A stretch of 64,000 nt of DNA from Kribbella catacumbae DSM 19601 (GTDB lineage Bacteria; Actinomycetota; Actinomycetes; Propionibacteriales; Kribbellaceae), in contig NZ_AQUZ01000037.1 of assembly GCF_000372465.1 (NCBI RefSeq), positions 170-64,169 on the forward strand. Direction: 5' to 3'. Under the pieces are notes generated by a model. That model saw only the letters and a program-made list of their open reading frames with translations. It searched no databases and was not told the DNA's origin. Position 1 is the stretch's first letter. Every line of letters begins with the position of its first letter. Position numbers and translations under genes: made by a program. Shown here piece by piece: positions 1 through 64,000 of this stretch.

Positions 1-795
1 GCCGGTAACGAGCCGTGGGACAACCACGCCGACGATGCCGCCGCCGCTGACCGGGAGCCGCCGGATCCCGGTGACCCAATGGGCGACCGGCCACACGACC
101 CGTGGGCACCCCGCGATCCCAGGGGCACCCCCGACGCCAGGCCGGCCGAGCCTGAGCCAACCTGGGCGGCCGAGCCGGCCGACGCGGCCGACGCGGCCGA
201 GCCGGTGCTGGATGATGCCGTGCGGCTGGAACTGCGCCGCAAGCTGGCCGCGATCCGCCAGGACGCCTACCGCAGCGGCCTCGGGTCCACCGGGCGCCGC
301 CCGGCTCCCACCACGATGTATGTGCACATCACCGACCAGACCCTGCTCGACGGTGAAGGCGTCGCCCGCGTCGAGCGGTTCGGGCCGGTCCTGGCCGCCC
401 GGCTGGAAGAGCTGCTCGGCCACGACCAGATCGTCATCAAGCCGGTGATCGACCTCAACGACAACCGGATCAACGTCAACGCCTACGAGGTGCCGCGGGA
501 ACTGCGCGAACGCCTCAAGCTCACCTACCCGGTCGAGCAGTTCCCCTACGGAGCCGCCGAGACCACCGAGAGCACCGACCTCGACCACATCACGCCGTAC
601 GACTTCTCCGACACCGGGCCGCCGGGCCAGACCAGCATCGCGAACCTCGCCCCGCTGCGGCGCTACAGCCACCGGGTGAAGACGCTTGGCGGGTGGGCTT
701 CCGAACGCCTCGACGACGGCGCCCTGGAATGGACCACCCCCCACGGCTTCAAATTCCGCGTCGACCACACCGGGACGCACGCACTGGAACCCTAG
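1..795 (+). CDS. HNH endonuclease-like protein, 13E12/DUF222 type (5' end cut by window edge)
   Basis: The frame is open from the first base, so the N-terminus lies outside the window; an internal ATG at 79 is not a convincing start. The visible C-terminal half resembles the HNH end of the 13E12/DUF222 family: the metal-site motif DLDH at bases 577-588, then a GQT...NLAPL segment, and a closing GGW...WTTPHGFKFRVD block. In this family the segment after NLAPL usually reads C-x-x-HH; here it is RRYSHRVKT, with no Cys and a single His. The nuclease site may therefore be weakened. These genes are multi-copy in actinobacteria and often lie near mobile elements, which fits the transposase debris that follows. 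Confidence 0.72.
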   Translation, partial: AGNEPWDNHADDAAAADREPPDPGDPMGDRPHDPWAPRDPRGTPDARPAEPEPTWAAEPADAADAAEPVLDDAVRLELRRKLAAIRQDAYRSGLGSTGRRPAPTTMYVHITDQTLLDGEGVARVERFGPVLAARLEELLGHDQIVIKPVIDLNDNRINVNAYEVPRELRERLKLTYPVEQFPYGAAETTESTDLDHITPYDFSDTGPPGQTSIANLAPLRRYSHRVKTLGGWASERLDDGALEWTTPHGFKFRVDHTGTHALEP

Positions 796-899
796 ATGAC
801 CGAATCCAAGGGGTGTTGGCCGGCGTGGGGCTGTCCGGTGACGTGGAGGGTGCCCAGGATCGGCGTTGCTTACCCAACGTCGACCTCGTGGAGACCTAC

Positions 900-1149
900 G
901 TGGACGCTGATCTGGACACCCTCGCGACAGCACTGTCGTGGGCGCCGATGATCTGCTGAAGGCCCGCCGCTGCGATCTGGACGGCTGGGCCGAATACGGC
1001 TACTGCGCCAGTCATTCGCGCTCGCAAGGGCGAGAGCCGGGGTCTGGGTCCGCGTCGTACAACGCATCCTGGCCCTGACCGCCGCGATCTGGCACAACGA
1101 CCGCACCGGCCAACCCAGCAAGCGATCACCCTTGGCCTACGACCACTGA
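900..1149 (+). pseudogene. Remnant of an IS982-type transposase
   Basis: Three pieces of one transposase are joined by a frameshift and internal deletions. The N-terminal piece reads VDADLDTLATAL, then shifts frame near 936 into GADDLLKA. This runs directly into the mid-protein piece DLDGWAEYGYCASHSR. The last piece, from about 1053, reads RVVQRILALTAAIWHNDRTG and ends SPLAYDH at a TGA (1147-1149). Compared with a full transposase of roughly 270-300 residues, most of the DDE core is missing, so it cannot be active. The family name rests on memory of actinobacterial IS982 transposases that share the GYCASHSR and AIWHND motifs. No terminal inverted repeats were recognised. Confidence 0.75.
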
Positions 1150-1168
1150 CCCCTTGGAATCGATCATC

Positions 1169-1174
1169 TAGGGT
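1169..1174 (+). promoter_or_regulatory. Candidate -10 box for leaderless aroQ
   Basis: TAGGGT is followed by six bases and then the GTG start of aroQ at 1181. This is the TANNNT-6/7-start spacing typical of leaderless actinobacterial transcripts, and no Shine-Dalgarno sequence precedes the GTG. The -35 region is unconvincing. Confidence 0.45.
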
Positions 1175-1180
1175 GGGAGC

Positions 1181-1630
1181 GTGACTGATGTTGCTGGTGG
1201 ACGACGTGTGCTGGTGCTGAACGGGCCGAATCTTGGGCGGCTCGGGTCGCGGGAACCTGATGTGTACGGCGCGATGACGTTCGCGGATCTTGTCGCGGAG
1301 TGCGAGAAGACTGGCGCCGAGCTCGGGCTCGAGGTCGAGGTCCGGCAGACCGACGACGAGGCGGAGTTGGTCGGCTGGCTGCACGAGGCTGCCGACGCGA
1401 AGACCCCGGTGGTGCTCAACCCGGCGGCCTTCACACATTACTCGTACGCCCTCCGCGACGCCTGCGCCCAGCGAACCGCCCCGCTGGTCGAGATCCACAT
1501 CAGCAACCCGGCGGCGCGTGAAGAGTTCCGCCACACGAGCGTCGTCGCGGCGGTCGCGAACGGCACGATCGCCGGCTTCGGCGTCGACTCCTACCGCCTC
1601 GCCCTCCGCGCCATCACCACCCTGACCTGA
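1181..1630 (+). CDS. aroQ: Type II 3-dehydroquinate dehydratase
   Basis: Converts 3-dehydroquinate to 3-dehydroshikimate in the cytosolic shikimate pathway, usually as a dodecamer. The 149-residue protein has the usual length. It carries the N-terminal motif [17 protein letters not shown] (residues 14-30) with the catalytic Tyr at 29, the substrate loop [15 protein letters not shown] (80-94), and [15 protein letters not shown] with the catalytic His at 106. The GTG start at 1181 is supported by a TANNNT box at leaderless spacing. In relatives aroQ sits with aroB/aroK/pepQ next to efp; here it follows an IS remnant and is cut off from efp by about 5.7 kb of other genes, suggesting rearrangement. 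Confidence 0.95.
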
Positions 1631-1638
1631 CGGGTCAG
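1622..1638. terminator. Weak hairpin between convergent aroQ and ridA-like gene
   Basis: CTGACC and GGTCAG form a 6-bp stem over a 5-nt loop that overlaps both stop codons. There is no T-tract. It might end transcription from either side, but it is short. Confidence 0.25.
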
Positions 1639-2030
1639 TCGGTGACGGCGATGGCGTCTACCTCTATGAGGTAGCCCGGGGCCCAGAGGGACTCGACGCC
1701 TAGCAGGACGTCGGCTGGTTTGTGGTTGCCGAAGAGGGTGACTCGGGCCGCCTCGATGTCTGCCAGGTACTCGCGGCGGTGGCCGACTACGTAGATCGTG
1801 ATCTTGACGACGTCGCTCGGCTTGGCGTCGGCTGCGGCCAGCGCGCGGCCGAGGTTGGCGAAGACCTGCCGGGCTTGGGCCGCCAGGTCGTTGAGGCCGA
1901 CCAGTTCGCCCGACTCGTCCTCGGCCAGTTGGCCGGCCACGTACACCTGCCGGCTCCCGGTGGCCGTCACGACGTGCGTGTAGGTCTGCGGCGTCGGCAG
2001 ATCCTCGGGGTTGATCAGTTCGAGCGTCAT
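1635..2030 (-). CDS. RidA (YjgF/YER057c/UK114) family protein
   Basis: A 131-residue single-domain protein of the RidA family, whose best-known members hydrolyse reactive enamine/imine intermediates made by PLP enzymes. Family signs are the strand YVAGQLAED (about 29-37), NLGRALAAADAKPSDVVK (59-76), and the C-terminal block PADVLLGVESLWAPGYLIEVDAIA. The usual RidA substrate-binding arginine near the C-terminal R-x-x-V segment is not evident: the position reads LLGVESLWAPG, so this is probably one of the Rid4-7-like subfamilies and deaminase activity is uncertain. It is convergent with aroQ and stands alone. Confidence 0.85.
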   Translation of the reverse strand: MTLELINPEDLPTPQTYTHVVTATGSRQVYVAGQLAEDESGELVGLNDLAAQARQVFANLGRALAAADAKPSDVVKITIYVVGHRREYLADIEAARVTLFGNHKPADVLLGVESLWAPGYLIEVDAIAVTD

Positions 2031-2296
2031 GGTCGTCAGGATAGGCAGCCGGAAGGGGCGCCGGCGGGGGTCGCGAAGGCGTCGTTTCCTGGCGCCGATC
2101 GGACAAGAGATCGGCGTGAGACGCCGGTGAAATGTGGTCAGGTCACCCTTAGCTTGAGTCGGGATACCGCCTGCGGCTGATTCTGAAGGCTGGCTGAAGG
2201 TCGGGCATCACGATCGGGATTGACGATATTGGGGGTTCGCTCGTGACTGCGGATTCGATCCGTTCCGTTCCACAACGCTCTGGGGGAGTGACGCAC

Positions 2297-2962
2297 ATGA
2301 CGCAACAACGCATACCTGTCTGGGTGAGGGCTCTCGACCCGCTCTCGCAGTTCGGGTTGGTGCACTCGCTCAGGCAGCGTCCGGAGATCCTGCTCATCGG
2401 TGAGGCCGAACTGGCCGAGTCGCAGCAGGCGAAGACCGACCAGCGCACCACCCCGCCAGTGGTGGCTCTGGTAGCGGTCGACTCTCTGGACGCGGGCGCA
2501 GTGCAGGTACTGCGCTCGGCGACCCAGCGGGGTTGTCGCCGGACCGTGCTGATCGCCAGCACGATCGACGACGAGGCGCTGATGACCGCGGTCGAGCTCG
2601 GGGTGTCGGGCGTGCTTCGGCGTACCGATGCCACGGCCGACCGGATCGTGCACCTGATCCAGGCAGCCGCTGCCGGCGACGGTAGCCTGCCGCCTGATCT
2701 GCTGGGCCGGTTGCTCGGGCAGGTGTCGCGCATGCAGCGGCACGTGCTCGCACCTCGGGGCCTGTCGCACACCGGGCTGTCCGACCGGGAGACGCAGGTA
2801 CTGCGCCTCGTGGCGGACGGCAAGGACACGCAGGAGATCGCTCGCGAGCTGTCCTACTCCGAGCGGACGGTGAAGAACGTCCTGCACGACGTGACGAGCC
2901 GCCTGCAGCTGAAGAACCGTTCGCACGCCGTCGCCTACGCACTGCGCGAGGGCCTGATCTAG
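2297..2962 (+). CDS. LuxR/NarL-type regulator with an atypical receiver domain
   Basis: 221 residues: an N-terminal receiver-like domain (about 1-135) and a C-terminal LuxR helix-turn-helix (about 150-221; LSDRETQVLRLVADGKDTQE, then YSERTVKNVLHDV). The first strand reads VWVRALDPLS, so the acidic pair that binds Mg in true receivers is reduced to one Asp; phosphorylation by a kinase is doubtful and none is adjacent. The ATG at 2297 has GGGGGAG eight bases upstream and is preferred to an in-frame GTG at 2243. Target genes are unknown. A strong terminator follows. Confidence 0.85.
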   Translation: MTQQRIPVWVRALDPLSQFGLVHSLRQRPEILLIGEAELAESQQAKTDQRTTPPVVALVAVDSLDAGAVQVLRSATQRGCRRTVLIASTIDDEALMTAVELGVSGVLRRTDATADRIVHLIQAAAAGDGSLPPDLLGRLLGQVSRMQRHVLAPRGLSHTGLSDRETQVLRLVADGKDTQEIARELSYSERTVKNVLHDVTSRLQLKNRSHAVAYALREGLI

Positions 2963-2982
2963 CAGTTCCACCCACCACCACC

Positions 2983-3013
2983 GCCGGACCGGGCTCAGCC
3001 CGGTCCGGCTTTT
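2983..3013. terminator. Rho-independent terminator
   Basis: A perfect 12-bp stem (2983-2994 with 2998-3009) over a TCA loop is followed by TTTT. It ends the LuxR-type gene and touches the stop codon of the convergent SDR gene at 3013. Confidence 0.85.
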
Positions 3014-3657
3014 CAGTAGCCGACCGTGAACCGCGTGCAGTGGTGCTGCGGGCGCTCTGCTTCGTCGAGGAGGGCGATGGCGAAGTCCTCCATCGAGATG
3101 TACGACGTACCGTCGGCGGCGGTGAGCAACTCATCCCGGCCGAGGCGGTAAGTGCCGGTCCGGACGCCTGGTTCGAGAAGGGCAGGCGGGCTCAGGTAGG
3201 TCCACTCCAGGTCGGCGCTGCTGCGGATCACCTCCAGTTGCTCGTTGCAAGCCAGCGCGATCGGCCGCAGCGCCGCCGGGAAGCCGGGCCCATCAACGAC
3301 CGTCGTACTGCGATCGCCGGGCAACGTGAGACTCGCGGCACCGCCGACGATCAACAGCCGAACCCCGGTCCCCGCCAGCCCAGACACCAACCCCTTGGCG
3401 GCAATCGCCAGCTCATCCTCCCGCCCAGGAACCGGACGGGTCGCGCTGATCACCAGATCCTGACCACGACTCAACCGAGTGACCTCAGTGGGATCCGACG
3501 CATCACCCCGCCGAACCCGCAGCCCGCCGGCCGCGTCGTCCTTGGATGATCGGAGGGCTTGGCGGCTGACCGCTGTGACCTCATGGCCGCGAGAGAGCGC
3601 TTCCTGAACTACTCGGCTGCCGACCGCGCCGGTGGCTCCGAAGACTGTGATGCGCAT
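3013..3657 (-). CDS. NAD(P)-binding atypical SDR (NmrA/SDR_a5-like)
   Basis: 214-residue Rossmann protein. The dinucleotide motif GATGAVGSRVV (residues 8-18) is followed by an acidic/basic strand (VTAVSRQ), DASDPTEVTRL, and the strand DLVISATRPVPG. It lacks the YxxxK active site of classical SDRs, as is normal for the atypical NAD(P)H-binding group. Substrate unknown; roles range from redox sensing to epimerisation. It lies 3 nt downstream of the DMT transporter on the same strand, so the two are probably co-transcribed from the promoter shared with marR. Confidence 0.82.
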   Translation of the reverse strand: MRITVFGATGAVGSRVVQEALSRGHEVTAVSRQALRSSKDDAAGGLRVRRGDASDPTEVTRLSRGQDLVISATRPVPGREDELAIAAKGLVSGLAGTGVRLLIVGGAASLTLPGDRSTTVVDGPGFPAALRPIALACNEQLEVIRSSADLEWTYLSPPALLEPGVRTGTYRLGRDELLTAADGTSYISMEDFAIALLDEAERPQHHCTRFTVGY

Positions 3658-3660
3658 GGG

Positions 3661-4563
3661 TCAGACCCTTTCGGTGACGGGGACGGGCGTGCTGGACGCC
3701 TGAGGAGTGGGCTTCTTCCTGGTCTGTGCGGTGATCAGCGCGGCGAGCACGATCAGTCCGCCGACGAGCTGCAGCGGGCTGAGCCGCTGGTCGAGCACGA
3801 GCCAGCCGAGGAGGGTCGCCACAACCGGACTGAGCAGACCGAGGAACGTCACGTTGGTGGGGGAGAGGCCGCGAAGACCACGGAACCACAATGCATAGGC
3901 CACCGCGGATCCAAGGATCGTCAGGTAGGTGTACCCAGCGACATTGCCGAGTGTGAAGGACGCAGGGAGCGATCCCTCGACGATCCATGCGACCGGCAAC
4001 AACAACAACCCGCCTGCGACCAACTGCCAGCCGGTTGTTGCGAGGAGCGGAGCCGGCGAGGTCCAGCGCTTGCTTAGTACGACGCCAGTGGCCATCACCA
4101 CGGCACCACCCAGAGCGGCGGTGACGCCCCACGCGTCCAGCCGTGCGTCAGCCCGCAGTACAAGCAGACTCACGCCAGTCACGCCGGCGATCGCGGTCAG
4201 CATGGTCTTGACCGTCAATCGCTCGCCGAGCAGACCGGTCGACAGTAGAGCGACCAGCAGCGGCTGCAGCGCCCCCACGGTCGCGGCGACGCCGCCCGGC
4301 AGCCGGTAGGCGCCGATGAAGAGCAGCGCGTTGAACGCCCCGATGTTGAGTGCGCCCAGCACGAGCGCCCGCCACCACCAGATCCCCTGCGGCAGCCGCC
4401 GGGTGAGCGCGACGAGAAGGAGACCGGCCGGGAGGGCACGGATGAAGGCGGCGAGAAGCGGACGCTGCGGTGGCAACAGTTCCGTTGTGACCAAGTAGGT
4501 GGTTCCCCACAGCGCCGGCGCGATCGCCGTGGTGAGGATCAGGGAGGCTCGATTGCTTAGCAC
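3661..4563 (-). CDS. EamA/DMT-family exporter
   Basis: 300 residues with about ten hydrophobic helices, starting APALWGTTYLVTTELLPP, and with the two-fold EamA repeat (second copy from about 150). The PALWG...PP pattern is typical of drug/metabolite exporters of the inner membrane. The predicted GTG start (4563) lies inside the palindrome at 4553-4591 and has no clear Shine-Dalgarno sequence, so translation may be leaderless. It is divergent from a MarR regulator, which makes MarR-controlled export of a small molecule likely. The substrate cannot be told from sequence. Confidence 0.86.
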   Translation of the reverse strand: MLSNRASLILTTAIAPALWGTTYLVTTELLPPQRPLLAAFIRALPAGLLLVALTRRLPQGIWWWRALVLGALNIGAFNALLFIGAYRLPGGVAATVGALQPLLVALLSTGLLGERLTVKTMLTAIAGVTGVSLLVLRADARLDAWGVTAALGGAVVMATGVVLSKRWTSPAPLLATTGWQLVAGGLLLLPVAWIVEGSLPASFTLGNVAGYTYLTILGSAVAYALWFRGLRGLSPTNVTFLGLLSPVVATLLGWLVLDQRLSPLQLVGGLIVLAALITAQTRKKPTPQASSTPVPVTERV

Positions 4564-4591
4564 TAAGACAATGTATCTCAGCGCTAAGCAA
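4553..4591. promoter_or_regulatory. Palindromic operator of the marR/DMT divergent promoter
   Basis: The 16-nt arms TTGCTTAGCACTAAGA (4553-4568) and TCTCAGCGCTAAGCAA (4576-4591) are inverted repeats with 13 matches over a 7-nt spacer. It lies across the start of the DMT gene and about 50 bp before marR. A further CACTAAG half-site is at 4612-4618. Position and shape fit a MarR dimer site that controls both directions. Confidence 0.7.
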
Positions 4592-4630
4592 CTTTCCAGT
4601 GTTTTAGCTCACCACTAAGAGATCCAGCGG

Positions 4631-4636
4631 TACGCT
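4631..4636 (+). promoter_or_regulatory. Candidate -10 box for leaderless marR
   Basis: TACGCT, then six bases, then the ATG at 4643. This matches TANNNT leaderless spacing, and no Shine-Dalgarno sequence is present. Confidence 0.5.
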
Positions 4637-4642
4637 GAACAG

Positions 4643-5140
4643 ATGGCGGATCATGTCGACCAGATACTCGGCCAATGGCGCGAGCAGCGCCCGGACCTGG
4701 ATGCGTCCCCCATGGCCGTACTGGGCCGGGTGAGCCGGCTTGCCCTGCTGATCGACGCCGAGCTGCGCCGCAACTTCGCCACCCACGATCTCGACCGGGC
4801 GTCGTTCGACGTCCTGGCCACCCTCCGGCGCAGCAACGCGGAACACAGCCTGACCCCGGCCGGGCTGATGCGCTCGTCGATGGTCACCTCCGGCGCGATC
4901 ACCCAGCGGCTCGACCGGCTGGAGGCCCGCGGCCTGGTCAAGCGCAGCCCGAGCGAGACGGACGGCCGCGGCGTCCTGGTGACGCTCACGCCGCCCGGGC
5001 TGGAGCTGATCGACAAAGTGCTGCCGACCCACATCGCGACCGAGAACCGGCTGCTCGAGGGTCTGTCCGGCGCCGAACGGGAAGCGCTGGCCGGCACCCT
5101 GCGGACCTTGCTCGAATCCCTCGGCGACAAGACGGACTGA
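4643..5140 (+). CDS. MarR-family transcriptional regulator
   Basis: 165 residues. The winged helix-turn-helix occupies about 30-130: SFDVLATLRRS (helix 2), LTPAGLMRSSMVTSGAITQR (recognition region), LEARGLVKRS, and the wing SPSETDGRGVLVTLTPPG, which is the classical MarR D-x-R-G signature. Long N- and C-terminal helices should form the dimer interface. It is divergent from the DMT exporter with a palindrome between them, so it probably represses that exporter and itself and responds to a small ligand. The methyltransferase gene starts 4 nt downstream and is likely in the same transcript. Confidence 0.92.
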   Translation: MADHVDQILGQWREQRPDLDASPMAVLGRVSRLALLIDAELRRNFATHDLDRASFDVLATLRRSNAEHSLTPAGLMRSSMVTSGAITQRLDRLEARGLVKRSPSETDGRGVLVTLTPPGLELIDKVLPTHIATENRLLEGLSGAEREALAGTLRTLLESLGDKTD

Positions 5141-5144
5141 CGCA

Positions 5145-6359
5145 ATGGATGCCAGCGGCAACGATTCCCGGTACGCCGGAAGGTTGCGCGCGGCATTGAC
5201 CGACCTGCTCGTCGCCCAGGGAGCGATCCACGACCAGCGGGTCGAGGCGGCCTTCCGCGCCGTACCGCGGCACCTCTTCGTCCCCCAGGTGCCGCTGGAG
5301 ATCGCGTACACCGACGACGTCGTCCTGATGAAGCGCAACCAGGCCGGCGTCGCCATCAGTTCCGTCTCGCAGCCGACCGTGGTCGCGCTGATGCTCGAGC
5401 AGGCCGATCTCCAGCCCGGTCATCGGGTGCTCGAGATCGGCTCGGGTGGTTACAACGCCGCCATGCTGCACGAGCTGGTCGGGCCCACCGGTCACGTCAC
5501 CACGATCGACATCGACCAGGACGTGGCCGACCGCGCGCGCCGAGGGCTGGACGCCGCCGGCTATCCAGAAGTCCAGGTACTGCGTACCGACGGCGAGTTC
5601 GGCTGCCCGGAGAGCGCTCCCTACGACCGCGTCGTCGTCACGGTCACCGCCTGGGACGTCGCGCCCGCGTGGATGACGCAGCTCGCGCCGGGCGGGCGCA
5701 TCGTCGTACCGCTGAGGTTGCGGTCGCAGACCCGGTCGATCGCCTTCGACTTGCTCGACGGGTTCCTGGAGAGCCGGTCGATGGCGGTCTGCGGATTCGT
5801 CTGCATGCAAGGCGTCGGCGCGAGCTACGAGCGGTACGTGCCGTTGCAAGGTGATCTGGTGAGCCTGACCTTCGACGAGGATCAGGTTGACGAGCAGGAG
5901 CCGCCCGAGCGGGTGCTGGACCAGCCGAGGGAGTCGGCCTGGTCGGGCGTTCTGATGAACCGCGAGGAAGCGCTCTCCGACCTCGACCTGTGGCTTGCAT
6001 CGACACTGCCCGGGTACTGCGTACTGAGCGCCGAGCGCCGCGCGCTGAAGAAGGGGCTGGTCACACCGGTCCCGCGATGGGGGGCCTCTGCGATTGCTTC
6101 GGGCAATTCGCTCGGCTACCTGACTGCACGCCCGGCGGCGGATCCGGACTTCGTCGAGCTCGGCGCCAATGCCCACGGATCCGCGGCGCAGGACTTTGCT
6201 CAGCTACTCGTCGATCAGGTGAGCCAATGGGACAAGAGCTTTCGCGGCGGTCCCGGGCCGACGCTGCAGATCCATCCGGCGGTGTTCCCGCCCGAGCAGC
6301 TACCGCCGGGCTTTCACCTCAACACCCGCCACAGCCAGGTGACCATCAGTTGGCCGTGA
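5145..6359 (+). CDS. PIMT-like protein methyltransferase of the FxLD-system type
   Basis: 404 residues, longer than housekeeping isoaspartyl methyltransferases (about 210-230). The N-terminal half has the PIMT fold: AFRAVPRHLFVP, the Ser-rich substrate loop AISSVSQPTVVALMLEQ, and SAM motif I as RVLEIGSGGYNAAML (about 93-107; the GSGGYNAA form is that of the methyltransferases filed with FxLD lanthipeptides rather than EIGTGSGYQ). The C-terminal 180 residues form an accessory domain. PIMT homologues in peptide gene clusters convert Asp to isoAsp or aspartimide. No precursor peptide or lanthipeptide synthetase lies nearby, so the target is unknown; it may share the MarR promoter. Confidence 0.78.
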   Translation: MDASGNDSRYAGRLRAALTDLLVAQGAIHDQRVEAAFRAVPRHLFVPQVPLEIAYTDDVVLMKRNQAGVAISSVSQPTVVALMLEQADLQPGHRVLEIGSGGYNAAMLHELVGPTGHVTTIDIDQDVADRARRGLDAAGYPEVQVLRTDGEFGCPESAPYDRVVVTVTAWDVAPAWMTQLAPGGRIVVPLRLRSQTRSIAFDLLDGFLESRSMAVCGFVCMQGVGASYERYVPLQGDLVSLTFDEDQVDEQEPPERVLDQPRESAWSGVLMNREEALSDLDLWLASTLPGYCVLSAERRALKKGLVTPVPRWGASAIASGNSLGYLTARPAADPDFVELGANAHGSAAQDFAQLLVDQVSQWDKSFRGGPGPTLQIHPAVFPPEQLPPGFHLNTRHSQVTISWP

Positions 6360-6360
6360 T

Positions 6361-7188
6361 TCAGGTCTTCGGGCGGCCTGCGTCACGGACGGTTTGCCAG
6401 AGCTCGTCCATGTCGGTGCGGTCCTCGGGCTCGGGCTTCTCGACCCAGCCGCTGGCCCAGACGTTCTCTTCGCGGTCGAGATCGAAAGGCGACTCGGCGA
6501 ACGCGGCCGAACCGACGTACCGGGTCTCTTCCTCGACCGGCGCCGAGTGCGTGCTGTCCGGGTCGGTGGTCGAGCCCGGCTTGGCGGTCGGTGTGATCAG
6601 GCCGCGGGCGTACTCCTGGGCGTCGATGATGCCGAGATCCTGTTCGTCGCAGAGCAGCCGGATGGCCGCGACCTCATGTCCCGTCCTCATCAACTCGCGG
6701 ACGCGCTTCTCGATGTCGCTGTTCTGCGCCGGCATCGTCGGGTGATGGCCTGGGATCCGCTGCGGCGCCTGCACCTGGGGCGGCGTCGGCCACGGGTTCG
6801 GCTGCCCGGCGTACTGCTGCGGCGGCTGGTACTGCCCAGGCGGCGCGTACTGACCAGCCTGCACCACCGGACCAGGCTGCCCCGCGTGGTGGCCCGCCTG
6901 CTGACCTGTCTGCAGCAGAGCCTGCAGCATCCCGGCGAGCTGGGCGCTGCTCTGCGCGCGTCCTCCCGCCTGCACAGGGTTGCCAGGCTGCGCGGGGAAC
7001 CCCGACGCGGGCTGGGTGTACTGCCCCTGGGCCTGCGGATGCTGGTTGGCGGTCTGCTGGGCCCGGATGCGCTCGAGCAACTTCTCTATCGTCGGGCTCG
7101 GAGTCGCCCGGTCGGTCTGGCGCTTGGCCGCCTTCCGGCCGAACCCGAAGATGATCATCAGGACCACGAAGATGATGAAGCCCGTCAT
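6361..7188 (-). CDS. Membrane-anchored protein with Gln/Pro-rich linker and SHOCT-like C-terminal segment
   Basis: 275 residues if started at the ATG at 7188, which has GGGAGG six bases upstream; a longer frame has no such support. One N-terminal helix ([16 protein letters not shown]) is followed by KRQ, so the bulk should be cytoplasmic. Residues about 45-165 are a low-complexity Q/P/G/A linker with [13 protein letters not shown]-like repeats. A short helical segment, [20 protein letters not shown]...[11 protein letters not shown], resembles SHOCT oligomerisation modules. The acidic C-terminus has no known motif. Function unknown. It is convergent with the methyltransferase and divergent from efp. 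Confidence 0.7.
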
Positions 7189-7351
7189 CGGATGCCTCCC
7201 GGGCGCGGTCTGGAAGAGCCTGAAGGCCAGCGTAGAGCCCCCGGAGACCACGAATCGGGAGAACCGCCTGGTGACCGCTACAATCTGGCGTACCGCTGAT
7301 CACTTTCACTATGACTTTTCACTGGGTCACTTTCTTAAGGGGAATTCCCGC

Positions 7352-7915
7352 GTGGCATCGACGAACGACCTCAAGAACGGCATGGTGCTCAACCTGGATG
7401 GGCAGCTGTGGTCTGTCGTCTGGTTCCAGCACCACAAGCCCGGTAAGGGCGGTGCCGTGATGCGGACCAAGCTGAAGAACGTGCTGAGCGGCAAGGTCGT
7501 CGACAAGACCTTCAACGCCGACGTCAAGGTCGAGGTGGCCAACGTCGACAAGCGCGACATGACCTACCTGTACAACGACGGCGGCTCCTACGTCTTCATG
7601 GACAGCTCGACCTACGAGCAGGTCCACATCACCCCCGAGGTGGTCGGGGAGGCGTCGCACTTCCTGCTGGAGAACCAGGAGGCCATCGTCGCCGTCCACG
7701 AGGACCTACCGCTGTACGTCGAGCTCCCGGCCTCGGTCGAGCTCACGGTGGAGTACACCGAGCCCGGCCTGCAGGGCGACCGCTCGACGGGTGGCACCAA
7801 GCCCGCCAAGCTGGAGACCGGCTACACCATCAACGTCCCGTTGTTCCTGACCACTGGCGAGAAGGTCAAGGTGGACACCCGGACCGGGGACTACCTCGGC
7901 CGCGTCACGTCCTGA
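7352..7915 (+). CDS. efp: Translation elongation factor P
   Basis: Relieves ribosome stalling at polyproline by entering between the P and E sites. The 187-residue protein has the normal three-domain length. Domain I contains [14 protein letters not shown] with Lys32 at the loop tip that reaches the peptidyl-tRNA. The later blocks [19 protein letters not shown] and the C-terminal [20 protein letters not shown] are canonical. The GTG at 7352 is preceded by AAGGGG at about 10 nt and gives the conserved start [13 protein letters not shown]; the reading frame itself runs further upstream. nusB begins 22 nt after its stop, the conserved actinobacterial pairing. Confidence 0.97.
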
Positions 7916-7937
7916 TCCCGAGAGCTGACAACAGAAC

Positions 7938-8348
7938 ATGTCTGCCCGCAGCAAGGCCCGCAAGCGCGCCCTCGACGTGCTGTACGAGTCGGAGGTCCGG
8001 GGGCTGTCCGTCGGCGGCACCCTGGCCGACCGGGTGGCTGACAACGACCCGCCGGTGAACGAGTTCACCGTGGCGCTGGTCGAGGGCGTGTCCGAGCACA
8101 TCGAGTCGATCGACGACCTGCTCAGCACCCACTCGGTGGGCTGGTCGCTGGACCGGATGCCGGCCGTCGACCGCAACATCTTGCGGATCGGCGTCTACGA
8201 GCTGCTCTTCGACGAGCAGGTGCCGGACGTGGTGGCGGTCAGCGAGGCCGTCTCGATGGCGCGCGACCTGTCCACCGACGAGTCGCCGGCCTTCGTCAAC
8301 GGGCTGCTGGCCCGGCTGTTGCAGCTCAAGCCCACGCTCGGAGTCTGA
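7938..8348 (+). CDS. nusB: Transcription antitermination factor NusB
   Basis: 136 residues, the typical size. It begins SARSKARKRALDVLYESEVRG, the conserved RNA-binding first helices, and ends with NILRIGVYELLF...VVAVSEAVSMARDLSTDESPAFVNGLLARL, the signature NusB C-terminal half. NusB with NusE (S10) binds boxA in rRNA leader transcripts and supports processive antitermination. It is in the efp-nusB operon and is followed by a hairpin. Confidence 0.96.
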   Translation: MSARSKARKRALDVLYESEVRGLSVGGTLADRVADNDPPVNEFTVALVEGVSEHIESIDDLLSTHSVGWSLDRMPAVDRNILRIGVYELLFDEQVPDVVAVSEAVSMARDLSTDESPAFVNGLLARLLQLKPTLGV

Positions 8349-8376
8349 GCTCCGGCAAGACCTGAAAGCTTCGATA

Positions 8377-8408
8377 GGCCCGGTACCGCCACGGTGCGGT
8401 GCCGGGCC
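8377..8408. terminator. Terminator hairpin after nusB
   Basis: A 13-bp stem with one T-G pair (8377-8389 with 8396-8408) encloses the loop CACGGT, followed by CTCT. It lacks a long T-run, as is common in high-G+C actinobacteria. It separates nusB from convergent bldD. Confidence 0.6.
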
Positions 8409-8550
8409 CTCTCAGCGTCCCCGTGCGTCGGCGCGGGGGGAACGGCCCCGGCCTGGTACTGCTCAGCTGGCCCGTCTCCGTGCGGAGAGGCGGGCAGGCG
8501 GCCGTGGGCAAGCTGCTACGAGCCCCGACCGTCGTGTCATGCCCGGCCGA

Positions 8551-9063
8551 TCAGGCGCCGGCTGCCTCGGACTCCTCGACGTCGCCCTTCGCCTCCGGGT
8601 TCAGCACACCCCAGGAGATGAAACGCTCGGTCAGAGTCGTCGGCGACTCGTCGTAGATCACGGCGAGGGTGCGCATGTCGTCCTGACGGATCGACAGCAC
8701 CTTGCCGTTGTAGTCCCCGCGCTGAGCCTGGATCGTGGCCGCATACCGCGTCAGCGGACCGGCCTCGCTCGCGTCGAGGTGTTGCAGAGCCTCCAGATCC
8801 AGAATCAACCGGGGCGGAGCTGCAGCCGCAGCAGCCGCACTGGCGGATCCAGGAAGCAGCTCACGGATCGGCACGCCGTAGAAATCGGCGAGCTCCGCAA
8901 GCTTCTGGACGGTGACGGCCCGATCGCCACGCTCGTAAGAGCCGACGACGACCGCCTTCCAGCGACCCTTGGACTTCTCTTCCACACCATGCAGCGACAA
9001 ACCTTGCTGCTGGCGGATGGCGCGCAACTTGCCGCCTAGTGTCTTCGCGTATTCGCTAGGCAC
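8551..9063 (-). CDS. bldD: Developmental master regulator BldD, c-di-GMP responsive
   Basis: 170 residues, close to Streptomyces BldD. The N-terminal helix-turn-helix (about 3-70) includes GLSLHGVEEKSKGRWKAVVV and SYERGDRAVTVQKLAELADF, nearly invariant in the family. After an Ala-rich linker (73-82) the C-terminal domain carries RGD (115-117), eight residues, then RQDD (126-129): exactly the RxD-X8-RxxD signature that binds the c-di-GMP tetramer in Streptomyces. BldD-c-di-GMP represses sporulation genes. Whether this organism sporulates is unknown, but the ligand site is intact. The start is GTG. A BldD box 87 bp upstream suggests autoregulation, as in Streptomyces. Confidence 0.95.
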   Translation of the reverse strand: MPSEYAKTLGGKLRAIRQQQGLSLHGVEEKSKGRWKAVVVGSYERGDRAVTVQKLAELADFYGVPIRELLPGSASAAAAAAAPPRLILDLEALQHLDASEAGPLTRYAATIQAQRGDYNGKVLSIRQDDMRTLAVIYDESPTTLTERFISWGVLNPEAKGDVEESEAAGA

Positions 9064-9149
9064 GCTGGTTCTTCCCTCCGACTTTTGGTCGTTACTCCGG
9101 TGGCCCGGACGGTGTTACTTGGGTGGGCCGTTTGGTGAAACCCCCCACG

Positions 9150-9164
9150 GTTACACAGAGTAAC
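9150..9164. promoter_or_regulatory. BldD box in the bldD/pyrR intergenic region
   Basis: GTTACACAGAGTAAC fits every fixed position of the published 15-bp BldD pseudopalindrome (NTNACNC[A/T]GNGTNAN). It lies 87 bp before the bldD start and 118 bp before pyrR, so it may serve bldD autorepression and could touch the pyr promoter. Confidence 0.75.
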
Positions 9165-9245
9165 AATATTCTGGTCGCGAGGCCAGCGTCAAGACGGCGT
9201 GTCACTTCCGATACCATGTCAAGTGGTCCGAACGTCCTTTAAAGA

Positions 9246-9263
9246 CCCGTCCAGAGAGGCGGG
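9246..9263 (+). promoter_or_regulatory. PyrR-binding stem-loop in the pyr operon leader
   Basis: The loop TCCAGAGAGG, closed by CCCG/CGGG, reproduces the conserved PyrR anti-antiterminator loop known from Bacillus. Three bases later comes the Shine-Dalgarno AAAGGAGG (9264-9271) of pyrR. There is no room or T-run for a terminator between loop and start, so UMP-loaded PyrR most likely blocks ribosome binding, as proposed for mycobacteria. A candidate -10 (TACCAT, 9212-9217) lies upstream; its -35 is poor. Confidence 0.8.
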
Positions 9264-9281
9264 AAAGGAGGAACGGTAGCG

Positions 9282-9911
9282 ATGAGCCCTGCCTCGGTGC
9301 CAGAGCCGGCGGCCAGAGAAGCAGAAAATTCTGCCTCCGCGGTCAAGGCTGTACCCCGCACAGTGCTGGATGCTTCCGATATTTCCCGGGCACTGACCCG
9401 GATCGCGCACGAGATCCTCGAGCGCAACCGGGGTGCCGACCCCGTCGTCCTGCTCGGTATTCCGACCCGTGGCGTGGGTCTGGCGACCCGCATCTCGGAG
9501 CGGATCGCGGCCGTCGAGGGGCGGAGCGTGCCGACAGGGTCACTCGACGTGACGATGTACCGCGACGACATCGGCCTCAAACCGGCGCGTGCGCTCGAGC
9601 ACACCGATATCCCGTCCGGCGGGATCGACGGCAAGGTCGTCGTCCTGATCGACGACGTGCTGTTCTCCGGCCGCACCATCCGCGCCGCGCTGGACGCGAT
9701 CGGCGACATCGGCCGGCCCAAGGCGGTCCAGCTGGCCGTCCTGGTCGACCGCGGCCACCGCGAGCTGCCAATCCGCGCGGACTACGTCGGCAAGAACCTG
9801 CCCACCTCCCTGGTCGAGCGGGTCACCGTCCACCTCACCGAGTACGACGGCGCCGACGCCGTACTGATCGCCGACAAGACGGTCGCCGACAAGACGGGAG
9901 CCTCCGCGTGA
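9282..9911 (+). CDS. pyrR: Pyrimidine operon regulator PyrR (UMP-binding PRTase homologue)
   Basis: 209 residues; Bacillus PyrR has about 180, and the extra length is a poorly structured N-terminus (1-25). The PRPP-binding loop is [20 protein letters not shown] (119-138). [16 protein letters not shown] (53-68) and [10 protein letters not shown] (87-96) are also family signatures. PyrR binds UMP or UTP and then the mRNA loop described just upstream of this gene, lowering expression of the whole operon; many homologues keep weak uracil phosphoribosyltransferase activity. First gene of the pyr operon, overlapping pyrB at its stop. Confidence 0.96.
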
Positions 9912-10870
9912 TGCGGCATCTGCTCAGCGCGGGCGACCTGAGCCGCGACGACGCCAACCTGATCCTGGACACCGCCGAGGAGATGCGCTCGCTCGCGGAC
10001 CGGCCGATCAAGAAGCTGCCCGCGTTGCGCGGGCGCACGGTGGTGAACCTCTTCTTCGAGGACTCCACCCGGACCAGGATCTCGTTCGAGGCGGCCGCCA
10101 AGCGGCTGTCCGCCGATGTGATCAACTTCTCGGCCAAGGGCTCGAGTGTCAGCAAGGGGGAGAGCCTCAAGGACACCGCGCTGACGCTGCAGGCGATGGG
10201 TGCCGACGGCGTCGTCTGCCGGCACGGCTCGTCGGGCGCGCCGCACCTGCTGGCCACCTCGGGCTGGCTGAACGGCTCGGTCGTCAACGCCGGCGACGGC
10301 ACCCACGAGCACCCGACCCAGGCTTTGCTCGACGCCTTCACGATGCGCCGCCACCTCGGTTCGCTCGACGGTCGCCGGATCACCATCGTCGGCGACGTGC
10401 TGCACAGCCGGGTGGCCCGGTCGAACGTGCTGCTGCTCTCGACCCTCGGCGCCGAGGTCACCGTGGTCGCGCCGCCGACGCTGCTGCCGGTCGACATGAC
10501 CAACTGGCCGTGCGCCACGTCGTACGACCTGGACGGGTCGCTGGCCAAGAGCGACGCGGTGATGATGCTGCGGGTGCAGCGTGAGCGGATGAACGACGCG
10601 TTCTTCCCCAGCGCCCGCGAGTACACCCGGCGCTACGGCCTGGACGTGCACCGGATGGCCCAGCTGCCCGACGAGGCGATCGTGCTGCACCCCGGCCCGA
10701 TGAACCGCGGCATGGAGATCAGCGCCGACGTCGCCGACTCGAACCGCTCGGTGATCGTCGAACAGGTCACGAACGGCGTGGCGATCCGGATGGCCGTGCT
10801 CTACCTGCTGCTCTCAGGCAGTACCGACAGCAGTACTGACACCAACCCGACAGAGGAGCCCACGGCATGA
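9908..10870 (+). CDS. pyrB: Aspartate carbamoyltransferase catalytic chain
   Basis: Joins carbamoyl phosphate and L-aspartate, the committed step of UMP synthesis. About 320 residues, normal for the catalytic chain. The carbamoyl-phosphate site [13 protein letters not shown] (residues 49-61), the SKGES loop with CP-binding Lys, and [14 protein letters not shown] are all present. Start GTG at 9908 (GTGA overlap with pyrR) or ATG at 9911; GGGAG at 9896-9900 suits the former. No regulatory chain gene pyrI is present, as usual in actinobacteria; PyrB may work with PyrC. Confidence 0.96.
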
Positions 10871-12174
10871 CCGCGTACCTGATCACTGGAGCCAAGGTCG
10901 TAGGTGTCGGTCAAAAATCAGACAGAGTGGCGGACCTGCTGATCGACAACGGCGAGATCGTCGCCGTGGGCAACGACCTCGCAAAGCCCGAAGGCGCCGA
11001 GGTGATCGACGCGACCGGTCAGATCGCGCTCCCCGGCCTGGTCGACCTGCACACCCACCTGCGCGAGCCCGGCCGCGAGGACGCCGAGACCGTGCTCACC
11101 GGGACCCGGTCCGCGGCGATGGGCGGGTTCACCGCCGTGTTCGCGATGGCCAACACCGACCCGGTGGCCGACACCGCCGGCGTCGTCGAGCAGGTGTGGC
11201 GCCTCGGCCGCGAAGGCGGGTACGCCGATGTCTACCCGATCGGCGCGGTCACCGTCGGCCGGCAGGGCACCCAACTCGCCGAGCTGGGCGCGATGGCGGA
11301 CTCGGCGGCCCGGGTGCGGGTGTTCTCCGACGACGGCGACTGTGTCTGGGACGCCGCCCTGATGCGCCGCGCTCTCGAATACGTGAAGGCCTTCGGCGGC
11401 ACGATCGCCCAGCACGCGCAGGAGCCGCGGCTGACGCAAGGCGCCCAGATGAACGAGGGAGCGCTCTCCGGCGTACTCGGCCTGACCGGCTGGCCGAGCG
11501 TCGCGGAGGAGTCGATCATCGCGCGCGACATCCTGCTCAACGCCCACGTCGGCTCGAAGCTGCACATCTGCCACCTGTCCACCAAGGGCTCGGTCGAGAT
11601 CGTCCGGGCCGCCAAGAAGCGCGGCCTCGAGGTCACCGCCGAGGTGACGCCGCATCACCTGCTGCTGACCGAGGACCTCGCGGCGTCGTACAACCCGGTT
11701 TACAAGGTGAACCCGCCGCTGCGCACCAAGGCAGACGTCGAGGCGGTCCGCGAGGGCCTGGCCGACGGCACGATCGACATCGTCGCCACCGACCACGCGC
11801 CGCACCCGGTGGAGGACAAGGACTGCGAGTGGAGCGCCGCCGCGTTCGGGATGACCGGGCTGGAGACCGCTCTCTCGGTGGTCCAGCACACGATGGTCGA
11901 CACCAAGCTGCTGACCTGGGCCGACCTGGCCGACCGGATGAGCTTCCGCCCGGCCGCGATCGGCCAGATCAGCGAGCACGGACGCCCGCTGGAGGTCGGC
12001 GCCCCCGCCAACCTGGTCCTGGTCGACCCGGCCGCCGAGCGCACCGTCGTACCGGCCGAGACCGCGTCGCTGTCGCGGAACACGCCGTTCGCCGGGATGA
12101 CGCTGCCCGGTCGGGTGATGGCGACCTTCCTGCGCGGCGAACCGACTGTTCTGGACGGGAAGCTCACCAAGTGA
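10867..12174 (+). CDS. pyrC: Dihydroorotase, class I
   Basis: Cyclises carbamoyl aspartate to dihydroorotate with a metal centre. 435 residues, the class I size. Metal-binding [10 protein letters not shown] (His62 and His64), the [10 protein letters not shown] strand, VTPHHLLL, and TDHAPHP near residue 310 are intact. It overlaps pyrB by 4 nt (ATGA) and in turn overlaps the next gene, so it is translationally coupled. Confidence 0.96.
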
Positions 12175-12659
12175 AAGCCGTTCTAGGCGTCCTCGGCACG
12201 CTGCTGGTGATCGGCGGCGGCTGGTTCGGCATGTACCGCGGCTGGCGCAACCGCCAGTCGCGCCAGGCCGACCTTGCCCCGCTGCCGGCCGTGCCCGAGG
12301 GCAAGGTGAAGGGCGTCGAAGGCGTGTACGTCGCCACGACGACCGCCGGCGACTGGATGGACCGGATCGCCGTGCACGAACTCGGAGTCCGCAGTACAGC
12401 GGACCTGGCCGTCAGTGAGGCCGGCCTGATCTTCCACCGGCAAGGAGCGTCGGACGTCTTCATCCCGGCCGCCCACCTGACCGGAGTCCGGACCGACCGC
12501 GGCATCGCGGGCAAGGTGACCGCCGAGGCCTCCGGGCTCGTGGTGGTCACCTGGACGCACGACGGCCGCGAGCTCGACACCGGGTTTCGGCCGCGCCGCA
12601 AGGCCGACTCCGCCGGTCTGACCGCATCCATCTCGACCCTGATCGGAGCCGAGCAATGA
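12171..12659 (+). CDS. Membrane-anchored PH-like protein of the pyr operon
   Basis: 162 residues from a GTG that overlaps the pyrC stop. One N-terminal transmembrane helix ([18 protein letters not shown]) is followed by RGWRNRQSR, so the rest should be cytosolic. The C-terminal part (about 40-160) has the strand pattern of the bacterial PH-like domain that actinobacteria keep between pyrC and carA ([48 protein letters not shown]). Its function is unknown. The strict location between pyrC and carA and overlaps at both ends suggest a link to the pathway, perhaps tethering enzymes at the membrane; that is inference. Confidence 0.82.
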
Positions 12660-13801
12660 GCCTGGCCGCCCTGCAACCCGCGCTGCTGGTCCTCGAAGAC
12701 GGCCGCGCGTTCGCCGGTACGTCGTACGGAGCGACCGGCGAGACCTTCGGCGAGGCGGTGTTCACCACCGGCATGACCGGCTACCAGGAGACACTGACCG
12801 ACCCGTCGTACCACCGCCAGATCGTCACCCAGACCGCGCCGCACATCGGCAACACCGGCGTCAACGACGAGGACGACGAGTCGCAGCGGATCTGGGTCGC
12901 CGGGTACGTCGTCCGCGACCCCGCCCGGGTGCCGTCGAACTGGCGCGCCACCCGCACCCTCGACGACCAGCTGAAGGGCCAGGGCATCGTCGGGATCTCC
13001 GGCATCGACACCCGCGCGCTAACCCGGCACCTGCGCGAGCGCGGCGCGATGCGGGCCGGTATCTCCACCGAGATCCTGGAGCCGGAGGCGCTGCTCAGGA
13101 AGGTGCTCCAGCAGCCGCCGATGGCCGGCGCCGACCTGGCCGACGAGGTCACCACCGCCGCCGCGTACGTCGTACCGGCCGAGGGGGAGAAGCGGTTCAC
13201 CGTCGTCGCCCTCGACCTGGGGATCAAGACGATGACGCCGAAGCGGATGGCCGAGCGCGGCATCGAGGTGCACGTGCTGCCGGCCACCGCGTCCCTCGAA
13301 GAGGTGCTGGCGGTCAACCCCGACGGCATTTTCATGAGCAACGGCCCGGGCGACCCGGAGACTACCGAGCACCCGACCACGCTGCTGAAGGATCTGCTCG
13401 GCCGGAACATCCCGTACTTCGGGATCTGCTTCGGCAACCAGGTCTTCGGCCGGGCCCTCGGGCTGGGCACCTTCAAGCTGAAGTACGGGCACCGGGGGAT
13501 CAACCAGCCGGTGCTCGACCGGGCCACCGGCAAGGTCGAGATCACCGCGCAGAACCATGGCTTCGCTGTGGACGCGCCGCTCGACAAGACCGTGGAGACG
13601 CCGTACGGCACCGCCGAGGTGAGCCACGTGTCGCTCAACGACAACGTCGTCGAAGGGCTCAAGCTGACCGGCAAGGACGGCGAACCGCTGGCCTTCTCGG
13701 TCCAGTACCACCCAGAGGCAGCAGCCGGGCCGCACGACTCGGCCTACCTGTTCGACCGCTTCGTAGAGCTGATGACCGTTTCTTCTAAGGATGGGAACTG
13801 A
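12656..13801 (+). CDS. carA: Carbamoyl-phosphate synthase small (glutaminase) subunit
   Basis: Hydrolyses glutamine and channels ammonia to CarB. 381 residues. The N-terminal CPSase domain includes [18 protein letters not shown]; the C-terminal class I amidotransferase has nucleophile Cys258 in [14 protein letters not shown] and the later HPEA His-Glu. In many CarA proteins the motif is GICLGHQ; the Asn in GICFGNQ is a known variant. Stop-start overlap with the PH-like gene before it and with carB after it. Supplies carbamoyl phosphate for both pyrimidines and arginine. Confidence 0.96.
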
Positions 13802-16800
13802 TGCCCCGCCGTACAGACATCGACTCGGTGCTGGTGATCGGCTCCGGCCCGATCGTGATCGGCCAGGCCTGCGAGTTCGACTACTCCGGCACCCAGGCCT
13901 GCCGGGTGCTCAAGGAAGAGGGTTTCCGGGTCATCCTGGTGAACTCCAACCCGGCCACGATCATGACGGACCCGGAGTTCGCCGACGCCACCTACGTCGA
14001 GCCGATCACCCCGGAGTTCGTCGAGAAGGTGATCGAGAAGGAGCGCCCGAACGTCCTGCTCGCCACCCTGGGCGGCCAGACCGCGCTGAACGCGGCGATC
14101 TCGCTGCACGAGAACGGCGTCCTGGAGAAGTACGGCGTCGAGCTGATCGGCGCCTCCGTGGACGCGATCCAGCGGGGCGAGAACCGCGAGTCGTTCAAGG
14201 CGATCGTGGAGAAGCTGGGCGCCGAGGTGGCCCGCTCGCTGGTCTGCCACACGATGGACGACGTACTCGCCGCGGCGGCCGAGATGGGCTACCCGCTGGT
14301 GGTGCGGCCGTCGTTCACGATGGGCGGCGTCGGTTCCGGGATGGCCTACGACGAGAACGACCTGCGCCGGATCGCCGGCGCCGGCCTGACCGCCAGCCCG
14401 ACCACCGAGGTGCTGATCGAGGAGTCGATCGTCGGCTGGAAGGAGTACGAGCTGGAGGTGATGCGCGACAAGGCGGACAACGTCGTGATCATCTGCTCGA
14501 TCGAGAACGTCGACCCGATGGGCGTGCACACCGGCGACTCGGTCACCGTCGCGCCGGCGATGACGCTGACCGACCGTGAGTACCAGACGATGCGGGACCT
14601 TGCCATCGGCATCATTCGCGAGGTCGGCGTCGACACCGGCGGCTGCAACATCCAGTTCGCGGTGAACCCGGCCGACGGCCGGCTGATCGTGATCGAGATG
14701 AACCCGCGGGTGTCGCGGTCCTCGGCGCTGGCGTCGAAGGCGACCGGCTTCCCGATCGCGAAGATCGCCGCGAAGGTCGCCATCGGCTACACGCTGGACG
14801 AGATCCCGAACGACATCACCAAGCAGACCCCGGCCAGCTTCGAGCCGACGCTGGACTATGTGGTCGTCAAGGTGCCACGGTTCGCGTTCGAGAAGTTCCC
14901 GGCCGCGGACGCGACGCTGACCACGCACATGAAGAGCGTCGGCGAAGCGATGGCGATCGGCCGCAACTACACCGAGGCCCTGCAGAAGGCGTTGCGGTCG
15001 CTGGAGAAGCCGGAGGCCCGGTTCTCCTGGCTCGGCGCTCCGTCGAGCGACCTGGAGTCGTTGCTGGAGGCAATCAAGACGCCGCATGACGGCCGGCTGC
15101 GGACGATCATGGACGCGATCCGGGCGGGCGCCACGCCGGAGCAGATCTTCGACGCGACCAAGATCGATCCCTGGTTCGTGGATCAGATGTACCTGATCCA
15201 CGAGACCGCGGGGCAGGTCGCCGCCGCGCCACGGCTGACCCCGGAGATCCTGCGGCTGGCCAAGCGCCACGGGTTCTCGGACCTGCAGCTGGCGGAGATC
15301 CGCGACCTGGCAGAGGACGTCGTCCGGGGTGTCCGGCAGGCGCTGGGGATCCGGCCGGTCTTCAAGACGGTCGACACCTGCGCGGCCGAGTTCGCCGCCA
15401 CCACGCCGTACCACTACTCGTCGTACGACGAGGAGACCGAGGTGGCGCCGCGCACCGAGCCCGCCGTCCTCATCCTGGGGTCGGGCCCGAACCGGATCGG
15501 CCAGGGCATCGAGTTCGACTACTCCTGCGTGCACGCGTCGATGGCGCTGCGCGACGCCGGCTACTGCACGATCATGGTCAACTGCAACCCCGAGACCGTC
15601 TCGACCGACTACGACACCTCCGACCGGCTGTACTTCGAGCCGCTCACCTGCGAGGACGTCCTCGAGATCGTGTACGCCGAGATGCAGGCCGGCCCGATCG
15701 CCGGAGTCATTGTCCAACTGGGCGGCCAGACCCCGCTCGGCCTGGCCCAGCGGCTCGCGGACGCCGGCGTACCGATCGTCGGGACGTCGCCCGAGGCGAT
15801 CCACCTGGCGGAGGAGCGTGGCGCCTTCGGCAAGGTGCTGTCCGACGCGAACCTGCCCGCGCCGAAGCACGGTACGGCGATGTCCTTCGACGAGGCGCAG
15901 CTGATCGCCACCGAGATCGGCTTCCCGGTCCTCGTCCGGCCGTCGTACGTACTCGGCGGCCGCGGCATGGAGATCGTGTACTCCGATGCCGAACTGACCG
16001 CCGCGCTCGAGCGGCTCAGCGGTGGCGCCCTGACCGCGAACTGGGAGCACCCGGTGCTGATCGACCGGTTCCTGGACGACGCGGTGGAGATCGACGTCGA
16101 CGGGCTGTTCGACGGCGAGGAGCTGTTCCTGGGTGGCGTGATGGAGCACATCGAGGAGGCCGGGGTGCACTCGGGTGACTCGTCCTGCGCGCTGCCGCCG
16201 ATCACGCTGGGCAACGCGGACATCGAGAAGATCCGCGAGTCCACCGAGGCGATCGCGCGCGGCGTCGGCGTACGCGGTCTGCTGAACGTGCAGTACGCGC
16301 TGGCCGGCGACGTGCTCTACGTGCTGGAGGCGAACCCGCGGGCGTCGCGGACGGTTCCGTTCGTGTCGAAGGCGACCGCGACGCCGCTGGCCAAGGCGGC
16401 CGCCCGAGTGATGCTCGGGGCAACGATCGCGGAGCTGCGGACCGAGGGCATGCTGCCGGCCGTCGGCGATGGCGGCACGTTGCCCGCGTCGACGCCCATC
16501 GCGGTGAAGGAAGCCGTGATGCCGTTCAACCGGTTCCGTACCCTCGACGGCGCGTCGGTGGACACCGTGCTCGGTCCGGAGATGCGCTCGACCGGCGAGG
16601 TGATGGGCATCGACGACACCTTCGGGACGGCGTTCGCCAAGTCGCAGGCCGCCGCGTCGCAGCCGTTGCCGGGGGCCGGCAAGGTGTTCGTGTCGGTCGC
16701 GAACCGGGACAAGCGGGCGATGATCTTCCCGGTCAAGCGGCTCGCGGACCTCGGCTTCCAGATCTACGCGACCGAAGGCACCGCCGACGTACTGCGGCGC

Positions 16801-17151
16801 AACGGCGTGCAGGCCGTCACGGTTCGCAAGAGCAGCCAGGGCCCGGGCCCGAACGGTGAGCCGACGATCGTCCAGATGGTCCACGACGGCGAGCTCAACC
16901 TGATCGTCAACACCCCGATCGGGATCACCAAGGACGGCTCACCCCGCCTCGACGGCTACGAGATCCGTAGCGCGGCGGTGGCCCGCAACATCCCTTGCAT
17001 CACGACCGTCCAGGGCCTCGGCGCAGCAGTCCAGGGCATCGAAGCCCAGCAGGCCGGCGACATCGGCGTGCGCTCGCTCCAGGACTGGGCCAGCCGAATC
17101 CGCGGCCAAGCCGACGCCCCGGTTGGCACTCCGCCGGTGGCGGGGGACTGA
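13801..17151 (+). CDS. carB: Carbamoyl-phosphate synthase large subunit
   Basis: 1116 residues, full length. Two ATP-grasp halves are plain: [19 protein letters not shown] begins the first (residues 10-28), and [19 protein letters not shown] begins the second near residue 557, each with its NPR metal-binding strand ([37 protein letters not shown]). The last 150 residues are the MGS-like allosteric domain where UMP and ornithine act in other bacteria. It shares one base with carA and one with pyrD. Confidence 0.97.
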
Positions 17152-18203
17152 TGTACCGACGGCTCGTCCGGCCCGTCCTCTACCGACTCGGTAGAGGCGA
17201 CGCCGAGGTTGCTCACGAGCAGACGCTTCACGGGTTGCGGCGGCTGAGCCGCATCCCGGGGGCGGTGCCGGCGCTGGCCCGGACCTACGGGTCCTTGCCG
17301 GCCGGGCTGGAGCGCACCGTCTTCGGGGTGCGCTTCCCCAGCCCGGTCGGGCTGGCCGCGGGGATGGACAAGAACGGTCTGGCCTTGCCGGCCTGGCGAG
17401 CGCTCGGCTTCGGCTTCGTCGAGGTCGGCACGGTGACCGCGCATCCCCAGCCCGGCAACGAGAAACCCCGCCTGTTCCGGCTGGTCGAGAGCGAAGCCGT
17501 GATCAACCGGATGGGCTTCAACAACGCAGGGTCCGAGGCGCTCGCGCGGCGACTGGAGGTGTACGGCGATCTCGGCTACCCGCTAGGTATCAGCATCGGG
17601 AAGTCCAAGGTGACGCCGCTGGAGGACGCGGTGGGGGACTACGTCACCTCGCTGCGGCGGCTCTATCGCTTCGGTGACTACTTCGCCGTCAACGTGAGCT
17701 CGCCGAACACCCCGGGCCTGCGCTCCTTGCAGGACTCTGGCCACCTGCGCGAGCTGCTGACCGCCCTGCACACCGAGGCGACGACCCTCAGTACGGGCGG
17801 ACGCGGGCCGAAGCCGATCCTGGTGAAGATCGCTCCCGACCTGACCGAGCAGGCGATCGACGAACTGCTCGGCGTCTGCACCGACGTCGGTGTGGCCGGC
17901 ATCATCGCCACCAACACGACGATCGGCCGCTCCGGTCTCGCTCCGGCCGACGAGCGACTGACCTCCGAGACCGGTGGGTTGTCCGGCCGGCCTCTGACCG
18001 AGATCGCGGCCAAGACCGTTGCCCACATCAACGCCGAGACCCAAGGAACGCTGCCGATCATCGGAGTCGGCGGCATCCTCGATCCCGACGACGCGACCCG
18101 GCTGTTCGACGCCGGCGCCAGCCTCGTCCAGCTCTACACCGGTTTGATCTACCGCGGACCGTCCCTGGTCCGGCGTACCAACCGCCGCTTGGCCCATCGA
18201 TGA
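17151..18203 (+). CDS. pyrD: Dihydroorotate dehydrogenase, class 2 (quinone-linked)
   Basis: 350 residues. The first 40 residues form the class 2 amphipathic membrane-binding region ([20 protein letters not shown]). The FMN barrel follows with [25 protein letters not shown], the catalytic-serine motif [14 protein letters not shown] (Ser at 183/184), and the closing IGVGGI and [10 protein letters not shown] phosphate site. It oxidises dihydroorotate at the inner face of the membrane and passes electrons to menaquinone. The ATG at 17151 shares a base with the carB stop and has GGGGGA upstream. Confidence 0.96.
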
Positions 18204-19057
18204 GAGAGCGAGAACGTCCCATGAGCAGCCAGCCCTTCGGAACCAGGTTGCGCGCGGCCATGAACGAGCGCGGCCCGCTCTGCGTCGGCATCGACCCGCA
18301 CGCGCACCTGCTCGATGCCTGGGGCCTTCCTGACGACGCAGACGGGCTGGCCAGCTTCACGTACGGCGTGGTGGACGCGCTCGCCGACCGGGTGGCGATC
18401 TTCAAGCCGCAGTCGGCCTTCTTCGAGCGCTTCGGTTCGGCCGGGATCGCAGTCCTCGAACAAGCCACGATCAGGCTTCGCGAGGCGGGTGCCCTGGTGA
18501 TCATCGACGCCAAGCGCGGTGACATCGGCTCGACCATGGCCGGGTACGCGTCGGCGTACCTGGCGGAGAAGGGACCGCTGGCCTGCGACGCGTTGACCGT
18601 CAGCCCGTACCTCGGCTTCGGCTCGCTGCAGCCGGCGATCGACGAGGCCCGTGCGGCCGGGGCCGGCCTGTTCGTGCTGGCGCTCACGTCGAACCCGGAA
18701 GGGCCGCAGTTCCAGTCCGCCCGGACAGCCGCTGGACCGACCGTGGCGGGCGCGGTGCTGGACGGCCTGCGCGAACTCAACGCCGACGCCGACGACCTCG
18801 GGTCCTTCGGTGCCGTGGTCGGCGCGACGATCAAGTCGACCGGCGAGAACCTGGACATCCGCGGACCGCTGCTGGCGCCAGGGCTCGGCGCCCAAGGCGG
18901 TACGGCCGAAGGGCTTGCGGAGGTTTTCGGGTCGGCCGTGCGCAACGTCGTACCGTCGAGCTCTCGCGAGATCCTCGGTGCCGGTCCGGACGCAGGCTCG
19001 CTGCGGGATGCGGCCGACCGCGCCAACGACGGCTTCCGCGCAGTACTGGGTTACTGA
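18200..19057 (+). CDS. pyrF: Orotidine-5'-phosphate decarboxylase, type 2
   Basis: Last step to UMP. 285 residues, typical of the longer type 2 PyrF of actinobacteria. The catalytic tetrad motif [15 protein letters not shown] begins at Asp103 (Lys105). [23 protein letters not shown] and the C-terminal [10 protein letters not shown] phosphate site are also present. The ATG at 18200 overlaps the pyrD stop by 4 nt; an in-frame ATG at 18221 is an alternative. In relatives mihF follows directly, but here about 4.3 kb of accessory genes intervene. Confidence 0.95.
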
Positions 19058-19200
19058 CGACGCGGGAGATCACGGGCCGGTTCCAACCGGGCGGTGGGAG
19101 GTTCCTCACGGCGTGGTGGGTGGTCCGGTGACCCCGCCGTTCGCCAAGGTTGCCGATGACGGGGAGAGCTGGTCTTCCCGCGGCGACAGTTAGGACTGGG

Positions 19201-19572
19201 ATGCGTAAGGTTGCGGCCCTCGCGGCGGTAGTGACAATGAGCGTCGGTACGTTGACGGCGTGCTCGGGTGGCGACTACTGCGGCGAGCTGAAGAATTATG
19301 CCGCGGCGGCCAAGGGCCTCGACATCAAGGACACCAAGGCGGTCGACAAGATGCGCGAGGAGGCCAAGAAGGTGTCCAAGTCGGCGCCGGACGACCTGAA
19401 GGACGACTGGAAGATCGTCCTCGAGTACGCCGACAAGGCCAAGGACGCGAACGGCGACACGGGCAAGCTCACTGAGCTGGCCAAGTCCGACGGCGCGAAG
19501 ATCCAGCCGGCCTTCGAGGCGATCTCCAAGCACGCCAAGGACACCTGCAAGGTGGACAACGTCAACGGCTGA
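19201..19572 (+). CDS. Small secreted lipoprotein, paralogue 1
   Basis: 123 residues. A short signal peptide (MRKVAALAAVVTMSVGTL) ends in the lipobox LTAC, so the mature protein begins at Cys21 and is lipid-anchored outside the membrane. The mature part is mostly helical, Lys/Asp-rich, begins SGGDYCGELKNYAAAAKGLD, and has a conserved C-terminal Cys (KDTCKVDN); the two cysteines after the anchor could form a disulfide. It is a clear paralogue of the next gene (same size, cysteine spacing and DDLKDDWK/DVKDDWK core). The family was not recognised. The ATG at 19201 is chosen because it begins the signal peptide. Confidence 0.82.
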   Translation: MRKVAALAAVVTMSVGTLTACSGGDYCGELKNYAAAAKGLDIKDTKAVDKMREEAKKVSKSAPDDLKDDWKIVLEYADKAKDANGDTGKLTELAKSDGAKIQPAFEAISKHAKDTCKVDNVNG

Positions 19573-19587
19573 CCCCCACCCAACCAA

Positions 19588-19665
19588 CCCGTTCATTCGC
19601 CCCGTTTTGTCACTCAACTCAGCTCCGCCGGCAGGCGAGCGGACAAAACGGGGCGAATGAACGGG
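19588..19665. repeat. 24-bp perfect inverted repeat between lipoprotein paralogues
   Basis: Arms 19588-19611 and 19642-19665 are perfect reverse complements (24 of 24) around a 30-nt spacer. It could be a bidirectional terminator-like hairpin, a REP-type element, or a short mobile remnant. The arm contains GCCCCGTTTTGTC, so on the minus strand the outer arm is not a plain T-tract terminator. Confidence 0.85.
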
Positions 19666-19728
19666 GATGGTGTGGGGGGCGGTAGCCTGATCCGCTCCAA
19701 CCGCAAGCCCTCGGAGGATGAGTACCAG

Positions 19729-20100
19729 ATGCGCCGCACCGCTCTGACCGCGACGATCGTGATCGCGGCCGCCGGACTGACCGCCTGCACCGAAGAGCAG
19801 GCGTACTGCGTCGATCTGGCCGGCTACGCCGCCGCGGCGACCAACGTCGATCCGCAGAACCCGGCCGACTACGTGAAGATCCTCGAGGACGCGAAGAAGC
19901 TGCAGGACACCGCGCCGGCCGACGTCAAGGATGACTGGAAGGTCATCGTCGCGTTCGCCGAAAAGGCCCAGAAGGCCGGGACGAACGAGGTGGAGCTGGC
20001 CCGGCTGACCAAGCAGCTCGGCGGCGTCACCACGGCGTACAAGGCGATCGCCACCCAGGCCAAGGACTCCTGCAAGGTGGACATCCCCAAGCTGAGCTGA
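19729..20100 (+). CDS. Small secreted lipoprotein, paralogue 2
   Basis: 123 residues, the same length as its upstream paralogue. Signal peptide MRRTALTATIVIAAAGL with lipobox LTAC (Cys20). The mature region begins TEEQAYCVDLAGYAAAATNVD and ends KDSCKVDIPKLS, mirroring paralogue 1, with PADVKDDWKVIVAFAEKA in the middle. Tandem duplication followed by divergence is the simplest origin. GGAGG lies 11 nt before the ATG at 19729. Function unknown. Confidence 0.82.
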   Translation: MRRTALTATIVIAAAGLTACTEEQAYCVDLAGYAAAATNVDPQNPADYVKILEDAKKLQDTAPADVKDDWKVIVAFAEKAQKAGTNEVELARLTKQLGGVTTAYKAIATQAKDSCKVDIPKLS

Positions 20101-20209
20101 GCCCATATCCGAAACGGTCTTCCGGTGCTAGCCTCATCTGCGGGGGGACAGTTGCGCTTCAGCCGAGCTGTCCTGGGTTGGATCCGCAGCAGATGCCAGG
20201 GGGGCCTCG

Positions 20210-23200
20210 GTGTCAGTATCAGGTCTGTTCAAATCGCGCGCCGTCCGGATCGGTGCCGCCTTGGCGGTTGTCGTCTCGTTCGGCCAGTTCACGGTGACGA
20301 CGCAGGCGCAGGCCGCGGGGGAGACTGTTGTTTCCCTGACGTTCAACGACGGGTTGATGTCGCAGTACCTCCATGCGCGGCCGGTACTGCTCGCCCACAA
20401 CGTGCCGGGCACCTTCTACCTGTCGAGCAAGGTCGTCGAGGTGAACGCGCCCGGCTACATGGCCACCTGGCACGCCGACGCGGTCTATCGCGACGGCAAT
20501 GAGATCGGTGGCCTGGGCAAGGACCACGTCGACCTCACCGACCCGGCGACAGACCAGGCGTACAAGCAGGACCAGGTCTGTGGCGACAAGCAACGACTCG
20601 GCACCTTGGGCTACGACCCGCAGAGCTTCAGCTATCCGTTCGCCGCGGTGAACGCGAATGCCGAGAGCATCGTGCAGGGCTGCGGCTACCTGTCCGGCCG
20701 GACTGTCGGCGGCCTGTCCGCGACCACCGGCCCGTACGCCGAGCAGATGCCGCCGGCCAATGCCTTCCGGCTCAGTACTGCGAACCTGCCGGGCGGGCCG
20801 ATCCAGCTCACCGACCTGCAGACCGCGGTAAATGTTGCCTCTAGCAACGGTGGCGGCTGGGTACCGATCGCCTTCAACCACGTCTGCCAGTCGAGCGCCT
20901 CGGACTACGCCAGTTGCATGACCACCTACCAGGCCCTCGACGCCTCCGTACTGTCAGCCTTCCTCGACTGGCTGCAGAGCGGCGACGCCCCGGCCGGTAC
21001 GTCGATCCAGCGCGTCCGCGACGTGATGGGTGCCGGTCCGCAGCCGCCGCTGCCGCCCCGGCCGACGACGGTCTCGCTGACCTTCGACGACGGTCTGGCC
21101 AGTCAGTACGGGCTGCGCTCGATCTTCTCGTCGCGCAACCTGCACGGAACCTTCTACATCAACAGCGGGCCGGTGGACGCGGCCGAGATCGGCACGATGA
21201 CCTGGGCGCAGATCCACAACCTGCGCGCCGACGGCAACGACATCGGCGGCCACACCCAGGACCACGTCAACCTGACCGCGGCGGACACGAGCTTCGACTA
21301 CCGCTGGCAGCAGGCCTGCAACGACCGGGCCCGGCTGCAGCAGCAGGGATTCTCACCGCTCAGCTTCGCCTACCCGTTCGCGGCCTTCAACGCGCAGGCG
21401 ATCAGCATCATCAAGGGCTGTGGCTACCAGTCCGGACGCACCGGCGGCAGCCTTCTGGTGGGTGGCCCGCTCTACAGCGAGGCGGTCCCGCCACCGGAGC
21501 CCTGGAGCTTTAAGGCGCTCGGTACGACGTACGACGGCGCGATCACGCTGCAGTCGCTGCAGGACGCTGTCAACGGTCCCGCAGAGCGCGCCGGCGGCTG
21601 GGTGCCGATGCTCTTCCATGAGATCTGCTACCAGGGCGCCGCGAACTTCGACGCCTGTATGGCCGGCTACCGTCCCGTCTCCGACACGACGCTCGCCCAG
21701 TTCATGGACTGGGTGACGGCCAACGCGAGTCGCGGCATCTCGATCAAGACCGTTGCCGAGGTGATGAGCGGCGGGCAGACCGTCCCGAACCCGGTCATCA
21801 CCGCGCCGACCGCCCCGATGGTCCCGCCCAACCCGACGGTCGCCGGTACTGGACTGTCGACGGGTGGCGACGTCACGGTCGACGTCTACACCGGCTCGTA
21901 CAGCACCGGTACGCCGCTGCTGTCGGCCACCGCCACCAACAACAGCGGCGCCTGGACCACCACGTTCCCCGGCCCGCTGGCGAACGGCACCTACACCGTC
22001 CAGGTCAAGCAGACCGGCAACGGCCTGACCGGCATCAGTGCGCCACGGACGTTCGTGGTCTCCGACACGATCGACCTGACACCGCCGGCGGTCGTGATCG
22101 CAGCGCCGGTGAACAACTCTCGCGTGAACGACACGACGCCGACGATCAGCGGCACCGGTGGGACCGCGACCGGTGATGTCGCCACGGCGACTGTGCGCGT
22201 CTACAACGGCGCCACTGCGACCGGTACACCGCGCCAGACGGTGGCTGTGCCGGTCACGGCCGGCGCCTGGGCGATGACCTCTGCAGCCCTTCCGCAGGGC
22301 ACCTACACGGCACAGGCCACCCAGACCGATGCGGCCGGCAACGTCGGTACCAGTACGTCGACGTTCACAGTCGACACCGCCAAGCCGATCGTCCGGATCA
22401 CCAGTCCGGTCAACAACACGGCGATAACCTCGACGGCGCCGTTCACGGTGTCCGGCACGACCGGCACGCTGGCCGGTGACACTACTGCGGTCACCTTGAA
22501 GGTCCACGCGGGCAGCGGCACCTCTGGAGCAGTGGTGGCTACCTTGCCCAGTACTGCGGTCGCAGGCGCCTGGTCAGCCAGCGTCTCGGGCCTCCCTGCC
22601 GGGACCTACACGCTGAGTGCTTCCAGCACGGACACGGCTGGGAACATCGGCGTCAGCAATAACGTCGTCTTCGTACTGCGCAGTGCCATGACGGTCACGT
22701 CGTTGTCGCCGAACGCCCATGCCCAGGGCCTGACCGGCCGGACCGTCGCGATCAACGGCACCGGCTTCACGGCCGCGTCGGTTCCGTCCTTCACCGGGGC
22801 GGGGGTGACAATGACGTCCTTCACCTTCGTCAGCGCCACCCGGATCAACGCGGTGATCAACACCTCGGCCTCGGCGGCCATCGGCCGGAGCAACATCGTG
22901 GTCAGCCGGGCCGGTACCTTCGACGCGGTCTGCACCAACTGCCTGATCGTGAACGCGCCGCCGATCGTGACCGGCGCCTCGCCGAGCACGGTGGCCAGGG
23001 GACTGCTCAAGTCGTTCGCGATCACCGGCAGCGGGTTCACCTCGGCCAGCCAGGTGAGCTTCTCCGGAGGGTCCGGGATCAACATCCTGATGATCAGCCG
23101 GTCGCCGAACCTGATCAACATCACCACCTCCTCGATCTCCGGCGCGGCGGGTGTCCGCAACATCACGGTGACCAACCCTGACGGCGGCGTGTCGACCTGT

Positions 23201-23224
23201 GTCGGCTGCCTCACCATCACCTAG
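20210..23224 (+). CDS. Secreted protein with two NodB-like polysaccharide deacetylase domains and Ig/TIG-like repeats
   Basis: 1004 residues with a Sec signal peptide ending near TQAQAAG (residue 37). The first NodB domain (about 40-270) has TFND at 44-47 instead of TFDD, and GGLGKDH at 100-106 in place of the His-x-x-x-His zinc motif, so it has lost the catalytic Asp and one zinc ligand. The second (about 287-525) is intact: TFDDG at 291 and GGHTQDH with His348 and His352. Both end with W-V-P-(I/M) and a late His. Then three bacterial Ig-like repeats (about 530-825) and two IPT/TIG-like domains, each closing with a CxxC pair (CTNC, CVGC). Probably acts on exogenous or cell-wall polysaccharide; substrate unknown. 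Confidence 0.85.
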   Translation: MSVSGLFKSRAVRIGAALAVVVSFGQFTVTTQAQAAGETVVSLTFNDGLMSQYLHARPVLLAHNVPGTFYLSSKVVEVNAPGYMATWHADAVYRDGNEIGGLGKDHVDLTDPATDQAYKQDQVCGDKQRLGTLGYDPQSFSYPFAAVNANAESIVQGCGYLSGRTVGGLSATTGPYAEQMPPANAFRLSTANLPGGPIQLTDLQTAVNVASSNGGGWVPIAFNHVCQSSASDYASCMTTYQALDASVLSAFLDWLQSGDAPAGTSIQRVRDVMGAGPQPPLPPRPTTVSLTFDDGLASQYGLRSIFSSRNLHGTFYINSGPVDAAEIGTMTWAQIHNLRADGNDIGGHTQDHVNLTAADTSFDYRWQQACNDRARLQQQGFSPLSFAYPFAAFNAQAISIIKGCGYQSGRTGGSLLVGGPLYSEAVPPPEPWSFKALGTTYDGAITLQSLQDAVNGPAERAGGWVPMLFHEICYQGAANFDACMAGYRPVSDTTLAQFMDWVTANASRGISIKTVAEVMSGGQTVPNPVITAPTAPMVPPNPTVAGTGLSTGGDVTVDVYTGSYSTGTPLLSATATNNSGAWTTTFPGPLANGTYTVQVKQTGNGLTGISAPRTFVVSDTIDLTPPAVVIAAPVNNSRVNDTTPTISGTGGTATGDVATATVRVYNGATATGTPRQTVAVPVTAGAWAMTSAALPQGTYTAQATQTDAAGNVGTSTSTFTVDTAKPIVRITSPVNNTAITSTAPFTVSGTTGTLAGDTTAVTLKVHAGSGTSGAVVATLPSTAVAGAWSASVSGLPAGTYTLSASSTDTAGNIGVSNNVVFVLRSAMTVTSLSPNAHAQGLTGRTVAINGTGFTAASVPSFTGAGVTMTSFTFVSATRINAVINTSASAAIGRSNIVVSRAGTFDAVCTNCLIVNAPPIVTGASPSTVARGLLKSFAITGSGFTSASQVSFSGGSGINILMISRSPNLINITTSSISGAAGVRNITVTNPDGGVSTCVGCLTIT

Positions 23225-23245
23225 CGCCACGGCCCCGGCCGGATC

Positions 23246-23277
23246 GGCGACGACGGTAGTTCGGCACCGTCGTCGCC
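23246..23277. terminator. Hairpin after the deacetylase gene
   Basis: A perfect 12-bp stem (23246-23257 with 23266-23277) encloses the loop AGTTCGGC, 22 nt after the stop codon. There is no T-tract. It separates the accessory genes from mihF. Confidence 0.6.
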
Positions 23278-23291
23278 GCCTGGTGTGTTGT

Positions 23292-23321
23292 TTGCTGTCA
23301 GAGGGAGTGTTTGGCTAGGTT
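23292..23321 (+). promoter_or_regulatory. Candidate promoter of the mihF-gmk-rpoZ-coaBC operon
   Basis: TTGCTG (23292-23297), 18 bases, then TAGGTT (23316-23321). It lies 36 nt before the mihF start and after the upstream terminator-like hairpin. Confidence 0.4.
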
Positions 23322-23356
23322 CACCTGCGAAGACACACAACGGGACAGGTGAGACG

Positions 23357-23671
23357 GTGCCACTTCCTTCTTTGACCCCGGAGCAACGCGCGGCTGCTCT
23401 GGACAAGGCCGCTGCCGCACGGCGTGAGCGTGCGGAGATCAAGAACCGGATCAGGCACTCGGGGGCGTCTCCTACGGAGGTGCTGCACGAGGGACAGACC
23501 AACGACGTGATCGGCAAGATGCGGGTCAGCGCGCTGCTGCAGTGCGTCCCGGGCGTCGGCAAGGTCCGGGCCCAGCAGATCATGGAGCGAGCCGGTATCT
23601 CCGAAACCCGCCGGGTACGGGGTCTGGGCACCAACCAGATCGCGGCCCTGATGCGCGAGTTCGCCGAGTGA
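23357..23671 (+). CDS. mihF: Actinobacterial integration host factor, mIHF
   Basis: 104 residues. The start GTG at 23357 gives [20 protein letters not shown], aligning with the mycobacterial mIHF N-terminus. The long basic helix [15 protein letters not shown] is followed by the helix-turn-helix/H2TH region [20 protein letters not shown] and the conserved [18 protein letters not shown]. mIHF is an essential nucleoid protein that binds and bends DNA and has no relation to proteobacterial IHF. It overlaps gmk by 4 nt. The usual neighbour pyrF is displaced by the 19.2-23.3 kb insertion. Confidence 0.95.
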
Positions 23672-24345
23672 CGCCGATGGTGACGTCGCGGCCGACCGAT
23701 CCGATGTCGAGTGAGCTGGAGACAGGCGTGGTCACGGGGAGCGGTTCGGCCGAGGGCAGCCAGGGCGGTGCCGGCGGAGCCCGGCTGACCGTGCTGGCCG
23801 GTCCGACGGCGGTCGGCAAGGGCACGGTCGCAGCCGATATCCGGGAGCGCTTCCCGGAGATCTGGATCTCGGTCTCGGCCACGACCCGCAAGGCCCGGCC
23901 GGGCGAGGAGCACGGCGTGCACTATCTGTTCGTCTCCGACGAGGAGTTCGACCGGATGATCGCCGACGACGAGCTGCTCGAATGGGCCGTGGTGCACAAG
24001 GCGGCCCGCTACGGGACGCCCCGGCAGCCGGTGCTGGACAAGCTGGCCGAGGGCCGGCCCGCGCTGCTGGAGATCGATCTGCAGGGTGCCCGGCAGGTCC
24101 GCGAGACGATGCCGGAGGCGCATTTCGTCTTCCTGGCACCCCCGAGCTGGGACGAACTGGTCCGCCGGCTGGTCGGCCGGGGCACCGAAACCCCCGAGGA
24201 GCGGGAGCGCCGGCTGGAGACCGCGACCCTCGAACTGGCCTCCGAGAAGGAGTTCGACGTGACGATCGTGAACGCGTCGGTTCGGGAAGCGGCCGATCAG
24301 TTGGTAAAGTTGATTCGATCACCCAATATCTCTGGAAAGAGCTGA
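23668..24345 (+). CDS. gmk: Guanylate kinase
   Basis: Phosphorylates GMP to GDP. 225 residues from the GTG that overlaps mihF (an ATG at 23677 is equally possible). The first 35 residues are a non-conserved extension. P-loop [14 protein letters not shown] (about 45-58; Thr-Ala replaces the common Ser-Gly), GMP-binding [19 protein letters not shown], and [13 protein letters not shown] are canonical. rpoZ starts 3 nt after its stop. Confidence 0.95.
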
Positions 24346-24348
24346 CAC

Positions 24349-24654
24349 TTGTCTGGCAACCAGCCCGTCGCCATCGGCATCACCTCGCCGCCGATCGACG
24401 ACCTGCTCACCCACACCGATTCGAAGTACAAGCTGGTCTTGTACTCGGCCAAGCGGGCGCGGCAGATCAACGCCTACTACTCCCAGCTCGGCGAAGGCCT
24501 GCTGGAGTACGTCGGACCGCTGGTCGAGACGCACGTCCAGGAAAAGCCCCTGTCGATCGCCATGCGCGAGATCAACGAGGGTGTACTGACCTGCACGGAC
24601 ATCGACCCTGAGGCCGAGGCGGAAGCAGCTGCTGCCGCGGCGGAGAAGTCCTAG
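24349..24654 (+). CDS. rpoZ: RNA polymerase omega subunit
   Basis: 101 residues. Helps assemble beta-prime into RNA polymerase. The core [35 protein letters not shown] (two adjacent stretches) and [14 protein letters not shown] are diagnostic. The start is a rare TTG at 24349, preceded by GGAAAGA at about 7 nt; no ATG or GTG fits the conserved N-terminus. An acidic, Ala-rich tail closes the protein. Confidence 0.95.
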
Positions 24655-24666
24655 TCCCATCCGTCG

Positions 24667-25911
24667 ATGACAGCGACAGGTGGTCGGCCGTCGGTTGTTC
24701 TCGGCGTCGGTGGCGGGATCGCGGCGTACAAGGTCTGTGATCTGCTCCGCCGGCTGACCGAGTCCGGGCACAGTGTCCGGGTGGTGCCGACCTCGGCCGC
24801 CCTGGAGTTCGTCGGCGCCGCCACCTGGGCGGCGCTGTCGGGTCAGCCGGTCACGGCCGACCCGTTCGACGACGTCCACGAGGTTCCGCACGTCCGGATC
24901 GGCAAGGCCGCCGAGCTGGTCGTCGTCGCGCCCGCGACCGCGAATCTGATCGCCAAGGCCGCCCACGGGCTGGCCGACGACCTGCTCACCAACACGCTGC
25001 TGACGGCCCGCTGCCCGATCCTGTTCGCGGCCGCGATGCACACCGAGATGTGGGAGCACCCGGCCACCCAGGCCAACGTGGCCACCCTGCGCTCGCGCGG
25101 TATCACCGTGCTGGAGCCCGCCGTGGGCCGGTTGACCGGCACGGACACAGGCCGTGGCCGGCTGCCCGAGCCGTCGGAGATCTTCGCGATCAGCCAGTTG
25201 ATGCTGGCCGACGAGGCTGCGCGCGCCGCCGGCCATTCGGTCGCCGATCTGACCGGCAAGCACGTCCTGATCAGCGCGGGTGGCACCCGCGAGCACCTCG
25301 ATCCGGTGCGGTACCTGGGCAACTCCTCCTCCGGCAAGCAGGGCTACGCGCTGGCCCGGATCGCGGCCGCCCGCGGCGCCAAGGTCACCCTGGTCGCCGC
25401 CAACTCCGAGCTCGCTGACCCGGCCGGCGTCCAGGTCGTCCCGGTCACCAGCACCCGCGACCTGTACGACGAGATCACCGGCCGCGCCTCCGATGCCGAC
25501 GCCATCGTGATGGCCGCCGCTCCGGCCGACTTCCGCCCGGCCGATGTCGCCGAGCACAAGATCAAGAAGACCGGCGACGGCTCGGTACCGGCCGTGAACC
25601 TGGTGGAGAACCCGGACATCCTCGCCACCATCTCGCACGACCGCCAGCGCACCGACCAAGTGATCGTCGGCTTCGCCGCCGAAACTGGCGACGCCCAGCA
25701 CAGCGTGCTGGAGCTCGGCCGCGCCAAGCTCGAGCGCAAGGGCTGCGACCTCCTGGTGGTCAATGACGTCTCCGGCGGCAAAGTCTTCGGCAGCGACGAA
25801 AACGAAGCCGTCATCCTCGACCGAGACGGCGCCGCCCTCCCCGTCCCCTCCGGCAGCAAAGACGCCCTGGCCGGCGTCATCTGGAACCTCGTAGCCACCC
25901 ACTGGCGCTGA
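24667..25911 (+). CDS. coaBC: Bifunctional phosphopantothenoylcysteine decarboxylase/synthetase
   Basis: 414 residues, both domains complete. The CoaC flavoprotein (about 1-185) has LGVGGGIAAYKVCDLLRRL, ATANLIAKAAHGLADDLLTN and AAMHTEMWEHPAT. CoaB (about 195-414) has SAGGTREHLDPVRYLGNSSS, the substrate/CTP motif AAPADFRP, and KIKKTGDG. The two steps turn phosphopantothenate plus cysteine into phosphopantetheine for coenzyme A. Last gene of the mihF-gmk-rpoZ-coaBC operon; a 337-nt gap follows. Confidence 0.96.
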   Translation: MTATGGRPSVVLGVGGGIAAYKVCDLLRRLTESGHSVRVVPTSAALEFVGAATWAALSGQPVTADPFDDVHEVPHVRIGKAAELVVVAPATANLIAKAAHGLADDLLTNTLLTARCPILFAAAMHTEMWEHPATQANVATLRSRGITVLEPAVGRLTGTDTGRGRLPEPSEIFAISQLMLADEAARAAGHSVADLTGKHVLISAGGTREHLDPVRYLGNSSSGKQGYALARIAAARGAKVTLVAANSELADPAGVQVVPVTSTRDLYDEITGRASDADAIVMAAAPADFRPADVAEHKIKKTGDGSVPAVNLVENPDILATISHDRQRTDQVIVGFAAETGDAQHSVLELGRAKLERKGCDLLVVNDVSGGKVFGSDENEAVILDRDGAALPVPSGSKDALAGVIWNLVATHWR

Positions 25912-25998
25912 CTCACGCCCTCACCCGGCCCACAAGCCACACCTCCACCACCATCCCGCCCTGGTCGGTGAGGCTTCCCGCGCTGACGCTGCGGACCG

Positions 25999-26075
25999 CC
26001 ACGCATACCTAGCCTCGTTGGCAATCGATTCCTGTCGGCGTGTCGACTCGCCTGGAGTGACTTAGGTATGCGTGG
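25999..26075. repeat. 13-bp perfect inverted repeat, 51-nt spacer
   Basis: CCACGCATACCTA (25999-26011) is the exact reverse complement of TAGGTATGCGTGG (26063-26075). The A+T-richer arms stand out against the local composition. Could be a protein-binding pair or element ends. Confidence 0.7.
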
Positions 26076-26155
26076 ACGTCCGGTCCGAGCGGACGGAGGC
26101 CCTCGCGAGGCGTTCGTCTGGACCCTCGCCCCAGGCGACCATGGGCCTTCGAGCT

Positions 26156-26218
26156 CCACTTTGTGCATCGGCCAGGCGGCTACTCGCGGGTAGAACGCCT
26201 GGCCGGTGCATAAAGTGG
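26156..26218. repeat. 23-bp imperfect inverted repeat able to form a long hairpin
   Basis: Arms 26156-26178 and 26196-26218 match at 21 of 23 positions around a 17-nt loop, in which CTAC/GTAG (26180-26183, 26190-26193) can pair further. It lies 31 nt before the APH-like gene, so it is in its 5' leader if that gene is transcribed from upstream. Confidence 0.75.
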
Positions 26219-26248
26219 TCGGTCGGTTGCCGTGGAGGCGAGGGGGAG

Positions 26249-26872
26249 ATGGTGAGTCAAACGCATCAGGTCGATGTCAGCGGTGAGGTCGTCACCAAGA
26301 CGTACGTCGGCTGGAGCCGGGACGAGCATCTGCGCGAGTGGACGGCCCTGCGGGTGATCTCCGCCGCGAGGCCCGACTTGGTTCCGGTCCCGATCAGGCT
26401 CGCGCGACCGGCACCGCTAACACCGCAACCTTCAATCACCATGGGCCGACTCCAGGGCACCCCGATGACCGGCCTCTTGACCGCAGGCCAGCTCGAAGGC
26501 CTCCATACGGCCCTTGCCGAGCTTTGGTCCATCCCTCCGATGGGCCTGGTACCAATCGAGCACGCCGCCTTCGTCGAGCGGATCCGGCAAGCGATCTCAT
26601 CGTGGAACGGATCGGGAATCATCGCCCAGGCTCACCTAGCAGCCGCCGAGTGGCTGGCTGGCCCGACAGCAGATGAGCTGGAGAGGCCGCTGAACGCCGG
26701 CTTCCCGGTGGACCCCGAGCGGCTCCGGACCGCACGTTGTCTCTGGGCGATGTTCTGGCTGACCCTGATCCGTCCCGGTGGTGTTGCGGCGCATCGCAAT
26801 CCGGCTGGTAGCGCTGAGTTGCAGGCCGAGCGTGTTCTCGGCCTACTCGAGACCCCAGCGGACAGAATCTGA
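26249..26872 (+). CDS. Aminoglycoside-phosphotransferase-like fold protein lacking the catalytic loop
   Basis: 207 residues from the ATG at 26249 (GGAGG at 26234-26238). The N-terminal part resembles the small lobe of APH/choline-kinase-like proteins: VVTKTYVGW with the expected Lys, a long helix with Glu (HLREWTALRVISAARPDL), VPVPIRL, and the hinge ITMGRLQGTPM. The rest is helical. The large-lobe signatures HGDxxxxN and DWE are absent, and the protein is about 100 residues shorter than active kinases. Either a decayed kinase or a pseudokinase-like binding protein; the fold assignment is by pattern only. Confidence 0.55.
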   Translation: MVSQTHQVDVSGEVVTKTYVGWSRDEHLREWTALRVISAARPDLVPVPIRLARPAPLTPQPSITMGRLQGTPMTGLLTAGQLEGLHTALAELWSIPPMGLVPIEHAAFVERIRQAISSWNGSGIIAQAHLAAAEWLAGPTADELERPLNAGFPVDPERLRTARCLWAMFWLTLIRPGGVAAHRNPAGSAELQAERVLGLLETPADRI

Positions 26873-26885
26873 CCGCTTCTCCTTC

Positions 26886-26891
26886 TAGGGT
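26886..26891 (+). promoter_or_regulatory. Candidate -10 box for the leaderless winged-helix gene
   Basis: TAGGGT, seven bases, then the ATG at 26899; there is no Shine-Dalgarno sequence. Confidence 0.45.
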
Positions 26892-26898
26892 CTTTCCT

Positions 26899-28050
26899 AT
26901 GGGCGTTCTGGAGTTGAGCTGGGAGTCGGTTGTCGCGCGGCGGATGGCGCGGCATCACCTGAGCGTGCCCTCGGCGGGTGGCGCGGCGGACGTAGTACGG
27001 GCGATGGCTGGGGCGCATGCGCAGGTGTTGTCGGCGGGGGAGATCTCTGTGGCGCTCCGGCTGGAGGGGGCAACGCGGGAGGATGTTCAGCGGGCTCTGT
27101 GGGTTGACCGGAGTCTGGTGAAGACGTTCGGGCCGCGGGGGACCGTCCATCTGCTGCCGACCGATGAGCTGGCCAGTTGGGTGAGTGGGCTGTCTGCGCT
27201 GCCTCGCCCGCGTTCCTCGGTGTCGCAGGAGATGCGGATGACTCCGGAGCAGATCGACCAGGTGATCGCCGCGATCGGCGAGGCGCTGGCCGATGACGAC
27301 CTCACCGTCGACGAGCTCGGCGACGAGGTGGTCGGGCGTACCGGTTCGTGGGCGGGGGATCTGGTGATGCCGGCCTTCCAGACCTACTGGCCCCGGTGGC
27401 GGCAGACGATCTCGGACGCGGCGAACGCCGGCGTGCTCTGCTACGGCCCGAACCGTGGCCGCAACACCACCTACACCAACCCGCATCGATTCGCGCCGTT
27501 CAAGCCTGAGAGCACCGAGAGAGCGCTCACTGCGATCGTGCGCCGATTCCTGTGGTCCTACGGCCCGGCGACCCCGCAGCACTTCGCGAGATGGCTGAGC
27601 ATCTCGCCGGCCTCCGCCACCAAGCTGTTCTCCTCACTGGCCGGCGAACTCGAAGAAGTCGTCCTCAACGGCCAGTCCGCCTTCCTGGTCCGTGGCGACA
27701 CCGACTTCACCGCCGAGCCGGCCCGCGGCATCCGCCTGCTCCCGTACTTCGATGCGTACGGCGTCGGCAGTCATCCACGCGAACTACTCTTCCCCGGCAA
27801 GGCCTGGGATCGCGCTCTCGCGAGAGGACAGGCCGGCAACTATCCGCTCCTGCTCATCGACGGCATCGTCGGCGGCGTGTGGCACCAGCGCCGAAGCGGC
27901 AGCAAGCTCCACCTCACCGTCGAGCCGCTCCGCACCCTCAAGGCTGCTCAGTGCCGCCAGCTCGACGCCGAGGCCGGCCGTCTCGGCGCGATCGTCGGCG
28001 CGACCCCGGTCCTGACGATCGGAGAAGTGACGGTAGGCGCCCACGCCTAG
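26899..28050 (+). CDS. Winged-helix protein of the AlkZ/YcaQ (HTH_42) family
   Basis: 383 residues covering the full HTH_42 domain: LSWESVVARRMARHHL, VVRAMAGAHAQVLSAGEISV, SLVKTFGPRGTVHLLPTDEL, and the C-terminal VGGVWHQRRSGSKLHLTVEP. AlkZ and YcaQ members are DNA glycosylases that remove bulky or crosslinked bases, with a Q-x-Q/Q-x-D catalytic pair after the first helices. Here the corresponding triplet appears to be His-Ala-Gln, so glycosylase activity is plausible but not assured. It ends in a 4-nt overlap with the convergent CMD gene. Confidence 0.82.
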   Translation: MGVLELSWESVVARRMARHHLSVPSAGGAADVVRAMAGAHAQVLSAGEISVALRLEGATREDVQRALWVDRSLVKTFGPRGTVHLLPTDELASWVSGLSALPRPRSSVSQEMRMTPEQIDQVIAAIGEALADDDLTVDELGDEVVGRTGSWAGDLVMPAFQTYWPRWRQTISDAANAGVLCYGPNRGRNTTYTNPHRFAPFKPESTERALTAIVRRFLWSYGPATPQHFARWLSISPASATKLFSSLAGELEEVVLNGQSAFLVRGDTDFTAEPARGIRLLPYFDAYGVGSHPRELLFPGKAWDRALARGQAGNYPLLLIDGIVGGVWHQRRSGSKLHLTVEPLRTLKAAQCRQLDAEAGRLGAIVGATPVLTIGEVTVGAHA

Positions 28051-28601
28051 GCCGCCGGGAATCGACGGGCCCAAGGCTCCAGAGGGAGCTCGGTGGCGTT
28101 GATGAGCGTCGACAGCGTGCGGTACCAGCCGTTCAGCAGGACGAGTTCGATCAGCTGAGCATCGTCGTACCGGTCCTGGAGAGCGCTCCACGATGACCCT
28201 GAGACGGTCGCGGTGTCGTGGAGCTCGTCGACCACTGTCACCAGCAACCGGTCGGCGGCGGTGAAGACGTCCGCCTCCGCGACGGCGAGCGCGTCCAGCG
28301 TCGCCTCATCGAGGCCGACCTGCGGCCCGAAGAAGACCGCATGCACACCCCACTCGTACTCCGCGCCGGCGCGGGCCGTGGTCCGGCAGATCACGATCTC
28401 CCGATCCCGGGCCGGCAACGACCCCTTGACCAGCAGCCCGGACGCCATCGGGTGCGCACGGCTCGCCAGCTCCGGATTGAGCGCCAGCACCCGGAACAGC
28501 GCCAGCGGCTCGAGACCAGTGCCGGCTGGCATCAACTTGCCGAGCAACCGCTCGACGTCGTCCGAGTACGGCGGTTCCACGGGATGCAGCCTCGATGTCA
28601 T
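28047..28601 (-). CDS. Carboxymuconolactone-decarboxylase (CMD)-like protein
   Basis: 184 residues. The helical CMD core shows RDREIVICRTTARAGAEYEWGVH (split here as RDREIVICRTT and AEYEWGVH), followed by DAQLIELVLLNGWYRTLSTL. There is no CxxC pair, so it is unlike AhpD peroxidases and resembles the single-domain CMD proteins with EYEW-H. Function unknown; relatives act in aromatic or lactone breakdown or as oxidative-stress proteins. Divergent from an HxlR regulator with a nested palindrome between them, so it is probably HxlR-controlled. Confidence 0.85.
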   Translation of the reverse strand: MTSRLHPVEPPYSDDVERLLGKLMPAGTGLEPLALFRVLALNPELASRAHPMASGLLVKGSLPARDREIVICRTTARAGAEYEWGVHAVFFGPQVGLDEATLDALAVAEADVFTAADRLLVTVVDELHDTATVSGSSWSALQDRYDDAQLIELVLLNGWYRTLSTLINATELPLEPWARRFPAA

Positions 28602-28620
28602 GACAATCCTCCAGCCCAGA

Positions 28621-28665
28621 TGCTACGGTTTTGATAGCAAGTGTCCTGCTACTTAATCCGTAGCA
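28621..28665. promoter_or_regulatory. Nested palindromic operator between CMD gene and hxlR
   Basis: Outer arms TGCTACGG (28621-28628) and CCGTAGCA (28658-28665) are perfect inverted repeats. Inside, TAGCA (28635-28639) and TGCTA (28647-28651) repeat the same core in opposite orientation. Four (G)TAGCA half-sites in this symmetry fit two HxlR dimers. Confidence 0.7.
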
Positions 28666-28683
28666 CAAGGGAGAAGGTGGATC

Positions 28684-29013
28684 ATGCCGGAGGTGCCGTT
28701 GCCGGGTCGCCCGGTCCGGGGGTCGACGACCGGGCGGCCGATCATGGCCGCCTTCGACCTGCTCGGCCGGCGCTGGACCCTGCGGATCCTGTGGGAGCTG
28801 CGGGAGGGACCGATCGGGTTCCGGGCGTTGCAGCAGCAGTGCGACGACATCTCGCCGACCGTGCTGAACACCCGGCTGGGAGAGCTGCGCGCCGCCGGTC
28901 TGGTGACTCAGGATGACGCCAAGGCGCATCAGTTGACGCCGCTCGGCCGCGAGTTGCACGCCGCGCTGAAGCCGCTGCAGAAGTGGGCGGATGGTTGGGT
29001 TAGGGAAGGCTAG
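28684..29013 (+). CDS. HxlR-family transcriptional regulator
   Basis: 109 residues: the single winged helix of the HxlR family, with MAAFDLLGRRWTLRILWELR, GPIGFRALQQQCDDISPTVL, and the wing/C-terminal LGELRAAGLVTQDD...HQLTPLGREL. HxlR proteins commonly respond to reactive carbonyls, quinones or oxidants and control a divergent gene; here that is the CMD-like gene. A 16-bp palindrome covers its stop codon. Confidence 0.93.
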   Translation: MPEVPLPGRPVRGSTTGRPIMAAFDLLGRRWTLRILWELREGPIGFRALQQQCDDISPTVLNTRLGELRAAGLVTQDDAKAHQLTPLGRELHAALKPLQKWADGWVREG

Positions 29014-29020
29014 CCTTCCT
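29001..29020. promoter_or_regulatory. Palindrome over the hxlR stop: possible iron box or terminator
   Basis: GGAAGGCTAGCCTTCC (29004-29019) is a perfect 16-bp palindrome. With its flanks it matches about 14 of 19 positions of the DtxR/IdeR/DmdR consensus TTAGGTTAGGCTAACCTAA. No iron gene is adjacent; the downstream gene is metK. It may instead be a hairpin ending hxlR. Confidence 0.4.
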
Positions 29021-29041
29021 TGGTGTGTCGAGAATTACCTC

Positions 29042-29167
29042 GGCCGATTCACGCCTGAGTGTCCAGGATGTGATGGGACATCTCATCAATTGGGCGAATC
29101 GGCCCGTCTTCCGGGCCGCTGAGCGGATCTGCTGGCATACTTCCCATCAACATCGCGTGAGGCGATG
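29042..29167 (+). promoter_or_regulatory. Structured 5' leader of metK, candidate cis-acting RNA
   Basis: Helix A pairs GGCCGATTC (29042-29050) with GAATCGGCC (29096-29104) and encloses a second helix, TGAGTGTCC (29056-29064) with 29076-29085 (one bulged T). Helix B pairs GGCCCG (29101-29106) with CGGGCC (29112-29117) and cannot form together with the base of helix A. A third hairpin, CATCGC/GCGATG, is at 29151-29167. The layout suggests a switch, but it does not match the SAM-I/IV consensus that I know. Confidence 0.45.
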
Positions 29168-29226
29168 CGCGGACGGGGGACGACCTTCCCTGTCGGGTGG
29201 CAGACGAGGAATTCCAGGGAGAATCC

Positions 29227-30420
29227 GTGGCACGGCGCCTTTTCACGTCCGAGTCGGTGACCGAGGGTCATCCGGACAAGATCGCTGACCAGATCAGCGA
29301 CTCGATCCTCGACGCACTGCTGGCCGAGGACCCGAAGAGCCGCGTCGCGGTGGAGACCCTGGTGACCACCGGGCTCGTTGTGGTGGCCGGCGAGGTCACC
29401 ACGACGGCGTACGTGGACATCCCGGGGATCGTCCGGGACCGGATTCTCGAGATCGGTTACGACTCGTCGCTGAAGGGTTTCGACGGCGCCTCCTGTGGCG
29501 TCACGGTCGCGATCGGCAGCCAGTCACCCGACATCGCGCAGGGCGTCGACACGGCGTACGAGACCCGCTCGGACGCTTCGCACGACGAGCTCGACCTGCA
29601 GGGTGCCGGCGACCAGGGGCTGATGTTCGGCTACGCGTCGAACGAGACGCCCGAGCTGATGCCGCTCCCGATCACCATCGCGCACCGGTTGTCCGCGCGG
29701 CTGTCGGAGGTCCGCAAGGACGGCACGATGGCCTACCTGCGCCCGGACGGCAAGACCCAGGTCACGGTCGAGTACGACGGTGACAAGGCGGTCCGGATCC
29801 ACACCGTCGTGGTGTCGAGCCAGCACGCCGCCGACATCAGCCTCGACTCGATGCTGACGCCGGACGTGAAGAAGCACGTCGTCGATCCGGTGCTGGAGCA
29901 GTTCGACATCGACTCGACCGACTACCGGCTGCTGGTGAACCCGACCGGCCGGTTCGAGATCGGCGGCCCGATGGGCGACGCCGGCCTGACCGGCCGCAAG
30001 ATCATCATCGACACGTACGGCGGGATGGCGCGCCACGGTGGCGGCGCCTTCTCCGGCAAGGACCCGTCGAAGGTCGACCGCTCGGCGGCGTATGCGATGC
30101 GCTGGGTGGCCAAGAACATCGTCGCCGCCGGCCTGGCCGCGCGGGCCGAGTGCCAGGTCGCCTACGCGATCGGCAAGGCGGCGCCGGTCGGCTTCTACGT
30201 CGACACCTTCGGCACCGAGACCGTGCCGGTGGACAAGATCAGCGACGCGGTGCTCGAGGTGTTCGATCTGCGCCCGGCCGCGATCATCCGCGATCTCGAC
30301 CTGCTCCGGCCGATCTACGCCCAGACCGCGCGCAACGGCCACTTCGGCCGCACCGGCGCGGACTTCACCTGGGAGCGCACCGACCGCGTCGAGGAGCTCA
30401 AGGCCGCCGTCAACAAGTAG
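29227..30420 (+). CDS. metK: S-adenosylmethionine synthetase
   Basis: Makes SAM from methionine and ATP. 397 residues, full length. [54 protein letters not shown] and DIRP-like C-terminal strands are canonical. The GTG at 29227 is chosen because AGGGAGA precedes it by about 6 nt and it gives the family start [18 protein letters not shown]; the open frame extends 10 codons upstream. A structured leader precedes it and a strong terminator follows. Confidence 0.97.
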
Positions 30421-30428
30421 TTCTCCAC

Positions 30429-30465
30429 AAACCGCCCGCGACCTGTGGATGGCCGCGGGCGGTTT
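30429..30465. terminator. Rho-independent terminator of metK
   Basis: A perfect 12-bp stem, AAACCGCCCGCG (30429-30440) with CGCGGGCGGTTT (30454-30465), over a 13-nt loop; the 3' arm ends in TTT. Confidence 0.85.
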
Positions 30466-30480
30466 CTCGTTCCACCGGAC

Positions 30481-30486
30481 TAGAGT
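30481..30486 (+). promoter_or_regulatory. Candidate -10 box for leaderless priA
   Basis: TAGAGT, six bases, then the GTG at 30493. Weak Shine-Dalgarno potential (GGGG abuts the start). Confidence 0.45.
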
Positions 30487-30492
30487 TCCGGG

Positions 30493-32532
30493 GTGGCACA
30501 GAACGGGGACTCACCTGAGCAGTTGACGCTGCTTCGCGAGACCGTTCGGCGTTCCCGGACCAAGGAGCCGGCCGGGATCACGTCGTCGTTGCCGGTTGCC
30601 CGGGTCGCGGTCGACGTTTCGTTGCCGCATCTGGACCGGCCCTTCGACTATCTGGTGCCCGACGACCTCGCCGACGCGGCCCAGCCGGGTGCGCGGATCA
30701 AGGTGCGGTTCGCCGGCAAGGACCTGGACGGTTACGTCCTGGAGCGGCTGGAGTCCTCCGAGCACGAGGGCAAGCTCGCCCGGATCCGCAAGGTCGTCTC
30801 GCCCGAGCGAGTGCTTACGCCGGAGGTCGCCGACCTCTGCCGCGCCGTCGCCGACCGGTACGCCGGAGTTCTCACCGACGTGACCCGCCTGGCCGTGCCA
30901 CCCCGTCACGCGAAGGTCGAGGCCGAGGACCTCAAGTGCTCCCAACCCGTCCGCCCGGTGACGTCCACCTCGCGCTCGGAGTGGGCGCCGTACCCGAGGG
31001 CTGGTGGCTTCCTCGACGCGTTGACCCGTTCCGAGGCGCCGCGCGCGATCTGGACCGCAGTACCGGGGGCTGATTGGGCGCTCGCCTTCGCCCAGGCGGC
31101 GGCTGTCTGCGCGTCATCAGGTCGCGGCGCTTTGCTGCTGGCTCCGGATGCGCGCGACCTCGAGCGACTGGCCGCGGCCTGTACTGCGGTGCTCGGACCG
31201 GACGGGTTCGTCACGCTCTCCGCCGATCTCGGTCCGACCGCGCGGTACAGGGCGTTCCTTGCCGCCCTGCGCGGCTGCGCGCGAGTAGTCATCGGGACCC
31301 GGGCAGCGGCCTTCGCTCCGGTGGCCGACCTCGGTCTGGTGGCTTTGTGGGACGACGGCGATGACTCGTACGCCGAACCGCGCGCGCCCTATCCGCATGC
31401 CCGCGAGGTGTTGCTGCTGCGCGCCCATCGGCAGAAGTGCGCCGCTCTCCTGGGCGGGTTCGCGCGCTCCGCGGAGACTGCCGCGCTGATCGAGTCCGGC
31501 TGGGCCGTCGAGTTGATCGCGGACCGCACGGTGATCCGGGCGGCCGCGCCGTCCGTGCACATCACGGGGGAGTCCGACACCGATCTCGCGCGGGATCCGG
31601 CGGCCCGGGCGGCGCGGCTGCCCCACCGGGCCTTCGAGATCGCGCGCCAGGGGCTGAAGACGGGACCGGTACTGGTCCAGGTTCCGCGGGCCGGGTATCT
31701 GCCGAGCCTTGTCTGCCAAACCTGCCGGGAACCTTCGCGTTGCTCGACTTGTGGCGGATCGCTCCGGCGTACGGGTGGATCGGGACCGCCAAGCTGCAGC
31801 GTGTGCGGGCGGCCGGCGGCGGATCACCGCTGCCCGGAGTGCGGCGACACGCGCATGCGCGCCGCGGTCGTCGGAGCCCGCCGTACCGCGGAGGAGCTGG
31901 GCCGCGCCTTCCCGGGGGTGCTCGTCCGTAGTTCGGGCGGCGACAACATGCTGGACTCCGTCTCGGACCAGCCGGCCTTGATCGTGACGACGCCGGGCGC
32001 GGAGCCGGTCGCAGCCGGTGGCTACAGCGCGGCATTGTTGCTCGACACCTGGTTGTTGCTGGCGCGACCAGATCTGCGAGCGCCCGAGGAGGCGGTGCGG
32101 CGATGGTTCAACGCGGCCGCTCTGGTCCGGTCTGCTCGTGATGGGGGCGCGGTGATCATGGTGGGGGAGCCGTCAGCCACACCGTTGCAGGTGGTGGTCA
32201 GGTGGAGCCCTGAGGGGTTCGCGGCACGAGAGCTGGAGGAGCGCCGTACTGCGCGGCTGGCGCCGGCCGCGAAGCTGGCCGAACTGACTGGACCGACCGA
32301 CGCGGTGTCGGATCTCGTCACACGAGTGCGGCAGTTGATGGATCCCCAAGCAGGGTTGGACGTTCTCGGTCCGGTGGCGATCGACGATGAGACTTCCCGG
32401 GCTGTCCTGCGGACTCCACGGGCGGCTGGGTTGAGCCTTGCCCGGGCGCTCAAGGAGGGGCAGGCGGCTCGGAGTACGAAGAAGCTTTTGGGATCTGTGC
32501 GGGTGCAGGTGGACCCGGCGTCCTTCGGCTAG
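30493..32532 (+). CDS. priA: Primosomal protein N' (PriA), actinobacterial form without helicase motifs
   Basis: 679 residues. The N-terminal DNA-binding domain (VDVSLPHLDRPFDYLVPDDL, about 35-54) and the zinc region with paired cysteines (CQTC from residue 407, CSTC, CSVC, CPEC) are kept. The Walker A motif GxTGSGKT of helicase PriA is replaced by AVPGADWALAF, and the DEAH-type box by ALWDDGDD. Actinobacterial PriA proteins are known for this loss, so it probably marks and remodels stalled forks without its own ATPase. In the usual cluster def follows; here five accessory genes intervene. Confidence 0.92.
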   Translation: MAQNGDSPEQLTLLRETVRRSRTKEPAGITSSLPVARVAVDVSLPHLDRPFDYLVPDDLADAAQPGARIKVRFAGKDLDGYVLERLESSEHEGKLARIRKVVSPERVLTPEVADLCRAVADRYAGVLTDVTRLAVPPRHAKVEAEDLKCSQPVRPVTSTSRSEWAPYPRAGGFLDALTRSEAPRAIWTAVPGADWALAFAQAAAVCASSGRGALLLAPDARDLERLAAACTAVLGPDGFVTLSADLGPTARYRAFLAALRGCARVVIGTRAAAFAPVADLGLVALWDDGDDSYAEPRAPYPHAREVLLLRAHRQKCAALLGGFARSAETAALIESGWAVELIADRTVIRAAAPSVHITGESDTDLARDPAARAARLPHRAFEIARQGLKTGPVLVQVPRAGYLPSLVCQTCREPSRCSTCGGSLRRTGGSGPPSCSVCGRPAADHRCPECGDTRMRAAVVGARRTAEELGRAFPGVLVRSSGGDNMLDSVSDQPALIVTTPGAEPVAAGGYSAALLLDTWLLLARPDLRAPEEAVRRWFNAAALVRSARDGGAVIMVGEPSATPLQVVVRWSPEGFAARELEERRTARLAPAAKLAELTGPTDAVSDLVTRVRQLMDPQAGLDVLGPVAIDDETSRAVLRTPRAAGLSLARALKEGQAARSTKKLLGSVRVQVDPASFG

Positions 32533-33515
32533 GCAGAGGCGGCCGGTCGTGAAGCGGCGAGCAACTGGTTGCCGAGGGAGGTGCGTGAGTAGAGCACCGC
32601 GCGGCCGTCCCGGCGGGAGCCGACGATGCCGGCGGCGCGGAGGATGCTCAGATGCACGCTCAAGGTCGGTGCCGAGACGCTGAGCTGGTGGGCCAGGTGG
32701 GTGGTCGACATCGGCAGGTCGAGGTGGCTGACGATCGCGGCTCGCGTCCTGCCGACCAGCTCGGCCAGCGGTGACTCGCTGACGTCCTCCTGGTTCTGCC
32801 AGAGCCGGCCGAGTCCGCGCGGCGGGTACGTGATCGTCGGGACGTGCGGTGCCCCGGTCACCGGAAGTGCGGCCGGCCAGGTGAAGACGCACGGCACTAG
32901 GAGCAGGCCCTGGCCGGGCAGCGGTTCGCCGTAGTAGGTGTACGGGCGTTCGATCTCGATGCGGTCGCCACGGAAGCGGACGGACGGGTGGAGATTGCGG
33001 AAGACCCGCTCCACGCCGCCGCTGGCCAGTTCTTCCAGCCGGAACGCGAGGTCCTCCTGCAGCAGTGACCGCATCCGGCGCCAGTCGGGCTCGATGGCCA
33101 GGCGCCAGTAGGCGTCGAGTGCTGAGGTGATGCGGTCGAGCGCCTTGGCCGGCTTGGCGATCAGTTCCGGCAGCAACGGGTGCGGTGCCGGCTCGTGCAG
33201 TCGGGTCAGCTCGGTGACGACGAGGTCCAGGGGAGTGGCGGCGATCGCGGCGAGGCCCGACTCGAAGCTGGTCGAGCGGCGCGGCGGGGCTGGAGTGATG
33301 AAGTCGGGGATGTAGTTGATCGGCGGGATGAGGGCCTTCAGCAACGACAGGTCCTCGCTCTCCAGCAGTGGCCGGACCTTGCGCAGCCACGGTCCGTGCA
33401 CGCTGCTCGACGTACTGTTGCTGAGCGCCCGGATACTCGTCACCGTCTCCCAGACCGGCGAGAACGCGAACCGGATCCGGCTCACGTCGTCGCTGCGCAG
33501 CCTGAGAGTGATCAC
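32529..33515 (-). CDS. DUF5937/ArsR-type winged-helix regulator
   Basis: 328 residues. A large N-terminal domain of unknown role (about 1-240; DVSRIRFAFSPVWETVTSIR, then YIPDFITPAPP) is followed by an ArsR-like winged helix near 245-320 (LVGRTRAAIVSHL, TTHLAHQLSVSAPTLSVHLS, LRAAGIVGSRRDGRAVLYSR). This architecture is common in actinobacterial regulators next to MFS pumps. It is divergent from the MFS gene with a palindrome between, so it probably represses that pump. No metal-binding Cys cluster was seen, so the signal is likely an organic ligand. Confidence 0.85.
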   Translation of the reverse strand: MITLRLRSDDVSRIRFAFSPVWETVTSIRALSNSTSSSVHGPWLRKVRPLLESEDLSLLKALIPPINYIPDFITPAPPRRSTSFESGLAAIAATPLDLVVTELTRLHEPAPHPLLPELIAKPAKALDRITSALDAYWRLAIEPDWRRMRSLLQEDLAFRLEELASGGVERVFRNLHPSVRFRGDRIEIERPYTYYGEPLPGQGLLLVPCVFTWPAALPVTGAPHVPTITYPPRGLGRLWQNQEDVSESPLAELVGRTRAAIVSHLDLPMSTTHLAHQLSVSAPTLSVHLSILRAAGIVGSRRDGRAVLYSRTSLGNQLLAASRPAASA

Positions 33516-33541
33516 GCTGACAACCCTAGGCCCGGCGAAGG

Positions 33542-33559
33542 ATTAGTTCCAGGCCTAAT
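33542..33559. promoter_or_regulatory. Small palindrome between ArsR-type gene and MFS gene
   Basis: ATTAG (33542-33546) and CTAAT (33555-33559) are inverted around TTCCAGGC. It lies 38 bp before the MFS start and 27 bp before the regulator start, so it is a candidate operator. Confidence 0.4.
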
Positions 33560-33596
33560 GTTCGACAGCTCCGCCGGATGGCTCGACAGTTGAGGC

Positions 33597-34805
33597 ATGA
33601 ACGACGCTCCCCGCCTGCCAAGGGCTTTCTGGGCCTTGTGGGTCTGTCAGTTGGTCAACCGGCTCGGCAGTTTCGTCCAACCGTTCCTCGTCCTGTACCT
33701 GACCCAGGACCGCCACCTGTCGGCCGGTACTGCGGGTGCCGTGGCGGCTGCGGTCGGTGCCGGCTCGGTGGTCTCGCAGCTCGTCGGCGGCTGGTTGTCC
33801 GACCGGTTCGGCCGTCGCCGGACCATGCTGATCGGCTTCTTCGGTACTGCGGTCGCGCTGATCATGCTCGGATCGGCGCGCTCGATGGTGATGATCTGGG
33901 CCGCGGCGTTCATCGTCGGCCTGATGGGCGACCTGTTCCGGCCCGCGGTGTCGGCGACCGTCGCCGATCTGCTCCAGCCGAGAGAGCGCGTTCGCGCGTA
34001 CGGGTTGCTGTTCTGGGCGATCAACCTCGGTTTCTCGATCTCCACGGTCAGCGCCGGCGTGCTCGCGAGCATCGGCTACAACTGGCTCTTCTGGATCAAC
34101 GCCGGTACGTCGGTCGTCGCGGCCCTGGTGATCTGGCGGATGGTGCCCGAGACCCGGCCGGTGCTCGACGAAGGACCGCGGCGGGCGCTGTTGCCGGTCG
34201 CGTTGCGGGACACCACCTTCCTGCTGATGATCCTGCTGAATGTCGGCTACGCGACGATTTACTTCCAGGGCTACTCGACGTTGCCGCTGGCAATGGCCGC
34301 CGACGGATTGGCGAATTCGACCTACGGGCTGGTGATCGCGCTGAACGGGGTGGTGATCGTCCTGGTGCAGCCCTTGGTCAACCGGCGGCTGTCAGCGCTC
34401 GACCGGCCGAAACTGCTGGCCGGCTCGATGCTGATCGTCGGACTGGGCTTCGGGCTCGGTGCGATCGTGCACAGCTGGTGGGGATACGGGCTGTCTGTTG
34501 TGGTCTGGACGATCGGAGAGATCGGTTTCGCGGCCGTGATCGGCGCGGTCCTCGCCGACCTCGCGCCGGTCGACCTGCGCGGCGGCTACATGGGCCTGGC
34601 CGGCAGCATGTCGTTCGGCCTGGGCAGCGTGATCGGCCCCCTCCTCGGCACCAACACCCTCGAACACGCCGGCGGTACTACGGTTTGGATCGGCTGCGCA
34701 GTACTGGGCGCCGTCCTCTTCGTCGGCCAGCTAGCCCTGGCCCCGGCCCTACATGCCCGAGCCAACGCGAATCACTTCGTCCAGGATGCCGTCCCCAGCG
34801 CTTAG
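33597..34805 (+). CDS. MFS transporter (12 TM, drug-efflux type)
   Basis: 402 residues with about twelve hydrophobic helices. The loop 2-3 signature GGWLSDRFGRRRTMLIGFFG is the MFS motif A; GLMGDLFRPAVSATVADLLQ is in the next loop. The N-terminus (RAFWALWVCQLVNRLGSFVQ PFLVLYL, read in two parts) is that of MDR-type exporters. Control by the divergent ArsR-type protein is likely. Substrate unknown. Confidence 0.9.
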   Translation: MNDAPRLPRAFWALWVCQLVNRLGSFVQPFLVLYLTQDRHLSAGTAGAVAAAVGAGSVVSQLVGGWLSDRFGRRRTMLIGFFGTAVALIMLGSARSMVMIWAAAFIVGLMGDLFRPAVSATVADLLQPRERVRAYGLLFWAINLGFSISTVSAGVLASIGYNWLFWINAGTSVVAALVIWRMVPETRPVLDEGPRRALLPVALRDTTFLLMILLNVGYATIYFQGYSTLPLAMAADGLANSTYGLVIALNGVVIVLVQPLVNRRLSALDRPKLLAGSMLIVGLGFGLGAIVHSWWGYGLSVVVWTIGEIGFAAVIGAVLADLAPVDLRGGYMGLAGSMSFGLGSVIGPLLGTNTLEHAGGTTVWIGCAVLGAVLFVGQLALAPALHARANANHFVQDAVPSA

Positions 34806-34834
34806 CCGACCTGCGGTGCTGACCAGGAGTTTCG

Positions 34835-34840
34835 TAGGGT
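34835..34840 (+). promoter_or_regulatory. Candidate -10 box for the leaderless HAD gene
   Basis: TAGGGT, seven bases, then the ATG at 34848; there is no Shine-Dalgarno sequence. Confidence 0.45.
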
Positions 34841-34847
34841 TGCCGGT

Positions 34848-35465
34848 ATGACCGAGCGCAGTGTTGATGACGTGGTGTTCGATATCGGTGGGGTGTTGCT
34901 GGACTGGAGCCCCGACTACCTGTACCGCGAGTTGATCCCGGACGCCGGGCAGCGCGAGCACTTCCTGACCAAGATCGCGACGCCCGAGTGGAACATGCAG
35001 CAGGACGCCGGCCGGACGTGGGTCGAAGCGGTCGCGGAGCTGAGCTCGCTGCACCCGGAGCACGCGGAGTGGATCGAGGCGTACGACACCGGCTGGCTCC
35101 AGATGGTCGGTGGGCTGATCGAGGGCACCGCCGAGCTCATCACCGAACTGCGCGACCAGGGCATCCCGACGTACGCGCTGACGAACTTCTCGGCGGAGAA
35201 GTGGGAGGTCGCGAAGGAGGCGTTCCCTATCCTGACCGGCTTCACCGGTGAGGTCGTGTCGGGCACCGAGCAGACTGTCAAGCCCGGCGAGAAGATCTAC
35301 CGGATCCTGCTCGAGCGCTACAACCTCGATCCGGCCCGGAGCTTCTACACCGACGACAAGGACTACAACGTCATCGCCGCCCGCGCAGTGGGCATCGACG
35401 CCGAAACCTTCGTCAATGCCCCGACCCTCCGCACGCACCTCCGCTCCCGCGGTCTGCCGGTCTAG
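34848..35465 (+). CDS. HAD-superfamily hydrolase (subfamily IA, YihX-like)
   Basis: 205 residues. Motif I FDIGGVLLDWSP (residues 11-22) keeps the nucleophile Asp, but the second Asp of DxD is replaced by Gly, as in YihX and haloacid-dehalogenase-like members. Motif II is the Thr of ALTNFS, motif III the Lys of KPGEKIYRILLERY, and motif IV YTDDKDYNVIAARAVGI. Likely a phosphatase for a small phospho-metabolite; substrate unknown. Convergent with the lipoprotein gene, with adjacent stops. Confidence 0.9.
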   Translation: MTERSVDDVVFDIGGVLLDWSPDYLYRELIPDAGQREHFLTKIATPEWNMQQDAGRTWVEAVAELSSLHPEHAEWIEAYDTGWLQMVGGLIEGTAELITELRDQGIPTYALTNFSAEKWEVAKEAFPILTGFTGEVVSGTEQTVKPGEKIYRILLERYNLDPARSFYTDDKDYNVIAARAVGIDAETFVNAPTLRTHLRSRGLPV

Positions 35466-36641
35466 CTACGCGGTGGTCACCTGCAGGGCTTCGGTGTACT
35501 TCGAGCCGGCGCCCAGGTGGGCCACCTCGAAGATGAGGTTGCCGTCCTGGCAGGTGGGTGGGGTGATGGCGGCGTCCGGGGGAGTGGCGTAGATGCGCTG
35601 AGGGCGGGCGACGCCGGGTTGCCAGCGTTGGAGCTGGAAGCGCTCTACGCCTTCGGTGACGGTGCGCACCTCCCAGTGAATCCAGTTGCCGCAGGCAACG
35701 ATGGTGTCGGTGACGATCGATCCGATCGATCGCGCCGCTCCACCGGTCGTCTCGCGGACATAGCCGGTGCTCTGGTACTGGTCCGGGTCCGAGGCGCCGA
35801 CCTCTGACCAGACGGTTGCCCCGCGCAACGAGGCCCCGCTCCACTGGATGCAGTTCTTCGCTGCGGCGATGGGCTGTGCCACGCCGCCGGTCAGCGGCGC
35901 GGTGAGCAGCCGCTTGCAGCGGCGCGTCGTCTCCGGTGAGGTGATCTCGCTGAAGGTCACCGAGTCGGCCGAGACGACCGGATCGGCGACATACCCCGGT
36001 TCGGCCACGCAACTGACCGTGCGCGACTTCAGTGTCGCGAGCTCGGCGATCACCAGGCAGGACCTGCGCTTGGCGTCGGTGCTGCTGTAGGCGAAGGTCC
36101 CGCCGGCTGCGCCGATCTCGGGCTCGGAGATGCGGGGGAGCGCTTTCTGCGTGGCCAGGTCGACGCCCCTGCCGGTGGTCAGGTCGTAGCGGGACGCGCG
36201 GATCTGCGGGTTCGGTCCGCCGTCCCGGATGTCCTCGATCAGCGCCCACCGGTCGTCGATCACCACCGGCGACTGCGCGACGAACCCAGCCGGCGGCACG
36301 TGCTTGACGACGACCCGCTTGGTCGTCCGATCCGTCACAGTCGTCGTGCCCGCCTCATCGCTGCTGCGGGTGACCAGGTACTTCTCCTGCTGGGTCACGA
36401 CGTGCTGACCGTCGACCGGTTGCTTCAGGATCTTGGTGAAGGTCGGTGGACCGGCCGGGGTCGGCGGGATGCTGGGGGTCGACGTGCTGTCCGGTGCCGC
36501 CGGGCTCTGGGTAGCACCCGGCGTACCAGTGGTCGGAGTGCCTGGGGGAGCGCTCTCCGGCTTGTCTGATGAGCATGCGCTCGCGAGCAGGCCCAGGCCC
36601 GCGACCAGGACAACCGGGGCTAGTAGCCGTGAACGACGCAT
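35466..36641 (-). CDS. Secreted lipoprotein with a beta-propeller-like body
   Basis: 391 residues from the ATG at 36641, which starts the signal peptide MRRSRLLAPVVLVAGLGLLA with lipobox ASAC (Cys23). A Pro/Ser/Thr-rich stalk (about 25-60) follows. The body has repeated four-strand blade patterns (HVVTQQEKYLVTRSS, WALIEDIRDG, GGTFAYSSTDAKRR, SVTFSEITSPE, WIHWEVRTVTEG), suggesting a TolB/WD40-like propeller, and several Cys that could be disulfide-bonded. It starts 4 nt after the C39-like peptidase gene, so both are one transcript. It could anchor or inhibit the peptidase; this is inference. Confidence 0.75.
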   Translation of the reverse strand: MRRSRLLAPVVLVAGLGLLASACSSDKPESAPPGTPTTGTPGATQSPAAPDSTSTPSIPPTPAGPPTFTKILKQPVDGQHVVTQQEKYLVTRSSDEAGTTTVTDRTTKRVVVKHVPPAGFVAQSPVVIDDRWALIEDIRDGGPNPQIRASRYDLTTGRGVDLATQKALPRISEPEIGAAGGTFAYSSTDAKRRSCLVIAELATLKSRTVSCVAEPGYVADPVVSADSVTFSEITSPETTRRCKRLLTAPLTGGVAQPIAAAKNCIQWSGASLRGATVWSEVGASDPDQYQSTGYVRETTGGAARSIGSIVTDTIVACGNWIHWEVRTVTEGVERFQLQRWQPGVARPQRIYATPPDAAITPPTCQDGNLIFEVAHLGAGSKYTEALQVTTA

Positions 36642-36645
36642 TCGC

Positions 36646-37836
36646 CTACAGACCGATGTTCTTGAACGAGTTGGCCAGGGTCGCGTTGAACAACGCCGAG
36701 GCGGGGATGTTCTTCGGCCCGTCGGTGACATTGCCGCGACTGTTGAAGCGGCGCTCGTTGAACACCTCGAAGATGCCGATGGTGCCCTTCTTCGTGTCGT
36801 ACCCGCGACCGACCTGGTAGTGCCCGCTGTGGTTGAACGCGAGGTACGGGAAGTACCGCTTCAGCAGTTGCACGTGCTCGATCACCGGTGCCGGCTTGCC
36901 GTCGCCGAGATGCTTCTGGTGCACGGCCATGAACTTCTGCGTGTTCCAATGGCCGACGCTCTGGACGATGTAGTTGCCCGCCGCAAGGTCCCAGTTCGTC
37001 TTCAGGTTGGTCTGCTTGACCATCGCCGAGATCGCCGTACCGGAGCTGGTCGCGCCGAGGTCCTTGGCCCAGGACGCCTGGGTGTCCTTCTGCTTGTCGT
37101 CGGCCCAGTCGATCGCCTGGAAGGTGGCCGGACCACACCAGTACCCCTTCTCCTGCGAGGTCTGGAAGCCCTTCATGATGTACGACGAGGACGGCAGCTT
37201 CACCACCGGCGCGGACGGCTTCGGCTTCGGCGTACCGGGTGAGGCCGGCGTGGTCACCGTCGGCGCGGACGGGGTCGGTACAGGTGTCGGTGCCGGGGTC
37301 GGCGCTGGAGTCGGCGCAGGTGTGGTCGGGGTCTGATCGTTGGTCGACGAGTCGAGCTCACGCAGCGCGCGGGCCTTGTCGCGGCCGTCCCAGGCGGCCT
37401 GCATCTCCTCGAGCTCCGCGTTGAGCCGTACGCCGTCCGACAGCGAGGACCGCTCGGTCACGAACTCCGCAGGCGTCAGCGCCCCGGTCGCGATGTCCTG
37501 CTCGGCGACGCTCTGAGCGTCGGCGGCCGCCGCGGGTGCGCTCGTCAGCTCACTGAGCTGCGCTCCGCTGGGCAGTTGATCGACGAAGCCCAGCCCGAGG
37601 CAGTAGTTCTCGGTCTCGAGCTTGAAGCAGCGCATCACCTGCTGCGTCTGATCCGCCAGAGCCGTTGCCCGCAGCATCGACGAGTCCGGCGCGGTGCGAA
37701 TCACCTCCTGCGCCAGCTCGCTCCAAGATTTCGCGTACGAGGGTTCCCGCGGCTCGTAGGCGGCGGCCAGTGGGGCTTGGGCGAGCAGGGCACCGAGCAG
37801 GATCAGGCCGGCTGCCCCTCGTGTCGCTGTGGGCAT
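36646..37836 (-). CDS. Secreted C39-like (papain-fold) cysteine peptidase
   Basis: 396 residues from the ATG at 37836 (GGGAGA upstream; it begins the signal peptide MPTATRGAAGLILLGALLAQ with cleavage near APLAAA). An N-terminal helical region (about 30-150) contains two Cys, then an Ala-Pro-Thr repeat linker (about 155-200). The C-terminal domain has GYWCGPATFQAIDW with the likely nucleophile Cys234 and NHSGHYQVGRGYD with catalytic His339; an Asp follows at the usual spacing. This is the peptidase_C39_2 pattern. Unlike bacteriocin C39 domains it is not fused to an ABC transporter. Target unknown. Confidence 0.82.
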   Translation of the reverse strand: MPTATRGAAGLILLGALLAQAPLAAAYEPREPSYAKSWSELAQEVIRTAPDSSMLRATALADQTQQVMRCFKLETENYCLGLGFVDQLPSGAQLSELTSAPAAAADAQSVAEQDIATGALTPAEFVTERSSLSDGVRLNAELEEMQAAWDGRDKARALRELDSSTNDQTPTTPAPTPAPTPAPTPVPTPSAPTVTTPASPGTPKPKPSAPVVKLPSSSYIMKGFQTSQEKGYWCGPATFQAIDWADDKQKDTQASWAKDLGATSSGTAISAMVKQTNLKTNWDLAAGNYIVQSVGHWNTQKFMAVHQKHLGDGKPAPVIEHVQLLKRYFPYLAFNHSGHYQVGRGYDTKKGTIGIFEVFNERRFNSRGNVTDGPKNIPASALFNATLANSFKNIGL

Positions 37837-38021
37837 TGTGGTCTCCCGTTGGGCGTGTGACGGTAGTGACTGTTGGTACGCCTGAGACCACAGTACGTGC
37901 TTGTGGCAACAATGTGGAGGGGGGTGCTCGCTGTCCGCGACCACGGGCGGCCTGCGGAGACCCGGCGCACCGACCACTAGACTTGCCCGGTCCCCCCTTC
38001 GGTGAGTGCTGTGGAGTTTGC

Positions 38022-38570
38022 GTGTCGGTCCAACCCATCCGTCTGTTCGGCGATCCCGTCCTGATCACCAAGGCCGACCCCGTCGTCGACTTCGACGCCG
38101 AGCTGCGCCGGCTGGTCGCGGACCTGACCGACACCATGCAAGCCGCTCCCGGTACCGGCCTGGCCGCGCCACAGATCGGCGTCGGCCTCCGCGTTTTCAC
38201 GTACTTCGTGGAGGGCGAACTCGGCCACCTGGTGAACCCCGAGCTGAGCCTGTCGCTGGAGGAGCAGTTCGGTCCCGAGGGCTGCCTGTCGATCCCCGGC
38301 CTGACCTTCGACTGCCGCCGGGCGATGAGCGTCATCGCCAGCGGCTTCACCATGTACGGCGAGCCGGTGGTGATCGAGGGGTCGGATCTGCTGGCCCGCT
38401 GCATCCAGCACGAGACCGACCACCTCGACGGCGTGCTGTTCGTCGACCGGCTGGACACCGCCACCCGCAAGGCCGCGATGAAGGCGATCCGCGAGGCCGA
38501 GTGGTCCGGCCTGTCCGGCCCGCCGCAGGTCAAGGTCTCACCGCACCCGATGAACGGATTTGGCCTGTGA
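38022..38570 (+). CDS. def: Peptide deformylase
   Basis: Removes the formyl group from nascent proteins. 182 residues. All three metal/active-site motifs are present: [18 protein letters not shown] with metal-binding Cys88, and QHETDHLDG with His130, Glu131 and His134. The GTG at 38022 gives [14 protein letters not shown], the conserved start, with GGAG 5-6 nt upstream; the frame stays open further upstream, but that part is unlike PDF. Overlaps fmt by 4 nt, so formylation and deformylation genes are coupled. Confidence 0.96.
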
Positions 38571-39508
38571 GAGTCGTCTTCGCCGGCACCCCCGAGGTGT
38601 CCGTCACCGCGCTCCGCGCGATCGTTGCCAGCGGCCACGAACTGGTTGCCGTCGTCACCCGGCCGGACGCCCCGGCCGGTCGCGGCCGCAAGCTGGTCGC
38701 CTCCCCGGTCGCGCAGTACGCCGAAGAGCTCGGCGTCGAGGTGCTCAAGCCGGTCAAGCCGAGCGATCCCGAGTTCCTCGCCCGGCTGACCCAGATCGCG
38801 CCGGACTGCTGCCCGGTCGTCGCGTACGGCGGGCTGCTGCCGCAGGCCGCGCTGGACATCCCGCCGCACGGCTGGATCAACCTGCACTTCTCCGTACTGC
38901 CGGCCTGGCGTGGTGCCGCGCCCGTGCAGCACTCGATCATCTCCGGCGACGACGTGACCGGCGCGAGCACGTTCCGGATCGTCAAGGCACTCGACGCAGG
39001 TCCCGTGTACGGCGTACTGACGGAGCGGATCGGCCCGAAGGACACGGCCGGTGACCTGCTCACCAGGCTGTCCGAGTCGGGCGCCAAGCTGCTCGTCGAC
39101 ACCCTCAACGGCATCGAGGCTGGTGCACTGGTGGCAGTCGAGCAGCCGGCTGACGGCGTGACGCTCGCCCCGAAGATCAACGTCGAGGACGCCGAGCTGG
39201 ACCTCGCCGCCCCGGCGCAGCACGTCGACCGGTTGGTCCGGGGTTGCAACCCGGCGCCAGGAGCATGGACGACGTTCCGCGGCGAGCGGCTGAAGGTGCT
39301 CGACGTCGACCTGACCGAGGACGAGGATCTGAAGCCTGGCGAGCTGCGCACCACCAAGTCGAGCGTCGCGGTCGGCACCGGCAGCAAGGCGCTGAAGCTC
39401 GTCACGGTCCAGCCGCAAGGCAAGAAGCCGATGGCGGCAGCCGACTGGGCCCGCGGCGTACGGATCAGCTCCGATGACCGCCTCGGTCCGGAATCGAAGG
39501 CAGAGTGA
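38567..39508 (+). CDS. fmt: Methionyl-tRNA formyltransferase
   Basis: Formylates initiator Met-tRNA using 10-formyl-THF. 313 residues. [17 protein letters not shown] opens the Rossmann domain; the catalytic Asn-His motif is in [17 protein letters not shown], and the Asp in DAGPVYG. The C-terminal tRNA-binding domain begins near 205. Start GTG within the def stop; its end overlaps rsmB. Confidence 0.96.
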
Positions 39509-40890
39509 GCGACCGCAGTCCACGGAACCGGGCGCCGCAGCGCCGTCCCGACAAGGTCCGCCAGGTCGCCTACAAGGTGATCCGGCAGGTCTCGTCCGAG
39601 GACGGCTACGCGAACCTGGCCCTCAACAAGGCGCTACGCGACCAACGCCTGAGCGGTCGCGACGCCGCGTTCTGCACGGAGCTCGTGCACGGCACGCTGC
39701 GCTGGCAGGGGACGTACGACGCGATTCTCGCGCGCAGCGTGTCCCGTCCGCTGGCCGAGCTGGACCCGGAGCTGCTCGACCTGCTCCGCCTCGGCGCGCA
39801 CCAGCTGCTCCGGATGCGCGTCGACTCCTACGCCGCCGTGAACGAGATGGTCACGCTGACCCGCGCGGAGGTCGGCCAGAGCCGCAGCGGCCTGATCAAC
39901 GCAGTACTGCGTAAGGTCAGCCAGCGCACGCTCGAGCAGTGGATCGCCGACGTCGCGCCGCACTCCGACGACGATCTCTTCGGCTTCCTGTCGATCGCGA
40001 AGGCGCATCCGCGCTGGATCGTCGAAGCCTTCGCCGACGCGCTCCACACCGATGGCTACGAGCTGGACGACCTCCTCGACGCCGACAACGAGCCGCCTCG
40101 CGTGACGCTGGTGGCGCGGCCCGGTCTGGCCGAGGTGGACGACCTCGTCGAGGCCGGAGCGACTAGGGCCCGCTACTCGCCGTACGCCGCTGTCCTGCAG
40201 GGCGGAGGCGATCCTGGTCGGATCTCGGCTGTCTCGTCCGGGCGGGCCGGAGTACAGGACGAGGGGTCGCAGCTGGTCGCCACTGCGCTCGCGATGGCGC
40301 CCCTAGAGGGCACAGACGCGAAGTGGCTCGACCTGTGCGCCGGGCCAGGCGGGAAGTCCGCCCTGCTCGCAGCGATCGGTAGTCAGCGGGACGCGCTGCT
40401 GACGGCGGTAGAGCCGCTGCCGCACCGGGCCGAGCTCGTGCGGTCCAACCTGCGGGCCGTGCCGGGCGATCACCAGGTGCTAGTCGGCGACGGCACCAAG
40501 CCGACTTGGCCAGAGGGCTCCTACGACCGCGTGTTGGCTGACGTGCCCTGTAGCGGGCTCGGTGCTCTACGGCGGCGCCCGGAAGCACGCTGGCGTCGTA
40601 CTGCGGAGGACGTGGCCGAGCTGCGCCCGTTGCAGGAGCGACTGCTCGACTCGGCGATCACCTCTGTCCGCAAGGGCGGCGTGGTCGCGTATGTGACCTG
40701 TACTCCGCACCCGATGGAGACACGCGCGGTAGTGGACGCAGTACTGGCGCAGCGGAGCGACGCGGTGCTTGAGGACGCCCGGGCGTTGCTCCCTGGCGTG
40801 CCGTCGCTGGGAGAGGGGCCGGACGTCCAGCTCTGGCCGCACCTGCACGGGACCGACGCGATGTATCTGGCGCTGGTGCGGCGTATTTGA
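39505..40890 (+). CDS. rsmB: 16S rRNA m5C967 methyltransferase (RsmB/Sun)
   Basis: 461 residues: an N-terminal NusB-like RNA-binding domain (about 17-160; [20 protein letters not shown]) and a C-terminal SAM domain with [19 protein letters not shown]. The two cysteines of the m5C class are present: Cys349 in [18 protein letters not shown] and the nucleophile Cys399 in [10 protein letters not shown]. Third gene of the def-fmt-rsmB operon. In relatives rpe and ribD follow; here a DMT transporter follows after 57 nt. Confidence 0.95.
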
Positions 40891-40947
40891 CGCTCACTGG
40901 GTGGACCGGGTGTCAGGTGTGTCAGGTCCGACGGTCATGATAGAGGG

Positions 40948-41931
40948 GTGACAGCAACCGATATCCGCCCGGCCCGGACCGCTCAGCAACACCAGCTCAT
41001 CGGGTTATCGGCGGCCTTCGGGATCGGCATGCTGTTCGCGATCCAGTCCCGCCTCAACGGGGAACTCGGGCACCGCCTCGGCAGCGGAGTCCCGGCGGCA
41101 CTGATCTCTTTCGGCACGGGGCTGGTCATCCTGCTGGCCGGCTGCGCAGTAGTGCCTTCGATCCGTCGGTCGGTCGCACGGGTGTGGCAGACGATCCGGA
41201 GCCCTTCGGGAGGGCTCAGGTGGTACCAGTGCATCGGTGGGCTCGCCGGTGCGTTCCTTGTTGCCACACAGTCGATCACTGTCGCGGTGATTGGCGTGGC
41301 TGTGTTCACTGTCGCCGTAGTGGCTGGGCAGGCCGTCAGCAGCCTGGTAGTGGACCGTATTGGCCTCGGACCGGCCGGCCCGCAGCCCTACACACCTCTG
41401 CGAGTCGTAGGCGCTCTGGTGGCGCTTGCGGCCGTAGTACTGGCCGTGTCTGACCGGTTGAATCACCCGTCAGGGCTGCTGCTTGCAGTGCTGCCTGCAC
41501 TGGGTGGCGTCTTCACTGCTGTGCAGCAAGCCGTCAATGGACGAGTCGCCCGTACTGCGGGGCTCGACGCGTCTGCAGCTCTAGCGGCCGGAGTCATCAA
41601 CTTCCTGGTCGGCTTCATTGCTCTCCTGGTCGTCTTTCTCGCCGAGCTTGTTTTCCGGGGAGCACCCAACAGCTTGCCGTCCGACCCCTGGCTGTACTTC
41701 GGGGGCGCGTGCGGCGTGATCTTCATCAGCGCGGCGGCCGCGGTGGTCCGGGTCGTCGGCGTGTTCGTCCTGGGCCTCGGGACCATCGCGGGCCAGTTGA
41801 TCGCCAGCCTCTTCATCGACCTGTTCCTCCCGGCCTCCGACCAGGCGGTCAGCCTCCCGGTGGTCGCCGGCACCCTGCTCGCCCTCGTCGCGGTCGTGGT
41901 CGCTTCAATCCCCAACCTCCGGAGGAGCTAG
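40948..41931 (+). CDS. DMT-superfamily transporter, DUF606 (YdcZ) type, duplicated
   Basis: 327 residues with about ten helices in two homologous halves; the first begins IGLSAAFGIGMLFAIQSRLN and the second LAVLPALGGVFTAVQQAVNG, each with the small-residue/Asn pattern of PF04657. Single DUF606 units are about 150 residues, so this is the fused two-unit form. Substrate unknown. CATGAT lies 6 nt before the GTG, possibly another leaderless promoter. Its stop overlaps the convergent hemerythrin gene by 4 nt. Confidence 0.87.
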   Translation: MTATDIRPARTAQQHQLIGLSAAFGIGMLFAIQSRLNGELGHRLGSGVPAALISFGTGLVILLAGCAVVPSIRRSVARVWQTIRSPSGGLRWYQCIGGLAGAFLVATQSITVAVIGVAVFTVAVVAGQAVSSLVVDRIGLGPAGPQPYTPLRVVGALVALAAVVLAVSDRLNHPSGLLLAVLPALGGVFTAVQQAVNGRVARTAGLDASAALAAGVINFLVGFIALLVVFLAELVFRGAPNSLPSDPWLYFGGACGVIFISAAAAVVRVVGVFVLGLGTIAGQLIASLFIDLFLPASDQAVSLPVVAGTLLALVAVVVASIPNLRRS

Positions 41932-42578
41932 CCCTTCCGGATCACCCGGACGTAGCCGTCGTACGAGCGGCGGCCGACCAGCTTCCAGAGCGCCCGCACC
42001 GGCGCCGGCAGCTTCGCCAGAAAGCTCTGCCGCTCCTGCTCCGAGGCGTCCTCCAGGATCATCCCGAGGAACAGCAGCCGCTTGCGCTTGGTCTCGATCG
42101 AACTGGCGCCGCGGTTGCCGATCTCGGCCCACTCCTCGAGGCTCAGATGCTCCCGCGCGAGCGGCAGGACCTCTTGCTCCTCCTCGCCGAGGTGCAGCTC
42201 GAGCAGTGACGACACATCACGCAGTGCTGCCGCCAACTCCGCGCCATCAGCCTTCCCGGCCGTCGCCGCCCAGGTCGGCAGCACCTGCTCGATTCGATCG
42301 AGTACTGCGGACAGCGCCTCGTGCTGAGACTTCATCCGGTGCACCAGCTCGGTGTGCAGCGTCGCCCGCTGCAGCAGCGGCGGCCAAAGCAGCTCATCCT
42401 CGTTGAGGTGGTGGTGATGCAGTGCCGCGACGAGATCGGTCAGATGCTCGGCCAGCACCGCCGATCGAGCGGTGTTGCCCTCGGCAACCTGGCCGACCAG
42501 GTCCGGCAGCAGCCGGAACTCCCGCCGGAACACTCGGTGGACGACCACCATGTCGTGGGTGTCGGGTTGTGCGCTCAT
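41928..42578 (-). CDS. Hemerythrin-like (HHE) domain protein
   Basis: 216 residues from the ATG at 42578 (GGGGGGA just upstream). A four-helix bundle with iron-ligand patterns: VVVHRVFRREFRLLP, AALHHHHLNEDELLWPPLLQ, VHRMKSQHEALSAVLDRIEQ, and SLLELHLGEEEQEVLPLARE, matching the H...HxxxE...H...HxxxE order of HHE proteins. Such proteins bind a di-iron centre and act in oxygen or NO sensing and iron-sulfur repair. Lies 25 nt downstream of the EamA gene on the same strand, so it may share its transcript. Confidence 0.88.
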   Translation of the reverse strand: MSAQPDTHDMVVVHRVFRREFRLLPDLVGQVAEGNTARSAVLAEHLTDLVAALHHHHLNEDELLWPPLLQRATLHTELVHRMKSQHEALSAVLDRIEQVLPTWAATAGKADGAELAAALRDVSSLLELHLGEEEQEVLPLAREHLSLEEWAEIGNRGASSIETKRKRLLFLGMILEDASEQERQSFLAKLPAPVRALWKLVGRRSYDGYVRVIRKG

Positions 42579-42603
42579 GGTTCCCCCCAAAGAACGGTCC
42601 GAT

Positions 42604-43587
42604 CTACGGTACTCCGGCCGCCCGCGCCTGGACCGGGGTTTTCGCCGCCGTACCCGATCGGATCGAACTGATGACCCCTTGGGATACCGCGACCCCGAGC
42701 AGCACGATCAGCGCGCCGACCGGCTGGTACCAGGTGAGGCGTTCCTGCAGCACGATCACGCCGGCCAGGATCGCGAAGATCGGCATGATGTAGGTGACCA
42801 TCGCCGACATGCTCGCGCCGATCAGCCGGATCACCCGCAGGTTCAGCACGAACGCCATCCCGCTGCCGAGCGCGCCCAGCGCGATCACGCTGCCGATCAC
42901 CTCGATCGACAGCGACCAGGGCGCCGGCGGAGCCTGACCTGAAACGATCGGAGCGAAGATCGCGAGCTGCACCGTCGAGCAGATCAGCAGGGTCGCCGAC
43001 AGCGCGGTACCGGACAGCTTGCTGCCGGCGATGAACTTCTTCTGGTAGGGGATGGCGATGCCGTAGGCAACCGCGGCGGCCACGCAGAACAGCTGGCCGA
43101 CCAGGTCCGCGCCGCCGTGCAGCTGCCAGGCTCCGAGCACGACCATCATGCCGAGGAACCCGATCAGCAGTCCGAGAACGCGCTGCAGGGTGAACTTCTC
43201 GGTCCGGAACACCAGAACGGCCAGCGGGAGCACGACCAGCGGGGTGATCCCGTTCCAGATCCCCGCCAGCAACGACGGGATGCGCTGTTCGCCGTACCCG
43301 AACAAGGTCCAGGGGATGGCCGAGCCGACCGCGCCGGCGACGAAGTTGTGCGCCCAGATCCGCGGCGAGCGCGGCAGCGACTCGCGCTTGATCACCAGGA
43401 TCGTGAGCAGCACGAGGCTTCCGGCGATCACCCGGCCGAGCGCGAGGTAGGTCGGGTGCAGTTCGCGCACGCCGACGGAGATGAAGAGGAAGCTGCAGCC
43501 CCAGATGGCGCCGAGGGTCAGCATGGTGGGCAGCCACGCCCGGACCGGTGGCTTGTCAGGAGTCGTCAGGGTGCTCACTCCTGGCAT
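42604..43587 (-). CDS. EamA/DMT-family transporter
   Basis: 327 residues if started at the ATG at 43587; the start is uncertain because a much longer open frame continues upstream without membrane-protein character, and a GTG at 43578 is also possible. Ten hydrophobic helices, beginning MLTLGAIWGCSFLFISVGVR, with a second repeat from about 175 (VAYGIAIPYQKKFIAGSKL) ending LTWYQPVGALIVLLGVAVSQ. An inner-membrane metabolite exporter of unknown substrate, divergent from the cysteine-desulfurase-like gene over a 76-nt gap. Confidence 0.87.
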   Translation of the reverse strand: MPGVSTLTTPDKPPVRAWLPTMLTLGAIWGCSFLFISVGVRELHPTYLALGRVIAGSLVLLTILVIKRESLPRSPRIWAHNFVAGAVGSAIPWTLFGYGEQRIPSLLAGIWNGITPLVVLPLAVLVFRTEKFTLQRVLGLLIGFLGMMVVLGAWQLHGGADLVGQLFCVAAAVAYGIAIPYQKKFIAGSKLSGTALSATLLICSTVQLAIFAPIVSGQAPPAPWSLSIEVIGSVIALGALGSGMAFVLNLRVIRLIGASMSAMVTYIMPIFAILAGVIVLQERLTWYQPVGALIVLLGVAVSQGVISSIRSGTAAKTPVQARAAGVP

Positions 43588-43663
43588 CCTGCAGCATGCC
43601 GCGGACAATTTCCGCTTTCTGCCCGGAATTGGGCACTCGGCCCCCAGGGGGCAGGATGTCGGC

Positions 43664-44872
43664 ATGGGCTTTGACGTAGATGCTGTCCGCAAGCAATTCC
43701 CTGCGTTGAGTGAGGGAGCCGCGCACTTCGACGGGCCGGGTGGCTCGCAGACACCGCAGGTGGTGGCCGATGCGGTCGCGGCGACGATGGTGTCGGCACT
43801 CGCGAACCGTGGCCGGTTGACCGTCGCTGAACGGCGGGCGGACGAGATCGTTCTCGGCGCCCGGCAGGCGATGGCCGACCTGCTGGGCACCGATCCGGGC
43901 TGCATCGTCTTCGGGCGGAGCATGACGCAGTTGACCTACGACTTCGCTCGAACGCTCGCCAAGGACTGGGGTCCGGGCGACGAGGTGATCGTGACCCGGC
44001 TGGATCACGACGCGAACATCCGGCCGTGGGTGCAGGCCGCGGAGGCGGTCGGCGCGACGGTTCGGTGGTTGGCCTTCGATCCTGCGACGTCCGAACTGGA
44101 TGATCTCGGGTCGTTGCTCTCGGCCAAGACCCGCCTGGTCGCGGTGACCGGCGCCTCGAACCTGCTCGGCACCCGGCCTGATCTGCTGCCAATCGCGTCG
44201 CTTGCGCATGACGCCGGTGCACTCGTGTACGTCGACGGCGTCCACCTGACCGCACACGCGCCGGTGGATGCGGGGTTCGCGGACTTCTACGCCTGCTCGC
44301 CGTACAAGTTCTTCGGTCCGCATTGCGGCGTGCTCTCGGCGGCTCCCGCGCTGCTGGAACGGTTGCGGCCGGACAAGTTGCTCCCGGCAACTGATGTGGT
44401 GCCGGAGCGGTTCGAGTTCGGCACGCTGCCCTACGAGTTGCTCGCCGGGACGACCGCCGCGGTGAACTTCCTCGCGGGACTGGGTGGCCTCGCGGGGCTC
44501 GGGGGAGCGGGTTCTGGGAATCGGAGAGAGCGATTGCTGAGTTCTCTGGCGTTGCTGGAGAACTACGAGGATGAGTTGAGAACCGATCTGGAGACACGGC
44601 TGGCGGCGATCGACGGCGTGACGCTCTACGGCCGGGCGGAGCGTCGTACGGCGACTCTGCTCTTCTCCGTCGCGGGGTGGGAGTCGGGTGACGTTGCCGC
44701 CAAGCTGGCCGAATCCGGGGTGAACGCACCGGCCGGCTCCTTCTATGCGCTGGAGGCGTCCCGCCACCTCGGCCTGGGTGACGCCGGCGCGGTCCGCGCC
44801 GGCGTGGCGCCGTACACGAATCAGTCCGACGTCGACCGGCTGGTCGAGGCAGTCGAGAATCTGAGGGTCTGA
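43664..44872 (+). CDS. Cysteine-desulfurase-like class V aminotransferase
   Basis: 402 residues, PLP fold type I. The cofactor Lys is in ACSPYKFFGPHCGVL, the Asp that pairs with the pyridine N is in LVYVDGVHLTAHAP, and the phosphate region is GRSMTQLTYDFAR. The C-terminal domain ends with GVAPYTNQSDVDRLVEAVENL. It fits the SufS-related subfamily TIGR01976, whose members lack a SUF operon context and have no proven desulfurase role. No iron-sulfur genes are nearby. ATG at 43664 starts the conserved MGFDVDAVRKQFPAL. Confidence 0.9.
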   Translation: MGFDVDAVRKQFPALSEGAAHFDGPGGSQTPQVVADAVAATMVSALANRGRLTVAERRADEIVLGARQAMADLLGTDPGCIVFGRSMTQLTYDFARTLAKDWGPGDEVIVTRLDHDANIRPWVQAAEAVGATVRWLAFDPATSELDDLGSLLSAKTRLVAVTGASNLLGTRPDLLPIASLAHDAGALVYVDGVHLTAHAPVDAGFADFYACSPYKFFGPHCGVLSAAPALLERLRPDKLLPATDVVPERFEFGTLPYELLAGTTAAVNFLAGLGGLAGLGGAGSGNRRERLLSSLALLENYEDELRTDLETRLAAIDGVTLYGRAERRTATLLFSVAGWESGDVAAKLAESGVNAPAGSFYALEASRHLGLGDAGAVRAGVAPYTNQSDVDRLVEAVENLRV

Positions 44873-44904
44873 CGGACTAAATCAACACCGTGGGGTAAGT
44901 CGGG

Positions 44905-44910
44905 TAAGCT
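44905..44910 (+). promoter_or_regulatory. Candidate -10 box and direct repeats for the GH operon
   Basis: TAAGCT, six bases, then the GTG at 44917: leaderless spacing. Two GGGTAAG direct repeats (44893-44899 and 44902-44908), 9 bp apart, overlap it and could be operator half-sites for the ROK regulator. Confidence 0.45.
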
Positions 44911-44916
44911 CTTCCC

Positions 44917-46497
44917 GTGCGAGAGCCGAACCAGGTCTTCATCCAGCCCACTCCCGCCGGCGAGCTACTTGCGGCCGCCGCAGCAGACGGTCGCTGGACG
45001 GCCGGCGGGGTCCAGGTCCGCTGGTCGGCCGCTGGCGAGGTTCTCGTCATGGCTTCCGGCGGCGTCTCGCGAGTCGCTCTGCGGTGGGACGAGCCTGTCC
45101 CCTCCGAGGCGCTCGTTCTCGGCGACGCCTGGGAGCGTTCTTACGGTGATCTCCAATGGCGCCATCTCCAGCATGAGCGGCTGCTGCCGTGGTACTGGCT
45201 GGCGCACGAGGCGAAGACCGGCAAGACCTTCGGCGCGGGCGTCGACGTACACCCCGGCGCCTTCTGCTCCTGGACCGTCGATCAGGCCGGCTTCACCCTC
45301 TGGCTCGACCTCCGCAACGGCGGCAGCCCGACCCAACTCGGTGACCGCCAGTTGACTGCGGCCGTCGTGCGACGCTTCGAAGACGCCGGTACGCCGTGGC
45401 TGACCCTCCACGCGGCCATCGCGGCGATGAGTTCCGCCGTGACGCTCCGGGACATCGGCCCAGTTGTCGGCGCCAACAACTGGTACTACGCCTATGGCGA
45501 AGGCTTCGACGAGAAGGCTGTTCTGCAGGATGCCGCGACGGTCGTGGAGCTTGCGGATGGCCATCCCGTGAAGCCGTTCAGCGTCGTCGACGATGGCTGG
45601 AATCCCGGCGGCAACGGATCCGGCGGTCCCTGGGAGAGCGGTATCTCCGGGCTCTTCGACGACATGGCAAGAACCGCGGCGGCGATCAAGGAGCTCGGCG
45701 CCCGCCCCGGCCTCTGGTTCCGCCCGTTGCTGTCCCGCGAATCCGGACCCTGGGGTCGCCCCGGCCAGTCCGACGGATTCGGCCGCGCCCTCGACCCGAC
45801 GTACCCGGAAGTCATCGACCTCGTGCGAGGTGACCTGCAACGCTTCAGGGACTGGGGTTTCGAGCTGGTCAAACACGACTTCAGCACGTACGACCTCTTC
45901 GGTCGGTTCGGCCCGGCGATGGGCGCCCAGCTGACCGATGACGGCTGGCAGTTCCACGATCCCACCCGGACGACTGCCGAGATCGTCCTGAACCTGTACC
46001 GCGAGATTCGCGCCGCGGCGCAGGACGTCGTACTGATCGGGTGCAACACCGTTGGCCACCTGGCAGCCGGCCTGGTCGACGTTCAGCGCACCGGCGACGA
46101 CACGTCCGGCCGCGACTGGGAGCGGACCCGGAAGATGGGCGTCAACTCGCTTGCCATCCGGTTGCCGCAGCACCAGCGGTTCTTCACCGTCGACGCCGAC
46201 TGCGTGCCTTGTACTCCGCAGACGCCGTGGGAACTCAACCGGCAGTTCCTCGACCTGGTGGCCCGGTCAGGGAGCGCTCTCTTCGTGTCCGTCGACCCTG
46301 CCGCCCGGACCGCGCGGACCGACCGCGATCTTGGCGACGGTATACGGTTGGCGCTCAGTGGTGGCAACGCCGCGGACGGTGGGATCGAGCCGCTCGACTG
46401 GCTGGTGAACACGACGCCCACCGTCTGGCGTGCAGGCACTGAGATTGTTCGCTACGCCTGGTCGCGGCCGTGGGGCGCCGACCCAGCCGCAGGCTAG
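44917..46497 (+). CDS. GH36/clan GH-D alpha-galactosidase-like glycosidase
   Basis: 526 residues without a signal peptide, so probably cytoplasmic. An N-terminal beta domain (about 1-175) leads to a TIM barrel: VVGANNWYYAYGEGF, FSVVDDGWNPGG, RPGLWFRPLLSRE, the nucleophile strand ELVKHDFSTYDLFGRF with Asp321, and RTGDDTSG with the probable acid/base Asp395. This is the melibiase order. It could act on alpha-galactosides or alpha-N-acetylgalactosaminides. Shares a locus with a ROK regulator and a GH125 mannosidase, pointing to breakdown of a mixed glycan already imported as oligosaccharide. No transporter is in the operon. Confidence 0.82.
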   Translation: MREPNQVFIQPTPAGELLAAAAADGRWTAGGVQVRWSAAGEVLVMASGGVSRVALRWDEPVPSEALVLGDAWERSYGDLQWRHLQHERLLPWYWLAHEAKTGKTFGAGVDVHPGAFCSWTVDQAGFTLWLDLRNGGSPTQLGDRQLTAAVVRRFEDAGTPWLTLHAAIAAMSSAVTLRDIGPVVGANNWYYAYGEGFDEKAVLQDAATVVELADGHPVKPFSVVDDGWNPGGNGSGGPWESGISGLFDDMARTAAAIKELGARPGLWFRPLLSRESGPWGRPGQSDGFGRALDPTYPEVIDLVRGDLQRFRDWGFELVKHDFSTYDLFGRFGPAMGAQLTDDGWQFHDPTRTTAEIVLNLYREIRAAAQDVVLIGCNTVGHLAAGLVDVQRTGDDTSGRDWERTRKMGVNSLAIRLPQHQRFFTVDADCVPCTPQTPWELNRQFLDLVARSGSALFVSVDPAARTARTDRDLGDGIRLALSGGNAADGGIEPLDWLVNTTPTVWRAGTEIVRYAWSRPWGADPAAG

Positions 46498-46513
46498 CAA
46501 GGATGGGGGAGCG

Positions 46514-47815
46514 GTGAGCACCGAGCAGCCGCCGGCCGTAGCACGCCGGGGTACGAATCTCGATCGTGTGGGTGGATTCAACGACGCGGTGGTGCTGGAC
46601 GCGATCCGGCGGGCCGAGCAACGGCTGAGCCGGGTCGAGATCGCAGCATCGACCGGCCTGTCCGGACAGGCAATCTCCAACATCACCCGCCGGCTGCTCG
46701 ACGCCGGCCTGGTCCGTGAGGCCGGCCGGCAGAAGAGCAGCGGCCTGGGCAAACCACGCACGCTGCTCGAGTTGGAGCCCACCGGCCAGTACGCCGTGGG
46801 CGTGCACCTCGACCCTGCGGTGGTCACGACGGTCGTGCTCGATCTGACCGGGCAGGTGGTGGTCCGCAGGCGAGCCGAAACGCCGGCTTCGGACGACCCC
46901 GACGTCCTCATCGCGGGAATCGCTGCCACAGTCGAGCAGGTCATCGCGGAAGCAGGTGCGCCGCGCGAACGCGTGGTCGGCGTCGGCATCGCGGCACCGG
47001 GCCCGATCGACGTGGAGCGCGGTGTCGTCGTCGACCCGCCGAATCTTTCCGCCTGGCACCTGGTCCCGCTGCGGGACGCCTTGCGCGAGCGGACCGGCCT
47101 GCCGGTCCTGCTGGACAAGGACGTCACCGCTGCCGCCTCGGCCGAGAAGTGGGCCGGCGGCCCGAACGGTCGCGGCAGCTTCCTCTTCTTCTACCTCGGT
47201 ACGGGCGTTGGGGCCGGCCTGGTGATCGGCGACGAAGTGGTCCGCGGTTCGAGCAGCAACGTCGGCGAGATCGGCCACGTGATCGTCGATCCGGACGGCC
47301 CGGTCTGCTACTGCGGGCGCCGCGGCTGCGTCGGCGAGACGAGCCAGCCGCGCTATCTGGTCCAGCAGGCCGTCCAGGCCGGAGTACTTGCCAAGGGCAT
47401 CGATCTGGACGACCGGCACGCCGTCGACCTCGGCTTCGCGGAACTGTGCGAGCAGGCCGGCGCGGGTGCCGGGGTGGCCCGCGAGTTGATCGCCGCGCTG
47501 GCGGACCGGATCGCCAAGGTGGTCGAGGACATCGCGAACCTGCTCGACCTGGAGCGGGTGGTGTTCGGCGGTCCGCACTGGGACCAGCTCGCGCCGTTCT
47601 TCGACGGGCAGGTCCGGGCAGCGCTGGAAGAGCGCTTCCTGGTCCGCTCCGTGCACCCTTTCGCCGTCACCGGCACTGCGCTCGGCGCGGACGTCGGCGC
47701 GGTCGGTGCGGCCAGCCTGGTGCTGGACCACACCTTCTCTCCCAATCCCTCAGTGCTCCTGCTCGGACCCGCAGAGAGCGCTCCAGCCGCTGTTGCCGGG
47801 TCCGCTGAAAGGTGA
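46514..47815 (+). CDS. ROK-family transcriptional regulator
   Basis: 433 residues. An N-terminal winged helix (about 20-85; AEQRLSRVEIAASTGLSGQA, ITRRLLDAGLVRE) is joined to a ROK sugar-kinase-like domain with the zinc motif CYCGRRGCVGE and sugar/ATP loops VGIAAPGPID and YLGTGVGAGLVIGDE. Most such proteins are sugar-relieved repressors. Located between the two glycosidase genes, 16 nt after the first and 7 nt before the second, so it very likely controls them. GTG at 46514 is used; it has GGGGGAG close by. Confidence 0.9.
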   Translation: MSTEQPPAVARRGTNLDRVGGFNDAVVLDAIRRAEQRLSRVEIAASTGLSGQAISNITRRLLDAGLVREAGRQKSSGLGKPRTLLELEPTGQYAVGVHLDPAVVTTVVLDLTGQVVVRRRAETPASDDPDVLIAGIAATVEQVIAEAGAPRERVVGVGIAAPGPIDVERGVVVDPPNLSAWHLVPLRDALRERTGLPVLLDKDVTAAASAEKWAGGPNGRGSFLFFYLGTGVGAGLVIGDEVVRGSSSNVGEIGHVIVDPDGPVCYCGRRGCVGETSQPRYLVQQAVQAGVLAKGIDLDDRHAVDLGFAELCEQAGAGAGVARELIAALADRIAKVVEDIANLLDLERVVFGGPHWDQLAPFFDGQVRAALEERFLVRSVHPFAVTGTALGADVGAVGAASLVLDHTFSPNPSVLLLGPAESAPAAVAGSAER

Positions 47816-47822
47816 TGTCTTG

Positions 47823-49103
47823 ATGACCGGTATCGATCCCGAGGTCCTGGCCCGTGCCACCGAACAAGTCCGCCGGGCCACCGGCGACCAGGTGATCGCG
47901 GACATGTTCCACCGGTCGATGACGCAGAACCTGCCCGCCGTCGCGGAACAGTTGCCGGACGGTACGACGTTCGTGCTGACCGGCGACATCCCGGCGATGT
48001 GGCTGCGCGACTCCGCCGCCCAGTTGCGGCCCTACCTGGTGCTGTGTGCCGAGGACCCGGCCCTGCAGGACGTGCTGATCGGCGTCCTGCATCGTCAGCT
48101 GGAGTACATCGCGATCGACCCGTATGCCAATGCCTTCAACCGGGAGGCGAACGGCGCCGGTCACACCACCGACGAGACCGAGATGTCGCCGTGGGTGTGG
48201 GAACGCAAGTACGAGATCGACTCGCTGTGCTACCCGATCGAGCTCGCCTTCCGGTTGTGGCGGATCACCGGCCGGGCGGACGTGATCGACGATCGCTTCC
48301 GGGGCGCGGCGGTCGCGATCCTGGATCTGTGGACGACCGAGCTGGATCACGAGGCCAATTCGCAGTACCGGTTCCAGCGGCACGACGAGGCAGCGAGCGA
48401 CACGCTGGTGCGCGAGGGGCGTGGGCAGCTGACCGCACCGACGGGCATGTCGTGGAGCGCTTTCCGGCCGAGTGACGACGCCACCGAGCACGGCTTCAAC
48501 GTGCCCGGCAACATGTTCGCCTCGGTCGTGCTCGGCTACCTGCAGGCGATCGCGACCGAGGCGCTCGGCGACGGCGCTCTCGGTGATCGGGCCAAGGAGC
48601 TGAAGGCGGGCATCGACGACGGGATCGCCCAGTTCGGCATCGTCGATCACCCGTCGCTCGGCCGCGTCTACGCCTACGAGGTGGACGGCACGGGGGAGCG
48701 GTTGCTGATGGACGACGCGAACATGCCGAGCCTGCTGTCGATGCCGATGACCGGCTTCGTAGCGGCCGACGACCCGACGTACCTGGCGACTCGTTCGCTG
48801 CTGCTCAGCGCCGAGAACCCGTACTACTACAGCGGTTCTCACGCTGCCGGGATCGGGAGTCCGCACACTCCGCCGACGCACGTTTGGCCGATCGCCCTGG
48901 CTGTCCAGGGCCTGACCAGTACGGCGGCGGAGGAGCGTCAGCGGCTGCTCGAACTCCTGCGCGACACCACGGGTGGTACCGGGCAGATGCACGAGTCGTT
49001 CCACTGCGACGACCCGACCGTGTTCACCCGCGAGTGGTTCTCCTGGGCCAACGCCATGTTCTGCGAGCTGTGCCTCAGCCACGCCGGCCGCACTCTCAGC
49101 TGA
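47823..49103 (+). CDS. GH125 exo-alpha-1,6-mannosidase
   Basis: 426 residues, the usual size for this metal-independent inverting family. Family landmarks: TFVLTGDIPAMWLRDSAAQL, GAGHTTDETEMSPWVWERKY, FNVPGNMFASVVLGYLQ, YYYSGSHAAGIGSPHTPPTH, and MHESFHCDDPTVFTREWFSW near the C-terminus, which carries the conserved acidic residues. No signal peptide. AAGGTGAT lies 8 nt before the ATG at 47823. GH125 enzymes remove alpha-1,6-mannose from fungal or plant-type N-glycans and mannans. Ends in an 8-nt overlap with the convergent ABC permease gene. Confidence 0.9.
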   Translation: MTGIDPEVLARATEQVRRATGDQVIADMFHRSMTQNLPAVAEQLPDGTTFVLTGDIPAMWLRDSAAQLRPYLVLCAEDPALQDVLIGVLHRQLEYIAIDPYANAFNREANGAGHTTDETEMSPWVWERKYEIDSLCYPIELAFRLWRITGRADVIDDRFRGAAVAILDLWTTELDHEANSQYRFQRHDEAASDTLVREGRGQLTAPTGMSWSAFRPSDDATEHGFNVPGNMFASVVLGYLQAIATEALGDGALGDRAKELKAGIDDGIAQFGIVDHPSLGRVYAYEVDGTGERLLMDDANMPSLLSMPMTGFVAADDPTYLATRSLLLSAENPYYYSGSHAAGIGSPHTPPTHVWPIALAVQGLTSTAAEERQRLLELLRDTTGGTGQMHESFHCDDPTVFTREWFSWANAMFCELCLSHAGRTLS

Positions 49104-49941
49104 CGTCGCGGCGCCGGTTGGTGACCATCGCGAGCACGACGAAGACCGCGCTGTAGACGAGCATCGTCGAGAGAGCGCGACCTCCGGACACGGCATCCCG
49201 GACGCCGGGCGGCGCGTCGGCCGCGGTCATCCCGGTCACGCTGAACACGAGCGCGCCGGCGTTGGCGCCCGGCATCGCGTCGGACAGGAACCTCAGATCG
49301 GGGAGCAGGCTGCTGACCACGCCGGCCAGCAGTGCCTCGATCCCGAGGATCCAGACCACGCCGAGACCGATCGGCAGCGCAACGTTGCGGAAGGCAACGG
49401 CCAGCGCCGCGCCGGCCAGACACCACAGGGTGAGGACGAACCAGCCGCCGGCCAAGCCTTTCAGCAAGGTGAGCGGACCAGGCCAGTCCATCGGCGCGCC
49501 CTCTGCCGCGGCGATCCCGATGCTGCACAGACTGCAGGCGACGAAGATGCCGAGTACCCAGACGGCCAGCATGGTGAGCAGCCCGAGCAATTGGCCGCCG
49601 AGCAGCGTGGTCCGGCCGGGGCGCTGGGTGAGGATCGTCTTCAGCGTTCCCCAGGTGTACTCGCTGCCGACCACGATCGCGCCGAGCACCAGAGCGAGTG
49701 CTCCCGCGAAGACCGGGAAGCCGCCGATCGTGTTGTCCATCACGCGTTCCGGCAGGACACCACGCAGTACCTCGGAGCGTGGGATGCCGTCGGTCTGCTG
49801 ATTGCCGTCGCCCGTCGCGTAGCCCAGGTAGGGCAGCAGGTAGCCGAAGATCAGGCTCAGGACGAGCCCGGCCCCGAACAGCACCCAGACGGCGGATCGT
49901 TTGCGGAGCTTGAGCAGCTCGGCGCGGTAACTACCCAGCAT
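49096..49941 (-). CDS. ABC-2 type transporter permease
   Basis: 281 residues with six predicted helices. Starts GSYRAELLKLRKRSAVWVLF, the typical ABC-2 N-terminal amphipathic stretch, then GSEYTWGTLKTILTQRPGRT, the conserved coupling-helix segment of Gly-Thr-Lys form. Its start overlaps the end of the ATPase gene by 11 nt, so the two make one exporter. Substrate unknown; similar pairs give antimicrobial or lipid export. Confidence 0.9.
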   Translation of the reverse strand: MLGSYRAELLKLRKRSAVWVLFGAGLVLSLIFGYLLPYLGYATGDGNQQTDGIPRSEVLRGVLPERVMDNTIGGFPVFAGALALVLGAIVVGSEYTWGTLKTILTQRPGRTTLLGGQLLGLLTMLAVWVLGIFVACSLCSIGIAAAEGAPMDWPGPLTLLKGLAGGWFVLTLWCLAGAALAVAFRNVALPIGLGVVWILGIEALLAGVVSSLLPDLRFLSDAMPGANAGALVFSVTGMTAADAPPGVRDAVSGGRALSTMLVYSAVFVVLAMVTNRRRDVS

Positions 49942-50860
49942 TGGTCTTCTCCGGTCCGTTGTCGGTGGTGGTGAGTTCGAAGAACACGTCCTCGAGGGCG
50001 CGCTCGGTGCTGTGCAGCTCGGAGACCGCGATCCCGGCCTCGACCAGCAGGCGGTTCACCTCGGCGGCCCGGTCGGGCGCGACCTTGACCCGCAGCGTGT
50101 CGTCGTACTGGTGGACGGCGGCGGCGCCGAGGGCTTCGGTGAGGATCGAGCGAGCGCTCTCTCGAGGCGTCGCGCGGATCACCAGCTCCTGCTCGGTGCG
50201 CAGGTCGTCGACGAGGTGCTCGGCGACCATCCGGCCTTCGCTGATGATGCCGACGCGATCGCAGATCTGCTGCACCTCACCGAGCAGGTGGCTCGACAGC
50301 AACACCGTGCGGCCGTCGGCACCGAGCTCGCGGATGAGTCGCCGCATGTCCCGCATGCCGGCCGGGTCGAGTCCGTTGGTGGGCTCGTCGAGGATGACCA
50401 GCTCGGGGTCCTTCAGCAGGGCCGCCGCGACCCCGAGCCGTTGCTTCATCCCCAGCGAGTACGTCGAGAAGCGGTCCTTCGCGCGCCCGGCGAGATCCAC
50501 CAGCGCGAGCACTTCGTGGATCCGCGTGCGTGGTACCTCGGCGTACTCGGCCAGTAGGCGCAGGTTGTCGAGGCCGGAAAGGTACGGGTAGAAGGCGGGC
50601 GACTCGATCATCGAACCGGTACGGGCGAGCACCTGCGCCTGGCCCGGCGCACCGCCGAGGACGCGGACCGTGCCGCTGGTCGGGGCGATCAGCCCGGTCA
50701 GGATTCGCAGCGTCGTGGTCTTGCCGGCGCCGTTCGGCCCGAGGAAGCCGTAGACCTCGCCAGGCAGAACCGTCAGATCGACACCGTCGACAGCCAGGGT
50801 GTCGCCGTAGCGTTTGGTCAGGCCCGAAACCTCGACCAGCGGGGCAGTGGTTGCGTTCAT
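49931..50860 (-). CDS. ABC exporter ATP-binding subunit (DrrA/CcmA type)
   Basis: 309 residues. Walker A GFLGPNGAGKTTTLRIL (about 35-51), signature YSLGMKQRLGVAAALL, Walker B PELVILDEPTNGLDP, and the switch His in VLLSSHLLGEV are intact. The C-terminal third, ending with DVFFELTT, is the DrrA-like regulatory tail. First gene of the exporter operon. No regulator or kinase gene is adjacent, although such pairs are often under two-component control. Confidence 0.93.
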   Translation of the reverse strand: MNATTAPLVEVSGLTKRYGDTLAVDGVDLTVLPGEVYGFLGPNGAGKTTTLRILTGLIAPTSGTVRVLGGAPGQAQVLARTGSMIESPAFYPYLSGLDNLRLLAEYAEVPRTRIHEVLALVDLAGRAKDRFSTYSLGMKQRLGVAAALLKDPELVILDEPTNGLDPAGMRDMRRLIRELGADGRTVLLSSHLLGEVQQICDRVGIISEGRMVAEHLVDDLRTEQELVIRATPRESARSILTEALGAAAVHQYDDTLRVKVAPDRAAEVNRLLVEAGIAVSELHSTERALEDVFFELTTTDNGPEKTNAG

Positions 50861-50952
50861 ACCTCGACAGTGCCGGTCACCGCCCGCTCACCGCGTCGCC
50901 CACCGGGAGTGACCGCACCTACTGCACGAGGAGTAGCCCGCCGGGCGCCCGC

Positions 50953-52389
50953 CTACCTCCCAGCGACTGGCCGGACTCGGCGCAAGCTCAAGGTGATCAG
51001 GAATCCGGCCACCATGACGGCAGCGCTCAGCAGGACGACCGAGAATCCTCCGTCCGCGATCGCGCCCCCGAGAGCGTCGCCGGTCAGGCCCTCGATGCCG
51101 AGATCGGCGATGACGGTGAAGACCGCCAGCCCGATCGCGTTGCCGAGGTTGAGGGTCGTCGAGGCGATGCCGTTGGCGATGCCCTGCTCCTCGGCCGCGG
51201 TACCGGTGGACGACGCGATCCACATCGCCGTCCAGACGATGCCCTGCCCGACACCACTCACGATCAGGCCGGGCACCAGTACTGAGTAACTCGCGTCGGC
51301 GTCGAAGCCGAAGGCGAGGCCGGCAGTGCCCACGATCCCGATGCCGAAGCCGATCAGGAGAGTCGTGCGAGTACCGCTCCGGGAGGTGAGCCGCTCGCCG
51401 AGCTGGGTGCCGGCGGCGATGGCGAGGGACGGCACCAGGAACGCGAGCCCGGTCTGCAGAGCGCTGAAGCCGTGCACCGTCTGGAGCAGCACCGTCAGGA
51501 AGTACGGCAGGACCCCGAACGTGCCCATGAAGAGGAAGGTGATGGTCATCCCGACGGTCAGGCTGCGATTGCGGAACAACCTGAACGGCATCAACGGATC
51601 CGCCGTTCGCGACTCCACCACGGCGAACAGGGCCAGCAAGGCGATCGCCAGCAGCAAGGAGACCACGATGACGGGATCACCCCAGCCGAGCTCGGGTCCC
51701 TCGACCAGACCGAAGACGAGCAGTGTCGCTCCGGCGGTGACGCTGAAGGCTCCCGGCAGATCGAACTTGCGGCCGACCGTGCGGGCGGCGTCGCGAGGGA
51801 TGATGAAGAAGGCGGCCAGCGCCACGATCCCGGCCAGCGGGACGTTCACGAAGAAGACGGCCGGCCAGCCGAAGTTCTGGGTGAGCAGGCCGCCGAGCAG
51901 AGCGCCGAGCGTGAGTCCGCTGGCGCCGGCGCCACCCCAGACCGCAAGAGCGCGGTTGCGCCGTGGGCCTTCGTCGAACAGCGTGTTCACCAACGCGAGA
52001 GTGGACGGCAGCAGCAGTGCGCCGCCCAGCCCTTGTGCCACGCGCGCGACGATGATCGTCGCGGCCGAGTCGGCCAGACCGCCTGCCAGCGATGACACGG
52101 CATAGATGGACAGGGCGAGGATGAAGATCCTGCGCTTGCCGAGGAGGTCGGCGGCGCGGCCACCGAAGAGCAGGAAGCCGCCCGCCACCACGACGTAGGC
52201 ACTCACCACCAGTTGCTGGGTCTGGCCGGGGAAGCCGAGCTCACCGCCGATCTCCGGCAGTGCCACGAAGACGATGTTGAGGTCCAGCGCGAAGATCAGC
52301 TGCGCCAGCGCGAGCAGCACCAGGATCCACCGCAGCCGGCGGGGTGCCGGTGGGGAGTCGGGCTTGGGCAGAACGGACAGCGTCGACAT
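50953..52389 (-). CDS. MFS transporter, DHA2 (14 TM) drug-efflux type
   Basis: 478 residues from the ATG at 52389, which has AAGGAG 9 nt upstream. Fourteen helices are expected. ALDLNIVFVALPEIGGELGF is the DHA2 helix-1 motif D1 form, and FGGRAADLLGKRRIFILALS is motif A; ARVAQGLGGALLLPSTLALV follows. Proton-driven multidrug efflux is the usual role. It is divergent from an ArsR-like regulator with a long palindrome between them. Confidence 0.93.
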   Translation of the reverse strand: MSTLSVLPKPDSPPAPRRLRWILVLLALAQLIFALDLNIVFVALPEIGGELGFPGQTQQLVVSAYVVVAGGFLLFGGRAADLLGKRRIFILALSIYAVSSLAGGLADSAATIIVARVAQGLGGALLLPSTLALVNTLFDEGPRRNRALAVWGGAGASGLTLGALLGGLLTQNFGWPAVFFVNVPLAGIVALAAFFIIPRDAARTVGRKFDLPGAFSVTAGATLLVFGLVEGPELGWGDPVIVVSLLLAIALLALFAVVESRTADPLMPFRLFRNRSLTVGMTITFLFMGTFGVLPYFLTVLLQTVHGFSALQTGLAFLVPSLAIAAGTQLGERLTSRSGTRTTLLIGFGIGIVGTAGLAFGFDADASYSVLVPGLIVSGVGQGIVWTAMWIASSTGTAAEEQGIANGIASTTLNLGNAIGLAVFTVIADLGIEGLTGDALGGAIADGGFSVVLLSAAVMVAGFLITLSLRRVRPVAGR

Positions 52390-52407
52390 CTGAGTGCGCT
52401 CCTTCAA

Positions 52408-52443
52408 GGTTCGAATGTACGACTACTCTCGTACAATCGAACC
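52408..52443. promoter_or_regulatory. 15-bp inverted-repeat operator before the DHA2 pump
   Basis: Arms GGTTCGAATGTACGA (52408-52422) and TCGTACAATCGAACC (52429-52443) match at 13 of 15 positions around a 6-bp spacer. It lies immediately before the pump's Shine-Dalgarno sequence and 50 bp before the regulator. Confidence 0.75.
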
Positions 52444-52482
52444 GAAAAGTGCAAACGGCGACCAATGGTTGGACTGTTTCGG

Positions 52483-52488
52483 TACAGT
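52483..52488 (+). promoter_or_regulatory. Candidate -10 box inside a palindrome, leaderless arsR-like gene
   Basis: TACAGT lies six bases before the ATG at 52495. It sits inside the palindrome GACTGT-TTCGGT-ACAGTC (52472-52489), so repressor binding there would block the regulator's own promoter. Confidence 0.5.
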
Positions 52489-52494
52489 CGGACT

Positions 52495-52848
52495 ATGAGC
52501 TTTCGCCACCCCGACCGCGACCAGATCCGGATCGACGGCGTGCTGTCAGCGCTCGGCAGCCCGATCCGGCTGGACGTGATCCGGATCCTGAACAGCGGCG
52601 GCGACCACAACTGCACGATGGTGCTGACCGAACTGGGCCTGTCGTCGAAGTCGACGATGACCCATCACTGGCGGGTACTTCGGGAGAGCGGGGTGATCTG
52701 GCAGCGGCAATCCGGGCGGGAGACCGTGCTGACCCTTCGCCGCGATGATCTCGACGCTCGCTACCCGGGCCTGATCGACAGCATCCTGGCCGGCACGGAT
52801 CAGGACGCTTCCGCCGAGGCCGCCAGACCTTCCCAGCCGGCCGGGTAG
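52495..52848 (+). CDS. ArsR-like winged-helix repressor
   Basis: 117 residues. SALGSPIRLDVIRILNSGGD is the ArsR N-terminal helix; LGLSSKSTMTHHWRVLRESG is the recognition region; the wing is IWQRQSGRETVLTLRRDDL. It has no CxC metal motif, so it probably senses an organic compound. Divergent from the DHA2 pump, with one operator at each promoter, so it likely represses both. The longer open frame upstream has no start with a Shine-Dalgarno sequence; the ATG at 52495 fits leaderless initiation. Confidence 0.88.
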   Translation: MSFRHPDRDQIRIDGVLSALGSPIRLDVIRILNSGGDHNCTMVLTELGLSSKSTMTHHWRVLRESGVIWQRQSGRETVLTLRRDDLDARYPGLIDSILAGTDQDASAEAARPSQPAG

Positions 52849-52849
52849 G

Positions 52850-53515
52850 TCAGCCGAGCCAGCCGGGACGGACCAGGCCGGTTTGGTAGGCGACGACCAC
52901 GAGTTGCGCGCGGTCGCGGACGGCCAGCTTGACCATGGCGCGGCTGACGTGGGTCTTGGCGGTGGCTGGGCTCAGGACGAGGCGTTCAGCGATCTCGTCG
53001 TTGGAGAGACCTTCGCCGACCAGCGCGACGATCTCGCGCTCGCGTTCGGTCAGTACGTCGAGTTCCTTGCTCGCGTGCGGTTGCCGGCTCCTGGTGGCGA
53101 ACTCGGCGACCAGCCGGCGAGTGACACCGGGGGAGAGGAGTGCGTCGCCACGGGCCACCACGCGGACGGCCTGCAGCAGCTCGACCGGCTCGGTGTCCTT
53201 GACCAGGAATCCGCTCGCGCCGACGCGAAGGGCCTCGAAGACGTACTCGTCCAGGTCGAAGGTCGTCAGGATCACCACGTGGACATCAGAGAGCGCTTCC
53301 TCAGCGCCGATCAGCTTGGTCGCCTCGAGCCCGTCCATCCCCGGCATCCGGATGTCCATCAGCACCACGTCGGGCTTCTCCGCCCGCGCCACCTCCACCG
53401 CGGCGGCACCGTCGGCGACCTCGCCGATGACGGTGATGTCATCCTCGGCGTTCAGCAAGGAGCGGAATCCAGCACGCACCAGCGCCTGGTCATCGGCCAG
53501 CAGCACCCGGATCAT
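52850..53515 (-). CDS. NarL/LuxR-family response regulator (no adjacent kinase)
   Basis: 221 residues. The receiver (about 1-120) has the acidic pair in VLLADDQALVRAGF, phospho-Asp in DVVLMDIRMPGMDGLEATK, and Lys in GFLVKDTEP. The LuxR helix-turn-helix (about 150-215) reads LTEREREIVALVGEGLSNDE, then LSPATAKTHVSRAM. Kinases of this class are normally encoded just upstream; here the next sequence is the debris of another two-component pair. An intact kinase of the right type is at 56897-58081 on the same strand. Confidence 0.92.
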   Translation of the reverse strand: MIRVLLADDQALVRAGFRSLLNAEDDITVIGEVADGAAAVEVARAEKPDVVLMDIRMPGMDGLEATKLIGAEEALSDVHVVILTTFDLDEYVFEALRVGASGFLVKDTEPVELLQAVRVVARGDALLSPGVTRRLVAEFATRSRQPHASKELDVLTEREREIVALVGEGLSNDEIAERLVLSPATAKTHVSRAMVKLAVRDRAQLVVVAYQTGLVRPGWLG

Positions 53516-53540
53516 GCGCCCACGCTAGAGCATGCCCCGG

Positions 53541-53864
53541 TCAGGCGAGGCCGGCGATGTCCGCGTTCGCCTTGCCCCGGGCGACCGCGAGCATCACGTC
53601 GTACTCGCGGGGCGAGAGTCGAGAGAGCGCTTCCTGGGCTTGCGTGTGGGCGTCGGCCTGAGTCGCCGCCCGGTCCATCAGCCGCCGGGTGATCGCGGGC
53701 GACAGGATCGGGTCACCCGCCGCGACCCGGCGTACTGCCTCGACGATCTGCACCGGAGGCGTGTCCTTCAACAGGAATCCGCTCGCACCGGCCCGCAACG
53801 CGTGCAGCACGTTCTCATCGGTATCGAAGGTGGTCAGCACGATCACCTCCGGCGGATCGCTCAT
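53541..53864 (-). pseudogene. Remnant of a NarL-type response regulator
   Basis: The readable frame begins within the receiver (PPEVIVLTTFDTDENVLHAL) and contains GASGFLLKDTPPVQIVEAVR and LSPREYDVMLAVARGKANAD. About 60 N-terminal residues with the phospho-Asp are missing, and the sequence stops at DIAGLA before the DNA-recognition helix. Both ends of a normal 215-residue regulator are therefore lost, and it cannot signal or bind DNA. Confidence 0.82.
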
Positions 53865-54822
53865 GCCGGCCACGGTAGCGAGGCGTGCAGCCGGAACCTG
53901 CCATCGGCTGCCCGCCCGTGGTCCAGCGCGCCGCCGGCCAGGTGCACGCGCTCGGTCAATCCGATCAGCCCGGTCCCGCTGCCCATCGTCAGCGGTACGC
54001 CGTTCCCGCTCGGGTTGGTAACTCGATCCGCAGTGCCTCGCCCGGCCGGCCGTGCACGACCAGCGTGACAGGCTGCCCGGCCGCGTGCTTGCGCGCATTC
54101 GTCAGCCCTTCCTGCACGACCCGGTACGCCGTCCTGCCGGTTGCCGGCGGCAACGATTCGGGCGTGCTGACGGCGCCGCCTGGGCAAGCTTCTCCGGCGA
54201 CGAGTCCGGCCGGTACTCCAACGCACCGGCGTACGTCGCGAGCAAGGACAGTCGATGCGCCAGTACGTCATGCATCTCGCGCGCCATCTTGGTCCGCTCC
54301 AGCGTTCGTGCTTCGGCAACCCGGCGGCCTTGCTCGTTCTCGGCCCGGAGAGCGCGCTCTCGGAGCGAATCGAGCAGCGCTTGGCGAGCTTGGGTCCACT
54401 GCCCCCAACCCAGCAACGCGGCATGCACGGCGACGTCCAGTACGGCGTACCAGGGCAGGTCGAGTCCTTGCATCGGTCGCCAGATGCCTTGGACGAAGTG
54501 GCCGGCGACGCCCGCGAAGGCGATGAGAGCGGCCGTTTTGAGTGGACGGCGCTGAGCGACGGGTCAGGGTGCCGACCGTCGACGATGGAGTGGCAGCGGG
54601 GGAGAGCGCTGCCAGGGCTGCCATCGCCAGTGCGCCGGTGATCGGGCGGCGGGGCAGCACGAGAATGAGGCCGCAGGCAACGATCGCGAAAACCAGCCGG
54701 CTGACCTGGAGATCGCCCGCCTGCCGCCCGACGATGGTCATCGCCGACAGTGCTCCCACGGCGCCCACCGCGATCACATCTGCCCGGCGACTGCGCTTCG
54801 GCCGGACACAACTCTCTTCCAT
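53861..54822 (-). pseudogene. Frameshifted sensor histidine kinase (HisKA_3 type)
   Basis: Pieces of one kinase lie in different frames. The N-terminal membrane part (ADVIAVGAVGALSAMTIVGR to LAMAALAALSPAATPS) is in one frame from 54822. The dimerisation helix with phospho-His (TKMAREMHDVLAHRLSLLAT) is in a second, within 54102-54473. The end of the ATPase domain (GTGLIGLTERVHLAGG to LPWPA) is in a third. At least two frameshifts separate them. It abuts the regulator remnant, so a whole two-component operon has decayed. Confidence 0.8.
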
Positions 54823-54890
54823 GCCGCCGAGACTAGGCGGCCCCCCACCTCCCCACCACCGACCAAAGTCGGTGCTGTGCCGACGAATGC

Positions 54891-55583
54891 CTACCGCAGC
54901 TGCGCCGCCCGATAGAAACCCTCGATGTGCGCCGTGATGAGCGCCGCGGCCTCATCTCCCTGACCCGCCCGGATCGCCGCGACGATCGACCGATGCTCTG
55001 CGCGAAGGCCCACCGCTGTCGCGTCCCAATCCGCCAGGTTCGGTACTGCGGCCAGCACGTAGCTGTGGATGGCGGTCCGCAACGACGACATCACCGCCGC
55101 GATCAGCACATTGCCGGCCAGTGCCGACAACGCGACGTGGAACTCCGCATCCAGCAGATGGAACTCCTCCGGCGTCAGCCCGGGCTCGTCCATCCGATCC
55201 AGCAACCCCTCGGCGACCACCAACTGCTCACCGCCGGCCTGGTTCTGAGCCGCCTCTCGCGCCGTCCACGACTCCAGCAGGACACGCGTCTGGACGATGT
55301 CGCCCATCGGCAGGTGATTGGTGGCGAGGTGCAGTCGCAGCAGCGCGGTCAGCGGCGATGCCGGCTCAGCGACGATCACCGCTCCGGCATCCGGCCCAGA
55401 ACCGGTCGCGGTCCGTACGACGCCCATTGCCTCCAGCACCCGGACCGCCTCCCGCACCGACGGCCTGCTGATCCCCAGCTGCTCGGCCAGTGAGCGCTCT
55501 CCCGGGAGCCGCCCGCCCAGTCGCAGCCGGCCCGCGGCGAGATCGGCCTCGACCCGGTTCAGGACCAGCTCGTAGTTCTTCAC
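54891..55583 (-). CDS. FadR-subfamily GntR regulator, LldR-like
   Basis: 230 residues from the GTG at 55583. The N-terminal winged helix (about 10-75) reads LRLGGRLPGERSLAEQLGIS, RPSVREAVRVLEAMGVV; the C-terminal FCD helical bundle (about 95-225) has metal-site patterns DAEFHVALSALAGN and RAEHRSIVAAIRAGQGDEAA. Divergent from an lldD-like dehydrogenase with two TGGTC-n-GACCA boxes across the promoter, so it is a good candidate for the lactate (or another 2-hydroxyacid) repressor. Identity of the inducer is inferred from its neighbour. Confidence 0.9.
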   Translation of the reverse strand: MKNYELVLNRVEADLAAGRLRLGGRLPGERSLAEQLGISRPSVREAVRVLEAMGVVRTATGSGPDAGAVIVAEPASPLTALLRLHLATNHLPMGDIVQTRVLLESWTAREAAQNQAGGEQLVVAEGLLDRMDEPGLTPEEFHLLDAEFHVALSALAGNVLIAAVMSSLRTAIHSYVLAAVPNLADWDATAVGLRAEHRSIVAAIRAGQGDEAAALITAHIEGFYRAAQLR

Positions 55584-55622
55584 GGGTCCTCGCGCTTCGT
55601 CACAGAGGTGAGTGTAGCGGTG

Positions 55623-55656
55623 TGGTCGGACCACAGACTATGCTGTGGTCCGACCA
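55623..55656. promoter_or_regulatory. Two FadR/LldR-type boxes flanking the lldD -10 element
   Basis: TGGTCGGACCA (55623-55633) and TGGTCCGACCA (55646-55656) are each perfect palindromes about a central base, with centres 23 bp apart. Together they form a larger inverted repeat around TATGCT (55639-55644), a likely -10 for the dehydrogenase gene. Repressor dimers on both boxes would cover the promoter. Confidence 0.85.
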
Positions 55657-55684
55657 CACAGTCCGCCGGCCCGAGGGAAGACCG

Positions 55685-56896
55685 ATGACCGATCGCCAGA
55701 TGCCCCGCTGGTCCGAGCTCAAGCCGCTGCTGCGGCCCAAGCCGGTCACGCTGAACGCGACCGACCGCCGGCTGGCGAAGGCGCTCACGATCGCGGATCT
55801 GCGCGCCGTCGCCAAGCGCCGTACGCCGCGGTCGGTCTTCGACTACACCGACGGCGCCGCCGAGTCCGAGATCAGCCTGGCCCGCGCCCGCCGGCTGTTC
55901 GCGGAGATGGAGTTGCAGCCGTCGATCCTGCGCGACGTCTCCCAGATCGACCTCGGTACGTCGATCCTGGGCCGCCGCTCGGAGTTGCCGTTCGCCTTCG
56001 CGCCGACGGGCTTCACCCGGATGATGAACCACGAAGGCGAGAGCGCGGTGGTCAAGGTCGCGCAGGAGATCGGGATCCCGTACGCCCTGTCCACGATGGG
56101 CACCACCTCGATCGAGGATGTCGCCGCGGCCGGGCCGGATGCGCGCAAGTGGTTCCAGCTCTACGTCTGGAACGACCGGGCCGCGGGCGAGGATCTGGTG
56201 AAGCGGTCGGCGGCCTCGGGGTACGAGGCGCTGATGCTGACCGTCGACGTACCGGTCGCCGGTGCGCGCCTGCGCGATGTCCGCAACGGCTTCACCATCC
56301 CGCCGTCGCTGACGGTCAAGACAGTGCTGGACGCGTCCATGCACCCGGCCTGGTGGGCCAACCTGCTCACCACCCGGCCGCTGACCTTCGCGTCGCTGTC
56401 GAGCTGGGGCGGGACGGTCGCCGACCTGCTGAACCAGCTGTTCGATCCGACGATGACCATCGACGACCTGAACTGGTTGCGCTCGATCTGGGACGGCCCG
56501 CTGATCATCAAGGGCATCCAGACGGTCGAGGACGCCCGGCGCGTGGTCGATGCCGGTGCCGACGCGATCGTGCTGTCGAACCACGGCGGGCGCCAGCTCG
56601 ACCGGGCACCTACGCCGCTGCGGATCCTGCCGGACGTACGCAAGGCAATCGGTACCGACGCCGAGATCTACCTCGACACCGGCATCATGAGCGGCGCTGA
56701 CATCGTCGCTGCCCTCGCACTGGGCGCGGACGCCTGCCTGGTGGGCCGTGCCTACCTGTACGGCCTGATGGCCGGTGGCGAGCGCGGGGTCGCCCGAGCC
56801 GCTGAGATCCTCACCACCGAGGTACGCCGGACCATGGCCCTCCTGGGCGTAGACAACGTGGCCGACCTGAACCCCACGCACGTCCGCCTGCCCTGA
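55685..56896 (+). CDS. lldD: FMN-dependent 2-hydroxyacid dehydrogenase (L-lactate dehydrogenase-like)
   Basis: 403 residues. FMN barrel with FDYTDGAAESEISLARARRL near the N-terminus, APTGFTRMMNHEGESAVVKV, and the active-site motif IVLSNHGGRQLDRAPTPLRI (about 296-315) with the base His and substrate Arg; DTGIMSGADIVAALALGADA and VGRAYLYGL bind FMN phosphate. Oxidises an L-2-hydroxyacid, most likely lactate, to the ketoacid and reduces quinone or oxygen. AGGGAAG precedes the ATG at 55685. Regulated by the divergent LldR-like protein. It stops next to the convergent kinase gene. Confidence 0.88.
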   Translation: MTDRQMPRWSELKPLLRPKPVTLNATDRRLAKALTIADLRAVAKRRTPRSVFDYTDGAAESEISLARARRLFAEMELQPSILRDVSQIDLGTSILGRRSELPFAFAPTGFTRMMNHEGESAVVKVAQEIGIPYALSTMGTTSIEDVAAAGPDARKWFQLYVWNDRAAGEDLVKRSAASGYEALMLTVDVPVAGARLRDVRNGFTIPPSLTVKTVLDASMHPAWWANLLTTRPLTFASLSSWGGTVADLLNQLFDPTMTIDDLNWLRSIWDGPLIIKGIQTVEDARRVVDAGADAIVLSNHGGRQLDRAPTPLRILPDVRKAIGTDAEIYLDTGIMSGADIVAALALGADACLVGRAYLYGLMAGGERGVARAAEILTTEVRRTMALLGVDNVADLNPTHVRLP

Positions 56897-58081
56897 CTAC
56901 AGCGGCAGGGTGGCGATGATTCTGAGGCTGCCGGTCGGCGTGCGGGTGGCAGTCAGGGTGCCGCCGAGTGCGGTGGCTCGTTCGCGCATGCCGATGATGC
57001 CGTTGCCCTCCTTGGGCGGGCTGGTCAGCGCTGTCCCGTCATCGTCCACCTGCAGTACGAGCGACTCCTCGCCGTACTGGATGCGCACCGTCGCGGACGT
57101 GGCCTTGGAGTGCCGTACGACGTTGGTCAGCGACTCCTGGATGATGCGGAACGCCGCACGATCCAGACCGGTCGGCAACGGCCGTGCAGCCCCGTGGATG
57201 ATCGCATGCACCTCCAGGCCGGCCATGGACGTCCGGTTGATCAGGTGATCGAGTCTGTCCAACCCTGCGACCGGCTGGCGTGGCGCTGACTCGTCCGACT
57301 GACGCAGTACTCCGACTATGGACCGAAGGTCGACAAGGGCTTCCTTGCTGGCCTCCTTGATCGCCGCGAGTGCCGGCCCGGCCTGTTCCGGCTGTCTGTC
57401 GACCAGGTGGAGCGCGGTAGACGCCTGCACGTTGATCAGCGAGATGTGGTGGGCGACCACGTCATGGAGCTCCTGCGCGATCCGCAGCCGCTCCTCACCG
57501 GCCCGGCGGAGCTCTTCCTCGCGTCTGGTCTTGTTGGCGGCCATCACCCGGTCCCGATGACCGCGGAACAGCTCAGCGACGAACCCCAGTACTACGAAGA
57601 AGGCACCGACCAGCAGCACCTGATAGACGCCTGACTCGTTGATGCCGAGTGCGAGCCGGCCGAGCACGTGTCCGGCGTACAGGGCGACGATGCCGCTCCA
57701 GCCAGCCAGTCTGTGGCCGGTCCTGAGCACGGAGAAGGCAGCGATCGCGAAGCCGAAGATGACCGGGCCGTACGGGTACTGCATCAACATGTAGGTGAGG
57801 GTGGAGATGACCGATACCCACAGCACCGGGACCGGCCGCTGCCGGAGCCAGTAGAGCGCCAGCGAACCGATCAGGAGGAGTAGCACCATGAACCAGTCCG
57901 CTGGCCTCCGGTCCTTCTGGCCCTCGGACGCGCCGAACGACCCGACGATCGACACGACCGCCATGACCGCAGGCAGCGCCGCCCGCCTCACGCGGGCCCA
58001 GACGGTCGGCTCAGTAGTCGGCTCAGTAGTGCTCACCCTCGAACCGTAGAGGTCGCTGTCACCCGGTGTCATCGTCGCCAC
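56897..58081 (-). CDS. Sensor histidine kinase, HisKA_3/DesK-like
   Basis: 394 residues (start uncertain: GTG 58081, ATG 58072 or GTG 58036). Five or six hydrophobic helices lie between about 35 and 165. HisKA_3 then has phospho-His in RIAQELHDVVAHHISLINVQ, and HATPase_c has RIIQESLTNVVRHSKATSAT and GNGIIGMRERATALGG. The sensing domain is all membrane, so the signal may be a membrane or envelope state. No response regulator is adjacent; the closest intact one is at 52850-53515 on the same strand. Confidence 0.92.
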   Translation of the reverse strand: MATMTPGDSDLYGSRVSTTEPTTEPTVWARVRRAALPAVMAVVSIVGSFGASEGQKDRRPADWFMVLLLLIGSLALYWLRQRPVPVLWVSVISTLTYMLMQYPYGPVIFGFAIAAFSVLRTGHRLAGWSGIVALYAGHVLGRLALGINESGVYQVLLVGAFFVVLGFVAELFRGHRDRVMAANKTRREEELRRAGEERLRIAQELHDVVAHHISLINVQASTALHLVDRQPEQAGPALAAIKEASKEALVDLRSIVGVLRQSDESAPRQPVAGLDRLDHLINRTSMAGLEVHAIIHGAARPLPTGLDRAAFRIIQESLTNVVRHSKATSATVRIQYGEESLVLQVDDDGTALTSPPKEGNGIIGMRERATALGGTLTATRTPTGSLRIIATLPL

Positions 58082-58169
58082 GGAGTACTTCGTGCTGCTT
58101 CATCCGCAGTACTAACGGGGCTTCGCCCCAGCCCGACGAGGTGTGTGGCTTGGTCTGGGGGTCGGTTGG

Positions 58170-58263
58170 GGGCTCCGGTCGGCAGGTGACGGGCTGGGTG
58201 GCCCGTTGTGGACCGCTCGCTGGCGGTGGTTGGCTGAGTTGAGCCGTCCTGCCTGACCGGAGC
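58170..58263. repeat. Imperfect 16-17-bp inverted repeat before the truncated 208-residue protein
   Basis: Arms 58170-58185 and 58247-58263 match apart from one extra base (GCTCCGGTC-GGCAGG against its complement). Inside, CGGGC/GCCCG near 58190-58205 can form another hairpin. It ends 5 nt before the ATG at 58269. A further short hairpin, GGGGCTTCGCCCC, lies near 58118. Confidence 0.6.
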
Positions 58264-58268
58264 CTGCT

Positions 58269-58895
58269 ATGACGTTACCTCGCACGGTGTCTGATGTCGT
58301 CGCTGATCATGTGGTCTTCGAGGTCGAGTGCATCGACCGGATGTACCTGAACGTGTATGTCCCGGGGTTGCAGTACGCGGCCGGTCTGGTCGCCTACGTG
58401 CATCGCCAGCTCGGGCTGCCGATCGCCTCGACCGCTCCGCTGGCCGCGATCACCGACGGGTTCGTCGCCGCAGTGCGCCGGTTCGCGGGTGCCCATCACG
58501 TGCCGTGGGTTGATTTCGCCAGGGGTCAACGCAAGGACGACGTGATGCATGAGCACCTGGCAGCCTTCGAGGCGGCCGGCCGCACCGAAGGGGTGCTGTT
58601 CATCGGCCGCGCGCAGGAAAAGACGCCGCTGTTCCGGACCGAGAAGCGCCGCGACGCCGAAGGCAAGACCTATCCGTGGATCATCAAGACCACAGGTGTG
58701 GTCAACCACTTCTACTTCTACTGCGTGGACGCCGACTTCGGCCCGTTCTTCGTGAAGTTCTGCTCCTACTTCCCCTATAACGCCAAGCTGTGCATCAACG
58801 GCAACCACTGGGCACAGCGCCAGGCCGCCAAGGCCGGGATCGGGTTCGAGACCCTGGACAACGGGTTCGCCGCGGTCGATGACCTAGCCCGGTAG
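58269..58895 (+). CDS. Truncated member of a multi-copy actinobacterial protein family of unknown function
   Basis: 208 residues. TLPRTVSDVVADHVVFEVEC, RMYLNVYVPGLQYAAGLVAY, WVDFARGQRKDDVMHEHLAA, VNHFYFYCVDADFGPFFVKF and SYFPYNAKLCINGNHW are motifs I associate with a family of about 400 or more residues seen in many copies in actinobacterial genomes. The frame stops at AAVDDLAR, where full-length members continue, so about half is missing. The break is next to the convergent PPOX gene's stop. Tryptophan- and Phe-rich composition differs from its neighbours. A mobile origin is possible; no transposase motif was seen. Confidence 0.5.
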   Translation: MTLPRTVSDVVADHVVFEVECIDRMYLNVYVPGLQYAAGLVAYVHRQLGLPIASTAPLAAITDGFVAAVRRFAGAHHVPWVDFARGQRKDDVMHEHLAAFEAAGRTEGVLFIGRAQEKTPLFRTEKRRDAEGKTYPWIIKTTGVVNHFYFYCVDADFGPFFVKFCSYFPYNAKLCINGNHWAQRQAAKAGIGFETLDNGFAAVDDLAR

Positions 58896-58899
58896 TGAT

Positions 58900-59538
58900 T
58901 CAGTACTTGGCCTTGTAGATGCCTTCTTCGTAGCTGCGGCCGTAGTACTCCTCCAGCTCGGCCAGGTCGGCGTCCTTGCGGTCCAGGGCCTTGGCGATCT
59001 TGGCGCGGCTGGGGACGGCGTCCGGGTTCCAGGTCTCGGTCTTCCACAGCTTCGAGCGCAGGAACGCCTTCGAGCAGTGGTGGAAGATCTCCTCGATCTC
59101 GACCAGCAGTGCCAGCTGGGGGCGGTTGCCCTTCACGATCATGTCGTCGAAGAACGGGGCTTCCTTGACGATTCGCGCGCGGCCGTTGATCCGCAGCGTC
59201 TCGCCGCGGCCCGGCAACAGGTAGATCAGGCCGACGTGCGGGTTGGTGAGGACGTTGAGGAAGCCGTCGACCCGGCGGTTGCCGACCCGCTCCGGGATCG
59301 CGATGGTGCGGTCGTCCAGCACCTTGGTGAACCCGGCCGGGTCGCCCTTGGGGGAGACGTCGCAGCTACCGTCGGCCGCGGAGGTGGCGATCAAGCAGAA
59401 CGGCGACTCGGCCAGCCACTGCTTGTCGAGCTCGTGGAGTTCCTTGCGGGCCTTGTTGGCGGTGCTCTGCAAAGGGGCCGGGACCACTTCGCGCAGTTCG
59501 TCGTACGAGGTGATCTCGACCAGGCCGGGGATGTTCAT
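58900..59538 (-). CDS. PPOX-class FMN-dependent protein (DR_2398 / MSMEG_1061 type)
   Basis: 212 residues with the split-barrel flavin fold: SPFCLIATSAADGSCDVSPK, RVGNRRVDGFLNVLTNPHVG, LRINGRARIV, and the family C-terminus AFLRSKLWKTETWNPDAVPS. Members bind FMN or F420 and often have no known substrate; the DR_2398 group is annotated only as probable FMN-dependent. Its start shares one base with the stop of the MFS gene upstream, so it is co-translated and may modify the same compound. Confidence 0.88.
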   Translation of the reverse strand: MNIPGLVEITSYDELREVVPAPLQSTANKARKELHELDKQWLAESPFCLIATSAADGSCDVSPKGDPAGFTKVLDDRTIAIPERVGNRRVDGFLNVLTNPHVGLIYLLPGRGETLRINGRARIVKEAPFFDDMIVKGNRPQLALLVEIEEIFHHCSKAFLRSKLWKTETWNPDAVPSRAKIAKALDRKDADLAELEEYYGRSYEEGIYKAKY

Positions 59539-60815
59539 CAGGCGGCGCGCTCCTCCTCTAGCAGCGGCTCAGTCACCTGGCCGGCGGCCCGAGTCCGTGC
59601 TGCCCATCGTACGGCGGGACCAGTTGCCACACTGGTCCCCAGGAACAGTGCACCGACCACCATCCAGCCGATTGGTCCCCAGCCCAGGACCAACGTGGTG
59701 AGCAGTACCGGGCCGAGCATCCGGGCTACTGCCGGGCCGGTTCCGAAGAAGCCCTGGTACTGACCCTGCTTGTCGGCAGGGGCCAGACCGAAGCTGATCT
59801 CCCAGGCGCCGGAGGCCAGCTTCATCTCGCCGAAGGTCAGCAGCGCGGCAGCGACAGCCAGTACTGCGGCGGCGCCGATGGGGGCCATCCCGATGGCGGA
59901 GAGGGCGAAGACTCCGCAGGCGGCCAGCATCGCGACTCCTGCGAAGCGGACCGAGCGGGTCGCCGTACGGAGGCTGGTGACGCTGCGGGCGATCCGCACC
60001 TGGAAGAAGGTGACGCCGAGGGTGTTGATGATCAGCAGCGAGGCGACGACCCAACCGGGGGCATTGGTGCGCTCGACGATCCACAGCGGGACGACCAGGC
60101 TCAGCAGCGGCATGAACATCAACATCACTGCATTCAGCAGGGCCAGCAGGGCGTACGGGCGATCGTGCAGCACGGCCAAGCGCGGTTCGCCGGCGAGACG
60201 AAGGGGCACTGCCTTGACTGCCGGCATCCGGCGGATCAGCGCCGCGGCGACCAGGAAGCTGGCGGAATCGATGGCGAAGACCGTCAGGTACGCCGATGCG
60301 GTGTCGAACCGCAGCGCGACGCCACCGAGTGCGGCACCCACGGCGAGACCGGCGTTCATCGTCGACTGCAGGAAGGCGCGGATGCGGGTGCGCTCGGCTG
60401 GCTGAACGAGGCCGGCCAGCAGGCCCTGTCGGGCGGCGGTCAGACCGGTCTGGCTGCTCGCGTAGGCGATGGCCGCGATCAGGAAGAGCGGGAAGCTGCG
60501 AACGAAGAGGAAGGAGCCGACGGACACCGCTGTGGACAGGGCCAGCAGGATGGCGACGCCGCGCGGGCCCTTGCGGTCGGCGAGGTTGCCGAGCGGGACG
60601 CCGGTCAGGAAGCCGACCAGCCAGGCGATCGTCAGACCGAGGCCGACCTGGGCGGTGGACAGGCCGACGACCCGAGTGAAGAAGAGCGCGGAGGTGACGA
60701 TGAAGGCGCCGTCACCCACCGAGTTGGCCAGCTGCGCGAACGCGAGATTGCGAGCGGTTCCGGCCGGCGGCAACAACGAGCCGGCCTTGGGACGGCGGCT
60801 GGCGGTGGTGGTCAT
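59538..60815 (-). CDS. MFS transporter
   Basis: 425 residues from the ATG at 60815, with GGGAGA 6 nt upstream. Twelve helices are expected; GNLADRKGPRGVAILLALST is MFS motif A, and AQLANSVGDGAFIVTSALFF opens helix 1. Relatives are efflux pumps of the MDR or macrolide type. It forms a two-gene operon with the PPOX protein: export coupled with a flavin enzyme. Confidence 0.9.
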   Translation of the reverse strand: MTTTASRRPKAGSLLPPAGTARNLAFAQLANSVGDGAFIVTSALFFTRVVGLSTAQVGLGLTIAWLVGFLTGVPLGNLADRKGPRGVAILLALSTAVSVGSFLFVRSFPLFLIAAIAYASSQTGLTAARQGLLAGLVQPAERTRIRAFLQSTMNAGLAVGAALGGVALRFDTASAYLTVFAIDSASFLVAAALIRRMPAVKAVPLRLAGEPRLAVLHDRPYALLALLNAVMLMFMPLLSLVVPLWIVERTNAPGWVVASLLIINTLGVTFFQVRIARSVTSLRTATRSVRFAGVAMLAACGVFALSAIGMAPIGAAAVLAVAAALLTFGEMKLASGAWEISFGLAPADKQGQYQGFFGTGPAVARMLGPVLLTTLVLGWGPIGWMVVGALFLGTSVATGPAVRWAARTRAAGQVTEPLLEEERAA

Positions 60816-60981
60816 CTCAGTCTCCCTTGGCTCTCGGTACCTTGAGCCTAGGAGCCTGGCGGCCCACAAGTCAGGTCCACTTCTTGGGTGATTCGATGGG
60901 CCAATTCGCTGGGTCAATTTGATGGGAAATTAGTCTGTGGACAACCGCGGATCCGGCCGGAAACGACGGCACATTCTAGGT

Positions 60982-61422
60982 ATGACCTTCACCGATCTCC
61001 CCACGAACTGGCCCAACCTCCCGCTCACCGATCCCGCCCGGGCCGCCGACGTCGTCGATCTCTTCGTCTCGGCGGGCGACCGGCGCCGAGGCGTCCTTTC
61101 AGCCCTGCTCTGCAATGCCGAGGCTCACTTCCTGGCAGCGATCCACCTGGATCTGCCGGAAGGCGCCTCGCGCAGCTCACCGCGGTACTGCGGCAAAGCA
61201 CTCGCTCCGCTGATCCCTGCCCTGCAAGTCCGCCCCGATGGCGCCCTGATCCTTGCCCTTGGCCGACCTTCCGCCGATCCGGCCTCTGACCACGACTGGA
61301 CCGAAGCGGTCGCACGGACCTGCCAGGCCGCGTCGATCCGGCTGCTGGCCTTCTACATAGCCACGCCGGATCACCTCTACGCCCCACCGCTTCCAGCCGG
61401 CCCAACACTGGAGCCGACCTAG
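60982..61422 (+). CDS. Hypothetical protein
   Basis: 146 residues from the ATG at 60982 (an upstream in-frame ATG at 60937 is less likely because those 15 residues are basic and unlike the rest). TDLPTNWPNLPLTDPARAAD is followed by VVDLFVSAGDRRRGVLSALL and LCNAEAHFLAAIHLDLP, then IPALQVRPDGALILALGRPS. It looks like a compact alpha/beta domain with no transmembrane segment or signal peptide. I do not recognise the family. Its end overlaps the convergent AlkB gene by 4 nt. Confidence 0.65.
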   Translation: MTFTDLPTNWPNLPLTDPARAADVVDLFVSAGDRRRGVLSALLCNAEAHFLAAIHLDLPEGASRSSPRYCGKALAPLIPALQVRPDGALILALGRPSADPASDHDWTEAVARTCQAASIRLLAFYIATPDHLYAPPLPAGPTLEPT

Positions 61423-62063
61423 CGGACGCCTCGGGGGCGGAACTGGATGCTGATACGCGGTCCGATGTGCCCGGACGATTTCGGGATCGCGTGCTCCCAG
61501 GTGCGCTGGCAACTGCCGCCCATCACGATCAGATCGCCATGGCCCAGCGGGTACCGGATGGTCGAACTGACCGGACCGCTGGCACTACCCGGCCTCGGAC
61601 GCAATGCGAGAACCCGAGGCTCACCAACCGAAAGGATGGCCACCATTGTGTCCTCATGATTCCCGCGACCGATCCGGTCGCCGTGCCAGGCGACGCTGTC
61701 CCGTCCGTCCCGGTAGAAACACAGGCCGGCCGTGCGGAACGGCTCACCGAGCTCCTCCGCGTAGTGCTCGCTCAGCAGCTCCCGGGCTTCGTCGAGGATC
61801 GGCAGTGGCAGATCCTCGGTCTCGCCGTAGAAGCAGAGCAGGCGAGGCACGTCGACCACCCGGTCGTACATCTGCCGTCGCTCCTCACGCCACGGCACAT
61901 CGGCAGCAAGCCGCTCGTACACCTGATCGGCCCCGGTCAACCACCCCGGCAGCACGTCGATCCACGCGCCCTGGCTCAACTCCGTCCGCCGGATCCCGCC
62001 CAGAGAACCCAACGCGGGATCCTCGAACGCACCCAGCAAGGAGGCCTGAAGGTCAGCACCCAT
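61419..62063 (-). CDS. alkB: AlkB-like 2-oxoglutarate/Fe(II) dioxygenase
   Basis: 214 residues. Iron ligands: His and Asp in SVAWHGDRIGRG and the distal His in RTWEHAIPKS; 2-oxoglutarate Arg in RISIQFRPRG. The substrate lid region RLLCFYGETEDLP and LNxCFY-like TAGLCFYRDGRDSV match DNA-repair AlkB homologues. Removes methyl or etheno adducts from DNA bases by oxidation. Stands alone between a hypothetical gene and the SUKH-like operon. Confidence 0.88.
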   Translation of the reverse strand: MGADLQASLLGAFEDPALGSLGGIRRTELSQGAWIDVLPGWLTGADQVYERLAADVPWREERRQMYDRVVDVPRLLCFYGETEDLPLPILDEARELLSEHYAEELGEPFRTAGLCFYRDGRDSVAWHGDRIGRGNHEDTMVAILSVGEPRVLALRPRPGSASGPVSSTIRYPLGHGDLIVMGGSCQRTWEHAIPKSSGHIGPRISIQFRPRGVR

Positions 62064-62106
62064 ACCCCCACCCTACCCGAAACTCGAACAAACGTTCCCC
62101 TAGGTT

Positions 62107-63756
62107 CTAGCGGTGGCGAGAGGGCTTGAACTTTCCCTTGATCGTCACGATGTCCGTGGCGTTCCCCGTCAGCTTCTCCGCCCATTCGAGAGCGTCCGGC
62201 AGCGTCGGCCGTCGCTTCTCGTAGGCCTTGTCGAACGACCAGTACAGCTTGCGCTCCTGGAGCGGTTCCTCGGCGAGCTCGGCGACGGCCAGCGAGGGCG
62301 GGATCGCCTGCTGGGACAGGAATTCCTGCCATTGAGGGCGCAGCATCCGCAAGTACCGCAGGCCGGTCAGCTGCCCCAGCCCAGAAATGTCCACGGCGGG
62401 CGCATCGGTCAGATCGAGCGCGTATAACCGAGGGCAGGACGCCAACGGTCGCAGATCAATCGGCTTCTCACTGCGCAGGACGACCTGACCTACGGTCGGA
62501 TGGCCTTGCAGCCCGGACAGATCGATGGTGTCGGTGGCAAGGTGAACGACCTCCACCGGTGTCTCGCTGAGCGGTGACAGGTCCACGCCTGCACAGTTGC
62601 TCACCGCAACCTTCCACAGCGCTGGCGCGCCCCGGACCGGCCCTAGATCGACCCAGGGGGTATTGCTCACCGACAACTCGCGGACCACCGCACGCATCCC
62701 GCGGACCGGCGCGGCATCCATCCCGGTCACCTTGAGCTTGCAGATGTCGTCGTAAGGGCGTTTGTATTCGTACAGATCGCCGGAGTCGATCCGCACGTTG
62801 CCGTCGTCGCTCTGCTCGATCCGGCCGGAGGTGAAGGCCTGCACGTGCGCGCGCACCAGTTCGGTCACCGAGTCCGCGACATAGATCGGGCCCTCGTCCT
62901 GGTGTCGCCCGATCAGGATGACCTGCCCAGGCCGTCCGTTCGGACCGGGCACCAGGTCGACGGCGAGATAGTCGCCGAAACCGTCGGTGGCGAACGGAAC
63001 CCAGGCCGGATGATCGCTCAGCCGCCGGATAGCTGCCGGCGGTCCGAAGTCGTTGACGAACGAGTTGTGCAGATAGCGCTGCCATCCGCGCATGACCCAC
63101 CAGCGTGCGTCCGGATCGCAGAACTCCGCGAGCGTCTCCAGGCCGAACCACAGGAAGCCGTGCAGCAGGAGCCCACCGTCGGCAACGGCGTACAGGGCGT
63201 CGAGATCCCGGGGCAACCGCACGCCCGCATCGTCCAGGATCTGCCGGCGACGCGATGGTGGAAGGGGAGCGGACAGCTCCACGTACTTCGACTCGAGCAG
63301 CTGACCGAGCAGCTGGTGGTACTCGGTCAGCAGAGCGACCGCTTCCCCGGGATCGCCGGATTCGGCCGCGTCCGGGGCGGCTGCCAGCCTGTCGATCTCG
63401 GGCGGCTCGGACTCCTTGTCGAACAGGTAGTAGAAGCCGCGATCACGTCCGCGGTCGAGTCGCTCACTCAGGACAGCCCGGTAGCGGCCGCGGGCCTCCA
63501 CCTCGAGGTCGACGGTGAGCTTCCCGGTTGCCGCCACCGTGGTGTGCAGATCCCGGAGGCCCTCGAACACGTCGATGTTGTCGTCGCCGTTCAGGTCCTT
63601 CGGCTCGAACCAGAAGCCGTGGTGTCCCGCGCCGCCATGGCCGGTCGCGTAGCCGCGCAACACCGCCCGCTTCCAGCCTGGCGGAGCGACCTGAGCGATC
63701 TTCTCGGCCAGCCCCGTCAGGATGGCCGAGGCATCTGTCCGCGTATCCCCGTTCAC
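62107..63756 (-). CDS. SMI1/KNR4 (SUKH)-like protein with N- and C-terminal extensions
   Basis: 549 residues, no signal peptide. The N-terminal 120 residues (APPGWKRAVLRGYATGHGGA, HHGFWFEPKDL) look like the small domains found in polymorphic-toxin immunity proteins. A SUKH-like core spans about 150-310: LPPSRRRQILDDAGVRLPRD, LDALYAVADGG, VPFATDGFGDYLAVDLVPGP, and VILIGRHQDEGPIYVADSVT. The C-terminal region (about 345-500) has leucine-rich-like repeats (VDLSPLSETPVEVVHLATDT, IDLRPLASCPRLYALDLTDA). Immunity or regulatory role is inferred from the fold; no toxin is visible here. Confidence 0.7.
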   Translation of the reverse strand: MNGDTRTDASAILTGLAEKIAQVAPPGWKRAVLRGYATGHGGAGHHGFWFEPKDLNGDDNIDVFEGLRDLHTTVAATGKLTVDLEVEARGRYRAVLSERLDRGRDRGFYYLFDKESEPPEIDRLAAAPDAAESGDPGEAVALLTEYHQLLGQLLESKYVELSAPLPPSRRRQILDDAGVRLPRDLDALYAVADGGLLLHGFLWFGLETLAEFCDPDARWWVMRGWQRYLHNSFVNDFGPPAAIRRLSDHPAWVPFATDGFGDYLAVDLVPGPNGRPGQVILIGRHQDEGPIYVADSVTELVRAHVQAFTSGRIEQSDDGNVRIDSGDLYEYKRPYDDICKLKVTGMDAAPVRGMRAVVRELSVSNTPWVDLGPVRGAPALWKVAVSNCAGVDLSPLSETPVEVVHLATDTIDLSGLQGHPTVGQVVLRSEKPIDLRPLASCPRLYALDLTDAPAVDISGLGQLTGLRYLRMLRPQWQEFLSQQAIPPSLAVAELAEEPLQERKLYWSFDKAYEKRRPTLPDALEWAEKLTGNATDIVTIKGKFKPSRHR

Positions 63757-63763
63757 GGGACGA

Positions 63764-64000
63764 TCAGCTTCGGTTGCTCAGCAACGCGAGCGCCAGCTTG
63801 CGCTGCTCGTCCGACGGCGGGCGCGTCCACGTGTATCCCGACTGGTCTTCCATCACCATCCGCGCCATCACGACGGACAGGACGTCCTTCGGCTCGGCGT
63901 ACTGCATCTCCGGCCTGGTCTCGCGGTAACGGTTGGCGACTCGCTGGTAGCAGAAGATCAGCGTGTTGACGTACTTGCTCTTCTCGACTTCGGCGCGTTC
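63764..64000 (-). CDS. C-terminal end of an unidentified protein (5' end beyond window)
   Basis: The last 78 residues read ERAEVEKSKYVNTLIFCYQR, VANRYRETRPEMQYAEPKDV, MVMEDQSGYTWTRPPSDEQR and KLALALLSNRS before a TGA at 63764-63766. Helical, with no domain I recognise. It ends 7 nt before the SUKH-like gene on the same strand, so the two are likely co-transcribed; its identity would tell whether this is a toxin/immunity locus. Confidence 0.75.
   Translation of the reverse strand, partial: ERAEVEKSKYVNTLIFCYQRVANRYRETRPEMQYAEPKDVLSVVMARMVMEDQSGYTWTRPPSDEQRKLALALLSNRS

Follow-up and report, generated by a model that had tools for sequence, protein, structure and literature searches.

What does a methyltransferase of the FxLD lanthipeptide type do where no lanthipeptide gene stands beside it? 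In the soil actinomycete Kribbella catacumbae such an orphan gene occupies a fixed place in the core chromosome, with a gene for a MarR-type regulator in front of it, and it lies in the window, i.e., the whole stretch of 64,000 nucleotides analysed here. Our preferred reading, to which we give a probability of about 0.6, is that the orphan is a PAMT (peptide/protein L-aspartyl O-methyltransferase) that is untied from any peptide cluster and has an unlinked polypeptide as its substrate. The features of the locus are the following.

3013-3657, minus strand: NAD(P)-binding protein, beyond the DMT gene
3661-4563, minus strand: EamA/DMT-type exporter, divergent from marR (PF00892, 131 bits)
4556-4567, no strand: operator-like palindrome 1, CTTAGCACTAAG, overlapping the DMT start codon
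4577-4588, no strand: operator-like palindrome 2, CTCAGCGCTAAG, in the marR-DMT intergenic region
4608-4619, no strand: operator-like palindrome 3, CTCACCACTAAG, in the marR-DMT intergenic region
4643-5140, plus strand: MarR-family regulator, first gene of a putative operon (PF12802, 47.5 bits; PF01047, 40 bits)
5145-6359, plus strand: FxLD-type (PAMT) methyltransferase, 404 aa, matched by TIGR04364 over its full length
5145-5819, plus strand: PIMT-like SAM methyltransferase domain, residues 1-225 (PF01135 at residues 17-220), motif I VLEIGSG-GYNAA
5820-6356, plus strand: C-terminal domain, residues 226-404, covered by TIGR04364, with WDKSFRGGPGP at residues 362-372
6361-7188, minus strand: convergent neighbour, 275 aa, no Pfam match

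The orphan enzyme and its surroundings

The profile search matched the orphan to TIGR04364 ("methyltransferase, FxLD system") with about 498 bits against a cut-off of 320 and over positions 1-394 of 394, in agreement with the sequence-only reading, which had called it an FxLD-type methyltransferase of about 400 residues. It scored below the cut-offs of both PIMT models (NF001453, 141.7 against 188 bits; TIGR00080, 119.1 against 159.05 bits) and of the graspetide methyltransferase model (TIGR04188, 147.9 of 380 bits). By profile and model the orphan has the PAMT architecture, a PIMT-like domain followed by a C-terminal domain of more than 100 residues (226-404), and the domain boundary at residue 225 is our own placement. 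The short SAM motif GSGGYNAA had been taken as a sign of the FxLD type. It was indeed found in 30 of 31 aligned rows, including the cluster-borne L009 and L054, but the enzyme of the second FxLD cluster in the same genome (L011) carries AGTGYNAA, compared with which the motif of the orphan is one residue shorter; judged from these alignments, the short form is common in the family and is no strict signature. The WXXXGXP motif near the C-terminus of the lasso, graspetide and imiditide PIMT homologues (PMC13001092) is absent from the orphan, whose C-terminal stretch at 362-372 corresponds to WDRxHRxGPGP in the consensus of 40 relatives, which were retrieved partly through the pattern EIGSGGYN. 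Ten positions do not vary among the 16 cassette enzymes that were aligned (S72, S75, P77, E97, G99, G101, G102, N104, D122 and D149).

An AlphaFold2 model of the orphan, with 39 relatives as further input, had a mean pLDDT of 93.7. In the PDB comparison with VIA-align, its methyltransferase domain matched PIMTs and PCMTD1 with Z of 21-30, the best domain match being 2yxe (Z 30.1, rmsd 1.6 over 212 residues, model 10-228), and the entries listed below these (Z 13.4 and less) were other SAM-dependent methyltransferases. The T. maritima PIMT 1dl5 (Z 29.1, rmsd 7.6 over 310 residues, model 14-404) is the only listed entry whose alignment runs through to the last residue of the model, 404, and by the tool's own warning the comparison beyond residue 226 is barely tested. 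This protein differs from the orphan in having 317 aa and is 26% identical to it over the alignment; the rmsd of 7.6 indicates that the two domains are placed or built differently. Lee et al. knew of no solved structure other than 1DL5 in the clade that has the C-terminal domain (PMC10787088).

Among known systems, LanS_A/OlvS_A of the Streptomyces olivaceus class I lanthipeptide is like the orphan in profile match, C-terminal domain, the short GSG-GYNAA motif and the W...RxGPGP stretch, whereas the orphan belongs to a separate clade, its locus lacks precursor, LanB and LanC, and it has a fixed chromosomal position with a MarR gene in front. The housekeeping PIMT/Pcm has the methyltransferase domain PF01135 in common with the orphan, which differs by its extra domain and its sub-cut-off PIMT scores, and the PIMT of this genome is a separate gene. 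Lee et al. (2023) counted 3653 of 9408 PAMTs, about 39%, without an assigned partner (PMC10787088); as that class is described there, the orphan is alike in its length of more than 300 aa, its C-terminal domain and the lack of a RiPP partner. Two graspetide-type methyltransferases are also encoded in the K. catacumbae genome (328.6 and 370.3 bits, both under the TIGR04188 cut-off of 380), each beside an ATP-grasp peptide maturase gene (TIGR04187, cut-off 350; 323.7 bits on contig C21, under it, and 360.8 bits on C62, over it), and these graspetide-like pairs of maturase and methyltransferase lie at L058:5021-7128 and L059:5203-7286.

The flanks had been described as free of partner genes, and this held for the first 18 kb of the window, in which tblastn at 1e-10 found no relative of LanB, LanC, SpaB_C or ATP-grasp proteins and no small ORF of FxLD type (FxLD with Cys and Ser/Thr) was found; the upstream flank in this search spans only about 5 kb, as the contig starts 169 bases before the window. 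The orphan is separated by 4 bases from the MarR gene and by 1 base from the convergent gene, whose stop begins at 6361, so an adjacent precursor has no room. Small ORFs near marR-methyltransferase pairs of relatives had been suggested as well, and in a comparison of those within 6 kb of the gene centre in 28 loci, none of the best 12 conserved sets directly adjoined the methyltransferase. Most of these sets are associated with other genes or precede pyrR, at distances of more than 2.4 kb from the centre, and one, from 12 loci, lies 1.4-2.0 kb off centre on the opposite strand, upstream of the convergent neighbour and outside the marR-methyltransferase pair. Scans run without a positive control for type II pamtide precursors (adjacent zinc-ribbon) and, by a rough composition rule, for type I precursors (G/P/D-rich) returned 0 in the 29 cassette loci, for type II including the window, and 0 in the 69 comparison loci. 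Window positions 1-16000 gave no Rfam match at the gathering threshold. At about 9200-9280, upstream of pyrR, a short stretch is conserved in 27 loci and can be read as a 26-aa ORF; it is perhaps a pyr leader RNA.

Distribution, ancestry and loss within Kribbella

The genus sample comprised 38 Kribbella genomes, a family-level search gave the same 38, and 14 loci duplicating others were skipped. A full-length copy, 58-80% identical to the orphan, was found in 28 genomes, always 2.2-2.9 kb from nusB and, within the fetched stretch, with aroQ on the other side in 26. The orphan is thus no stray gene: it is syntenic throughout the genus, and what makes this otherwise ordinary member of the family informative is its setting. 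Two further genomes (G019 and G001) carry truncated copies of 275 and 277 aa (L090 and L091), which retain the methyltransferase domain without the C-terminal domain, and 8 of the 38 have no copy; in seven of these eight the locus itself was read, and in the eighth (G031) the marR-DMT pair sits elsewhere. One locus (L100, NZ_JAAGLV010000001.1) is titled Streptomyces sp. SID13031, and by synteny and sequence it falls inside the Kribbella group, so that the name looks wrong.

The protein tree was built from 112 of 122 rows, leaving out ten, namely one distant and several partial sequences, near-copies, and L069 with its frame extended to 502 aa. In this tree the 29 rows of cassette enzymes come together in a single group with an SH-aLRT of 99 and stand apart from the Lan-associated, most graspetide and the PIMT rows, and both the tree and the profile scores thereby bear out the expectation that the orphan would not group with housekeeping PIMTs. 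The AU test, which used 92 of these 112 rows, did not reject a topology in which all other FxLD-type rows make up one clade that excludes the cassette (p 0.925); this constrained tree even surpassed the free search by 26.7 log units, and we therefore do not claim that the cassette was domesticated from a cluster. A contig scan with a single protein query found no relative, and an alignment query gave 301 matches, of which 80 were kept, the set being biased towards the motif by search patterns that included EIGSGGYN. The nearest relatives found outside the genus are at most 50% identical to the orphan. Among the 80, 66 are such outside loci, of which 52 have a LanB relative and 14 do not, some of the latter running to contig ends. 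Small clades without LanB in the fetched flanks occur in Frankiaceae (L139, L154, L159, L164), Catenulispora and kin (L122, L173, L178) and Nocardiopsis (L158, L171), and these groups may represent further orphan lineages.

Within the genus the methyltransferase was probably lost repeatedly, as far as trees and junctions indicate. On a tree of six core flanking proteins, gene presence needs 6 changes for the 7 gene-less rows (191 of 500 shuffles were as low), and on the MarR tree it needs 7 changes for 8 gene-less rows, the outgroups in both trees being our choice. The junctions between marR and the neighbour in seven gene-less loci measure -4, -4, -4, 0, 7, 22 and 43 bp, of which the three of -4 bp may go back to a single event. 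Gain rather than loss of the gene was considered and rejected, because the gene-less loci are scattered over the trees and their junctions differ. The median dN/dS of the orphan over 15 hand-picked pairs was 0.25 (0.20 in the methyltransferase domain and 0.30 behind it), as compared to 0.12 for MarR (13 pairs), 0.08 for the DMT gene (12), 0.12 for a LuxR-like gene (11), and 0.10, 0.09 and 0.08 for the core genes nusB, pyrB and aroQ, i.e., two to three times the values of the flanking genes. The value of 0.25 shows that the orphan is under purifying selection, and its excess over the neighbours, together with the absence or truncation of the gene in 10 of 38 genomes, argues against a central role. 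By these sequence comparisons the gene is selected, yet dispensable and fast-evolving, a chromosomal gene that Kribbella would have inherited vertically.

This pattern bears on the idea that the orphan is a spare protein-repair enzyme (isoAsp to Asp), induced through MarR as a stress backup for the housekeeping PIMT. Such a role would agree with the behaviour of the characterised homologue OlvS_A, which also accepts isoAsp and methylates it faster than the Asp forms (PMC13001092), a stress function would suit control by MarR, and the solved structure aligning farthest with the model, 1dl5, is annotated as a PIMT. Against it, a standard PIMT over the cut-off is already encoded on contig C27 (251.2 bits, cut-off 188), as the sequence-only reading had expected, the orphan itself scores under the PIMT cut-offs, 28 of 30 carriers retain the C-terminal domain, a part missing from canonical PIMTs like the Pcm of E. 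coli (PMC13001092), and the methyltransferase seems to have been lost frequently. We therefore regard the repair role as doubtful, though it survives best among the alternatives.

MarR, the DMT exporter and the palindromic boxes

The MarR gene ends 4 bases upstream of the orphan, and in 26 loci the methyltransferase start lies -16 to +6 bp from the marR stop, the starts being partly extrapolated; the putative MarR operon proposed earlier fits this spacing. MarR is encoded in 34 of the 38 genomes, namely in all 8 without the methyltransferase, where it is 79-82% identical, and in 26 of the 30 with it. The divergent exporter scored 199.9 bits against TIGR00950, below its cut-off of 230.2. Four of the 30 carriers (L066, L067, L081 and L083) have neither MarR nor DMT at the locus, and in L070 the DMT gene is absent from it.

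Three palindromes occupy the region between marR and the DMT gene, at spacings of 21 and 31 bases, which correspond to roughly two and three helix turns; as the first extends over the start codon of the DMT gene, coding constraint accounts for part of its conservation. The pattern CTYASCRCTAAG occurs four times in the 9.6 Mb genome (151 contigs), three of them in this region, and since a reversed control pattern occurs three times, the fourth genomic box needs no explanation. Within the 130 bases upstream of marR that were counted, strict matches to CTYASCRCTAAG number three in 11, two in 10 and one in 5 of the 26 loci with the methyltransferase, and three in 5 and two in 3 of the 8 loci without it, so that all 34 MarR loci have one to three boxes; none was found within the 18 kb examined of the four MarR-less loci. 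Because the boxes are equally kept where the methyltransferase is missing, they appear to serve MarR and DMT first and do not tie the methyltransferase to MarR. The palindromic sites in marR's own promoter region predict an autoregulated operon, in which MarR would bind the boxes and marR and the methyltransferase would form one transcript, and the orphan would most likely be expressed as the second gene of this operon.

The exporter had been proposed to carry the product, and in a fuller version of this idea a small peptide or a carboxylate metabolite is methylated by the orphan, exported by the DMT protein and sensed by MarR. The shared divergent promoter region with its three boxes and the tight marR-methyltransferase spacing speak for such an arrangement. 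It is weakened by the persistence of MarR and DMT in all eight genomes without the methyltransferase and by the four carriers without both, and the parts of PMC10787088 and PMC13001092 considered here describe only peptide or protein substrates. Since each occurs without the other, a tight partnership between methyltransferase and exporter is unlikely as judged from gene content, and the whole scheme seems to us less probable than the repair role.

Substrate, proposed chemistry and significance

A third candidate function is action in trans on the FxLD lanthipeptides of the same genome. A genome search for FxLD precursors and LanB enzymes, as had been recommended, did turn up two FxLD systems, but each includes a methyltransferase of its own. 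Three methyltransferases of the genome pass the TIGR04364 cut-off, the orphan and those of contigs C92 (517.7 bits) and C2 (482.1 bits); precursors over the TIGR04363 cut-off and LanB domains over theirs were found genome-wide on these two contigs only, and a subthreshold TIGR04363 match lies on C52 (14.3 bits, cut-off 30). The FxLD class I lanthipeptide cluster on C92 (L056:595-7224) has the order methyltransferase, 53-aa precursor, LanB, LanC and Lant_dehydr_C protein, and that on C2 (L057:8018-14676) includes LanC and a methyltransferase fused to a thiopep_ocin/Lant_dehydr_C domain. Both precursors are thus available in the cell's own genome and the orphan scores like the cluster-borne enzymes, to which, however, it is only 44 and 46% identical. 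Across the genus, the precursor model was matched in 6 of 38 genomes and in 3 of the 28 full-length carriers, K. catacumbae being one of these, and LanB was found in 15 of 38 genomes and 11 of the 28. This single short model may miss some precursors, as in G017, which has FxLD-type methyltransferases near LanB and LanC and zero matches. With 25 of 28 full-length carriers lacking a precursor match and 17 of 28 lacking LanB, an FxLD peptide made elsewhere, as earlier suggested, is very unlikely as the general substrate on these gene counts. A strain-specific action is conceivable because K. catacumbae itself carries FxLD precursors, and we consider the trans role improbable, slightly more so than the exporter scheme.

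The convergent neighbour has a hydrophobic N-terminus, a Pro/Gln/Gly-rich middle and a strongly conserved acidic tail, and was found in all 30 loci with the methyltransferase and in 7 of 8 fetched loci without it (37 of 38 genus loci). That the orphan modifies this Pro/Gln-rich, membrane-anchored protein is the least credible proposal, for its constant proximity (not always direct, an additional gene intervening in L081), its conserved acidic tail and the analogy with PAMTs proposed to act beside FHA proteins with Pro/Gly-rich regions (PMC10787088) are outweighed by the retention of the protein and its acidic tail in 7 of 7 aligned loci lacking the methyltransferase.

We therefore return to an FxLD/lanthipeptide-type PAMT whose tie to a peptide cluster was either lost or never existed. 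In its published homologues the methylated residue is Asp, within a substrate that is cyclised or folded, and the outcome is aspartimide and isoAsp (PMC10787088, PMC13001092, PMC7268733). By analogy, SAM would be the methyl donor of the orphan and the acceptor the side-chain carboxyl of one specific Asp (or isoAsp), the polypeptide that contains it being folded or constrained, and the methyl ester would collapse to an aspartimide, which would open to isoAsp or Asp. The substrate would most likely be either a protein of the cell or a peptide from another locus, of a kind other than the FxLD lanthipeptides. A review notes isoAsp in MurA, a cellular protein, which sets a precedent for targets of this kind (PMC13001092). 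A more specific version, in which a MarR-controlled lanthipeptide-type methyltransferase converts one selected Asp residue of a cellular protein to aspartimide or isoAsp, is offered tentatively and is on the whole unlikely; if true, it would be a ligand-responsive modification of the protein backbone outside natural-product biosynthesis.

A PAMT in a MarR/DMT setting was not found among the titles and abstract openings of the open-access literature that was searched, and the words "Kribbella", "MarR" and "EamA" are absent from the main text of PMC10787088. Orphan PAMTs are an already known, unexplained group, and what is new and testable here is the MarR/DMT setting. Kribbella offers a defined, genus-wide orphan PAMT at a single locus, with natural pairs of presence and absence and a predicted MarR switch, and the question of what an orphan PAMT targets becomes testable by comparing strains that kept the gene with strains that lost it.
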